A stretch of 64,000 nucleotides of DNA. Source: Saccoglossus kowalevskii (Eukaryota; Hemichordata; Enteropneusta; Harrimaniidae). The notes beneath the pieces were generated by a model. The model had not been told where the DNA came from, did not search any database, and saw only the letters and a program-made list of their open reading frames with translations. Below are positions 1-64,000 of the stretch, piece after piece. Numbering within the stretch: the first letter of the stretch is position 1; every line of letters begins with the position of its first letter. The stretch covers positions 1,067,324 through 1,131,323 of the forward strand of contig NW_003140811.1 of assembly GCF_000003605.2 (NCBI RefSeq), written 5' to 3'. Position numbers and translations under genes: made by a program.

Positions 1-430
1 GGGATACCCCCATTATTATAGCACCCGCTGTAAATACTATGCTAGCCAAGAGAATGACTGGACGTCGACCCCACCAGTCGTTTAAGGCACCACCGAATAA
101 AGCAAACAGTGCAGCAGCACCAATGGTCGCACTGACAATAACTTCCTTCCATAGATTGTGTAAATGAAACTGTTCTGATATGAGCAGCAACGCGCCAGAT
201 ACAACGCCTGTATCGTAGCCGAACAAAAATCCCCCAATTGCGGAAAAAAACGCCAACACGTAAATATAACACATAGACTCGTTTCCCTTGGCATCGACGA
301 TTTTGGCATCGTCGTATTGTTGATGAATCTCACCAGGATATTTATTACGTTCTTCCTCGTTGATGAGTGGTTTGTCCTCGGAGACAACCATCTCGCTATT
401 AGCTACATCTACCATGTCAAAAGTATCCAT
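1..430 (-). CDS. SLC2A13: Proton myo-inositol cotransporter-like MFS protein, 5' end (partial)
   Basis: Reading the minus strand from ATG at 430 gives 143 open codons to the window edge, so the rest of the gene lies outside. An in-frame TGA stands a few codons upstream, which supports this start. Residues 1-52 are a hydrophilic, acidic N-terminus with an E-x3-L-I dileucine-type sorting motif (E18, L22, I23). TM1 follows at about 55-83 with the sugar-transporter signature GGFLFGYDTGVVSGA, then TM2 at about 97-116, the loop motif D-W-W-G-R-R (118-123) and the start of TM3. The alignment from memory to vertebrate SLC2A13/HMIT is strong (F-S-A-x-G-G-F-L-F-G-Y-D, then L-L-A-S-x-x-F-T-A-G). The family symports myo-inositol with protons across the plasma membrane. 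The gene is divergent from the choline monooxygenase-like gene at 3350. Whether an exon boundary lies just beyond the edge cannot be seen. Confidence 0.88.
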   Translation of the reverse strand, partial: MDTFDMVDVANSEMVVSEDKPLINEEERNKYPGEIHQQYDDAKIVDAKGNESMCYIYVLAFFSAIGGFLFGYDTGVVSGALLLISEQFHLHNLWKEVIVSATIGAAALFALFGGALNDWWGRRPVILLASIVFTAGAIIMGVS

Positions 431-812
431 CTGTCGATTATATCATACACTGAACGCTGGCCTAATACGTCGAGAACATTCGACGTGCATTTCGCGTTAA
501 GCAGATAAGTTATCCGACACAGGCAAATGTACCAACAACATGTCGGAACTATGCATAAGGTTATCAATACCAGCGTACGTCAGCTGATCACATCCATCAA
601 CGTACGACGTCAGTCTCACCGACACCATCACGTTTACCAGTCTGATATCACCGTGTGTCAGTGGTAGTAGTCGGTCGTTTCCCGGGATGTGAAGAGACTA
701 TCGTCGCCTGTTTTTTAAAAAAATACGTCAACAGTACCAATTGTGACCCCTGGCAATCAAAAACATTGACGTCCCGAAAGACAACGTGTAAACTGGACTA
801 CATCTTAAAAGC
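431..812. other. Upstream region of the SLC2A13-like gene
   Basis: Non-coding stretch directly 5' of the minus-strand transporter start, presumably its 5'UTR and promoter. It is richer in CG dinucleotides than the surrounding AT-rich DNA. I see no clear TATA box or convincing factor site. Confidence 0.4.
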
Positions 813-1208
813 GCAAACTCGATAACCTTTGACCGCCAACTAAACAAAAATAGTCATCGAAAGAGGACGCTCTACAACAAACATCATACAACTGCGCGAG
901 CTCTCCGCCCAGCTTAACTTACTTGAAAAAATCGGACACTTTATAGCTTGCCGGGAATACGCACATGCGCTCTAATTTTTTCGAAGAAAGGGGTACACTT
1001 TTCGGATTTCGCAAACTCGATAACCTTTGACCGCCAACTAAACAAAAATAGTCATCGAAAGAGGACGCTCTACAACAAACATCATACAACTGCGCAAGCT
1101 CTCCGCCCAGCTTAACTTACTTGAAAAAATCGGACACTTTATAGCTTGCCGGGAATACGCACATGCGCTCTAATTTTTTCGAAGAAAGGAGTACACTTTT
1201 CGGATTTC
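813..1208. repeat. Direct tandem duplication, two 198-bp units
   Basis: Unit 1 is 813-1010 and unit 2 is 1011-1208. They are almost identical; the differences I see are a G/A in the middle (gcgcgagc versus gcgcaagc) and a G/A near the end. Each unit ends with a CG-containing segment reading ttcggatttc. The near-identity implies a recent duplication. It lies 0.4-0.8 kb upstream of the transporter start, so it may duplicate regulatory sequence. Confidence 0.9.
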
Positions 1209-1674
1209 GAAAGCCCGCGAAAACCCCCCAAAAGACTGACAGTTACTCATCGGTCAAGCAGAAGGGCAAGACAAAAGATAAAGACCTAACATATCAAATG
1301 CGCAGAGACGTTTGATCAGAACGAGAACTTGAAGACAGCGCATCTTTCTGATCTTTCTCTGAAATAAGGTTTTGAACAAAACTAATCCTTGCCAAAAAAG
1401 AACAAAAAAAAACATGTAGAGTAGAGTGTACGGAATGATACAGTACATGCAAGCATTACACTAAACATATATGGTTTTATCAGTGACATCCTAACATGCA
1501 ATGTTCACGGTGAAATATTCTCAGTACCAACTTGAATGGAAAGCACGCCGGCGCTCATGTCCTACATTTGGAGCATTTTGTTAAATCTTCAGTTTAATTT
1601 TGAATTACTAAGTATGCGTTATCAAAAACTGTTAATTGAGAAATAGCTACTCATAAATTGTACTTAAAAAGTTG

Positions 1675-1965
1675 GGGGGTCATGAGCCAAACTTTCGACA
1701 ATTTGTTTTTAATATTTTAGTATTATAATGCTTTTATAATAGGTTCCTATGGCAGATATATTACGATATATCTCAAATTGTAGGCTGGTGGCATAGGGTA
1801 AAAAAATAGATATTGTTAATGAGAGGGTAATCTTTATAGTCTTGAATTATTTCAAAAATCTGGGTTTTAAATAGTGTTAACAATGCAATTTTTCTCTAAC
1901 ACTTTGTTCCTTTGGGTCACGTTTCTCAAAAACGTCACAGTCACATAAACAGTGACGTAACCGTG
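1675..1965 (-). repeat. Dispersed repeat, copy related to 31815-32250
   Basis: The block around ctatggcag, atatctcaaattgtag, ctgggttttaaa and tgcaatttttctctaacac matches, in the opposite orientation, the block at 31815-32250, with many substitutions and small indels. No coding capacity is visible. Family unknown; likely an old non-autonomous transposon. Confidence 0.6.
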
Positions 1966-2104
1966 ACACTCAGTGTGACGGTCTGTATGGTGTTCGTTTC
2001 AAAATGTTTTTACCATCATGTGCCATTCTAAGCACAATTTCAGCATTGAAAAAAACAAACTGAAAACAACCTGATCCGATCGGTGCGGCGCATAAATTTA
2101 TATG

Positions 2105-2735
2105 TTTTGTAAGAAAGAAGAGATAGAGAAATTGAATTGGAAAAAGAGTTGTGTAATTTAGAAAAAGAAATTGATGACAATTTGGAGCAGGATGTTTTGA
2201 TGCAGTATGAAGCTTTAAAAAAGAACTTGATAGCATTATTGATCACAAGATTCAGGGCTATGCTATCCGTTCACGCATACAATGGTATCAGGAGGGTGAA
2301 AAAAGTACCAAATATTTTTTGAACTTAGAAAAACGTAATTTTAAAAAGAAAACTGTAACCAAATTGATGGTCGATGAACGGGACATTCAATTATGCAAAT
2401 TAGAAATTATTATACTGCGTTATATGCATCGTCCTCTCCAAATTTGAATTCAAATGATAAATATGGGTTCTTTAATAATAATAATATCCCACATGTTGAC
2501 CCACAAAAAATAAACAAATGTGAAGGTATTCTGACTAAAGAGGAAGTATTTTCTGCCTTAAAAAAATCCCCAAAAATAAATCACCTGGCAGTGACGGGCT
2601 ACCCCTTGAATTTCATTTATTTTTCTGGGAAAAAATTGGGAATGCATTGGTGGCCTCACTAAATTACAGTTTCAATCATGGTGTCATGTCTACCACACAA
2701 AAACAAGCTGCTATAACTTTATTGTAAGAACATAT
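2105..2735 (+). mobile_element. LINE fragment (L1/Tx1-like reverse transcriptase N-terminal part), broken
   Basis: Three frames carry successive pieces of a non-LTR retrotransposon ORF2. At 2137-2220 there is an acidic helical segment (KELCNLEKEIDDNLEQDV). From about 2242 another frame reads the motif W-Y-Q-E-G-E-K-S-T-K-Y-F-L-N-L-E-K-R, typical of L1/Tx1-type elements just before the reverse transcriptase. At about 2500-2650 comes a degraded version of the RT motif K-S-P-G-x-D-G-L-P-x-E-F, here read as K-I-N-H-L-A-V-T-G-Y-P-L-N-F. Homology fades after about 2735. The copy is 5' and 3' truncated and carries at least three frame changes, so it is not functional. Confidence 0.75.
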
Positions 2736-3349
2736 TAATAATAATAAGGCACCTCTTTATAATAAGGTCTTTACTGAATATCTTTGCGTGCTGATCATGA
2801 TTATGGAGCCTATTCGACAGTTTTACTACTCGCCATGAATTTAATGGTATCCCCGAGTAATACTTTCAGCTTTTTGTGTACGTACAAAAACAGTGTGCAT
2901 GCGCATTAGAGAATTGTCACGAATATACGATACAAGAACGGTTTTGTAATGCCACGATACATCCTAGCCCAATGTATTTATTAGAAACCGTATCAACAAC
3001 AACAAAAACATTCCATGATCTATGTTTAATTCCGTCTTAGTATTGACCAATCCGCGAAAACTGTACTCATCTAGGAATCTTCCTATAAACAAATGTAGTA
3101 ACATTTCATGATGAAACACGAATACTGTTTTGCATAACATATAAACGTTCCCGGGCGAGCACCTCTCCCGCCCAGGGTTGTTTATATTTTTCCGCGTGAC
3201 CCTGTTCACCTATTCACATCAGGTACTTAACAATGAAAAGATATGAACATTCGATAACGGCATACATTACCGTGATTTATCGACACCAATAAACACGGCA
3301 AAATATATGTTTAAATTTATTACGCTGCATTTGGTCAGAAGACGCAAAA
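2736..3349. other. Intergenic, upstream of choline monooxygenase-like gene 1
   Basis: AT-rich DNA before the ATG at 3350. I see no gene, no clear TATA box and no recognisable repeat. Confidence 0.4.
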
Positions 3350-5326
3350 ATGGCCCATTGCAAACTAGCCTTACGAATTCTTCCGCGCACGATGCCGAGT
3401 CGCCGCTTGGCTGTGCTGAAACGAGCAACATCATCTTCAAGCAACTTGCGTACTGGTGACACCAATGATCCAAGTTTTGATTTAAGACGGGAAGTGGCAA
3501 AGTTTGACGCAAACATTCCAGTTGAAGCTGCTACCACACCACCTTCCACCTGGTGAGTATATTGTTGTTATTGAGTTCAACCCACCTTCACTCACAAGAT
3601 GCATACCAAACAATCATCAGCCATTATGTACTATATACATGTACATGTACAATGATATTTTCCGCTGACGACTGGTATTCCTCATAACAGGTCAATAAAC
3701 TGTGTCTCCGATTAGCCAGGTAAACCTGTCAACTGTCTCTCACAGTTTTCAAGGTCATCAAAATCACGTGTTCACAGCACAGACTAGTCACAACCATCGC
3801 CTTTTTTGAATACCTATCGTTAAATTTACTGTGTTCTACCACTGGATCTACTGCGTTGTCAGAGTGTGTGGTATTTACAGTGGGTCGCTAGATTCCAATC
3901 GCAAACACTGCCGTTGACCCAGATATAGCAGAATGGAGTTAGTCGATTACTCAGGCTGTTTTCGACCATAGAAGGTATAATAATATACCAATAATCAATG
4001 ATCATAAACACATTTATTTGCAAACAAATAATGATTCTTCTACCCAGTGTTTTAGCGCGAAGACAGGCAATTGCTGGCATACGTATTGCGTGCTTTGAGT
4101 CACATGCGTCAATCCCGTTTTGCTATGCCAGTTTCCGTGACTGTGTTTGAGTTTGCAACCGACAACCGATTGTAAAAAATAACGCTTATTCTGACTACGC
4201 AACGATTCTGACGCTACGACCCATAGGTTGTTCAAGGATGTTAGCTCGGAACTTTGACACTTTAAAAATAGAAACACGTTCTTGCAGTATTTTTATTTCT
4301 TTGTTATAATTCGACGTGTGCGGAAACTGACGCAATCCGTGTCCTGTTCGATATAGCCTCATAACGACGTATACAAGGCGTGTAAAATACGTTGTTTACA
4401 TGAATTTCGAACACGTGCTGCGTGACGACCACCATCCATTAGCACACTGATAAGGAGTCCATATACCAGCACCACACGAAATCTGTAACTAGAGAGATTA
4501 AAAAATGTGTGTGCAGTGGTATTAAATCTGAGCTTGAACCACCGCTATAGAACATTATTGCTAGTACAAAGTGCCTGTAAGAGACATGCAGAATAGATTG
4601 GTAACAATCTTCTATTACGGTATCACACTGTTCAACATACAGAATAATTCTGCGACGCTATCTCCCGCGTTCTTACCGGCAGAATGTTTGTTGTAATCGC
4701 ATACTTTTACTATTTTAAGTCGAACCCAGCGATATTTTGAACTAGTGTAAATAGTATTCGTATTTGATCTCCACAGGTTCACGAGACCAGAATTTCATCA
4801 ACTGGAAGTACACACGGTATTCCACGACGCATGGATGTTCGCAGGAAGAGTAGATCAGATTACAAAGCCTGGAAAATTCTTTACCGGTATGGACAATTTA
4901 TAACCTGCATGGATGATCGGAAACTGGATAGTCACATTGACAGTAGCTTTGTATTAATCTGACTGAAATAGTTGTCTAATAGAAATCCATACAAAAATTG
5001 AGTTCTTTAATTCATTCTGAACACGTACCCCACTTACGCCATAAATATGACCCCTTTAGACATTTCTTCTGCATTCCCGTGATTCATTCGCATGCATGTG
5101 AAGAACGATTTACATAATACTAATTAAGACATCATGTCCATTCCTTCCATTTTTATGAATTTCAAAGTTCGAAACGACATGACGGTTTTCTATTGGGCGA
5201 TGGAATACCATTGGAACATTTTCAAATGACGCCATTGCGCTGTGTGTTTTGATTCAGCCTTCCATTGAAATTTATAAATGTAATTAAAAATTAAGGAACT
5301 GATATTGACGTGTAGTGTAATAGTAT

Positions 5327-5421
<95 letters not shown>

Positions 5422-6359
5422 TTTTAGGGACGATTGGCAAAGAGCCGTACATAGTTTTACGCGATGAGAACAACGAACTAAAAGCATTCTACAATGTATG
5501 TCGTCACCATGCTATGCAAATCGTCAATGATACGGAAGGGACAGTGAAAGACTTGCAATGTCCATATCATGGATGGACGTATGCCTTAAGCGGCAGACTG
5601 AAGAAAGCCACTCGCCTCCGCGGAATAAAGAATTTCTCCGCCCGTAACTTCGGACTAATTCCGATGATGGTCAAGGCATGGGGTCCGTTAATTTTCATCA
5701 GACCCAACAAGATTTCCGAGGAGAAGGACAATTTCTTTGAAGACCTGGAATCCTTGAAGAACCGCTTGGATGGCATTGGTTTCAGCTCTGGAATGAAGTT
5801 CATGAAGCGTATTACATACACCCTAAACTGCAACTGGAAGGTATTCGTAGATAATTATCTAGACGGTGGATACCACGTCTCAACAGCGCACAAAGATCTA
5901 AGTGTGGCACTGGATGCAAGCTCTTATAGAACCGCGGTGCATGAATGGCATTCGATACAATCAGTCAGCGCCGTGGGCTCCGAAGAGCGTGTCTGTGGCG
6001 ACGCGATATACGCGCATATATTCCCCAATCTAATGATAAACCGTTATGGTCCGTGGATTGACACTAACGTCGCACTACCACTCACACACAACACGTGTAT
6101 GATTGTCTTTGACTATTTCCTCGAAGAAGATTATATCCAACAAAAGAGCGAAGAAGACCTGCAGAACATTCTGGACACGAGCTTCACAGCCAGCGATAAA
6201 GTGCAACAAGAGGACATCTTTCTATGTGAGGGCGTTCAACGTGGACTGGAATCATCGGCTTATGATTTGGGAAGATACGCGCCTGGCGTCGAATTTGCCG
6301 ATCACATGTTTCACGTCAAACTTGCGGAACTATTCCGAAGACATCTGAAAATTCCATAG
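3350..6359 (+). CDS. Choline monooxygenase-like Rieske non-heme iron oxygenase, copy 1
   Basis: Three exons join to 414 aa: 3350-3552, 4777-4886, 5428-6359. Intron 1 splits a Trp codon (TG|G) and intron 2 a Gly codon (G|GG); all sites are GT-AG. The ATG has A at -3 and G at +4. The first 30 or so residues are basic and Ser-rich without acids, like a mitochondrial presequence. The Rieske [2Fe-2S] ligands are C129-x-H131 and C149-x2-H152. The mononuclear iron ligands are H254, H259 and probably D367, with bridging acid D246 in DNYLDGGYH. N-R-Y-G-P-W-x-D-T-N and C-E-x-V-Q-R-G-L-E-S match plant choline monooxygenase closely. The family oxidises choline to betaine aldehyde for glycine betaine synthesis using a separate reductase. 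Substrate is inferred: carnitine- or other quaternary-amine oxygenation remains possible. The Rieske loop reads C-R-H-H-A, not the common C-R-H-R-G. Confidence 0.9.
4303..4440 (-). mobile_element. Short non-autonomous DNA transposon (MITE), GGTGGTCGTC family, in intron 1
   Basis: The segment from cgtgtcctgttcgatat to gcgtgacgaccacc is the reverse complement of most of the better-preserved element at 58216-58329 and resembles 15485-15592. The right end (gacgaccacc) is kept, the left end is decayed. It lies inside intron 1 of the copy 1 oxygenase gene. Confidence 0.65.
5324..5425. repeat. (ATTT)n microsatellite at a splice acceptor
   Basis: About 25 uninterrupted ATTT units end at 5425, and the next bases (a5426 g5427) are the acceptor of intron 2 of the copy 1 oxygenase gene. 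The microsatellite therefore supplies the T-rich tract before the acceptor. Confidence 0.95.
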
Positions 6360-8946
6360 TTTCACTGTTTTATGCTATGACTAAAACAAATACCAGTTTT
6401 ACTAAATTACCGTATACCACTATCTATTCATTGACTACAGTTTTGTATAAAAATATTACGAATGGCGTAGTTCTAGAATGTCTGTCTGTTAACAATAACA
6501 ATAATGATGTTCAGATTCATCGCATTAACCTGCTCCATATTCCGAGAGCCAACGGAACATCTATAGAGATTAGATTTTACTTTTCTGGCAAACTGGTAGT
6601 ATACTCTGTTGTTATTGTTTTGCCGATATCTGTTTCTTGATCACGGATGCTGATGCTATTAATATTTACCGGCTGCTTACACGTGGAGCAGTACCACTGT
6701 TCTCACTACTTTCTAAAAACACAGCACAATTTTTTGTAAGTATGTCTTAAAGGAACATATGACCTTCTCTCAACGAGCTGGACCTTCGATGTCACATGTG
6801 TAACTGTCTTCCGAGTTTGTAATTGCTTTGTTTTGTTTGAATTGTAATTATGAGCTATAGTTATTAATTTATATGACGCTATATCTGTTTTTAAATTATA
6901 TGACTGTATTGCATCGGAACAAGTATATGTTATTATTTTATATACGGCATTCTAAAATGTCTGTTGTCGGTGAATTATATTACCACCTTAGCATGCTGGT
7001 ACATGCTCTAAATTAAAGCAGCGATGATTTACAGCACACATAAAGAAGTGATCACGAGGAAGTTGTTCTGAAGCTGATTATTGTAAAGTTGACAAGGGAA
7101 ATGTTTGAGCTCATACCGTAGCTCATTATAAAGAACGATTACAAGTTATTTACCATGATACAATGCCATTTGACTGATACCTGATGATAGGTAAATAATT
7201 GGATGTTTAGCAGGATGTGCATTTGGTGGGTAGATTGTACTCCGCTGTCAGTCTGTTTAGATACAACCATATGTTAGTTTGAATTAGTCCATTGTAGCAT
7301 AGTTCGTTCCAAGTATGTGGTGAACTGATTAAATGTCTACTTTGGGTGGTATTAAATAATGATTGTTAAACTTTAATTTTACAACTTTCACACATACATT
7401 GATATCATACATGTATTTCCACTAGAGAGTCAATATTGACAATATAAAATGATGTCTCTCCTTGCGTGATAGATAGATACTAGATAGACAAACAATGAAC
7501 TTCACCTTAACATTATGAACTACGAATCCATCTACAGAAAATCCCTGTGTCGCCTTGCAGCTTCATCTGTTTATAAAACATCTTACGCAATACCACAACT
7601 CGATGGGACACTGGATTAACATGCTATAGACATTTACTAATAATATGTTGTTGTATTTTCCCACTTCTGCGTTTATCTACCGAGCACAAATCGCAATGTC
7701 CTTGACTTGACTTAACTTGACAATATAGTAAACGCTCGTGTGCTACCTTAAGTCTTCTCAAGAAAGCATCGCAATTACTTAGAACATAGAGTGTACCATT
7801 GAGAATGATGGAGGCCTGAACATTTCTCATAAAGTTAATTTTGTGGTTACAATACCATTTTGAATTCTAGAGAACACAGTAAAGTGTAATTATCAAGTGA
7901 CTGTGTGGATCTTAATGGCTGGAACTCAAGTGGAGAGATAGTGAAGTATTATCATGAGATTTGTGTTTTACGACAGAAACGCGATACATACTATACCTTG
8001 TGATAACGCACAGATCGTGGTAACCTCTGGGTATTAAGGTTTTTAAAATGTGTATTTACCAATAGTTAAGATTGAGTGAATGTTCAATAATTACACTTAT
8101 TCAAGATCAAACTAGATAAATTTAATGACGTTAAACGAGGACGTCACTGTATTAGAACTTCCCCTCAGAAAGTGGAACAGATTAAACGCCAGGAATTGGT
8201 CGTCTGCTACTATTATTAGTATTTTGCTATGGACTTTGTTGTATCTACTGCTGTTCCGTTGTTCTGCATCCTACATGTATGGTAAGACATCTTTTTGTAC
8301 ATTTCTCTATATATAGTTCGCTTTACGGGAGTATCCAACAAGTTATCGGGAATACCTTTTCCAGTGACGTAATATTGTCCTCGTCCGGCCTGAGGTAAAT
8401 GGCTGACACCGGAGTTACGTGTGGTTCGCATCACCAAATCCCTCGAAAAAGAACATCAAACTAATGTTTTTTGTCACAGTTTTGGTTTTGGTGAGAGTTT
8501 AATAAACATATTATCGATTTGTGTTAGTTTCCGTCGATGTGGGCATTTTGGATTCACCCTAAAGACCTTATACATGTATCAACAACAATAAATCTTACAC
8601 ATCGCATCGCAGGGCATAGATAAACCACTGGCAGCCGGATTTTTTAGGCGAACAATATTGTTGATCAGAAACAACTGACCACCAGAGGGCGCTTCCATCC
8701 AGGTTCCGATAAAAATTAAAACGAACCCTGACCTCTGGAAATACCTCATTCATAGAGTGCCATAGTACCAGAGGTCGCCGAGCACGGCCGTACAACGTAC
8801 TTTGCGACATCGCTACAGATGCATGCTAGCTGACAAGGGGGTTTCCGATTAAAGTAACCGAGATGGCATCGCGGTGTTTAAAAACAGCATCTCGTTGCTG
8901 GTGGTTCTATCACGGGGAAAATCTTCTCTCCGGGGGTCTCCACACT
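6360..8946. other. 3' flank of oxygenase gene 1 and intergenic DNA
   Basis: No gene seen. Just after the stop there is no AATAAA; the first plausible poly(A) signal is the variant ATTAAA at 7012-7017. The remainder is AT-rich with only short random open frames. Confidence 0.4.
7012..7017 (+). promoter_or_regulatory. Possible poly(A) signal (ATTAAA) of oxygenase gene 1
   Basis: First common poly(A) hexamer variant after the stop at 6359, about 650 bp downstream. Weak evidence; the motif is frequent by chance in AT-rich DNA. Confidence 0.2.
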
Positions 8947-9586
8947 TGTCAGGGGGGGGGGGGCTCTCGTCTCGTCTCTCTATCGCGTCCCCTTGAGGTA
9001 CGGGATCGGGAAAGTCACTTTAACTTTACAGTCAAATAAGGCACACACAACGAAATACGTTTCAGCTCTCGTCTTAGTCGGTCAATCGAGCACACTATAA
9101 GACACAGCGCCCTGGGGAAAAATCCCCAAGACTGTCGCAAGGCTGACCCAAGACTCGCTCAAGACTGCGTCAAGGCTCGCCCCAAGTCTCTCCAGGACTG
9201 CCTCGACTCTCCAGGACTGGACTCTCTCTACTGCGTCTATCGTGCTGTGCTCCCCAAGACCAACTGAAACTCTCTTTATTCATTTTCACAACTCTAACCA
9301 ATTACAAAGCAGTAAAAAGACTCTAGGGCGTAACCTTCAATCATAAAACCAATCACACTAAGTACTGAATACGTCATATCTTTTGATTAATCGTTCACTA
9401 CATTAATAACTATGGATACCAACTGTCAGAATCACGACGGATATCTCGTAATTAGTTCCAAATCACTGAGCCAAGTTCCGTCCAAAACTTCTAATAGGCC
9501 TGAACGATGACAGACATAACACAGCAATTCGCTAATAATCAGCTAATTAAGTCGATTAACAGATACGCAAAAACAAATTCATGACA
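8947..9586 (-). mobile_element. Candidate solo LTR or LTR fragment (fossil)
   Basis: On the minus strand the block starts TGTCATGA and ends CCTGACA, so it has the short inverted TGTCA/TGACA ends seen in many LTRs. It contains AATAAAG near its middle, a TATA-like stretch, a C-rich homopolymer next to one end, and a run of degenerate units built on caagactcg/aggctcg at about 9128-9230. The few bases just past the end (tggagaccccc) could be a primer-binding-site remnant. No target-site duplication and no second LTR are visible, so the call is tentative. Family probably Gypsy-like, age unclear. Confidence 0.3.
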
Positions 9587-9847
9587 GTTCTGTAATTTTC
9601 GGGGTATTTTTTATTTTTAATTAACCGAGCATTTCACGTTTGTGTATTTTGCCACTGAAAAGTTACTAGTAGTTATCGATGACAGCACAGCAATGGTCTG
9701 AATGATATTTATCCACTACATCGCAATGCTATCAGCACGGTGATCGTTACAGCGAAACGACAAATGTGTAATTAGTCAGTGACTTGTCAATCAAAGAGCA
9801 ACGTAAACAAACTTTCGGGTCTTTTAATCACATACGCGTGCCTCGAT

Positions 9848-9994
9848 TCCCTATATTTTAAAATCCATTTTTGGGCATGTTCCAGCATTGACAATGTTCC
9901 GAAATTTCAACACTATCTAGCCAAGACTTTCTGGGTAAGAAAAGCAAAAAAAAAAAAAATTCACTCCGAGTGCTCACGAACATGCATCTATACC
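9848..9994 (+). mobile_element. Right-end fragment of the 0.9-kb TTAA-flanked element
   Basis: From ctatattttaaaatcc to gcatctatacc this matches the last roughly 150 bp of the elements at 30888-31810 and 39897-40795, including the A-run before ttcactcc and the terminal inverted repeat. A TTAA follows at 9995-9998. The left part is missing. Confidence 0.8.
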
Positions 9995-9998
9995 TTAA

Positions 9999-11852
9999 GG
10001 CACGCACGGCATTTCAACAAACACTCTAATTTATTGGTCACTACGTACTCATACAAATCGGGACACGTGTAACTAACACACTCATACGACTGCCTAAGAA
10101 TATCATCATATAGAGAAAAGTTAAGCGTGAGAGGATCATGAATTGTATCTTCTATCATATTCAAATCACAGAAACTGAAGATCCTCGTATGTGGCAATTC
10201 GCCTCAGTAACGTTCAGTTTCGATTTCAATACGAATACGCACGATACGATAGTAAAGCGATTCACGGAATTCCAGGTAGATCATGAGTGTACTGGTGTTT
10301 TATTAGAGGTACTTTTAGGACTGGACGGAACACTGTAGTCACACGCACGTGTATAGACGCCGTTTGTTCATAATCAGTGGGTACTTAATTGCAATTGTTC
10401 ACCAACCGTGAACCAAGCCGCTATTTCTCCAGCGTTGACTACAACCGTTCATGATCAGTTGATGCTTACGCTGTTACTGGTTCCTGGTAGCGGTGTCTTT
10501 TCTGTCGTCAGCCTTGCGACATTAAAGTTATAATTCAATCGAATTTCCACCATGCTGCTGAATTTAGACCAACAAATCGGTTTCAATAGATAATTAATGG
10601 CAATATATTTTGAAATTTAAAAATCATCCGTCGAATTATATGTTGTGTAACGTAACATAAACGGTCAGATAGGGGAGAATTTCGATAAAGAACCTCAGAT
10701 TAAAAATGCTAGCATTTACAAAATGATACGTACAACTTGATCGAGTGAGAGTGTGTGAGAGAGAGGAAGATTTTAACTATCAAAATAACACGGGCAGTAT
10801 CTCAATTACGCATTTGTAAACACAATAGATCACTGCACAGAGCAAGACAGAACAAGGGCAGTAAAATGGATAAAATATGTCTTCCACGCAGCGAACAATG
10901 GAACAGTGGAACAAGTACTTTCTGAGCTATTTCTAAAAATTGGCTTATTCGACAAATTATACCGCATTCATTTTATATACAATGTGATGACTGCTTCCTG
11001 TTTCAAATAACCTAGACTTTGAGATAAATACATGTTCTTTCTTTGTCGACGGTGATGAGTCAGTTGTCACGCTAGCTATCATATCAGCTGTATATGTCCA
11101 CCATTAACACCAGCTTCAATTTACACCACTTTACACGTACCCAATATATATAGAGATGCGTATACCTGCTTAATACGTCCAAGCGTCTTCAAAATACTTC
11201 ATTGTTCGAGCCAATGCAATTAATTTTATAAGTGAGTATTAAAAAAAGCCGTAGAAATAAACATAAATAATAGCGTGCGATTCTTACAAAGTCACGCGTC
11301 ATTATCTCAATATATATAAATTATGGACGGGCATCATCGACCACAGCTAAAATTATGGGGATTTTGTTATGACAAAATGGAAGATTATATGTCATTAAAT
11401 AAATATACCGACTAAAATCAATGGTTTGAAGCAACGTCGGAAAATCATTTCCTTACGCTCTTCACACAGTCACAGCAGGACTATGATTATGCATGCAAGT
11501 GGACTTAACTATATGCCTATTATTAGGGTCGGTAAATGAAAAATCATCACAAAAATGAGGAATTACAAGCAATTTTCATATACACTTACGATGAATCAAT
11601 AGTCAATAATATTTATTGTTACACAGAATATGATAGAATTTGCTTTATAGGTGACAATATTCGAGAATTATTGTGACGTATTTTTTGTAGATTCTGTAGT
11701 GCTTTGTCGGTGGGGTGCGATGTCTTGCTGGGTATGCACGTTTGTGTGAAAGTCTATTTAAGGAACAGTTTCGATCGAACGAGGACTATTTGGCAGTTAG
11801 TGGATCATATCACCTCAACCATCTTGCGTTGTGTGCTAACCACCCACAAAAC
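9999..11852. other. Intergenic between the two oxygenase genes
   Basis: AT-rich DNA with no gene or recognised repeat. The reading frame of exon 1 of oxygenase copy 2 stays open back to 11715, but contains no ATG before 11853 (11715 itself is GTG). Confidence 0.4.
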
Positions 11853-14800
11853 ATGATAACCGAGAAACTGTACAACGCGACGACCGTCAATTTTTTAAAA
11901 GCAAGTGCCACTGTTGCTCTCAGACGATATGCAAGTTGGGATGTCAATCCTCGTCTAGATGTACATACGTTTCAATGTGATCTACCAGTGGAAGAAGCGA
12001 CCACGCCTCCTGCATCATGGTGAACTTATGCTAAATAATATGCACTTTGTTGGCTTACTATTCACAGTGATCTATTTGTTTCTTGTTTAATTTATTTTTG
12101 ATATTATTGATATTTTGATATTTTTTAATCGAAATATGAACATCGATATAATTCAATTAGAGCCTTGTTGACAATCAAAGAGTCGATAGTTAGCTGAAAA
12201 CGTAAACCTCTTGTTTGTGTCAATTATTTACAAGATATGTTGAATGCGGCACACTGCTTACTCGCAAAATACGTATACTATACTACAATCTGGAAAAGTT
12301 GTTACGATTGCGGCTCTCGGTTTTCTAGTAAACTACATAAAATACATTGATATATATATATGGGACCTATTTCAGTTTTAACTTGACCCATTGTAAATAT
12401 CTCCTAACACACAATTTCAATGTATATACGCAGATTGAGTCGCTATAATTGTAACCCATACTGTCTAAATTGTGCTCAAATACAAACCAATGTGTTCAAT
12501 TAACTATACTACACACCTAAATTTAACAAATCAAATAACTATATGTGTGTATCATTTCTATATTGTGTTGATTTAGAAGATATACCTGCTTGAGAAAAAA
12601 ATGTGTGTTTTTGCTTACGATGACACTGTGCATATACATCACAGTTTCACCTGTATTTATGTTTGTTTGTAGTTAATTGTTTTTTTCTTTTCTGTCCTTC
12701 CATGTCTGCAGGTACACGCATGCGTATTTCCACGACATGGAGCTCAAAACCGTGTTCAGCAACAACTGGTTAGCTGTTGGACGCGTTGATCAACTCAAAG
12801 AGCCAGGATGTTATTTTACAGGTAGGCGGTTGTCATCTTATACTGAACCTGGTAAACATTTGTTCTAAGTAATGACCAGCCCGATTTTCTTGATGTAAAT
12901 GAATTCTGACCGACCACCTTCCACGTAATACATTCTCCGATTTGACCATTGTTGATCCTTGTTATGAGAATTTTGTATTTGTTATTTATTTAATATATTT
13001 CGGACATCTAGACTATAACAGCATTTCAATTTGAAGAGCACATTCAAGAAATTGGTCCAGACATTTTGACGTTACTCGAAAACAAATTAAATGCAAAATA
13101 ATATAAAATATTGTCACAGCACGAAATAGTATTTATTTAATGAATAGTACGATATAAGCACGTCCGTTTTAATGTGTAGTTCATATTTCATTTAACGAAT
13201 TCTTATTAGCGCGTGGCCAAAGAACCGTAATATTTTATAACACCTAAAGTTACCCTTATTGACAGAGCACGAAATAGTATTTATTTAATGAATAGTACGA
13301 TATAAGCACGTCTGTTTTAATGTGTAGTTCATATTTCATTTAACGAATTCTTATTAGCGCGTGGCCAAAGAACCGTAATATTTTATAACACCTAAAGTTA
13401 CCCTTATTGACACGTACAATTGACTGTCTAAACATAATCAACGAATCGGTTCAATAACGTAAATTAGTGACCCAAATGCCGGTCAAAGCGTCAATATATA
13501 TATTCAACCATCAATGACGATTTTGTTGTTGAGACATTTCACTTTAATTCTAGAGGACGGACGATTATACAACAAAGTTGTCGATTTGGACGGCATTGCT
13601 CTCCCCCCGTACACGTCTTTTCTAACGTCACGGAATCGCTTTGTCATAGAGGGCGCGAGTTTTAGGACAAGTGTATAGTGTGCCGTTTGTGTTCTGTAAT
13701 GTACCTGACTTAATTGTTCAGTTCTTTGGATGGATTGTTTGTACGTTGTTTCCACTTTTCTATGTTGTGCTTCCGTGCAGTGTTGGCCCTCGATCGTGAA
13801 TATCATTGAAACACGTAACGTGTACGGATATTGTAATAACGAAATCGTTACGTCACAACAAATATTTAGCAATATAATAATAATTTAATCAATGTCTTCC
13901 ACATTCAGGTCACCAAAAGTGAAACTCGGTATACAAGTCAAATAATTAATTCATTGGGCTACCGAGGTAGCTTGAATGCTGAGGCATTGATCAAATTTCC
14001 GTGCGCGTTCCGTGCATGGAATTGTTTAAAAAATCACGGTCGTGACGGGTAAGACTAGGTTGCAGTGTGAGACTGCCCTCATCGTTTTATATAGTTGAAA
14101 TGTATATGCCAAACTAAGGATCATGCTTACATCTGTCGTTTTTCGAATGTTTTATTTTGATTTGCAGATGTGATTAACATACTTTATTTTATTCTATTCT
14201 CTGTATAGGTAGCGTTGGGAATCGTAATTTTGTCGTGACTCGTGATAACCGTGATTTTCTACACGCATTTCATAATGTCTGTCGACACCGTGGAATGACG
14301 CTCTGCAGCGAAGACTCCGGACAAACTTGCGAATTCAAATGTCCGTATCATGGCTGGACATACGATCTAACGGGGAGACTGACGCGAGCCAAAAAACTAC
14401 GGGGAATCAAGAACTTCAGCGCCAGTAAATACGGATTGAAACCTCTACAAGTATCGACGTGGGGGCCGCTCGTGTTCGTCAACGCCAACGACACAGCCAA
14501 CGAGTCAGAATTCCACGATGAAGTCGCTGCTATCGAGAATTGTATGAAAGGGTTCGAATTTAACGAGAGTTGGTGTTTCGTCAAACGCGTTACGTACCCG
14601 CTGAAATGTAACTGGAAAGTAGTGTGCGACAATGTGCTTGACAACGGCTACCACGTGACCATGACTCATCCCAATTATTCTAAACTGTTAGAACTGAATT
14701 CATTGAAAACGAAATTGCTTTCAAGATCGTCGATTTGTACCGTGGAGTCTTCTAACAACGATCCACGTGTCAGTGGCAATGTTATGTTAGCCCACATTTA

Positions 14801-15143
14801 TCCAAATTTAATTTTGAATCGATATGGCCCCTGGCTTGATACCAATATAGTGATGCCAGTATCGGCAAATGAATGCGTAATTATCTACGATTACTACCTG
14901 TTGCAGAGTTTTGTGGATACAACGTCACCGCGTTATCTGCCGAAGTATATTGATGACAGTATATTGGACAGCGACAAACTACAACGTGAGGATAATATGG
15001 TGTGTGAGGGAACTCAGAAAGGGTTGCAGTCGTCGGGGTACGAAGTGGGAAGATATGCTCCACAAGATGAAAAGCCGGACTATGCTTTTCATAGACATTT
15101 AGCCGAGGACTTTAAACAATATTTGAGCCTCCATAGAAATTGA
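11853..15143 (+). CDS. Choline monooxygenase-like Rieske non-heme iron oxygenase, copy 2
   Basis: Exons 11853-12019, 12712-12821 and 14209-15143 join to 403 aa. Intron 1 (TG|G, Trp) and intron 2 (G|GT, Gly) sit at the same codons and phases as in copy 1, and exon 2 is 110 nt in both, so the genes are tandem duplicates. The start is the first ATG in the exon 1 frame. The N-terminus has basic residues and A-L-R-R-Y-A-S, compatible with a mitochondrial presequence. Rieske ligands: C117-x-H119 and C137-x2-H140. Mononuclear iron: H241, H246 and probably D354, with bridging D233 in DNVLDNGYH. N-R-Y-G-P-W-L-D-T-N and C-E-G-T-Q-K-G-L-Q-S match the choline monooxygenase family. By eye about half of the residues of exon 3 match copy 1, so the duplication is old and the substrates may differ. 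Choline as substrate is inferred. Confidence 0.9.
13118..13413. repeat. Direct tandem duplication, two 148-bp units, in intron 2 of oxygenase copy 2
   Basis: Units 13118-13265 and 13266-13413 start with agcacgaaatag and differ at only a few bases (for example tccgtttt/tctgtttt). Recent duplication, no coding content. Confidence 0.9.
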
Positions 15144-15228
15144 AAGTTAATCAAATGACTAGTGAAAGTTAGTCAGATGACTAGTGAAAGTTAATCGAAT
15201 CACTAATGGAAGTTAATCAATTGACTAT
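15141..15228 (+). repeat. 22-bp minisatellite beginning at the stop codon of oxygenase copy 2
   Basis: Four imperfect 22-bp units (15141-15162, 15163-15184, 15185-15206, 15207-15228) of the form tgaaagttaatcaaatgactag. The first three bases of unit 1 are the TGA stop codon, so the whole array is 3'UTR. Confidence 0.9.
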
Positions 15229-15395
15229 TGAAAAATGTCTAAAAATGAAATTCGTTTCTCACGGCGTCGGAATACAAAGTATGAGTTTCGTCAACTTACT
15301 CGGATTACTTATTCGGAACATTTATTGAGTTTCGAGCTCTAACCAATAACAACCATGGCAACATATATTTGTCAAATTCATTCTTAACCCACACT

Positions 15396-15401
15396 AATAA
15401 A
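15396..15401 (+). promoter_or_regulatory. Probable poly(A) signal (AATAAA) of oxygenase copy 2
   Basis: Canonical AATAAA about 250 bp after the stop, with a GT-containing stretch (gacgtgtgc) shortly downstream. Position fits a short 3'UTR. Confidence 0.45.
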
Positions 15402-15484
15402 ATCAGCTTTATACAGACGTGTGCATCAATGCGTCATTTCAAATAATAGGGTACGTTGATAGTAATATGATGATAGCGTTTTAT

Positions 15485-15592
15485 TTGTCGTCTCGTCCTC
15501 GATGTGGCACGCATACGACGTATACAACAAGAGTACAATACATTGTTTACACGAAATCTGGGGCGTGGTGCCTCACGACGATTATTTAACAT
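15485..15592 (-). mobile_element. MITE, GGTGGTCGTC family, decayed copy
   Basis: Contains cgtcctcgatgtgg, acgacgtatac, acattgtttacacgaaat and gtgcctcacgacga, in the same order as in 4303-4440 and in the reverse complement of 58216-58329. Ends are eroded. Confidence 0.55.
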
Positions 15593-16436
15593 ATGTTTAT
15601 CATTTATATAGATGATCACATCCAACATCATATACCTAAGTAAAAGTATAGTTATAACGCAACATAGTTACAATTGAAAAAGGCCTTTATGTATATTTCT
15701 GGAAAACCGACATAGAAAAGTATGACCCACACAAGCACAGTTCATCAGGTACATCCTAGAACAGTCCATGTTCTAATAAAGGCCACATATATTTACCCGT
15801 TCGTAATACGTATTGGAAAATGTTTAACATTTAGAACTACGTATGAGTTGAGTTAATAACAATTTTGAATTCATTTTAAATGAACTGCTATTGTGTTTAC
15901 ACTGTTGATTTGAAGGCTATGTTAATTTCAATGGAACAACACCGGCGTCTATATTATTATATCAGACAGTTCCCATGGTTAAATCGATTAATAACCATAT
16001 TTGTAAAAGAAAAACAGCATGTACATGGCAAATCCAATTATTTCATATACATATATAAAAACGAGAACTGACAATACATTTAGAATAAAAAAAGATGTTT
16101 TATGTAAATAAATAAATGGTCTGTGTCCTACATGTATACTCATCTGAAACTAGTAATGGCAACGCAGTATGGAAATTTACGTAATTTTACTGGTATGTGT
16201 CATTGACATATCGTACGTGAATGACAAACGTATGTGATTACAATTAACCCCGTATAAATGTTATATATATGTAGTATGTAAATATATTTTCTGTTGCTGG
16301 TATTCTTTCACATCACACATTGAAACCCCTCGGGACCAGTTTAGACAGAACGCGACCGAGTAAATAAATTGACAATAAAAAAAATACTGCTTCGTTGAAA
16401 ACCCGTCTGAAAGCGAAAAAAACAACGTGAGAAAAT
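15593..16436. other. Intergenic, no gene seen
   Basis: AT-rich sequence without recognisable genes; only short chance frames. Confidence 0.4.
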
Positions 16437-16550
16437 ATCTCGCGATCTCGAGAAATAATCTTGCGATCCCGAGAAATTATCTCGTGATCTAGAGAAACTT
16501 TATCGAGATAATAAATCGAAACACTCGTGATAATACGTCGAGATCTCGGG
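16437..16550. repeat. Degenerate array of CTCGNGAT/CGAGATAAT units
   Basis: Repeats variations of tctcgcgatctcgagaaataat about five times with alternating near-palindromic blocks (atctcgagat type). The same motif recurs at 23808-23897, so this is a dispersed low-complexity family. Confidence 0.7.
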
Positions 16551-16850
16551 TTGATATGCTTATTGGTATGTCAACTCATTCACGACGATCTGTAAATCTT
16601 ATGAATGTAGTAAACAGCTTCTGTGACTCCAGAGAATGAGATCCACTATTTGGTTTGTATTTGAACTATATTTCTGGCTATGTTTTCCACTTTGTATGAA
16701 GTACTTGTATGAAGTTTCTGTTTCAAAAAGTGAAGCTATTTGGACAAAACATTGAATGATATGGTGAACAAGACGTAAATGCCAGTCTCGTTTTTGAAAA
16801 AAAAGAAAGATGGATATCTAGATACTATATAGCTCTGGTTATCGGTTAGA

Positions 16851-17085
16851 TTATAGGTTCTATACATAAAGTATATGTTGACATATATTAATTTATAGCC
16901 TATTCTATGGGTTTTATAGATACTATATAGGATCAGCTATATTGGCTTATAGGTTCTATACATAAAGTATATGTTGACATATATAAATTTATAGCCTATT
17001 CTATGGGTTTTATAGATACTATATAGGATCAGCTATATTGGCTTATAGGTTCTATTGCCAGAATATATATGTTCACCTATATAAA
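16851..17085. repeat. 96-bp tandem repeat, about 2.4 units, rich in CTATAGG
   Basis: Units 16851-16946 and 16947-17042 are nearly identical, followed by a partial third unit to about 17085. A decayed unit may precede 16851. Units and downstream sequence to about 17150 are studded with the palindrome cctatagg and relatives. Confidence 0.85.
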
Positions 17086-17150
17086 TCTATAGGAAAGCGT
17101 TCCAATTGCCTATAGAAACGTACACGTTTACCTATAGGTTTTTTTTATAG

Positions 17151-17775
17151 GTAATCTAAATATTGGTCATTGCCCTCAGCTGTAAGAAATATACAGGATT
17201 GGCCTATGTATATAGTACTTTTTACAGTTTCTGCATGATAAACAACCAGAACGCATCAATTTGAAGCAAATCCCGCAAATAATTTGTGCACATCAGTAAA
17301 CCATCATGTGACAATAACTTCAAAGGAGACTGTGCAAGGCACACCAAAGGAATAGTTCAGGATATGTAGAAACACATGTACATATGCATATGGAATATAT
17401 GTCCGTCGGTCGGTCAATTTTTATCCAAATTATGTCTTGGTTTAAATGAACAAAACATGTGTATTTGAAAAACAGGTCAAATGTCAAAGAAACGAAAAAA
17501 AGGTCGACGCGTTCCATTATGAATTGTTATTGGTACGGATTTGTAAAATCGGTTCAGATTTCTCCGAGAAATAATCAAGTTCGGACGGACGGACAGACCA
17601 CCAAACGGGGACATATAATATCATGGTCTGTGTGTTCATCTGTGTGTTTGTATTTATCCTGTGTTTTGTTTGAATTAGCATTCTTCATACAGCTTCATGT
17701 AAGCTACTGAAACATTTTGTTGTTGTTGAAAATATTGTGGCGCCAGGTTGTGCCAACATATGCTGGCAGTAAAAC

Positions 17776-17807
<32 letters not shown>

Positions 17808-18119
17808 TGTCAGGGGAAATTATGCTTATGCGTTAAAACAGTCATTATGGATAAGCATAATTAGTCATGTGAATTGACCTTGCTATGTGAATTAACCTTG
17901 CTAGCCAACACCTGAACATCGCCGAGTAGGGATGGTTTCATAGTTGATTTTTACAAATTTGTTCGGCCATAAAACAATATACATCGTCTGACTTTAAATT
18001 ATCCTCGTTATGTGTGGAATTTTCACTCCTCCAGAGTATATATAATTTACCTCATCTGTTCTACTAACCTGACCGTCAGTCCACATCAAGCTGTGATTGT
18101 TATTGATTCTTTCTTTTTT
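17151..18119. other. Intergenic, no gene seen
   Basis: AT-rich DNA with a short (TTGA)n run near 17780-17806. No gene recognised. Confidence 0.4.
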
Positions 18120-18560
18120 GTTTGGTCCTTTATTAAAAGATCACTCCCAGCAAAACATTCTAGTTTAACATAATGTTTTCTTTCTGTGGAGAAAACTTTG
18201 TTTGGAATTGGGCAATGGGCTACACACAATCAGGTTATTAATACATTTTGTTGAAAGCTTTGTTAAATTTGTAAAAAATCTACATTTAGAAAAGTTTATT
18301 AACACAAGCCATCTAGTGAATGGAATTGCACAAATGCTGGGTAAAGTCCCGTATAAATGGGTATTTAACTGCGAACTATAGTTTAATTAAAATGGGTAAA
18401 AACATAGAATCGCCGTTGTGCACATTCTGCGAGTCGGGTCTAAAACTATTAAGAGAACATGAATTTAATGAAGGCCATTGCATTCAATGTTTTTGGTTAC
18501 TTTTTGTTAAATGGATTACAGCAACCCTGACTGTATGGATATACAACACTTTACATTAAC
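18120..18560 (+). mobile_element. LINE fragment, C-terminal part of ORF2 (L1/Tx1-like), broken
   Basis: The frame at 18320-18556 reads a motif typical of the post-RT region: I-N-G-Y-L-T-A-N-Y-S-L-I-K-M-G, then the Cys pair C-T-F-C and H, then C-F-W. Sequence upstream to about 18120 and downstream to about 18700 looks like more of the same ORF with stops. It could be the tail of the same family as the fragment at 2105-2735. Confidence 0.6.
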
Positions 18561-18884
18561 ATATTTATAACTGGGTAATAACACTCAGCACTGATAGTTA
18601 ATTTGATAGTCCACATTTTTGTTCAATGATTTCATTATTAAGGTGTCATTATCAAAAACATAACGCCATTTATAATCTTGAATATCACAATAACGTGATA
18701 TATAGGTGGGGAAATGTTAAGTTCAACTAACATGTATTTCTTGGTGTTTTGAATGTATCACTATTGAATTAAATGTATTGTTATGTATTTTATGTGTCCG
18801 TTTATTGGATACGCCTATCCGTCATTTAGCAGGTTAATTTCACAATGAACAGAAAAGAAGCGAATTGTACTTTGTACTTTGGTG

Positions 18885-19370
18885 TACACAAATTGAAAAG
18901 ACTGCTGAAGTTTAATAGGATTTATAGAAGAAAAGTAACTTCATCGTGATATTAACGATGTTATTACATTTATGAGAAAACAAGTCGGATGTTCTAAAAA
19001 ACTTCACGACTACCGATGTATTGAGTAGAGAAAAGCACTGACTTTTGTTAAAGATCATTGATCCACGTGGATTCATATTACAAACTGTCGCAATATGGAA
19101 TTTCCATCAATGGTTTCATCGGCGTTCCAGTGAAAATTAGATCTGATATGCGAACTGAAAATGGTCGTGTTGAGGAGATTCAGGGGATTTTTTATTACGA
19201 TCTTGGACTAACCAGATGAATCAGCGGATCGACGACGGTGGGAAACGGCCAGAACTCATGTGGTCAATTCTGTATGGACAGTTTAAGGGGTGGAGAGAAC
19301 GATGGCTACTTTACAAATATCTTGTTCGCCTTTGTTTCATGGGAATGATTCAAGTATTGTAAATCCTCAA
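18885..19370 (+). mobile_element. Integrase-core-like ORF remnant (fossil)
   Basis: Broken remnant of the integrase-like protein family that is common in invertebrate and fish genomes. A helix-turn-helix-like N-terminal part is followed by a D...E-type catalytic-core-like region with the D-x-x-T-E-N-G and N-Q-R-I type motifs. It has several breaks and no recognisable ends. Whether it came from a DNA transposon of the Ginger type or from a virus-like element cannot be told here. Old. Confidence 0.5.
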
Positions 19371-21549
19371 ACAAATAACAATAATTTGCATATATGCACA
19401 TATATATATTGTTATTTTCATTTATATGTTCTATTTTTCAGTGTATAGATGGAAAATCATAAAAAATTGCCAAGAAATGGAAATATTTATATACTATTAT
19501 ATTCAGAACCCTATCTACGAAACTGCGATTATATTACAAAATCAATGCAATGATTCCTCGAATAGATTTTGGCAGGTATTGACAATTATAGATTAGTCAC
19601 CGTGTATGTAACAATTGTTGTCTTTTACTTCCATTACGGATTTTTCTACCAAAACTAAATTTAATTTTGTGTTTGTTTGATCAGGATGATCATGACGATG
19701 TCGTGTTGTAATGGAAATATCACAAAGTCAGCCATACGAGAAATTCGGTTTGACATATTTGGAAGCAGGGACTTATATGTTGTTCTCCGTCACAGCATAC
19801 GTTCAACTAACGTAACAACTATGACATGCACATTGTGTGTGATCATTGCATGCTTGATTGATTTACATCGTCACAATCGTTATTATTATTATAAATAGTT
19901 ACATTCATCGTAGATAATTATTAGGCCATGAAATTAAAATTTAATTTCAGCGTAAACTATAACGTGTTATAGTTGAATTTACGTTCGTATTAAAATTTTA
20001 TTTCTTTGCAAAGCGTTAAGGCCAGCACAATAAACATAGTTTTCTTAACAACATCAGTTAGTGAACTGTATCGTACACACCACCGGACGAACCAGTGCGG
20101 TAAAGCGCCTTTCTCATTTATCAGATGCTGTATATCACAATTCAAGCATAAATTGTAAGCATAAAACAGAATAAATATTATTTTCGAAAGATATTGATTT
20201 AGTATCATTATTTACTCTGGGCATAAATTTGAAAAAGTATAACCAATACATAGAAGTGCGTTGTGCTCTATTTAACCATAACGTGCATAAATTAATTGGT
20301 ATTGTCCAATCACAATAAAGTCTCCAAGGCACTGAACACTATCACTGAATATTATTATTATATTATGTAAATACATAGTTATACGATAAGTATATTTCAT
20401 ATTATTGTACCTCATTCAGGTCAATATATTTGTGAATTGGCTTCTTTAAAACAATGAAATACCAGGCTTCTGCGTTTGCGCAGACGTTACGATTGATAAT
20501 AAAAAACGCTGAATCATCGTTGAGGTATGTCGGTGTTTTCTCGCAGAGATGTCTTTAATTTGTGAACAGGTCAAACAACTGTAACATTATCTGTTCAACA
20601 AATATCTTGCATCACTTGGGACGTTCTATGTGAATATTTGTAACCGGGAGATAATTATCGAACAACACGACTGCATCGATCGGTCGGTCCAACGGTAGTC
20701 GCTGCGCCGTGTACGTAGTAGCTAGCGCTGATAACTTGAATTTCGCACCGTATTCCTGTATTTGTTGACGTCGTACACCAACGTACAGAGCTCATATTTA
20801 TCAAATCTCCACTCTTTTGCAAAATTGTAGAAATAACGCAGGAAACAATTGGATTTTGCAGGGGAGTTACTTTTAAAAGCACAGAATTTGGCTCCATTGC
20901 TTTACAGACTAATATAATTATATTACATTTTGCTACAGGTGGACTTGACTTGTTAGAATAATTCTTTTTAATTCTACCTCCAATTATCACATGACGATGA
21001 CGATTGGGTGGGGTGGGGTACACGATTGAAACTTGTGTTATTTTATTAGAAAAAAATAATTAAAATACCATTTGAAATAGCTGAAAATCTATTGGAAAAT
21101 AAGAACCAATAGTTGTTCAAATGATTGAATGTAGAAGGAAATACACGATCGTGACTGTCTTAAAGACATTCTGCATATAGATAAATTGAGGTGGATCCTT
21201 AGAAACTTAAGGAGAAGTGATGATAAAACCACCAGGCATGGATGAGAAAAAGAATTTGCACCGTCTCCTTTGCTGTAGTATGCACACTTGGCATTGTAGG
21301 TATCATTTGTGAAACAAACAAGGTTGTCTGTTTCAATGGCGTTACCATGGTTACATTTTCCCCATCGTCGATTTATTTTGAGTACCATTTGCATTACAAT
21401 CGTCCATTTAGTTTGGCATTTGGCATTTGGTTTATTTTCAGTTGAGAACACGATATTGGAGTTATATAATTTAAAAAATTAGTGTTCTTATTTTCTGTCG
21501 TTTTGTGTTTGTCATTTAAATTAACTTGTTGCTGTCAGGGCCAACTCTC
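19371..21549. other. Intergenic, no gene seen
   Basis: AT-rich sequence. A 122-codon minus-strand frame at 20655-21023 resembles no family I know and looks like chance. Confidence 0.4.
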
Positions 21550-22907
21550 ACCGCGTCAATAACAGGTGTATTCCAATGTTTGAATGTATACTTTCGTTGA
21601 TTGATGACAGCTGGTGTCGGACTGGAGTCTTCTGCGAGTTAGGTGTACTTTTCTGCAGATTCGTCGGGTATTTCTCTTTTTGTTGCATTTGTAGCATAAA
21701 ATAAAAGTTTCCTGTTTAGCAATGGTGTAAATGTTGATCTTGTATTCAATCGCGTTCATGGTACTTGTCAGCTTAGTGTCAATCATTTGGGGTACACAGG
21801 GAAGCTTTTCCCTTTTTTTATTTGCATTGGTTCTACGTTGCATATTGAGTTTCGTCGTCCCTTGCATCTGTTTTTCTTAGTTTAGTAACCTTCATAAAGT
21901 GTTTTCCTAGCTTGGATGCTAGTCGCTGGATTCGTTTTTTCTCCTTGTGTTTTATGTCAGCATTTTTACGTAAATTGTTTTGCGAAGGGCAGAACTCAGT
22001 TACATGCTCAATTATTCTTTTAGAGTTAACCGAATCTTCCAAGAACAGCATCAGATAAAAGATTGTCAGTTTCCTTAGGATAATCCTCTTGTATAATCCG
22101 AGAAAATGTTCGGCACATCTGACGTAATAGGCACCATGACATCCTCAGCAAAATCGACTGATTTTCTTGAATTTAACCGCTGGTACACTGGACGCACACT
22201 TTGACCCCTACAGGAAATCTTGGATGGTATTAATGAGACGTTTACGTATTTTCACTTCACTGAAAGTTGTTCGACATTCTGTGGTGTCGGCGTTTGGTTA
22301 TTTAGTGCAGAAAAAAGAACAAGAAAAACCGAATGACATTGAAAGTGGGGGGCGGTCTTTCAATGTTGCGTCATTAATAGTAGGCCTAATTTACGTGTTA
22401 TTAGATTTACTAGTGTCATTATCACTCACGTCGCAGGTATGTTCATCTGTTTTAGTGACAGTTACCGCGGTTCCACTGCCTACAATACAGTTACTTTCAA
22501 TACCTTCATTTGCATTTTCAGCGCACATGACATCAACAGTGGCAGAATGAATGTCAGTACGTTTATTGATTCTTCAGTTGGCGTTTAACGGGATATTTAA
22601 CTGGCTTGTTTATAATAGTTTTCTATAAACCGCCCTCGCATTTGGGTCGGACATGTTTTTTCTTATGAACTTCAAAACATGATGACTTCAATAGTAGTTA
22701 AATAAATACGATATTGTCCCTCATATGAAATAATACTCACCCCATGTATTTCCATTTTTTGACAGAGCATGAACGCTTGTCACAACAGTAAGATTTTTAC
22801 ATGTCTTAGTTCAATTTGTTTTTGTATGATATTAAAAAAAATCATTAACTTAGTCTGGCGATTTTAAAGTTTGAACCCCCCATAACAAAATCCTGTATCC
22901 GCCCCTG
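21550..22907 (-). mobile_element. Probable degenerate hAT-type DNA transposon, 5' end at 22907
   Basis: Read on the minus strand, the sequence starting at 22907 is CAGGGGCGGATACAGGATTT, very close to the typical hAT terminal inverted repeat (CAGGGGCGGATCCAGG). An 8-bp target duplication would be tcaagagt on the outside, but I find no matching partner. Interior minus-strand stretches are open in pieces: a serine/threonine- and acid-rich segment at about 22395-22540 and basic segments at about 21560-22130 with C-x2-C. They contain stops and shifts and I do not recognise a hAT dimerisation domain. The other terminal repeat was not found, so the left boundary is approximate. Confidence 0.45.
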
Positions 22908-23807
22908 TCAAGAGTAGACTTGCATGTTTCTCTTATCTATCGAAAGCCTGATTACCGCAAAAACCGGGTTACCGCGGAATAAACAAGGTAACCAGACTTT
23001 CGTCACTTACACACTTCCATATTTGATTGCAAAACATCAAAAATTAAACAAAAGACAGTCTGCAAGTCTAAACCACGATATATTTTACAAATGTTACTGA
23101 AACACGTCCGTAACGAGATAATGCTGGCATTAACTCGGGAGGCAGCAACAATATTTCGTGGCTCAACAACATAAGCAATGGCAAGTACATAGTATTCAAT
23201 GTTGACCCTAGTAAGTGATTCACACCTGATTGCGTGTTAGCCCATCAAATAGACTGCTCCGTGGAGATCTTACCATGGCAGCCGCCATATTGGATCCAAC
23301 CAGTCGCGAACCTGAAAAGGCCCGCGAATAGAAAAACGAAGAGTAGAACAAAAGGTGGAATAATGTCCAATTACGATGGTAGACCTGCCAGTAATTTCAC
23401 AAAATACTTATATACATACTTGTAACAATTTTACGATTTATGTTATTGGTAATGAATTTAGCTCATAATGAAGCCCTCTAAATTCGGTCAAAAGCTTGTT
23501 TGTAATCGATACATTCGTAGAAAACACGTGTTTTACTCTTCAGGTAAAAATCAGCTATAGAGTAAGGAACAAATATATGATCCAAGTGTTGACAATCCTT
23601 GTCATCCCCAATTGCTCCTACTCTTTCTAGATAATTTGATAACTTTGTATTTATAACTGAGTTAAATAATTTACTAAGACAACTTAGTAATGCAATGTCT
23701 CTATGATCAATCAGCTGGGTCGTCTGGGGTCCAATTATTGGAACAATGCCGCTCTCAATTATAGATTAAATAAATTCGTAATCAGCATTGACATCTGCCC
23801 CAAGATG
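22908..23807. other. Intergenic, no gene seen
   Basis: No gene recognised. A short open frame at 23234-23425 has no family resemblance. Confidence 0.4.
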
Positions 23808-23897
23808 GTTTCTCGAAATCACGAGATAATTTCGCGAGATTACGAGATAGTTTTTCGAGATCACGAATTTCTCGAGATTGCGAGTTAGTTTCTCGAT
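23808..23897. repeat. Degenerate array of TCTCGAGAT/CACGAGATAAT units
   Basis: Four to five imperfect 20-21 bp units of the form tctcgaaatcacgagataat, the same motif family as 16437-16550. Confidence 0.7.
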
Positions 23898-24225
23898 TTT
23901 TTTTTTGATTTCTGACATGTCTTTAACATGTGTTTCATATGTGTCGCCGGCTCAAGCGTTAATATAGCCGAATAGTGTAGTATTGTCGATCACAAAAAAG
24001 AAATATGGAAAATACTATCTCTCGTTATGGAGGGATATAATGAAAAACGTTTGTTGTGTTATGTGTAATTATGTAATGTATGTAATTGGATCCAATTCGA
24101 TTCAATTGTAAGCCCACGATCCTGTGTGGGGAAGAATAAAACACATATGAGGAATAATCATCTAAGTAAATTACCTCAATCTATATTAAAATGACATCTC
24201 ACTAGACTAATAATGATATAGTTAA

Positions 24226-24364
24226 AGCGGGGAGTCGTCACCTGCGCATGCGCCAGATGGCCATGGCGTGGCATTGTTTACAAACAAGCGTCTACCCATG
24301 AACCTTTGCGTTTTTAGCGTGTGTTTTTATCCCGCGCGTGCGCAGGTGTGACGACCCCTCCGCT
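24226..24364 (+). mobile_element. TTAA-flanked MITE, AGCGGGGAGTCGTCACC family, complete copy
   Basis: 139-bp element with about 30-bp terminal inverted repeats: left AGCGGGGAGTCGTCACCTGC, right the reverse complement of AGCGGAGGGGTCGTCACACC. It is flanked on both sides by TTAA (24222-24225 and 24365-24368), the target duplication typical of piggyBac-type elements. No coding capacity. A second, inverted copy lies at 62013-62160. Confidence 0.85.
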
Positions 24365-24368
24365 TTAA

Positions 24369-26487
24369 TATTTTTAAACAACCCATGCATTTTTGGACCA
24401 ATAAATACATATATAGAGCACGTAGCGTGTATTGACACACGTTGTTTGTACAACATATGTTTTATTATTTGTAGTAGGGAGACAAATAAACTCTGAATAT
24501 GAACACTGCCAGACTGCTTTGTATATCTGTATATGTGTGTGATGTCGGGTACAGACTACTTTAGTAACATTCGTTGGGCTTCCGTTCGCAGAGTATATAT
24601 GGGTGTTGATGATGTGTATAAGTTCGTGTATTTGTCTACCAGTGCGCACGTATCTCTCCCGGTAGCCGAGTAGTAATATTTGCAGCTTCGTAAACACGAG
24701 AACAAAACGACGCAATGAAGTGAATGAGTGTCTATAGTTTAACCTCCTCGTCCTGAGGGGTTCTAATAATACTATGACACTCTAGAGTCGTAGCACTTTT
24801 CTACATGAATGCTTCCATGCCTCATGAATATTATGTAGAGCGAATAATGTTTGTCTTGATGGCAGGTTATATAATCGAGCCAATTCGTGAAGTTGTATTT
24901 TTAAATCACGGAGGCCGTGCTTTAAACAACTGAAACGTAAAAACAGTAAAATAGTAATAAAAATATAGCTGCAAATCAGAAATTTGAATACTAATGTTTT
25001 ACGGATAGACTTCTTATGTGCATACGAGAAAAACATGGTGAGAGGAAATGGTGAAAATATTGACTCCAATTTTACCAGTGGATTTAGTTAGTATATTTTT
25101 GAGGAAATACATTACAAAATTGAATAGCAGGTATAGCAAATTTTAGCCAGGTGTAAAAATTATCAAGAGGATTTTAAATAATTAACCTTTCACCTCAAAA
25201 ATTAAATCAATAATCAAATGCAATGGGAGACCCATCTTTAAAAACATTCTTCGAATTAAATCATACGATATGAAGATTGTACAATTTTACTGCAACCTTC
25301 ATATTGGAGATTGGTGACATATGATATAGGGGAATATAATATTTAATTTGTATATTCTGGGGGAAAATTTCTTTTCAAATATAAGAACTTTTTTCCCAGA
25401 GTATTCGAATGCCAAATATCAGCTATAGCTGCGGAGTATTATGATACATATATAATACCACGACAACTTTTACATACACTTATAATAACACCATGCATGT
25501 CCATTACCCATACACTCGAATAAGAAAATACCATCATACATCATATGCATGCATGGACCAAATGACCATAAAAACACATGGCGAGGAACGAAAGTGCATA
25601 TTAAATGTCTAATTAATATTTGTTTTGGGACATGCAATGCGCGCCAAAATTTAGCGAGATACGTTATCTGGTTCTTAAGATACGATGCTTTCACAATTGA
25701 AACTTTCATCTAATTAACTGAAACCTAATTAAAGGTAGAATTATAATTAATTATATTAATACTTTTTGGACACGAAAAAATCGTACCCTTTCTGCCTCCT
25801 CTGATTAGTTTCATTATAAAAGACCCCGTGGTTCTCGAAAGAAAAACAAGTTACATTCTTTTGAATACCTAAACAACACACAATCTGCCACGGCAACTTG
25901 ACCCCTCTCCTCACACTAACGCAGTATAGATAGTCTCATATGGTCCTGTCAATTAGTTCTATCATGCACATACACACAATTATGTTGAATACCCTGGCCC
26001 AGTGTACATGATACTAGTAATCGTTGCACCCTACTTAAAAATATTACCAAAGACGAAATTAAATATGATTAGATTTGATATTATAATCATCTATTTATCC
26101 AGGGCAGAATAAATAAAAAAACATGTCACATTAATTATGTTGTTTTTTTTAAATTAAGACAAACAAATTCATTGATCATTAGTCTCGTCTTCAGTACAAA
26201 ACCTCATTAACAGAACTATGCAAAACGAGTTGCCGTTTTTTCGTTCCGCCTCGCTTTGAAATTCAATTGGAAATGGTTCATGGAACAAGAGAAGTGCTCT
26301 TTGAAGAGGAACGGAGAGTGTCAATTAACCTATCAACTGGGCATGCGCAAAACAACTCACCGTTGCTAAGTTAACTGTGAACTGCCCACCACATTATTTT
26401 TCCTTTACCAGCGATCTATAACCGACACCCGTGTCTGTCGTCTTATCATAGATACCGAGTTATTTTTACCGCGCCACTCAGTGCTGC
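24369..26487. other. Intergenic, upstream of the TRPC-type gene
   Basis: No gene seen. The last 250 bp before 26488 are less AT-rich and presumably hold the promoter and 5'UTR; no TATA box is convincing. Confidence 0.4.
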
Positions 26488-27905
26488 ATGGAGGCAACAT
26501 CGTTATTTGCTGGGCGCGGACCGAACGTCGGAGCACTAGTGTACTTCGTTCACCTGCAAGATAACATGGTGATTAAAAGAGCTAAAAGTCCGGCTGAAGT
26601 GCTCTATTTGACGGCTGTGGACAGAGGCGACAGAAAAGCAGCCCTTGTTGCTTTGGATAGCCCGGCCAATATCAATAAGGACTGCGTTGACGGCGAAGGG
26701 CGTACTGCGCTCGTTATAGCTATTGAAAATGGCAACATAGGTAAGAAAAACAAACCTTTGTTTTATATTCCTGTTTCAAATGACTGCATTCGCCTCAGTG
26801 CAAATACGTTTTTGACAAACCGTCATATTACGCAGATGAGTGAAATGTCCTCGTTTACATCTTTCGCGAAAAACAATAAAACGTTAAATATTAAGTCTCT
26901 TGGGACCAGTAATTTCTATTTCACTCCAATCAACAGGTGTCGCCATTATTGATAATGTATTTCGGAACTCTGTCCTCCAGCGTAATATTTTATTGGACAA
27001 TTTCGTGGGACAAAGTACTCTCATTAAAATGCCATTCCGTGTCGCTGTGAGAAACGGGTGGTCGATACTGGTGCAACATGTGCTCGCCATTATTTGACTA
27101 ATATATTTACAAAGTTATAGTCGCGGCTCCGTATTTTCAAATTATTTGTTTAACCTCAAGGTAACAAGTACCAAGTAGCATAATATTTTCACACATTTTT
27201 CCGAACTGGCGTAGAAAATCCAAAAGTTGTCAGCAACGAATTCGAAATTTGCATAATCGAACGCGTAACATGAGCCCACTAGACATTTTGTACTCAAATA
27301 TATATATTTCCAACTGTGAACGTTTAATATTATCACAATAAAATAATTCCTTCTGGTATAATCACATATGCTTCCCGAATTATTGCTGATATATGCAAGG
27401 AGGTTTGGAATTGTGTCTTCACGTATGTGTTGAATAATTTTAGTGTAATATTTCGTGTCATTAATTTTAAATTAAGCTGCAAATTCTAATGAGAACATTT
27501 TAAGATGACTGTTAAATAGTGTAGTCCAGGAGTATCGCAGCAATTACGGAGATCAGAACTCAATACAATTCAGCTTTCAGAACACAGCAGAACCTCTTGT
27601 TGCGATGACGCAATTTAAATTTCATGGCAACAGTAATAAAATATTGTAACCAGGCGTGTATTAGCTACTAGTCGGATAGCATATTTACTAGCATATTTAG
27701 GCGTGACATTAAACAGTTGATTTAATAACACACTGGTCGGATTATTAGAGAAATATTTCAGCGAAGGAGAGCCATTTCCATTATAAATTAAATCACCCAA
27801 AGCGAGAAATTGCTTTTCATTATATAGCAAATTAAATATAATTACGTTGGTTCTTATTTTGTTTCATAACCAAGTATTGATTAAGAACGTGCCAAATGAT
27901 GGGCA

Positions 27906-27945
<40 letters not shown>

Positions 27946-30900
27946 TAAGTGCGTGACATACACCCGCATTGTATGACGTAATAGTATACGAGTACAAGAA
28001 TACGTTCTCAGAGGTAGGGTTGCTAGGGACACACTCACAGATGATTATGTAGAGTTCACTGTTTCTGATAAAGATGAATTACGGCTACTATTTTCTTACA
28101 TCAATAATCTAAGCCTCCATGGCCGAGTATGTGCTATTCACAATCTAACATCAACAAACATCATTTGTTGTCGCCGATACATTGCCGATGACCGTAGCGT
28201 TAGATTTAACAAATACGCATTTTAACGCTTCTTTCTTTTCGTACAATGACGGTAGACATGCTTTGCTAGCATAAGCCTGTGTGCACATTGACGCAATGTT
28301 TGCCATGTTACACGCATGTGCAAATAAAAATAAAATAAATTACGCTGCAAAACATTATGGATGCAACAATAAATAATGCAGGAGGTGGTTCAACGTCTAC
28401 ACCTCCCATAGCTTCGCACAATTTCCAACAATGTACTCAAAGCTGTCCGTCTAACGTTCGTAGCTAAGTGGCATTTAAACCGAGATCGTATTTGAACAGT
28501 ATGAATTCTGCTATAGGATCTGTTAAATTAGTAATTGAGCAATTTCTGCGTCAGTGCGGACATTATTGCATTTCTCACCAGCTTATTATTAATCTAGATA
28601 AGTGGCGCGACCATCCACTGTAACTGTTGTCATACAGTGGTACAGTGAACCTCAATTACGCCTAGCCAACACAAATTGAACTAGTATCACCTATTATTTA
28701 AGTGAAACATTAATGACAGCATTTCTAATTATGGTATTGTGTGTTGACAGTTTTGTGTAAAACGGCTCTCTGACTTGGTATATTGAATAAGTCTCTCTTT
28801 TCGATGGAATATAATAGCTATTTATTTAATAATCAAATGCACATCTTCGACGCATGTTTTACAAAGTAACCTTGATGAAATGACGACAATACATGACATG
28901 TCGACGTTTGAGCTACGTAACCACTTTATACTGTTCTTGAACTAGGGAATACGTGTTTGTATTTTCCATCAATTTAATTTTACAAACAATGCGAGGGCTT
29001 GTTAACAGCATTTTATCTCTGTATTTAGTTGGACAACTTGTTGAGTTGATTCACTGTATATTCCCGATTGTTTTGGATTATTTCAGTATCATTTGTGTTT
29101 AAAATTTAGAAGTAGTACGTATGTGGCAACGTTAATGGCAATGTTGATGTCACGATAAATGAATATTAATTACTTTGTGTTAAATATAAATTGTCAAGGA
29201 TATTATATAAATAGATACCACTCTTTCACCAGAACCTCCATTTTTGCCGCATTCCACCCAGCGCTCTAAGTTTGCTCGTTTCTATAAAAATAACACAATT
29301 AAAAAAATTAAAACGTTTATTAATAACAAATTAAAAAAAATATGTGCAATATTTCATTGTAAAATACACTCTAGTGGCCTTCAAAATACAATTCTACTTT
29401 ATAATGTACTGCAATATATAACAACCGTGACGGATGCTGTCGCGATGACATGCACGTAGTCATGCATGCATGCATAGTTCTGATGGTACAGTCGACGTTG
29501 TCACGTCTTTGGGTATCATGACCCAAGTCAACCCATTCACCTGCGCTTAACTACGAACAAATGTATATGTGATTCGTATAAATGCCACACATTTACGTAA
29601 TTCCACGTCACGCTTTTACATGTAGATGCCATGTGAGCCTGGGGCAACCATATTTATAACGGAGACCCCCACAAACTCAATCAATACATTCACATTTTTA
29701 AAATTAATTGCTTTCGTTACTAAGGATTTAGTAGCTGTGGGTTATTTGTTTTTCACATTTACGAATTTTAATATAGTTCTCATGTAAAAACACTATGAAC
29801 AGTAGTTGCGATCATTAATATGACAACAAAAAAGAATGGTACGACATAATTGCAATATGGAACCCTGTGTTGTTAGAAAAACATCTGCATTACACAAAGT
29901 GCTGCTACAGGAATCAATGGAAACATTGAGAGCCATATAGCTATATTATTAACAAAACAGTGTCTCATACTGCAATACTGGTGTCCCATTCCTTCTTACA
30001 GCCACAGTAAATGTGAGGGTCATTTGTATATATTAGTTGATATTCAGTTACCCGTATGCTTGACTGCCTGCACGCTAACTATATTTTGCATATACCCCAT
30101 GAAAATATTTTTATTTTAGGATCTATATTATATTAGGAGTGACCCCTTAATGGGCGTCGTACCCCCTTCCCCTTCCACCACTTGGGAAAATAAATATGAC
30201 TCTTTCCCGCAATATGTTTCTATGACCGGTTTGGGTATATATACATTATACATATGTATGCGTAAGATTTTTTTCCCATTAGAGTATACGAGACATAGTG
30301 TTGCATAGGAGCATCATGAATGCTTATGTCCATTTGAAGTTCACGTAAAATTCATAGTGTCGTGATAAGTATGCCAAATTATGTTGTTAACACTTGAAAT
30401 ATGTACACCCTTTAAATTGGTAGAACTAAAACAAAAATAAAGAAAAATGAATCTTAATATTTTTTTAGAAGAAATTATTTAAAAATATCGCATTTTGATT
30501 ACCTGGAGGACGGTTCTCCTGTTTTCACACGCATTAAAGCATTTCTGTCCTTTCACTGTGTATTTCTATCAGAAATATGTGACGAAGTTCACATGTAATT
30601 GAGGAAAGTAAATGGCTAAATTGTAGAACCATCACATCGTGGCAATTGAGGAATGTTTTATTAGAAAGGGAAGGTCCTCGTTACAATTTTAATTTTACGT
30701 TTAATTATTGATGTAGTTATCTCTGTGTAAGGCAAAGAAAATTATTATATCTTGTGAACTATACGTCTGCCTAGTATTTGATTAACATCTACATTCTTCG
30801 AAAGATATTTAAATTAAAAACAGATAGTCACCATGTATAAATATGGGGGTCAACATTGGCTTGTGACGTGCGTAATAATTTGCTTAAGGTAGAGATGCAA

Positions 30901-33900
30901 TTTACCTGACAGGTATTTTAATTACAATGTAGTTAATTAGGAAACCAAGAGGGAGGTCCCCTTGTCCACAAAACTAAATATTTTCGGAAAGCTTATTGTA
31001 TGAATTAAAAAAAAAATTTAGTATTTTTTTATGGACACTGTAGTTTGAAATATGCACAAAAATGTGCTTTTTTGGTCAAAAGTGATTTAAAAAAAAATTA
31101 GCTCCTAAACCATGCTTCTGTTTCCTGTCAAAATTGGTTTGTGGGTACATTTGTTTACTATGAAGAAAGCGCCGTCTTTAATACTGTCTATCAGTTGTCA
31201 ATTTTGCAGGGCAGCAGCCCAAATTTCACTACTTCAAGTTTATGCATCAATTAACACCCAGGCTAGTTTTCTGTACGATTGCTGTGACACTGTTCAACCC
31301 AAAACAATGCCCCGACGGCGTTTTGAAGATAAACACATTGTCAATCATTTGTGAAGATTTCAAAACAAAAGGTCAAAGCGTCTAGGAGCTATTTTTTTAA
31401 AGTTCTGGGATGTGCACCAAAAAGAAGCTGAGATAATTGCTAATTTGCATAACAATTCACCCAGTAAGAAGTTTGCTAATACTCATAATTAAAATGGATG
31501 TAACAGTTCCAAATTTAAATGTATTATCGTTTTGTTAAAAGTTAAATATAGTGCATAATATGGAGATCCCGTCTTTTTTCACCATGTTTATTTTTTATTA
31601 TTTATGTACAGCCTTGCTAAATCTTGCTAAGCATTCAAAAGAGATAATGTTTGCACCTGTTATCTATATTTTAAAATCGTTGTTTGAGTATGTTCCACTA
31701 TTCACAATTCTACAAAATTTTAACAGTCTATAGCCAAGACTGTTTGAATAATAAAAAGCAAAAAAAAAAAAAAATTCACTCCCAAGTGCGTACAAACATG
31801 CATCTCTACCTTAAGGTAGAAGCCCACTCATAATGTTTGAGAAAATTGGTCATAAATCGCATGACAATATTTTTTTGTTTATTATGTAAAATCATGAGGC
31901 CATTGGCCAATGGCACCATGAAATAGCATTCTTTTGTGTGTGTTACAGTGACGTATTGTGAGAAACTTGTTCTATTATTTTGTTTTTTTAGAGCAATTCC
32001 ATAGAACACAGTGTTAAAAAAAAATTGCATTTTTAACTTTTTTAAAACCCAGAATTTTAAAATAATTGAGGGCAACAAAAAGTACCCCATCATTGACAAT
32101 ATATAATTTGTACAGCCTACTATGTCACCAGGCTACAATTTGAGATATGGCATGATATCTCTGCCATAGAAACCCATGATAAAAGCACTTATAATACTGC
32201 CAAAATGGCCATTATTCACTAAAATAAAATCATCATTTTCGCGAAAATTAAGCTGGTGGCCAAATGACTTTAACTTTCAAAACAATGTTATTGACACTGA
32301 ATACACTAAGAAATAAAGTAGAATCGCGATTATAAAAATGTGTACACAAATATATTGTTATAACGATATGCAGCTTATATGACGTACACTAAAATCAATT
32401 TTCCATTTTGAAATTATGTCGTTGTTATGCAGAAAAACGCCATATTTTTACCAATTTACCAAGTAAAATAATATATACTAATTTAAAGTTATTGATCATA
32501 CATGAGTTGTGAAACACACCACATAGTTTGTAATTTCATTTATCTTATTTCAGACATCAGCTGATCAGCTGTTTTGAGGTTTTTACCCCCCCCCCCCGAA
32601 AAAATGAATCTCACAATGTTAAGAACGGAAAGTCTTTATCGCCGTGTCGATGTTCTATTTATATTATTAGCGTTATTGAATTATTGAATTATTGAATTAG
32701 TCAATGATGACTTTAACTGTAATTTGAACCCAACAATAACACATAAACTTAAACTTGACGCAGATTATTACGCCATTTGAAACCAGATTTTGAGTAATAA
32801 AACATCTCTACATGGCATCGCTTTATATAGTCCAATCCAACTTACATAATTTAATAATACATGTTAAGAAACCACTTCTTTTACACACAGTTTGACCGAA
32901 ATGGGTACAAGTCACGTGACTACCTGTGTGTCAGCCCGATAAGATAAATGCTATTGTTATTCAATCAAATATAGAAACCTGCAAGGCTACCCTCAGTTTG
33001 ATAATTCAACATTAAATCAACGCGGTTAACAGTCCCACTGAAATTTGATTTTAGAACATTTATTTGATTAATCGATTTTATTTTATATGAAATCCTTATA
33101 GCGGGGCATCCGAGTTAAAGACTTAATGACCTCAGTGTACACGAATATGCAACATATCTGATACTGATCTCCTACGTAGTTTGTAATTTACCTTGCTGCG
33201 CTGTTCCGAGAAAATGTATTTTTAATCTACCTATTGATATTATCATTAGGATTTGATTTTGTTAGGAAAAGGTTATCTAGTGTATAATTGGAAAATAGAC
33301 ATGTTAATACGTAACTACACTATTTGTTCAACATAAATATATAAATATACAATCTACCATTGATTATATTGGTTTCCGCACGCTTGTTAAAAGATGTACC
33401 ACTATTATTGAACCAAGGAGACTGAATATGATGTAGCTTTGAGAAGAAATACACTAGAACATCTGCATCAGAAGAACTAACAATCACGCTTCTTGTTATG
33501 CTTTCTGTGCATGCAATATAATATCTGTATCAGTTTCTTTTTTACATGGCAAATACATGAATTGCTGGCTTTCTTGGTTATAAAGCCTGTCATCTAAATA
33601 CAGATTTCAGTCTGCTATTAGATGTGGTGGTGCACATTCTGGTGTGTAGTTTTTCATTTGGAAACTGGGCGTGTCCTGAAATAACTTATCTATGTTTCTC
33701 AACCATATTGATGTTTATAATTATCAGAATACATCAACTGCTTGCATTGAAAGATTCTTGTGCATGCCATGAGAACAGGCCTGTATTTCGGGCTCTTGCA
33801 AGGTATTTGAATGTACTGTGAACGGTCATGAAATCTCGTATAAACACTGGCAGTCTTAATTGTAGTATGATTCTCCGACAAGTCAGTGCTGCTCCCCACT

Positions 33901-36900
33901 GTTTTCTCGAGCTTGGCTTAGGCATGCTTCCATCGTACTTGTGCAATTGTACTGTTTTTGACTAGTATTTAATGCGGAAATGCGGAAATGATGTGGTAAT
34001 ACACTTAATGACAGTCAACATCAAAGATATCTGTCATGATACGAGATGGTTTATCAAGCCACGAACATGTTCTTCCTTTCACTGCATGGCTGGTTGGGGT
34101 TGCTGATACCGTGAGATGTCCTTGGCTTCCAATCCACTATGGTTTTCATGGTTGCTTCGTATGCTCGTAGTAGATGACGAATAAGTGTTAACGCAGAAAA
34201 GATTGTTTTTTTGTTTTTTTTCTTGTCAGGCATATGATGCCACTGTCAATGTATCTTCTCTGCCCAGGCCATATGCTCTAAAATCACATCTGTCTGGCGC
34301 ACAGCGGGAATAATTGATATATTGACAATATGTATATACATGTATATATTCTTTCTGACCAAATGTTCATTAACATCACACGTATGAAATGATTTCAATG
34401 GCAAAATGTTGGCGATTGCTTTTGTCCCCATAGACATATCTCGAATTGGTTAAGTGGTTAGGCATTCAATGTTTTAATGGAAACGACAGGCGTCCTTTCT
34501 ATGATGTCTGGTAAAATACGAATTGTAAGGATCTAGTAGTGCAAAATTCGTTCAGTTCAGCAGTTCAGCAACCAAGTGATCAAAAGGATTGATTCTCTTT
34601 GAAGTTGTGTGACAAATAATACATTTACCTAGTGATGAATATCTTTCTAGCCTATAGAATTAATTCATAGGAAACGCTATATAGTACCTTCACCTACCGC
34701 TAAAAGTAATCATAATGAGCACTGATTCATTTTTTTATAATCTCTGAGGAATGATAATTCCCGATATAAATGAACACTCACTATACCTATGCGTGTTTAC
34801 TCATAACTATGCAATATGCCCTGCCTTCCAAACACGCGGTATTAGGTTTAGAGGGGTGGTTTACACACAAACAGCAGTGATCGTAACTGTAAAAATGAGG
34901 AAATCTACAACCTACCTATATAATATTGAAACAAATATATATACCTACAAAACATAATATCTTGTATATATCATTACAGTGGGGTCATTACACTCGAGAT
35001 GTATACCAATTCTATCGGTTTTGCCACTCGAGGCATGTTAAAAATGCCTACTGTATTATAGTTTCAGAGTGCAATACTGTGTGGCATCTTCACCCAATAA
35101 CTATGCAATAGGGCGCATAATCAAATTTACAACGTTATTTGTTATCGTTTGACCTCTAACAGCGTTTGTGAAAAAAAATAGCCGCCAATCGGTCATTTTA
35201 AATTCGTTCTAAAAATGACATGCATTAAAGTCCATAATGTCAATGTATGTATGCATTTTGAAGCTAATCGGACTGTGATACAATTGGAGACGCATGGACG
35301 AACGAATAAAAGTCAAATAAATAAATAAATAAACAAACAAAACATCCCTTAACCTTCAATCGAACGTCTATTTTTCTTATTCAAAATTAAATATGTATGA
35401 TTCGAGATAAAATTTGCTGACTGACTCTATCACGTAACCTCGAATGACCTATGATATTTTGGTAGCGGTTATCGTCAAATAGGCGACGGTATACGGATGC
35501 CAGGACTCCGCCCTATGATTTTCAAAATTCATCGCTCTCCCACCACTGCATTCGACAATTGTTTCCGAAAATACTCGTTAATGTGAAAGCACATGTCAAA
35601 ATAGTGTATTTACGCTTCGGTACTCATAAAAAGGTAGTGGTTATGATGGTGCCTTTTACACGAACCTCAACACTGGTAAAACGACATAAGGTTTTTAGTT
35701 AACAACAATAAGGTGCGTCCCTGTACAACGTTCTCATCGGCATTCTCCTCGTTGCCACGCGTCGCAAAACCGAGTATAGTCAAAACTTGCTTTGATGATA
35801 TATTATATGAGGTTATTACGATGATACCGAAAAGTCTGCACGGAGACAGTACAGCGGGAGTATCGAGGAGGAGGTCGATGCGACGGCGTACTGTCTGAGT
35901 GCATACTTTTTGGTATCGTCGTAATAACCTTATTATTATACATTTTTTTCCTTTCAATGATACATCATGGGAATGCCGAAAGTTTATAACAGAATCAGTT
36001 AACTATTGTAAAACATGTTGAAAAAGCGGCATGCAATTTTAGCGAATTGTGGTAAAATGACGTAATAGCGAAATGTTGATTTAGCAAATCTCTCTTGTCA
36101 TTGTTGATTTCTTTGTTTGGCGGCCATTTTGAATTGATAATAAAGTCATTAGCGACATCTTGAATTAGCGAATCAGTTCTCTCGCTAAATTCGCGAAAAA
36201 GACATGCTCGCGAAAAGACGTGTTTTACAGTGCTTTGTGTGGAGTCCGGTCAAACCCTACTGGCAGCCATGTTTGTTTTTGATATTAGAGGACGCTTTTG
36301 GAATCTTAATATAGTAGGATAAAAATACCCTGTAAAATACCGCAAAATTACGGCACGCTGTGACTTATGGCGTTACGGTGACAGATGTATAATAATAGAA
36401 TATAATACGACCATGAGAGTGGTAACTGAGACCGTGACCGCCATTTTGAGCTCGTATGAACTGCACGGTGCGTGAAAAGGACAGAAAGACGTACACTTGC
36501 GCATTTAATATAAAGTAAATGCTATTATGTGGTTATGATATGCAGGGTTACATAATAAATCGAAATTGAGCTGAACAACATTTACAGTGAAATAAACGTA
36601 CACCGGTACAGCAACGGCATAGCAACGGCATAGCAACGCGCGTTTTAGACACGTAGCTAATTATAACCACCATTGTTTACAACAATTATAATTTAAATTC
36701 AGTCAATTTGAGCATTTACAATGCCGTTTTAATTTAACAAAACTGTATAAACAACTTTGGGAGAATATGACATGCTCATTAAAAAACAATAAAAGAACAA
36801 CAACAACAACAACAAACAACGAAAACAACAACACTATTACATGAAAACACATTAGTTATACTCAAAACATTGTCACCATACTGCTATTTTGCTAATTTGC

Positions 36901-39900
36901 GTAGAAGATCATTACAATATCTTTTTTTAGGTCCTACGCAATGCCGTAAAATCGAAGCCAAATAAAATAAACTCGCGTGAACTGAACAAATAAAATTCTA
37001 GCAGACACGAAATACAAGTATTCTAGCATCGAATGGTGAAGAGGCATCACCGACGTTGAATTCTATTTCAGAATAAAACTATTTTGCGGATATATTAAGC
37101 GCGGGCACATATTCGTATCGATGTTGGTAATAAATCTTGATTTCCCGCTGAAAAGCTAAAACGCGAGTGGTAATACTGCACTTTGCCCTGGGGAAGGAAA
37201 GTATAAAAACGCACAGGGCGTGCCCTTTAAAAAAGGCAATTATACATATACCATAGCAATAACCATATTTCAAAGCAGTTAATAAAATTCCTGAACGAAA
37301 TCTCAAAATTACAATTAAATTATTGTCTGGGCTATCCCAGTTCTCATTTATGAAATTAATGTGCTCACTACTTACAGTTAGGTGAGTTTTTCAATATCGC
37401 GATTTAATGCGCCACTAGGCATAACGGACGCCGTCGATTCAGAGCTCCATTTCATTTCCTTGTTCGTTGTACTCACAGTGATGGGGCGGACAGCAGTGAA
37501 TACACAAACAGTTGGGGNNNNNNNNNNNNNNNNNNNNNNNNNNNNNNNNNNNNNNNNNNNNNNNNNNNNNNNNNNNNNNNNNNNNNNNNNNNNNNNNNNN
37601 NNNNNNNNNNNNNNNNNNNNNNNNNNNNNNNNNNNNNNNNNNNNNNNNNNNNNNNNNNNNNNNNNNNNNNNNNNNNNNNNNNNNNNNNNNNNNNNNNNNN
37701 NNNNNNNNNNNNNNNNNNNNNNNNNNNNNNNNNNNNNNNNNNNNNNNNNNNNNNNNNNNNNNNNNNNNNNNNNNNNNNNNNNNNNNNNNNNNNNNNNNNN
37801 NNNNNNNNNNNNNNNNNNNNNNNNNNNNNNNNNNNNNNNNNNNNNNNNNNNNNNNNNNNNNNNNNNNNNNNNNNNNNNNNNNNNNNNNNNNNNNNNNNNN
37901 NNNNNNNNNNNNNNNNNNNNNNNNNNNNNNNNNNNNNNNNNNNNNNNNNNNNNNNNNNNNNNNNNNNNNNNNNNNNNNNNNNNNNNNNNNNNNNNNNNNN
38001 NNNNNNNNNNNNNNNNNNNNNNNNNNNNNNNNNNNNNNNNNNNNNNNNNNNNNNNNNNNNNNNNNNNNNNNNNNNNNNNNNNNNNNNNNNNNNNNNNNNN
38101 NNNNNNNNNNNNNNNNNNNNNNNNNNNNNNNNNNNNNNNNNNNNNNNNNNNNNNNNNNNNNNNNNNNNNNNNNNNNNNNNNNNNNNNNNNNNNNCGTCGT
38201 GGACTTGCACCCGTTGACAAGCTGAGTGAAAAGTAATACGATTAAAGAAATCGAGAAAGGAACGTTTTACTTGCGCAAATTATAAATAAAGTGTTTAATG
38301 GTGTATAATTGTACACGGTCGACTTGTTGCCGGAATAAGTTTATTGATATGATAATAACTTATTTAATACGGTTCAGCGGTTTAGTTGTTCCACGACTGT
38401 TTTTTTCTATCAGGTGCACACGTGGACGATTAGGGCAATTAGCATAAAGTGACGTAATGCGGTTAGTTTTCAGTTCAGCAAATTAAAATGAAAGTTTTTG
38501 GTTTCACATAGCCAAGTAGTAATAAAAGTAACTCTTTGTCGCTATCGCTCTTCCTTTATTTCCTAATATTGGTGAGTGTATTATTGCGGGTCATTTTTCT
38601 CTTTCTTTTATTTCGTTAGGACAAGAAACACATTTGAAGACCTGCACATAACCACGCTTTTCAGTCTTACCATGACTACTCGTAGTATGTGGGTATATTA
38701 CTACCAAACGATACTCAGATTCGTTCATTATATACACTAAAGCAAAAAAAATACTGATCTAAATTAATTTTATCTGTAACATCTAGAATACTAATCTAAT
38801 TTCATTTCATCCGAAACAAACAAAATACTCGTCTATTTTACGTGCGCAATGCACATTTCGCGTTCTTGTTATTGTAGTTCTCGATCCAGTGCACGTATCG
38901 CCGTTCAAAAGCAACGCGTGGCGCCGTTGTAGAGAGTTGTGATCAACATATTGTTTGTTTAGTTGCATTATATTTTTATTTTTTATGTGACATCAATTAT
39001 AAGCTCAATTAGAAATAAAATAAAATACCAATAATTTCTAAATATAAGTTTTTTTATACTTTTTATTTTTTCTGCAACACCCCATTATTACACCTGTAGA
39101 TACGAGTTGTATTTTGACAATGGTTAGTCTTTTATGAATATCGTTCAGACCCTCTTTTCAATCGCTTACTGCTATTTATATAAACAGTAAATAACATGGG
39201 ACTACAAGCTGAAACAATAACACCATCCACGTAATAAATCAAAGTAAACGTAACCCAGTTCACAAGCTTTCACATTAACCCCCAAAATATTGTATCAGAA
39301 ATGAAAGATGTAAAATATTCAGTCCACTGTAGGTTGTTTAACCTAAATTTGGTTTTTCCTTTATGACGCATTTAGAAAATTAACGACTTTCGCTGTATTT
39401 TTTTATCACACAATATAATGGTGGTAATAAATCAGCACAGCTGGCGATATATTTATCAGAATGTGCCTGCTTTGCAATAATATTCACATATTAATAACAT
39501 TTAACATAAAAATAATTTATGTCCCATAGTACAATAATAAATGTTTGTGAACAGTTGGGACACATATAAAGATTAAAAAAGAAGTTGTTTAAATATGTTG
39601 AGTCAGTGCTAAGAAAAACAGAGATGAAAATATATTTTTAAACAAGAATTTCTTAAATAATGTTAAGTACTATGCGCAGTGTACATGCAAGTTACGGTAA
39701 TCGTAAGATATTCGATATATTTAATGTGGAGTCATTGTATCACTTTCTTTTGAAATCATAGAAGAACTGCTATACCATACCACCCGAGTTGTACTTAGTT
39801 CACATCCGATGCAATATTTGACAATAATAATTGTCCTACAGAAAAATATGTCGCGAAAACCTAAGCTTTCAGTTTGTTCCGACAGTACGACTTTAAGGTA

Positions 39901-42900
39901 GAAATGCAGTTTACCTGACAGGTATTTTAATTAGTTAATTATGAAACCAAAATGACCTTCCTTGTCCACAAAACTATATATTTTCGGAAAGCTTATTGTA
40001 TGAATTTTAAAATTTTTTTAGTATTTTTTTAATGGACACTGTAGTTAGAAGTATGCACAAAAATGTGTTTTTTTGGTCAAAAGTGATTAAAAAGAATAGC
40101 TTCTAAACTATGCTTCTGTTTCCTGTCAAAATTGGTTTATGAGTTCATCTGTTTACTATGAAGAAAGTGCCGTCTTGAAAACTGTCTACCAGTTGTCAAT
40201 TGTGCAGGGCAGCAGCTCAAATTTCACTACTTCAAGTTTATGCATAAATTAACACCCAGGCTAGTTGTCTGTGCGATTGGTGTGACACTGTTCAACCAAA
40301 AACAATGCTCCGACGGCGTTTTGAAGATAAACACATTGTCAATCATTTGTGAAAATTTCAAAATAAAAGGTCAAAGCGTCTAGGAGCTATTTTTTTTAAT
40401 GTTCTGGAATGTGCACTAGAAAGAAGCTGAGATAATTGCTAATTTGCATAACAATTCACTCAGTTTGCTAATGCTCATAATTAAAATGGCTGTAACAGAT
40501 TCAAATTTAAATGTATTATTGTTTTGTTAAAAGTTAAATATAGTGCATGATATGGAGATACCGTCATTTCTTTTTTTTCACCATGTTTCTTGTTTATTAT
40601 TTATGTACAGCCTTGCTAAGCATTCAAAAGAGATAATGTTTGCACCTGTTATTTACATTTTAAAATCGTTTTTTGAGTATGTTCCACTATTTACAATTCT
40701 ACAAAATTTTAACAGTCTATAGCCAAGACTTTTTTGATAATAAAAAGCAAAACAAAAAATTCACTCCCAAGTGCCCACGAACCTGCATCTCTATCTTAAT
40801 TGGAAAGGAACACTGCAATATTTGGTATTCAACGGCAAAGTTGGAGAGGTGGTCTCCGAACAGAATAAAGTACTTTGGCTTTACGATAGTAAATAAAGTC
40901 CCACAAAAAACTTGGATGTCGTGATTGTCAAGTCAAAACACTGAGATCGATAGAGTTTCATGATAAATAATTTACATACTTAGGTAATCAATGTCTTATT
41001 ACTGTACTGTACTGCTGTGCATTAAACGAATTCGACAACTACTAATAACCCACCAATCAACCAATATTGTTGACCACGACTAGATGTATTGAATATGTGT
41101 ACCTTCCTGCATAATATGTTTTACGCGCGTGATTTAAAAATAGTTCATTAAGAAATAGTGTAAGCTCAAATGTGTGTCCATTGCATCACCTATAAGTGCG
41201 TCTGCAACTCCTGTGCAGTCGAGACAGTCAATGCCATTTATAGAATTACCATCGACAGTTTACATAGATGAGTATATTTATGCAATAGAAGACATTTTGA
41301 ATTGGTTTTGTGAGTCAAATAATCCGGCTTTTTCACTGTTAAATGATATGTAATTCCCCCATTATGGCACACGGCAACAGTCACGCAACATACATCTTCC
41401 AAGACAATGTGTAAGTGCCCAATACAATATAGGCTGAAAGCAGCAATAACACAGTTAATGTTGCAATTGAGTGAAAACAGCGATCATTCAGATCTTTTCG
41501 CTTTTAAGGCAAACACACGATTCGACTTATAGGAAACTGTGTATGAATTCAAGGTCCATGTGTTCTATTTATGACAAACGTTGAATGCATTCCTAGCCGT
41601 TTTTGACCACGTGTTCAATCTGTACACACTTCCTGTTGACAGTACTGTCCATGAAATTTAATCTTGACCAAGTTTCTGATACTGATATCATAGCTTATAC
41701 ATACTTCATACTAAACACGATGTAGCATTGACTGGAGCCCTACCAGGAACATGTTGTTTCTCCGCGTTTCTTTATTTATAACTCCAGGTTGAATATAAAT
41801 CACTATTCTTGTTTTGTTTTAGATTTAGTAGAGCTTCTATTAGAGAAAGGAGTTCGTATTGGCGATGCCCTTTTACGAGCCACGGACGTGCAATTTGTTG
41901 CCGCCATAGAACCGATATGTGACCATTTAAATAGACAAGGAAAGCTAAAGGTGCGTAATATTTTATTTTACACTGCCATTCTGAAGGTACGGTGACAATA
42001 CGTTTTTGGGGGTATATTATAAAGGTTTCTGACTAAGTAATGTCAAGTTACAATCATGTAGTCTTACAAAGGGCACCGAACAAAGGCACAGTTTTATTAG
42101 TATTAATAATATATCGCTTCCCATTTGCTGTTCGACAGGATGGGTTGAACTGTCGCGACTCTAAAGGTGATCTCCATCCAGATATCACACCCGTGGTGTT
42201 AGCCGCGCATCATAATAATTACGATATACTGAAAACGTTGTTGGAATATGGCGCCTATCTTCAGGATCCAGATATGAGTAATACTCACGATTTTCAAACT
42301 ACGGAGTTTACTCTGGAGTACTCGATCGGTAGGATTAATATATACAGGGCACTGGCAAGTGAAGCTTATATAGCGCTGACCAGTGAAGATCCAATTAATA
42401 CGGCATTTGAGCTCAGTTGGAAACTCCAACAACTAAGTGAACGTGATTATGAGTTTCATTTTCAGTATATTGAACTGGCCGACCAGTGCGAGCAACTGGC
42501 TGCCGACTTGTTGGGTCAGGTACGTGACTCTAGAGAACAAAGTATTGTTCTTTCGCACGATCCCAAGGAATGGGTGACGAGTCGAGACTTCCACGAACCC
42601 AATAAAGTGAAGCGAGCCTTACGATTGAACCAGAAAAAGGTAACTGCAGTCTTTGTCTTCTCATCATTCAAGCTATGTTCTATGTCAAGTACAAGCAATG
42701 TACAATATGTTATAAAGTATGGAGACTATACATTGTCACAAGTTAGCCACTATCCACTTTGATTTAATAAACGGTATTATTTCTAACCGCTATTTTCAAC
42801 ACGTATATGTGACCATAAATATATTTTCTGGAACCTTAGATAGCATAAAATGATTAATTCTGCTCGACGGATTTGCTACGAATAAAAACACTTGTTACGC

Positions 42901-45900
42901 CTCCGCGTAACGCAATATGGCAGCACGTCACGGCCTCACCTTGACGTTTGTGGCGTTTCACGAGTGCGGCGGTGTGCCATGCAGCGGTATATATTCACGA
43001 TACCAGCGAATGAATCTTCAGCATGGATGCACACCATTACGAGGACGAGGAAATGGTGTTCTGTTGTTATTACATACGTTCCCATATTTTACGAAAATCG
43101 CCAGGAAATTCTCAACCAATTCATCCAAAATTGTCTTATGAGTGCGCGCAAAAGCAGTGATCTATTTTAAACTTTAACTATTATTGATTAATCAGGCATT
43201 TTATTCTATTCATATGCAAATGTTTACAGACGCGCACGTTGCAGGTTGTCGTAGTGTTGACGACAATTTTCTTCATGCATAATTAATTAATAACATTACC
43301 AATTGCTTGGTGACGTCATTTGATATACAGCTAATTACAGGATTCTGTTTATTTCATAATTCTTTGTGTTTCTGTGTAAATAACAAGAGCTGTTTGCAGT
43401 GAAGAAGCGTGATGTGTCATGCCTACTGTAAAATGTGTTTTTTTAGCTGGTATATTATTGTAGCAAATACATTTAACCTGTAATTTCGCTAATTCAAGAT
43501 GTCGCTAATTCAAAATTAAGTTTATTGACACAATTAGCTTGTTGGCACTTAAGATTTTGTTTAATGAATGCATTAATCAAATTCGTTGAAATTATATGAG
43601 CCATTCCAACGTCTTTAACAATATGCGGTGGATCCATTAATAAAGTTGTATTAATTTCATACCTTAAATTCATAATTGCAATACTTGACTGAATTTAAGC
43701 TTGAGGGACCAAGGCACGACTAATTCCATTGTTTGACGTGCATTGAAATGAACACGGTTCAGTAAATTTCTTTAATTACTTTCACTAACGGGATGACCAC
43801 GATATATGCTCGCATACGATCAGTATAGACAATGCAGTTTGCCGATCAATATGATTACCCTTTGGGATGTATACGCTAAATGAGGTATCTTTGTAACAAG
43901 TTCATTCAAAGGTATGGAAACGGTACATCAAGCCAAAAGTGCATATTCCGTGAGTTGTAATGACATTGGAATTTTATTGCCTAGTATACCTTACGAAAAA
44001 CGGACTTTCAAAACAAATATCGACTTGAAAGAAATTGCAATTACGCATAGGACAAAGCCCTCATATGAGGAATCTCTTCTGTTCTGAGATATAAAGTCAC
44101 ACCAAAAATATAATGTCGAGGCCGCAGTTCGAGGCGTTTTTTCGTGGGGAGTCTAATAGTTGAACTGACTATTAAAACTTGCAGGAATGTATAAACAATT
44201 AATACTGTTTCCGTTTATGACTCGTTTTCTCAAATATCTTTGTTCTCATAATTTTGTTTAAGACTTTCAGTTCTAGGACTTGTATACGTCTTTGTCCTCA
44301 TAAAATGTATAACGTGACATATGGATAGCAGCACACTAGATGCTAGATGCTAAAGACATTCTTTTTATTACAGTTTGTGGCTCATCCTCACTGCCAGCAA
44401 CAGCTAATCGAATTGTGGTACCGAGGTCTTCCATCGTGGCGTAAGCAGCACGTGATGCAAGCCTACATGATTTCATTCGGCTTGGGTCTAGCCTTCCCCT
44501 TCCTCTGCCTCTGCCATATCTTTGCGCCTGGCAGCAAACCCGCATTGTTGCTTAAAACCCCGTATGTACGTTTCATCTGCAACGTTGCGTCGTCTCTAGC
44601 GTTCCTGATTCTATTATCAATACAAGCCGTCGACTTTCATACAGTGATGCAACCACACGCCAATCTAAACAAGTCCGAAACTGAAGAGATGGATCAGCTA
44701 AGAGGACAACACGTTCTATTCACAGAGGCTCTTGTTATGTTCTTTGTTTTCTGTAAGTATTTTTTATAGTAACAGACTGATAACCAGGGATGCAGAAATT
44801 CTGTTTGTGCATCTCGTGCCACCTCTTCCAGTGTATCACTGTTTCTGTTAATTGCTAAACCCACGAAAAAACAAAGATAATATCCAGATTACAAAATTAG
44901 TAAAATTATCGAAACTTTCCGTAACTAGTGTTTGTAACACCCTTTTATTATTGGTAATAGTTCATTGATAAGTTTATAGATTCGTAAAAACAGAATTGGT
45001 TTCAATAAGATCATGATATGTCAGCAATGTACGGATATTACTGTATTGTATCATTTTAGTATCCTTCTTTAAATATTTAACAAGGATGACGTAATAAGCA
45101 AGAGTGTGCTCACTTCTATCAAAGTAGGTTTGTTTTGCTATTTAGTTAGTAGTCACAGCTGTAGTGATATACGATGCACACGGATAAAGTGACATTTTGC
45201 GTGCTGCATTTGCGACATGGTGATTTGCAAATGTCAACATTTCATTGAATGCGGTTTTTTTGTGTTCTTAGGTCACACGTCATCTGAAATCCAAGACATT
45301 ATGAAAACAGGAACTAGAGGTATAAAGTATAATTTTACTTGGAAACTTCTGGATTACATGATGTTATCATTATACTGGGCATGGATTGCATTGAGAATCA
45401 TTGCGACATTGGAGGTAAGGTATTTCAATAACGTTTCACATGATTACAGGTGGTGTTGTCAGCAAGTCTATGATTACAGTTAACACACGAATTAATCAAC
45501 GTGGCAGTCGTAAATAATTTAACATACTGAACATGCATATTTATCAATTACAATCCATGCATATATTATGCTAATATTTGGGGATGACGTCACTTTGAAC
45601 CGTGAACTATACATAACAAAACTGTATGATGATAGAATAGAACGCTTATAGAAAATTATTCACCAATAATTCTATGTTTCATTAGACTGAATGCCGTTGA
45701 CGAGATATAAAAACTAGAAAACCAGAAAAGAAATCAAAGCAACTGTTTAATTATAATAATCATAATGCCACACGCTGCCATAATTGAAGCCTACGTTCTC
45801 ATTGGTCGATCGGGACTAAGTGAAGACGATAATTATGTAGTGATTGAGAACAATGAAAGAACATACGGACAAGATTGTGTGTGTCACACAGAATTATCCG

Positions 45901-48900
45901 TTGTTTTCCACACATTTGTACGCAGATTCTTTCATTCCGTAATGTTCCGGTAAAAACAAATGTTGATTTATTGTTTGTGTTTAAAATCAGAAACTGAAAT
46001 TATTTAGGTTATAATAATATCAAATATTCATCAGATTTATTATTACCACATTCATAAAATCTTCTCCCGCTGGAATATGTGGATTTACCAGCATGCGTTG
46101 ACAAAATTAAAAAGTTAGCGTAAATTATTGACTTAACCACTACCGGGATCATAATTCAAAACTACAAGGCCGACGATTGAACGTACGTTTCCAGCCAGGT
46201 GAGAGTCATTGGAATGTACATTTAACAAAATATATGACGTAATTTGGTAATGGCGGTGAAATCGTGCTGATGCACTTGAATAACTTAACTAAGTGCTGCA
46301 AAATAGAAGCGATCATTTGCTAAACATACCAACAAATATGTAAATTTAGCTACTTAAAAAATACAGCTAATATAGTCGAAATAAAACAATAATATTGTAC
46401 CCAAATAAAGTATCAAGGTATATGAACAGTTGTGGATGAAATTAAACTGCCACACTACACAAACTGCTGATTTTGATTGGATGGAACGCATCCAACGTAT
46501 GATTTGGGTGACTATTTGGTTATAGCTTACTTACATATTGAAAATTTATAGCAAGTACTAGTGTTTCTTGATATGATAAATGCTGTATTTACAGACGATT
46601 CTTATTTTCTTTTTACTTCTCAATACTAATTGTTGTTGATTTTTTTCCTTTTTTTCTCTCTCATGTTTGTATTGAGAAATTCCACCCGCAGCTGATTGGA
46701 ATGCAGGATACGGTGAATGGTAATATCACCAAGACGGAATTGGTCTATGATGACAGCCAGAGTGACTATGTGGACGATTTCTATTACAGTGATTACTACG
46801 GTAATAACGCTAACAATGTGCCGTCGGAACAAGACAGTAGAATGGTGGAACTGCTAAAGCGGCAGAGTGCAATGGAATTAACGCTGGAAAGAATATACGC
46901 TAAACTGAATGAAGCAGAATTAAACCCGGATATAAACAAACGAGATCGACGGGCTGTGCGCCGGCCAAAGCGACCATCCAGTGGAGGGGGGTCAGCTGGG
47001 GCAACAGACGCACCAGCGGAAGACTCCGCGATTGCCAGGCTCGACTCGTTGCATCCTATCTTAGTGGCCGACGGTATATTCGCAGTAGCCAAAGTGCTCA
47101 GCTTTTTACGCGTCATACGAATGACTGTTGTGCATCTGAATGTGGGTCCCATGCAGATTTCCCTGGGCAGGATGACTTATGATATTGTGCGTTTTCTTGC
47201 AATATTTACCCTGGTTTGGTTCGCGTTCTCTGTTGGATTGAATCAGCTTTACTTCCACTACACAAGGGAGCACGCTGTGACTTGTGGTATGGAAGCAGCT
47301 GGTCGTAAGTGCAACCCACCTTATGGCAGGTAAGGCACATTTTCATGAAGCCTTTTGATTCGTATATTTATGCTACTTGTAGATTTATATACAGCATATG
47401 TATATATATACCGACAAAACAAGACCAAACTTAATATAGTTGTTTTGTTTTGGTTAGAAAGTTACCTGTATTAAGTACTTCATTTTAAATCACTATGCCG
47501 TTGTAGCATACTATTACATCAGAAACACAGTTAGACGACACTTGATTTGTTCGGGTATACCTTTTTACAAAGCATTCAAAATGTTAGAACCTCCAAAGTA
47601 TTTAAATCGGTAATTACCATTCAACGAACTATTTCTATTTAAACAAAAATGACGGGTGAATAAATGAATTAATTGAAGGAATTTGGGGAGGGGGTATACA
47701 GAATGGTCAAAAGGATTATCCGATTACCAGTTTTGTTTCGAGAAGATGATAATTCAAATCGTACTTATAAAACTGTATGGCGCCATGGTTTAGCGACTTA
47801 ATATTAATGACGTAAAGATCAATAACCTGTACTCAAGTCCCACATGTGGTTGAGGTATTTTCAACACGAAGAGAATATGATACATAGATCATCCCTTATA
47901 TAAGAAATCTCATGCTTTGCCATGGTCAGTAGTGAAAAAGTAGAAAACATTCTACGGCAATGTCATTTGTTTCCTTTTCTGAATAATAAAATACAACTAC
48001 ACGTATCATCTTTTTTATTGTCTAGTTAGTTGAACATTCCAATGCGTGTGCTGCTGCAATAATGTAGCATCTTCTCCTATGCGCTTTACAAAATCAAAAA
48101 TCAACAGTTTCAGTTCGTTTTCAGATTATTTCAGAAATCGTATCATATCACTGCATATTAGGTTCTCCGGATTCTATTTAAAATTGCCACGTGTCGCCCA
48201 ATAATGACCTCTTCCATTTACGACACAATTGTTTGATCCCGGTGTAAGTGTAATGAATGATTTAATGAATGAATTAATTAATTAAAAGACACAATCCACG
48301 CATTTTGATTAACTTGGCACCTTTACCAAACGCATGTATTCGCTTTATTTGCTTTGCTAGTGTTTCTAATGCTTTAGCAACACTATTTTGGACGCTGTTT
48401 GGGTTGTCTGATCTATCGAGCCTAAAGATTCTTCACATGGATCATTGGTTCACGGAAATGGTTGGACAGATGCTATATGCTGCATACCACGTGCTCGCTA
48501 TTGTTGTGCTGCTCAATATACTTATTGCAATGATGAGCAACACCTACACCAAGATCGAGGTGAGTCGCACCACATCATAATCTTGCGGAGACTTTGGCAA
48601 GTGCACAATGGGGTGTTGGTCACGGTCGACGTTGGATTTACTTCCGATCAGCAATAATATGGGGTTCTTAGACTGATATTTTAGTATTCCACCTTGAGCG
48701 TTGTCGTGCCGAAAATATTAATGCTTAATTGTCAACATACACGTTACCTTTGAGCAATGAACAAAATATAATGTGTAACAACTTAGTTTTCGGCGTACTG
48801 TTGTAAATATATCACCCGGAAAATTCATAAACATGTGTAAAATGAAGCGTAAAGGCTCTCGATCGACTGGTTTTGAAATTACCTCTTTTAGTTTTTGTAT

Positions 48901-51637
48901 CGCAGGTGCGCGGTTTGTAATGTAACAACTACACACTATAATAATATTATTATCTATCGTTATTTAGATATATCAATATCAGTTACGTAGCATACATTGT
49001 TGTCGGTGACGTATACGTTGCTATAGTTACATGTCTGGGCTGTCTGGAAGACAAAAAAATATCGCCACCCTAATGGTGGTAAATATTCGTAGTTTAGGTA
49101 TTGAAATGTACAAGATAGATAATTTGTATTACAACTGTTGTGTACATTGACGTTGATGGGTCCAATGATTGTGTTGGGGGAGTGGTGTCATGTGCAATAG
49201 TTATGCAATTTAGCGCGACGAAACCATTAACCTTATATGTGCCGATATTCACCGGTGCATCAGAACCGTTAGCTTCTGTCAGTCAGTGAAATGACTCTGT
49301 ATTGTTCACGTGTTTGCACTGAGCATGCGTACGTCAGTGCATAGTTTTTTGTCTGATCCGATATAGTAGTTCTCTAGTGTCTACTGGGGGAATTCCCCCA
49401 GATAAAACTGAACAATTAATTAAGAAATGTGCATGTTAATTTTATAGGAAGACGCTGACATGCAGTGGAAGTACGCCAGGTCGCGATTATGGTTGAGTTA
49501 CTACGAGAAACGAACAGCACTAGCGCCACCATTCAATGTGTTTCCAACCTGGGACAGCTTCCGAAAGATCATAAGAACATTTAAAAGAAAGATTTACGGC
49601 AATTCTATGGAAAGAAAAAAGGTATGTTATTTTTGTCAATCTGTTCTTTTTTCGGAATTGTTTTTGGATATATTGATTTACAATAAATACATTGATTAAC
49701 ATATTGTTCAACTTTAGTCTTCAATGTTACAGAAAGTGGTGATATAATGTTTTAATAAAACCTTTATTTACCATGTGTTCAGAAAGCTTAGATAGAGAGA
49801 AACACAAAATAAATATACTAAATAGTTTGTTTAGTTAAGTTTCACGTGACATTGTCAAAATGATTAAATCCGCGCGTTCGATAAAACACTGTAATATTTC
49901 TTGCTGAAATTTATGGCTTATATACTGAGAGTTACTAAGTGCATGTAAATGTGTTCTGGCAGTTTTAAGAACATATTTTAAAAGAGTTGTTCAAGCTCAG
50001 TACTTCACTACTACTTAACACATTTGATGGGCTGTTACCCTATGAAATATTGACATTATCCTTGCCATGTGAATAATCGTTATTCTCACATATCCACTTC
50101 GTGCCTCCTGGCACATTAAAGCCATAACGCTTGTCTTTCAGTTCTGTCTGTCTTGTGCACTTCATCTGACCTCATTCCAAATGTTCCATCCACCCAACTT
50201 TCTTTCCTTTTCCGCTGTTCACCTCCATGTTGCCCAATATATTCAACTTGTACTCTCTCATGACTTTTGCTACATGTGCTCTTTTTCATATTGCGTACAT
50301 TGTTCTTACATTCAAGTTCAATCCCAATATTAAGAACTTGTTTTGGCTTTGCAAGTGACTCCATCAGTCGATGGACTTCCTTGCGGCTTTCACCCAAAAA
50401 CGTAATCCTGCTCTGGTTATCAGAGAATCTGATGTTATCATCCTCTGTTTTAAAGCCTGATTTAGTTCAACTAATCGGAATTAGTATGAAACGTATGGCA
50501 CAAGCGTAGTAGAGGTGACTCTGACTTGTGAGATTCAGTATTCAGTAGCGGCTACCTAGCTCGAATGATTTGCTGTGTTATTACAACAAAATACCAGTGC
50601 TACTTGGAGAACAAAGTAATAATATTTTAAAAAGAATAATGTCACACAAAACCGCGGAAATTGTGTGTTAGTGTTCATGTAATCAGGGAGTAAACCATCG
50701 TCAGACATTGCTGTGACAATATATTAACAGACTGTTAACAGATAGGCAATAGTTCCGGCGCATCTGATAAATACACTGTAAAAATAGAAACATGTCCAGC
50801 AGGATGCATCAGCGACCCTGTAAAGTTTCATTCATTCGTCGCTCAGTTTTTATTACAGGACCGGTATTCACTTGGGAGTATGCTATAAAGAGAAGCAGCG
50901 TGGAGTCAGCGAAACGCGGTGATATTTGCCTTGATATAGACCAGCACAAATATGAAACGTTGCCTCGTCAGTTTGTTAACGTATCTTGTATGACGTTGTT
51001 ATAATCTGTTTGCATTGCAGAAAAAGAGAAGTATTATTGAAAGAAAGCACAAAGAATACAGGGTCTGTGATGTGTTTGTTTGTTTTCTGTATTTATCTGC
51101 AAATTGAGCTCTGTAAATATCGACCATCTTTCAATCGTATCAAAAACTGTGTGATACATACTCATTTATTCTTAACTACGTTTGTTTGCGTCACTTTTAC
51201 AGGAGGTCGTACAGCAACTGACGCAGCGTTACCTTTTTCAACGGAAGCGAGTGGGTGAAGATGACGATAATAAAGTTGGTCCGGAGCCATGGATAGCAGA
51301 TCTCAAACGTGACGTTTCAGGATTCAAATACGATTTACTGCAAAGTCTCACCGATATGGACAGTAGGATGAAAGATATCCAAGAACAGATAGACGAGGAG
51401 AAAAAAGAACCCACACCCAGTCCTGGCACGGAGATTGAACACGCGCTGAGAAACTGTATGAATGACCCACCGCCTAAACCCAAACCCCCAAAACCTAAGC
51501 GAAATAATATGCCGTCGACGAGTCCCCTCACGCAAGGTACCTTCACGAAGAGGGGGATGATTCAAAGATCGTTACGATTCGCCGACGGATTTTACGAGGG
51601 GGAGGTCGACTACACGTCAGATGAAGAGACTGTGTAG
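26488..51637 (+). CDS. TRPC-type (canonical transient receptor potential) cation channel, 963 aa
   Basis: Ten GT-AG exons keep frame throughout: 26488-26740, 41823-41950, 42139-42639, 44374-44752, 45272-45414, 46692-47329, 48361-48559, 49448-49621, 51021-51062, 51203-51637. An in-frame TAG lies 5' of the ATG. Residues 20-190 are ankyrin repeats (GRTALVIAIENGNIDLVELL), followed by the TRP_2 region with R-x-N-I-Y-R-A-L-A-S and the linker helices. Hydrophobic segments: pre-S1 326-345, S1 361-380, S2 about 409-421, S3 446-467, S4 from 590, then S5, pore and S6. The pore has the TRPC L-F-W motif (689-691) after a cysteine pair (C666, C675); S6 reads V-V-L-L-N-I-L-I-A-M-M. The TRP box is Q-W-K-Y-A-R (753-758). 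The C-terminus has a coiled-coil-like region and a proline/lysine-rich tail ending E-E-T-V. TRPC channels are tetrameric, Ca2+-permeable and usually PLC-coupled. S3-S4 is enlarged and the zinc site is absent (see findings). Confidence 0.93.
26741..30883. other. First part of TRPC intron 1
   Basis: Start of a 15,082-bp intron (26741-41822). AT-rich, with an (AT)n run at 27909-27942. No exon or recognisable element seen in this part. Confidence 0.4.
27909..27942. repeat. (AT)n microsatellite
   Basis: About 17 AT units without interruption, within TRPC intron 1. Confidence 0.95.
30888..31810 (+). mobile_element. 0.9-kb non-autonomous TTAA-flanked DNA transposon, copy 1
   Basis: Starts GGTAGAGATGCA and ends TGCATCTCTACC, a perfect 12-bp terminal inverted repeat, with TTAA on both sides (30884-30887 and 31811-31814). 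The interior matches 39897-40795 nearly end to end with scattered substitutions and small indels. No transposase frame is present; the longest open frames are short. TTAA targets point to mobilisation by a piggyBac-type transposase. Confidence 0.88.
31815..32250 (+). repeat. Dispersed repeat sharing the TTAA junction of the preceding element
   Basis: Begins GGTAGAAGCCCACTC directly after the TTAA that ends the element at 30888-31810, so a second TTAA-type element may abut the first. Its reverse complement matches 1675-1965. The right boundary is not clear; no matching inverted end was found. Confidence 0.55.
32330..32700 (+). repeat. Dispersed repeat, copy related to 55000-55430
   Basis: Shares in order: aattttc..attttgaaatt, gcagaaaaa.gcc, aagtaaaata, catgagttgt, cacatagtttgtaatttcattta, then tcacaatgt..agacggaa. 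Clearly homologous but diverged. Contains a C-run at 32588-32600. Confidence 0.65.
32701..35809. other. Middle of TRPC intron 1
   Basis: AT-rich intronic DNA. No exon, gene or clear repeat recognised apart from short simple runs such as AAAT repeats near 35315. Confidence 0.4.
35810..35930. mobile_element. Foldback element with about 43-bp inverted arms
   Basis: Left arm 35810-35853 begins AGGTTATTACGATGATACC; right arm 35888-35930 is its reverse complement with about seven mismatches, ending GGTATCGTCGTAATAACCT. The loop is about 35 bp. The flanks (tattatatg and tattattat) could be a TA-rich target duplication. It would form a strong hairpin in intron RNA. Confidence 0.75.
36004..36232 (+). 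mobile_element. MITE with TGTAAAACATG-type inverted ends
   Basis: Left end ctattgtaaaacatgttg and right end gacgtgttttacagtg are imperfect inverted repeats. The interior has repeated tagcga/cgctaaattcgcgaaa blocks. The right half matches, inverted, 43424-43527. Confidence 0.65.
36233..37379. other. TRPC intron 1, no gene seen
   Basis: AT-rich intronic sequence with an (AAC)n-rich run near 36798-36833 and the short duplication agcaacggcat at 36610-36635. Confidence 0.4.
37380..37517 (-). other. Possible partial coding exon on the minus strand, cut by the assembly gap
   Basis: From the gap edge the minus strand is open for 46 codons to a TAA, ending with a hydrophilic stretch (KEMKWSSESTASVMPSGALN). 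It is less AT-rich than its surroundings. The plus strand is also open here, so this may be chance. No family recognised. If real it would be a gene nested in TRPC intron 1. Confidence 0.15.
37518..38194. other. Assembly gap, 677 N
   Basis: Run of N inside TRPC intron 1. Long X-filled frames across it are artefacts. Confidence 1.
38195..39892. other. TRPC intron 1 after the gap, no gene seen
   Basis: AT-rich intronic DNA without recognisable features. Confidence 0.4.
39897..40795 (+). mobile_element. 0.9-kb non-autonomous TTAA-flanked DNA transposon, copy 2
   Basis: Same family and same orientation as 30888-31810. Ends GGTAGAAATGCA and TGCATCTCTATC, with TTAA at 39893-39896 and 40796-40799. 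Slightly shorter (899 versus 923 bp) through small deletions. No transposase frame. Confidence 0.88.
40800..41822. other. End of TRPC intron 1
   Basis: AT-rich, no gene seen. The acceptor tract cttgttttgttttag closes the intron. Confidence 0.5.
43424..43527 (-). mobile_element. Half copy of the TGTAAAACATG MITE in TRPC intron 3
   Basis: TACTGTAAAATGTG at the start, then cgctaattcaagatgtcgcta; this is the reverse complement of the right half of 36004-36232. Confidence 0.6.
50110..50470 (-). mobile_element. Decayed LINE reverse-transcriptase fragment in TRPC intron 8
   Basis: The minus-strand frame around 50116-50460 resembles the RT region after the catalytic aspartates: a D-D-N-I-R-F-S-D-N-Q start, then a helical segment ending L-N-I-G-I-E, then R-V-Q-V-E-Y-I-G-Q, which parallels the usual V-x-x-Y-x-Y-L-G-Q. 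Much of the rest is unrecognisable, and the frame ends in a stop. Weak to moderate support. Confidence 0.5.
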
Positions 51638-52724
51638 ATATGCTTTGTACGCTAGCGGGCGCCATTTTTAGTATGTGTGCATATTGATCATGCGTAGAAA
51701 GCAAGTTGTTACGAATATTGTTTGAGTTTAGTTAGTGAGGTCAACGTTATGTGACACAGTCCGGAATAGGGAAATATATCATCTTTGTGTGATCCTTTTC
51801 AAAAGAGCTTTGATAATATTAAGTTGACCATGTTTCATGATTTGTACATTAAAAATACATACTCATTTTTTAAAAATACAACCTGCAAACGTAGACTAGA
51901 AATGTTTTATGTTAGGAGCTCACGCAAAGCGAAAGAGTTTATTTATTATAGAATATTTATCTCTCGAAGCAGAATTTCAGCAGTAACGAATTTTCTCAAT
52001 TACTGAATGTGTATGCAGTTTCTGTGGTTGCGGATATGTGGATTGGCCTCGTAATGACGTCATCAATGACTCGTGACACGCTGTAGATAATTACACTTCT
52101 AAAATTTCGCGACACTTTTGTATTAGTTTGAAATTACCATCTTGTACGTCATGTTTTTCATTGCGTCATAACCTATTGTTACTGTCCATATCTGTTCTTA
52201 TTGTTTGATGTAATTAATAGTAACATTTTAAAACTACTAGTATACGCACGCGATAGCGTGCTACTTAAATGTAAAACGCTCTGAAAAAAGCTCTGTATTT
52301 ACACACAAAAAAATGAACTTAGGCTCTTTCTTTGTTGTCAACATATTTTAATTTTTGTAAATTACGTATAACCGTTGATTATTAAGTTTAAATCAATGAA
52401 TGTTTGTTGATTTTCGCTATCTAATTATTGCATTAGTTTTTTTAAGACAAGAAATGTCTGACAACGAACTTATCAATATTTGATACTAATGAATGTTTTT
52501 TGGATGGGCACGCAACAATTGAAATAATCAGAACTAAATCGACATATTGCATTCTCCTTAATTCAAGGTCATTACTGTAGGTTAATGTACTTGACCACCG
52601 GCGAGATTTTAATAACATTGTACGCTGTATCGAGTTTCTGCACCACATTTACATCTCCTACAGTTTAAATATCTTCAATCATATGTTTTTTTTTGTAAAT
52701 GATTTAGATATTTTTAATTGGTCA

Positions 52725-52730
52725 AATAAA
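52725..52730 (+). promoter_or_regulatory. Possible poly(A) signal of the TRPC gene
   Basis: AATAAA about 1.1 kb after the stop at 51637. Position is plausible for a long 3'UTR but unproven. Confidence 0.25.
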
Positions 52731-53025
52731 AGTCAATGTACTTTTATTTACTTTGCCATAGCTTTAAACAAGTCTGTATATAGTGAAAGCGTTTCGCTAG
52801 AGGGCGCGCACGCGATATACTAGTATAAAAGTGTTAACAAATATATCGATAACAGTAATAATTAGTAATTACACACAAGGTCTAGCACGATTGGCTCCCG
52901 ATAAACAGCGCCTATTCGTCCACCCAATCAAGGGCCTACGTTTCCTTATTTGGTGAATTTGAAGATATATTTTTCCTGGCCTCAGAATAATTATAACGCT
53001 ATACAAGATGCTGTTCTTCTTGTTC

Positions 53026-53106
<81 letters not shown>
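53026..53106. repeat. (TTA)n microsatellite
   Basis: About 27 uninterrupted TTA units. The poly-Tyr frame across it is an artefact. Confidence 0.97.
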
Positions 53107-54999
53107 GACATATATACCAGTTGTGTTACTTTCCAGTTTGCTATAATTATATTACTCCGTTTACAAATGTACACATATTTTATTGTTAGTGTATGTTTGC
53201 GACAGTTATATAATTATGTATAATTATACGCTGCAATTGACTGGGGAATTGGCCAATCATAACACATAATGTGAATGTATTAAAAAGGTACGAAAATTAC
53301 GTTTCAATTGGGATTATAAATATACACTCAAATAAAGTATATGTTCGTATGATAACGTCACATGAACATCAATACGGATGGGCAAATAAAGACAAAGAAA
53401 TAAAAAAAAGTGTCATTCGACGCAAGTGATACCTAGAACCATATTCTAGAACACGTTTTATGATTTGTGTTTTTTTCTTTCACGATAAGCGCATGTATCC
53501 TAAGTTTCCTATCTTTCTTCTAAGAGATCTGTATTGATATAAGGTAATGCGTTTTTTTAGCAACAGCGCCGCCTAGAGTAGAAAATGAAACAAGTAGTAG
53601 TTTATCCGAATTAACGTTATGCCATATTTTGTTTTCGTGTCTTGCCCGCTGTGCAACAATTTTTTACTAAACATAATTTCATTTACACTACAATATTACA
53701 TTACACTATCACGGTAAAGTAAAATAATATTAGAGTGCTCAAAATTGTTGAAGTGACAATCAACAATCTGGTACATGTACGTACATCGCACCGCTAAATT
53801 TAAGATTCATCTCGGAATTATTCCCCGGCGCTGTTGCAGAATGAGTCATTTAGATTTTGAAATAAATGAATTCATTTAATAAAATAATATTTCATTGAAA
53901 ATATTTTTTTGTTATCACATACACGCATATACACCCTACCATTCTTACATGTGGTAACCCACTACATGATCAACTTCGGCATTGTAAGCAATTCAAATTA
54001 CCTTATAAAACAATCTTAAAAACCTTATAAACTTCGCCATTTACGAAGCCAGTCTGCCCTATACTGGAATAATCTTCAAACTATTCAATATGTACAAACT
54101 GCAAACACATAACCTTCCCTTCTGAACCAATACAACTTTCATTTGGAATAAAGAACGTACGACTCTCATACATCGGACGACCGACTTTTTCTCACCGGTA
54201 TACATATATATATATCAATACGAACTCATAGACCCTCTCTCGTCCATGGACTGACCACCGTGGTATATACGAATGCACACAGAACCACCGTTCTATCTTA
54301 CTAACCAAACGTACCAAACTATTATTCCAAGCAGCACGCATATTTAAACTACCACGTTATTCCCACAAGCCTCTGGCCATCTGCGTGTGTACCGAACCAC
54401 CGTCTCTGGGCTGCATTTAGACTATACCACTCGTTCAACGACACGTACCTAACGCCTTGATAATTGCCACATTTTGTACAACCGGTAAACACGATTACGT
54501 TTTTTTGTACGTGTATGCTACGACTTCTGCTATACTGAACACGATGAAACCATCTAATACATTCAGTTACGACATACCACTTGGGAATTGAATAAAGTAA
54601 CATCACTACATTTTTTGGTCGGCGTCGTGTTCGATATGGGATCCATAGCAACGCATGTGTTTTAAATCGAATATAACAAATCGGTGTGCAAAGTACGCGA
54701 TTACATAAATACTCATACATTGAATTGGATTGATAGCAGTATGAACACAAATACCACAAGCTTGACAATATTTTAATTGCCTCTTTTTTACAATCTATCA
54801 CATACATAGACTGACATATAGCGTACGATTTTTGGCTTAGAGATTGTAGAGCGACGATATGACCATTATTTCACCATTATAACAGGAGAATAACGGGGTG
54901 TACACTATTATTTAATACCATGAAGTAAAATGCCTGAATTCTATTAAGTGAAATAATCATGGTGAGTTTGCTTGTTTGTTGTTTAGTCTAAATGTGGAG

Positions 55000-55430
55000 T
55001 AAACACATCGTATATTTTTAATTCATTTGATCACGTAATTTTCGACATTGTAAAATTCTTTCGTTCGTACGCAGAAAAATACCGTATTATTATTAAGTAA
55101 AATAGTATTTATTAAGGTTGTTGTTCATGCATGAGTTGTTGGATACACTACATAGTTTGTAATTTCATTTAGCTTCTTTCAGTCATAATTCAAGACAAAA
55201 AAAAATGCAAAAGTACAGAGAATATAGCAAATTATCTGAAATCGGTAATTATGAAAATTGTCATTGTGTGCATATAGAATACATTTAGAATACATATGAA
55301 TTATTCTTAATATATATATTTAAAAAAACGAAGGAATTTCACAATGTCGAAGACGGAATGTCGTTATGATCGTAGTGTTGAGAATCTTTGTCTTTTTTTA
55401 AACAAACAATCAATCAAGTAGAAAATACCA
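55000..55430 (+). repeat. Dispersed repeat, copy related to 32330-32700
   Basis: Shares gcagaaaaataccg, aagtaaaatagtatttatta, catgagttgttgga, tacatagtttgtaatttcattta and tttcacaatgtcgaagacgg in the same order as the other copy. Ends in a CAAT/GATC-rich run. Non-coding. Confidence 0.65.
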
Positions 55431-58211
55431 ATGAGTCAGTCAATACATCGATCAATCAATCAATCGATCGATCCATACTTACTTTGACGTCAGTGGGAAA
55501 ATTACTAAAAATACACGACCTGTCTATACGTAGTGTGAATACATAACATTTACGACCAACTGAACGCATGGTTTTATTGCCATGCAATGTAATACGTGTA
55601 GACTTAACCCAGTAAAACTGTTATTACGAGCACAAAATTAATATATATATTGCATAAACTTTAACGTGTTATGTGACTCTCATTCACGCTTATGCACCTT
55701 CATCAGGTTTCTGATTGTTGTCTCTGTTTGCAGCATCCCTTTTGACGACACTATCAGGGCTGAGAGATAGGGACTGTATTCATTTGGTTTTATCGCTTCC
55801 GAATCTTTCAATTACTTTTGGATTTACTGGAATGAGTGGTTGTTGTCATTCAAACTACATGGTCGATGCACACTTTACGAACGTGTACACACTGTCAAGA
55901 TCTAATGTATCAACTGTACGAAGTCAGTATATTGTACCGTGGCGGTCGTAGCTTCATTCGAATCACAACTGAACATAAATCCAACATAAACAGACAAATC
56001 AGTGAAGCGGTAAAGCTCTTCTAATGCAATCCGAATTCTGGAAAGAAGCCGCCATGTATGCAAAAGAAACTGGGCATGCACGTGGAGGGGAAGTTCATTA
56101 ATCTCCTTACTGATGCAGAGAAACGCGCTTCCTTATGCGTTTATTGCTAACTGCGAGGTCACATTGAACTTCTGATTAGATCGATTTGATTGAAAACCTT
56201 TCCATCCGATCTGGCTCCTAATAGCCGCGACGGTAGCAATGACCTTATAACACGGTGCATATTACATGTGTTTTTTTTTTCTGTCAGAGTCATGGAATCG
56301 CATCAAATCCAAGGTGGCTATATGTAAATGTGTCGTGGTGTCACTAAGGTCACGTGATTGCTGAGACGTGTTAGCCGTTATAGTTGAGGTTGTTGAAACG
56401 ATGCAGCAATCTACTAGTATTTGTATGTGTGTACAAAGTGGGGGTGGGATGTTTGGGGTGGTGCTATAAACCAGGATTACATTTCCAAGATGAAAAAATA
56501 TGTTATTTTGGCGTCAACAAGTGTGCAGCTCGGGTATTAAAGTATATACTCCTCTTCCGGGAATTAAATAGTATGAGTGATGTTTTTTATCAACTTTGTT
56601 ATTCACGTTGTTACATGAATGTTTCCATGCAAAAAAGCAACTTAATAGCATGAATTGTATCGTATCTTCATATAAAAACCACAGTCATCATATGGTAGAA
56701 ATTCGCGTGAAGCGTTTATATTTTTCATGGCAACAAGTTTTCGTATCTTTATAGCTGCAGCATCGAGTGCGATTTTCCAGAATCGGCATTTATGTCCTGA
56801 CGTTCCCCAAGCTGCTAACCAACCAAAGATTTTTAGTTTACTATTTAAAAATAAGAATAATGTTAGCATACTATTTAAAAATATATCCGTATTACAAAGA
56901 TTGTAAATGTAAATGTATGCATTACAACGATTAACAAACGAGATCAAGGTCAAAACGAGTATGGATGTGATTTGCGAAGTATTTAACGCTTCAGTGATTC
57001 TATTACGATAATTGATCTGACTGAGGGCGATGTGTCATCTTAGCATGGGGCGTTTTATGCGTTTGTCTCATACTATATTAATGCTTATCTTATCACCAAG
57101 GGTTGAATTGGGAATTGCGTAGCATGGACGTACAGAGCCACGTGATTTTGCCAAGTCCAAAGGTGCTATTCCTCAACTATATTATTTGTCGTTTAATTTG
57201 AATCAAAATTAAGACAAAAGTTAAAACCAACATCCCACTAATACCGCATATGTGTAGGATCTTTCGATCTATCTGTTATTTTAGAAGAGTTCCACAAGTT
57301 TACTTGCTTCCGTAAATTATCGTCTTATTTAACGACCGCTCTTATATCGTCCAAATTCAGATCTAAAGATGTGAACAAAACGCACTAATCTGCTGACTTA
57401 TATATCACCGCCTAATTGGTTGTATAACTTAGGTCTGACAGAGTTTCTTTGCGTAATGGGAAGAACCGTGACGCCCATTGTAATAAACCCGGGATGAATA
57501 ACCGTTGTTCCGTTACGTAACTTTCTTTCACCTCGACTGTTTAGAAGGCCGCGTGCATTTCACACCGTGACGTAACGATCACTACGGATATTAGTTGCTT
57601 CACTATTCCATTGAATGAGAGAAAGAGTCTCCTGCAAATTCGCATTAGCAACGAGAAAGACATAATATCCTAGACCGGCAATCCATTTACTCCTTAAACG
57701 TGAGCTGAAAATGAAACACGTGAACTAACAACATGATAATGCTAAGAGGCTCAGGAAAACACACGCAGGTGAAATGCAGTTGCTGGTGTGTCGCCATGAA
57801 ACTTGGGTAATAATTAATTCATTCATATAAAAGAACCGCACATTTCAGTTTTCTTATAGAAAAAATGTCGTATAGGTTCACTTAACGTCAGTGTCGATGT
57901 ACTTTCACAGCGAAATGTCGACTTCCGGAAAACCTTGATTCAGTAACCTTGGCGAAATGGTAGTTACACGGTAGAAGAGGATGTAAACACTCCAAAGGGC
58001 ATTTTACTCACGCGTCATTTTGTTCTTTGTCTATTTCCCCGAGTCGGAGTAATCAGAAACTAATATTTGTGTAAAAGTAACGTGTTTCTATGACGACTTG
58101 TAATAATTCTAGAATTGTCAGCTTTGCTCAAAATCAGGTTTGTCTCTGAGTAGGGATGCCACACAAATGTTATTTTGTATATTGTAGAAAGCAATCAGCA
58201 TAACGTGTTAT
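55431..58211. other. Intergenic, no gene seen
   Basis: Short frames only; none resembles a known protein. Confidence 0.4.
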
Positions 58212-58215
58212 TTAA

Positions 58216-58329
58216 AGCGCGGTGGTCGTCGCGCAGCGCGTGTTTGAATTTCATGTAAATAAACAATGTATTGTGTACGTCGCCATGAGTTCCATATCGG
58301 TCAGGACGCGGCGTGACGACCATCGGTCT
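58216..58329 (+). mobile_element. TTAA-flanked MITE, GGTGGTCGTC family, best copy
   Basis: 114 bp from AGCGCGGTGGTCGTCGCGC to the reverse complement of AGACCGATGGTCGTCACGCC, flanked by TTAA at 58212-58215 and 58330-58333. Decayed copies lie at 4303-4440 and 15485-15592. The ends resemble those of the AGCGGGG family (24226), so the two families may share a transposase. Confidence 0.8.
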
Positions 58330-58333
58330 TTAA

Positions 58334-59289
58334 TCATAAATGTTGCTCTCCTGTCCGTCATTCGAATGAGCGATCATGTGTGTTCTGTTCGGAATAACAT
58401 ATACACATGATCACTTCAGATATTCTCATCATAAAAATTGAATTTTTTTTGTTTGATCATTTTCTGTGAATTAATATTGTAGAAAAGACCAGAAACAAAA
58501 TTGATGGGGGGAAGACTCATACTCGATCGGCTAGCTTCACTCATGCTTGAGACCTACTGGGCAAAGCACCCAAACGATGCACACTTGAAGTAATCACAAA
58601 TAGACCACTTTAACAGCAAGGCTTCCAACTTCCCAACAACTCCAATTGCTTGCACCTCTGATAAATATTGAGAGCAATAGACAACTCGACAAGTCAACTA
58701 TTATTTTATTTGCGCATGTCTTTGTTGAGCGAAAAAAAAAATGCAAAAACATATATTCTCAACAAAAAAATATGCTTACAGATGAACAGCAAAAAGCGTC
58801 ATAGCATTTTGGAGCTGACAACAAATAAATTACAAGTCCCATAAGTTATTTGTATGTCATACATTATTTTATATACTGTCAAGAAGTTTAATAATAAATA
58901 GTAAGTGTGTTGTTATATCATGAATGTATAGTTACATAAATATATAATTAGGTTCAATAAAGCAAATTATGTCATATTAATGAATTATTAATATGTATAC
59001 TATTTAATTATTTTGTATAAATCATAATATTTTAGCAATGGATTATACAGCTAACCATTACTGAAACATTCGCCATATTCGCGTGAATTAACTGCCTTTC
59101 AATCTGTGCGAGGTGGTCATAGTATGTGTATTGGATTGAAACGCAAAAGTTCATCTATTGTCCAAATCCTTCGTTATTCAAAATCAAATGAATATAATAT
59201 GGCATAACTATGTCACTGATACAAAATTCATAGAATTATAGTCTTACAATCGATAACAGTCAACATAAAAAAAAACTCAGTTATTATGT
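58334..59289. other. Intergenic, no gene seen
   Basis: Very AT-rich sequence without genes. Confidence 0.4.
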
Positions 59290-60375
59290 AGACATATACA
59301 TGATCTTCTCTGTGAGACAACTCCAGGAAAAGTGCAGGGATAAGCGATAACCTCTATACTTGGCCTTCGTTGACCTTACCAAGGCCTTCGACCTGGTAAG
59401 CCGCAGTGGCTTATTCAGTCTTCTCCAGCGCCTACCAAAGCTCCTAAGCCTAATCAAGTCTTTCCATACAGACATGAAAGGCACTGTCAGCTTCGACGAG
59501 GATTCATCTGAACCATTTGACATTCGTAGCGATGTTAAGCAAGGATGCGTGCTCGACCCCACACTCTTCGGCATCTTCTTCGCTCTCCTTCTGTACTACA
59601 CTTTCGATTCTTCATCTGACGGCGTTTACATCCACACCAGGCACGACGACACGACGGCAAACTCTTCAACTTGGCTCGGCTCCGGGCCAAGTCCAAGATC
59701 ACACGTGTTCTTCTCAGAGAAATGGTGTTTGCTGATGGTGCTGTTCTTGCGAGTCTCACCCATGATGGTCTTCAACGACTTATGGACCGCTTCTCTAAAG
59801 CCTGCAAAGGGTTCGCTCTCACAATCAGCATTAAGAAGACGGAGGTAATGGCACAGGACCCTCCAATACCACCCTCTATCACAATCGATGACTTGCAGTT
59901 GGCTGTGGTCGACAACTTCAGATACTTGGGCTCAAACATCTCTCAGACCCTGTCTCTTGATGTGGAGATAAATGTTCGCATTGGAAAAGCCGCAGGAGTG
60001 ATGTCCAAGCTAACAAAGAGAGTCTGGGAGAACAAAAACCTGACTCTTAGCACGAAGTTGAAAATCTACCATGCACTCTTCTATACAGTAGTGAAACATG
60101 GGCAACTTACACAAGACAGGAGGCTGAACTGAACGCCTACCACATGAGGTGCCTACGTCGACTATTAAGGATCACTTGGGAGGATAACATCAATCTTTGC
60201 CATGCAGAGTCAAAGACGACTGCGCAGATTTCTTCTTCGGGGACTGTGACAAGGACTATCACTCAAGGATTGTACTCTACAGCCACCGCAGACGCTGCCC
60301 AAGTTCAACCACACCATGGCGCAACCCATCGTCTTCCTAAACGGACGGAGGCCGACGACGACGAATTTTCAAGAT
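59290..60375 (+). mobile_element. LINE (non-LTR retrotransposon) fragment, reverse transcriptase, broken
   Basis: Begins inside the RT with R-Q-L-Q-E-K-C, then A-F-V-D-L-T-K-A-F-D, K-Q-G-C-V-L-D-P-T-L-F and, in another frame from about 59671, F-A-D-G-A-V-L. The second catalytic aspartate of the F-A-D-D motif is glycine. The RT continues with I-S-I-K-K-T-E-V-M and F-R-Y-L-G-S-N-I-S. A third frame near 60144 reads M-R-C-L-R-R-L-L-R-I-T-W-E-D, and a last piece near 60236-60292 keeps the C-terminal Cys/His motif C-x3-Y-H-S-R-I-V-L-Y-S-H-R-R-R-C. The part between the last two is deleted. It is 5' truncated, with several frameshifts. Codons are more GC-rich than the surroundings, as expected for a relatively recent insertion. 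This LINE type is widespread in molluscs and other invertebrates; I do not assign the clade firmly. Confidence 0.85.
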
Positions 60376-61118
60376 TTCACTCAGTGTTATTGCATAATTG
60401 TTTAGAGCATCAGAAGAATGGACTTAATTCTGTAATCACCTTCGCTGTTTCTTACATACTGACACAGGAGTATTAGTTTATTGGAATATTGTAACTTGTG
60501 TACAATTGAGCTATATCTGCACAGAGTGACTCTCTACTTACAATAGATGACAGAGATTGTTAAACGATGGTTAAACATACAACTGCCCTGTCTATTGAGC
60601 ACTTTAAACAATCCATTCCGATGTTTGTAGAATTAGTCTTTAGTGAGGATCACTTAGTTTTTTTTCGTAACTTCTCCAAGTCTTGTTAATATGGGCACCG
60701 AAGCAAGGTGAACTATGGATAGTTGTATTTGTTAGATATGGGCAATATACTACGTTGAAATTGTTTTATAAAACGTCTTCTATTAAAAAGAATCAAGGAA
60801 AACTGTCGTCATAGAGCTAAAAACCATACAACTCGGTTGTCTTGCTGGATTATTCAAATTCAAGTCTTGTTCCCCTTACGTAATTATTAATGTATACAAT
60901 CCATTAAAATAAACAAAGTATTATGCTGATAAACAGGCATTATAAACTTTTGCATAGACATGCTCGGTGAGAAACACAAAATATATTCCAACAACGTTCG
61001 TCGCACTACCCACCAACCAATATATCCGAAGCATCAACTGAACCATATCAGCAACCATGAACAACACAATTACAATATAACATTATTTTTTCAGTTAATC
61101 TTTTACTGAGCAGCGCAT
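60376..61118. other. Intergenic, no gene seen
   Basis: AT-rich sequence without recognised features. Confidence 0.4.
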
Positions 61119-61560
61119 TCATGTATCCTAGGTCGTANNNNNNNNNNNNNNNNNNNNNNNNNNNNNNNNNNNNNNNNNNNNNNNNNNNNNNNNNNNNNNN
61201 NNNNNNNNNNNNNNNNNNNNNNNNNNNNNNNNNNNNNNNNNNNNNNNNNNNNNNNNNNNNNNNNNNNNNNNNNNNNNNNNNNNNNNNNNNNNNNNNNNNN
61301 NNNNNNNNNNNNNNNNNNNNNNNNNNNNNNNNNNNNNNNNNNNNNNNNNNNNNNNNNNNNNNNNNNNNNNNNNNNNNNNNNNNNNNNNNNNNNNNNNNNN
61401 NNNNNNNNNNNNNNTTGTGTATACATGTATCCTAGGTCGTATTGTGTATACATGTATCCTAGGTCGTATTGTGTATACATGTATCCTAGGTCGTATTGTG
61501 TATACATGTATCCTAGGTCGTATTGTGTATACATGTATCCTAGGTCGTATTGTGTATACA
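61119..61560. repeat. 27-bp minisatellite, interrupted by an assembly gap
   Basis: Unit ttgtgtatacatgtatcc followed by taggtcgta. More than five identical units are visible at 61415-61560 and part of one at 61119-61137 before the gap. The length being a multiple of three keeps all frames open; none is coding. The unit holds the palindromes gtatac, tacatgta and cctagg. Confidence 0.95.
61138..61414. other. Assembly gap, 277 N
   Basis: Run of N within the 27-bp minisatellite; the true array length is unknown. Confidence 1.
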
Positions 61561-62008
61561 TTCATAATATAACACATAAATTTAGCTACGTGTATGTGCT
61601 AGTACTAATAAATAGTCTCACTTTCTCACAACTCGGATAACGCAATTTTGTTTATTTTTTATGAAATGCGCGCGGAACAAAATTTGAAGAAATCTGTAAG
61701 ATTCTGAAGTAACCGTTGAGAATGGCATGCGCATCACGTAATTTTATGCATATGTTATTATTTTACTACAGTATTCGGCGTTATTAATTCTGCATCGTTA
61801 CTTTTTGAGAGTCGTTTCCCCAATGTCTGATTACTTTGCGTGACGTGGGTCGGCTTGAAGGGTTACATTATTTTGTCTCTGCATAATAAATAAGCAATTC
61901 CGTGTGACGCCCGATGGCCTAGGGGGAGTCTCCTGGCCGCGGCGTGTAGCCAGGTTGTTTGTTGCCGTACGCGAGCAATTGGTTTGAGCAAGGAGAGTTT
62001 ACTTTGAT
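61561..62008. other. Intergenic, no gene seen
   Basis: AT-rich, then a GC-richer patch at about 61900-61990 holding a weak tRNA-like A-box (tggcctaggggg); no full tRNA or SINE can be supported. Confidence 0.35.
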
Positions 62009-62012
62009 TTAA

Positions 62013-62160
62013 AGCGGGAGGGTCGTCACCTGCGCACGCGCGGGAATCGAGTCCCAAGCGACGATAACAACACACGCTAAAAACGCAAAGGCTCATGGGT
62101 AGATGCTTGTTTGTAAACAATGACACGCTATGGCCACCTGACACATGCGCAGGTGACGCT
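62013..62160 (-). mobile_element. MITE, AGCGGGGAGTCGTCACC family, inverted second copy
   Basis: AGCGGGAGGGTCGTCACCTG at the left, preceded by TTAA (62009-62012), and a decayed right end gcgcaggtgacgct followed by TTCG. The interior (acgctaaaaacgcaaagg, catgggtaga, ttgtaaacaatg) is the reverse complement of 24226-24364. Confidence 0.8.
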
Positions 62161-64000
62161 TTCGTATAGTATTTACAATGCCGTGTATTCGCTGTCATTA
62201 CTTATTATTCCGAACGTGGACGTGTGCCGTGGCACGGAGATGAGCGTATCACCAAATAATCTATGAACTGTTGTTTTCGTACAGATAGCTAATAATAAAT
62301 TTGATTAAACTGAGAGCTCTTGTAATCACTGTTTATCGAAAAGAAGTAAAAAAACACATCCACGACAGAATGTATAATTTGAATTGATGCTTATAATCAC
62401 GGTGAACGGTGAATGACGTCATATCATTTCCATTTTGTTTTCGTAAGACCAGAAAGCCGTTAGCTTATAGATTATCTATTCGACAGAGACAAATAACCTA
62501 CGTTTTGCGGGAGTGATTGTTTATATAAAATGTCAGCATCGTCTCGACGTTAATGAAAATATCAGTGATTCCAGCGTTACCAGTGGACATGGAAGAGTTA
62601 CACATTTTCATTATTACAGAAACAACTTTGAATGTAATACCCCTTAGGGGAATTCAGCAATGGGGACGATCGACCTGCAACACTAAGGTACGGGGGAGGG
62701 GGTAATAGCTAAGTGCACTGCAACAGATTCATCTTGATGGAATCGCTAGTTCTCACATCAAAACACCGGGGTGTCCTAGATAGTTCGTGGCAGAACAAGT
62801 GCGTACTAGTACACAATAATCACTTCCCTGGTGTCAGCAAACTGATGCATTGGCCTGATATTCATTCGTGTGGCACGCGCCTGTGATTAAACGCCCAGTT
62901 TGCTCTACTTTGCATTTTATTGTCGTCTGTTATATCGCATGAACTGTGCTAAGTGGGTCGCATTCCTATATCTTGGATACTAAAGTACTTAAGCGAGCGC
63001 TGATTTGGGAGTATCTTACAAACTGTTGTGTCAAAGTAATAATTAATTTATATTCAGAATTCGCACGCTGGTAACCCGAACACATTTAATCTGACGATTG
63101 AAGTGAATGTTTATTTTTTACTCAGACTGATGGGTAATGTATTTGGATAATGATTGCTTGTTCATATTTAAGTGTCAATCAACCGTCGTCAGGGAAATAC
63201 TCACACATCGCTCACTCGTTTAGCGAGGAAAAGTAGTCTTCTTTCTTTGCGATATGTTTATTCAAATGTCAATGTGTGTTAAACCTTTTAGTTGCAATGT
63301 TATAAAGATCGCTCAAAACTATATGTGTTAAAGTGTCATAAGAAATGAACAAAAGTGAACAACTCTGAAAAAATGAAAGACTAATTTGCTTTTCGCGTGA
63401 ACCCTTTTACAAGTAGTAAACGCTTAAATGACTCGGAGACTCCGTTTTTCGTATTGTGTAAAACTCGGAAACCTCGCGTACCGATACGTTAAACAGCATG
63501 ATTGCTTGGTTCTTCTAATAATTGCTAAAGAAGTTGGCGAAGTTCCTACAGACGAAGCCAGAATGTAATTTGACATGTGCTGTCATAGGCGACATGGTTT
63601 GACATGCTTCTGACATACGGATTAGTATTGTGTCTTGTTCACCTGGATCCGTTCTCAGTGCAATAACCCCGTACGTACACGGGCAGTGCGCCAATCATAA
63701 CGACATCTCCTCGATCCGTAACATCGCAAGAGAAACAGGAAAAAGGGAGAGTAAAAGGTGATGTGCGTTTGCAAAGCTGTGATATTGGGACAGATTGGTC
63801 AGCGAAACACGTATTCAGTGGGATGAAATGGACACTGAAAAAACGATGTTAAACAGTATAGACTTGTTTCAACTTTATAATATCCATAAAATTCATACAA
63901 TTAGGTACTACCAACATCAAATACAGTAGTAAGTAAATAAATACCCCACCGCTACAGTGTATGCAGTGATAGATACCGTTTCTCCCACCCCTATCGATGA
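62161..64000. other. Intergenic to the window end, no gene seen
   Basis: No open frame, RNA gene or repeat that I can support. Confidence 0.4.

Follow-up and report, generated by a model that had tools for sequence, protein, structure and literature searches.

A TRPC-type channel gene of Saccoglossus kowalevskii carries, at the 5' end of its S4-encoding exon, a 119-residue S3-S4 linker whose coding nature is confirmed by the sequence analyses below and which should be extracellular, judged by TRPC topology. The gene lies in the window, the 64,000-nt stretch of DNA analysed here, and the exon in question is its sixth. Long linkers of 65-181 aa were found in 12 of the 13 readable TRPC loci of the genome, this exon-6 gene included. 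We tentatively favor an explanation in which these loci form a lineage-expanded TRPC group whose extracellular linker module would be glycosylated, would act on the S1-S4 domain and, in the sub-clade of the exon-6 gene, would be cut by a proprotein convertase. We infer both cleavage and function from sequence features.

The gene was spliced by hand (Table 1), and residues are counted from the first ATG at 26566, which is itself uncertain. Pfam searches with the predicted protein returned Ank_2 (2.1e-10) and TRP_2 (1.7e-17), i.e., the ankyrin repeats and TRP_2 region expected at the N terminus of a TRPC channel, together with Ion_trans (4e-14). By sequence the protein was closest to solved TRPCs: a phmmer search against the PDB listed TRPC4 (8e-146), TRPC5 (2.8e-141) and TRPgamma (2.9e-132), then TRPC3, TRPC6 and TRPC1, and NOMPC at 7.4e-25. 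The channel domain likewise conforms to the TRPC pattern, with an LFW motif at residues 663-665 and a TRP helix, MQWKYAR, that aligns with IEWKFAR of TRPC4. One common trait is absent, namely the short S3-S4 linker of 12-38 aa seen in the solved TRPCs that were measured. The length of this linker is a variable and not a defining feature of TRPC channels. In the S2/S3 region encoded by the exon at 45272-45414, the alignment revealed WKLLD in place of the WNLMD of TRPC4/5. We take this place to be the calcium site of TRPC4/5, and calcium regulation may therefore be altered.

Table 1. Features of the TRPC gene and its S3-S4 linker, in positions of the window
Feature	Position	Strand	Basis
TRPC gene, ten coding exons, 937 aa	26566..51637	+	Hand splicing with GT-AG ends, frame kept; presumed start ATG
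TRPC coding exons	26566-26740, 41823-41950, 42139-42639, 44374-44752, 45272-45414, 46692-47329, 48361-48559, 49448-49621, 51021-51062, 51203-51637	+	
NKSE sequon N367, between S1 and S2	44668..44679	+	Alignment to TRPC4
Exon 5, ends with S3 (E442), phase-0 donor	45272..45414	+	Same donor place in paralogs
S3-S4 linker, residues 443-561, 119 aa	46692..47048	+	Hand-spliced model, TRPC4 alignment, codon statistics
NITK sequon, N453	46722..46733	+	Sequence
Tyr/Asp-rich stretch 461-478, candidate tyrosine-sulfation region	46746..46799	+	Sequence; shuffle test; sulfation conjectural
Heptad-patterned helix, residues 488-519	46827..46922	+	Heptad test; AlphaFold helix, exon residues 46-77
Furin/proprotein-convertase consensus RDRR (526-529), then A; 32 aa before S4	46941..46952	+	Sequence; similar place in C814, C211 and C3897
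Second consensus match RPKR (533-536), then P; 25 before S4	46962..46973	+	Sequence
Gly/Ser/Ala-rich spacer before S4	46974..47048	+	Sequence; pLDDT under 50 for most
S4, S5, start of pore region	47049..47329	+	Alignment to solved TRPCs

The alignment with TRPC4 consists of two stretches, with breaks at residues 442-446 and at 560-561. Measured between the residues equivalent to E442 and L562, the interval amounts to 12 residues in both TRPC4 and TRPC5, 21 in TRPgamma, about 38 in TRPC3/TRPC6 and 119 in the exon-6 gene; the comparison lengths derive from alignment end coordinates under the assumption that no gap lies near the ends, the TRPC3/6 figure includes the extended S3, and TRPC1, whose S3 did not align, stands outside the comparison. 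A first-pass annotation of the window had arrived at the same count of 119 linker residues but assigned exon 6 to residues 469-680, where the hand-spliced model gives 443-655. Its figure of about 20 residues for the TRPC3 linker looks low, because the TRPC3/TRPC6 interval is about 38.

Exon 6 is 638 nt long, open, bounded by GT-AG and entered in phase 0; a pyrimidine tract precedes its acceptor, and its donor reads GTAAGG. Codon use was scored with a model trained on the rest of the TRPC gene and on the two Rieske-gene ORFs of the window, with the linker left out. The linker scored +0.339 bits per codon in frame and between -0.199 and +0.021 in the five other frames, and 158 intron windows of the TRPC gene had a mean of -0.368 (sd 0.128, maximum -0.046). 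None of 5833 overlapping intron windows of linker length was open. The G+C content was 49% in the linker region versus about 33% in the flanking introns. Taken with the open frames of the paralogs and a dN below dS in their linkers, these codon statistics bear out the earlier claim that exon 6 is real coding sequence. It is very improbable that the first 357 nt of the exon are wholly or partly intronic, or that its acceptor is wrong, and that mature channels carry a short linker. A candidate acceptor AG does exist at 47063-47064 (exon start 47065), but its use would remove the first S4 residues and shift the frame (frame 1) against the phase-0 donor. The codon statistics of the linker, the paralogs, whose exon begins at the same place and whose linker is open, and the dN/dS values described below likewise speak against it, and a hidden intron was rejected on the grounds of frame, codon use and paralogs. 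An origin from a mobile element or repeat was also rejected: in the 572-Mb genome, the linker protein matched solely its own locus. Of the repeats listed for 45200-48600, those that touch the linker do not exceed 14 nt: a direct copy and an inverted arm, each of 14 nt.

All parts of the linker named in the first-pass annotation are present, i.e., the NITK sequon (N453), the Tyr/Asp stretch, a charged helix (488-519), a basic cluster (525-536) and a Gly/Ser spacer. The basic cluster was correctly recognized, but the convertase consensus inside it, which is kept in three relatives, had been missed. Shuffling the linker letters 5000 times reproduced the Tyr/Asp cluster in 0.04%, the basic cluster in 0.02%, the two furin motifs in 0.16% and the heptad score in 1.5% of cases, all four being measures picked after the sequence was seen. 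The heptad score of the linker, a home-made one and not a published coiled-coil predictor, corresponded to p 0.013. The single linker sequon did not exceed chance in shuffles (p 0.70). The protein contains a third sequon, N415, which lies between S2 and S3 and thus, by TRPC topology, on the cytosolic side. R-X-K/R-R occurs nowhere in the other 818 residues. The second of the two linker matches is followed by P, a poor P1' residue for proprotein convertases. Sulfation of the tyrosines in residues 461-478 is a guess from composition.

We modeled the exon 6 product with AlphaFold2 on an 11-row alignment, which resulted in a mean pLDDT of 57.7 and a pTM of 0.28. The model contains a short, 10-residue helix (exon residues 24-33) and the long helix listed in Table 1; the 10-residue block means of pLDDT across exon residues 41-80 were 52, 68, 68 and 53. 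Values under 50 were obtained for exon residues 1-44 and 78-112. The latter stretch follows directly on the helix and holds both furin matches, and RDRR is thus predicted to be exposed. The linker matched no Pfam family, and its best PDB match had an E value of 0.48, which is not significant. With a low-confidence model that consists of helices only, the linker does not resemble a folded binding domain, and the proposal that it is a ligand- or ion-binding ectodomain is unproven.

The linker is not unique to one channel, as 11 further TRPC loci of the genome possess long linkers. The first-pass annotation had regarded the insert as something other TRPCs lack. This holds for the solved TRPC3/4/5/6 and TRPgamma chains and for one paralog, but not for those 11 loci. 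The readable loci are the exon-6 gene, C814, C211, C1053a, C3897, C3977 and C2917 and two each on C1005, C934 and C1752 (designated a and b); a fourteenth, C1053b, was not counted, its S4 region lying in Ns. The S4-S6 region as genome query gave 45 matches, and a query with C2917 gave 14, all in loci already counted. Weak matches at or after S6 in C3365, C1298, C3976 (three places) and C211:123071 stand outside the count, and more, or more distant, TRPC genes are possible. Matches in C1468 and C3046 appeared TRPN-like and TRPM-like by eye and were excluded. The one conventional TRPC found is C2917, whose linker measures 18 aa and which falls together with TRPC4 at 100/100. Where S3 ends and the linker begins lies a phase-0 intron that the long-linker loci and C2917 have in common. 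An in-frame GT donor after S3 was found in 9 of the 11 other long-linker loci and in C2917, and in C934a and C934b a further donor is present three codons downstream; the S3 exon of C1005a was read on a separate stretch, and the exon start of C3977 was deduced from the acceptor alone. The S4 exon of C1752b contains an in-frame stop that is missing from its near-copy C1752a; C1752b may be a pseudogene or an assembly error.

The sequences of the linkers align only weakly with each other. The linker of C814 was 33% identical to that of the exon-6 gene over 54 aa (E 0.003). Among the other linker-only comparisons, C1005a/C1005b, the best non-sibling pair, reached 7e-4, C1005b/C3897 0.002 and C211/C814 0.009; the exon-6 linker gave 0.48 against C211 and 0.82 against C1005b. 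In the phylogeny, C814, C211, C3897 and the exon-6 gene formed one clade with moderate support (89/93), which is below the mark of 95/80 and involves long branches. Without the long-branched C3897, the remaining three grouped at 93/97, or at 91/91 with five rows left out; these values, too, fall short of that mark, at which level a grouping counts as neither demonstrated nor refuted. The long-linker loci stood apart from C2917 and TRPC4 at 100/100 when C3897 was left out.

For pooled motif counts we used 10 non-redundant linkers, from which the near-copies C934b and C1752b were dropped. These linkers contain 30 N-glycosylation sequons versus 16.1 expected, a number reached by 1 of 1000 shuffles. 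R-X-K/R-R occurs in five of them (6 motifs) against an expectation of 0.24 linkers, and none of 1000 shuffles gave five. In the clade of four, the consensus reads RDRR in the exon-6 gene and RVRR, RKKR and RRKR among its three relatives. In the exon-6 gene, C814, C211 and C3897, respectively, it is followed by A, A, S and S and ends 32, 34, 33 and 30 residues before S4. Among the 11 other long-linker paralogs, the motif occupies a similar place in three, lies elsewhere in C1752a/b and is absent from six. The C1752a/b site is near the linker start and is kept as RRKR/RLKR despite neighboring changes. Because the four clade members, if the clade is real, inherit one site, the number of independent gains is about two. 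Convertase P-domain exons gave five matches in the genome. Heptad scores were at p<0.03 in five of the 10 linkers (exon-6 gene, C1005a, C1005b, C211 and C3897) and above that threshold in C814 (0.66), C934a (0.23), C1752a (0.70) and C3977 (0.17); C1053a had no window to score. The linkers of C1005a (181 aa) and C1005b (139 aa) combine strong heptad stretches with an acidic lead and, in contrast to the furin-site clade, lack a furin motif.

Two recent pairs of paralogs report on selection. For C934a versus C934b, dN/dS was 0.127/0.336 in the linker and 0.014/0.105 from S4 on; for C1752a versus C1752b, the corresponding values were 0.076/0.131 and 0.024/0.154. The ratios are thus 0.38 and 0.58 in the linkers versus 0.13 and 0.16 from S4 on. 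The linkers, according to these substitution counts, look coding and constrained, though less so than the channel core.

According to the explanation that we tentatively favor, the 5' end of the S4 exon encodes a long, presumably extracellular S3-S4 linker throughout the lineage-expanded group. As read from the sequences, the linker opens with a lead that can be glycosylated and that some members have made acidic and rich in tyrosine; a heptad-patterned helix follows in about half of the linkers, and a spacer leads into S4. By TRPC topology, the linkers of all four subunits should reside on the extracellular face, where their helices may pair among themselves or bind a partner. Glycan and linker may act on the S1-S4 domain and set basal activity, by analogy to E2 glycosylation in TRPC6. 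In the sub-clade of the exon-6 gene, C814, C211 and C3897, the linker would be cleaved by a proprotein convertase on its way through the secretory pathway, at a point after R-X-K/R-R that lies 30-34 residues ahead of S4. The extracellular end of S4 would be freed from the helix module, and the two halves would be held together through the membrane domain. We infer glycosylation, helix pairing, cleavage and the gating effect alike. A more specific reading, possible but rather doubtful, is that of a protease-gated TRPC. The convertase cut in the sub-clade would serve as a switch or generate a tethered peptide, free the voltage-sensor-like domain and shift channel activity up or down. On maturation each subunit would then be divided into two halves: S1-S3, which carries the helical module on the outside, and S4-S6, whose newly created extracellular N-terminus would be flexible.

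How do these linkers compare with known channels? The exon-6 gene shares ankyrin repeats, TRP_2, pore, LFW motif and TRP helix with its best PDB matches, TRPC4, TRPC5 and TRPgamma (presumably the Drosophila channel), and differs from them in its linker, as described above. It also differs in the pore cysteine pair, which is C640-x8-C649 here and C553-x4-C558 in TRPC5, as given in an excerpt of PMC7016788. With TRPC3/TRPC6/TRPC7, which have an extended S3 and an extracellular domain, it has in common an extracellular module made with the S3-S4 linker. In excerpts from the literature, the extracellular domain of TRPC3 is composed of S3 and the S1-S2 and S3-S4 linkers and is proposed to be a sensor. 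The TRPC3/6/7 linker is, however, about 38 residues long, and those excerpts do not describe for it any heptad helix with a convertase site behind it. TRPC6 bears glycosylation sites in E1 and E2 (excerpts of PMC4092855 and PMC7016788), and the sequons N367 (E1) and N453 (E2) follow the same pattern. The same excerpts state that removal of the E2 site rendered TRPC6 constitutively active and that a site added to TRPC3 lowered basal activity (PMC4092855, PMC7016788). Another study, cited in the excerpt of PMC7016788, found the TRPC6 glycosylation sites important for surface expression. In a literature search by title and abstract opening, with preprints and most subscription journals outside its scope, the matches listed included neither a TRPC that bears such a linker nor one that is cut by a convertase; they likewise contained no sulfated or furin-cut TRP channels and no long invertebrate TRPC S3-S4 linkers. 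The excerpts of PMC9776813 and PMC8294545 contained nothing on the S3-S4 linker.

Processing in extracytosolic loops occurs in other channels: ENaC is processed by furin and TRPML1 by cathepsin B. The exon-6 gene resembles both in that one of its extracytosolic loops contains a candidate site for processing by a protease of the secretory pathway or the lysosome. The TRPML1 loop, however, is S1-S2, ENaC has another channel fold, and cleavage in the exon-6 gene is a prediction from its letters. Polycystins and mucolipins are TRP-superfamily channels with a large folded extracytosolic domain between S1 and S2, whereas the present insert is located between S3 and S4 and corresponds to no Pfam family. 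To our knowledge, it is not settled how TRPC channels receive signals from outside the cell, and their extracellular face belongs to the parts that are less understood. The expanded long-linker group and the short-linker paralog C2917 in the same genome constitute a natural experiment in which an influence of linker glycosylation and proteolysis on TRPC activity can be tested directly. Should the convertase cut prove real, proteolysis of a sensor-domain linker would join the ways in which TRP channels are regulated.

Two other readings have to be weighed against the preferred one. The linker might have little specific function and be a largely disordered, glycosylated spacer whose length drifts and whose basic runs and heptads are by-products of composition. 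We consider this a real possibility, albeit one we would not lean on. The wide range of linker lengths, the weak similarity between linkers, the higher dN/dS ratios of the linkers than from S4 on, the two stretches with pLDDT under 50 and the missing furin motif in half of the linkers all fit such drift. Drift alone accounts poorly for a dN below dS, for sequons and furin motifs in excess of shuffles, and for a furin consensus that four diverged paralogs hold at 30-34 aa ahead of S4.

Alternatively, the linker might be a binding module that is not cleaved. A ligand, the matrix or a partner protein would then attach to the helix and to an acidic, possibly sulfated Tyr stretch, and glycans, for example heparan sulfate, to the basic cluster. 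This is unlikely in our view. It agrees with the non-random Tyr/Asp and basic clusters, with an acidic/aromatic stretch that recurs, by eye, in C1005a, C1005b and C934a, and with the excerpted proposal that the TRPC3 extracellular domain senses external stimuli. Yet no domain family or significant PDB match was obtained, and the acidic stretch is, again by eye, not kept in C814, C211 and C3897, the three relatives that share the furin site.

Several further observations concern the window and the genome. Two blocks with closely similar translations lie inside the first TRPC intron, at about 31109-31733 and 40162-40722. Runs of N occupy 37518-38194 and 61138-61414, and a short tandem repeat array, seen in translations, lies at 61.1-61.6 kb. 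Frame-broken reverse-transcriptase fragments are found at 59351-60476 (+), where two of three pieces match RVT_1 below the Pfam cut-off. In the mitochondrial contig C4830, cox1 and the pair nad1 and cox2, both recognized by eye, occupy opposite strands, and tRNA-Gln and tRNA-Ala adjoin cox1. Finally, the window of this animal genome contains two genes for Rieske ring-hydroxylating oxygenase alpha subunits, at 5424-6359 (+) and 14178-15143 (+), with the Pfam domains Rieske and Ring_hydroxyl_A. The nearest solved relatives of the 14178-15143 product are ring-hydroxylating dioxygenases, a demethylase and a carnitine monooxygenase.
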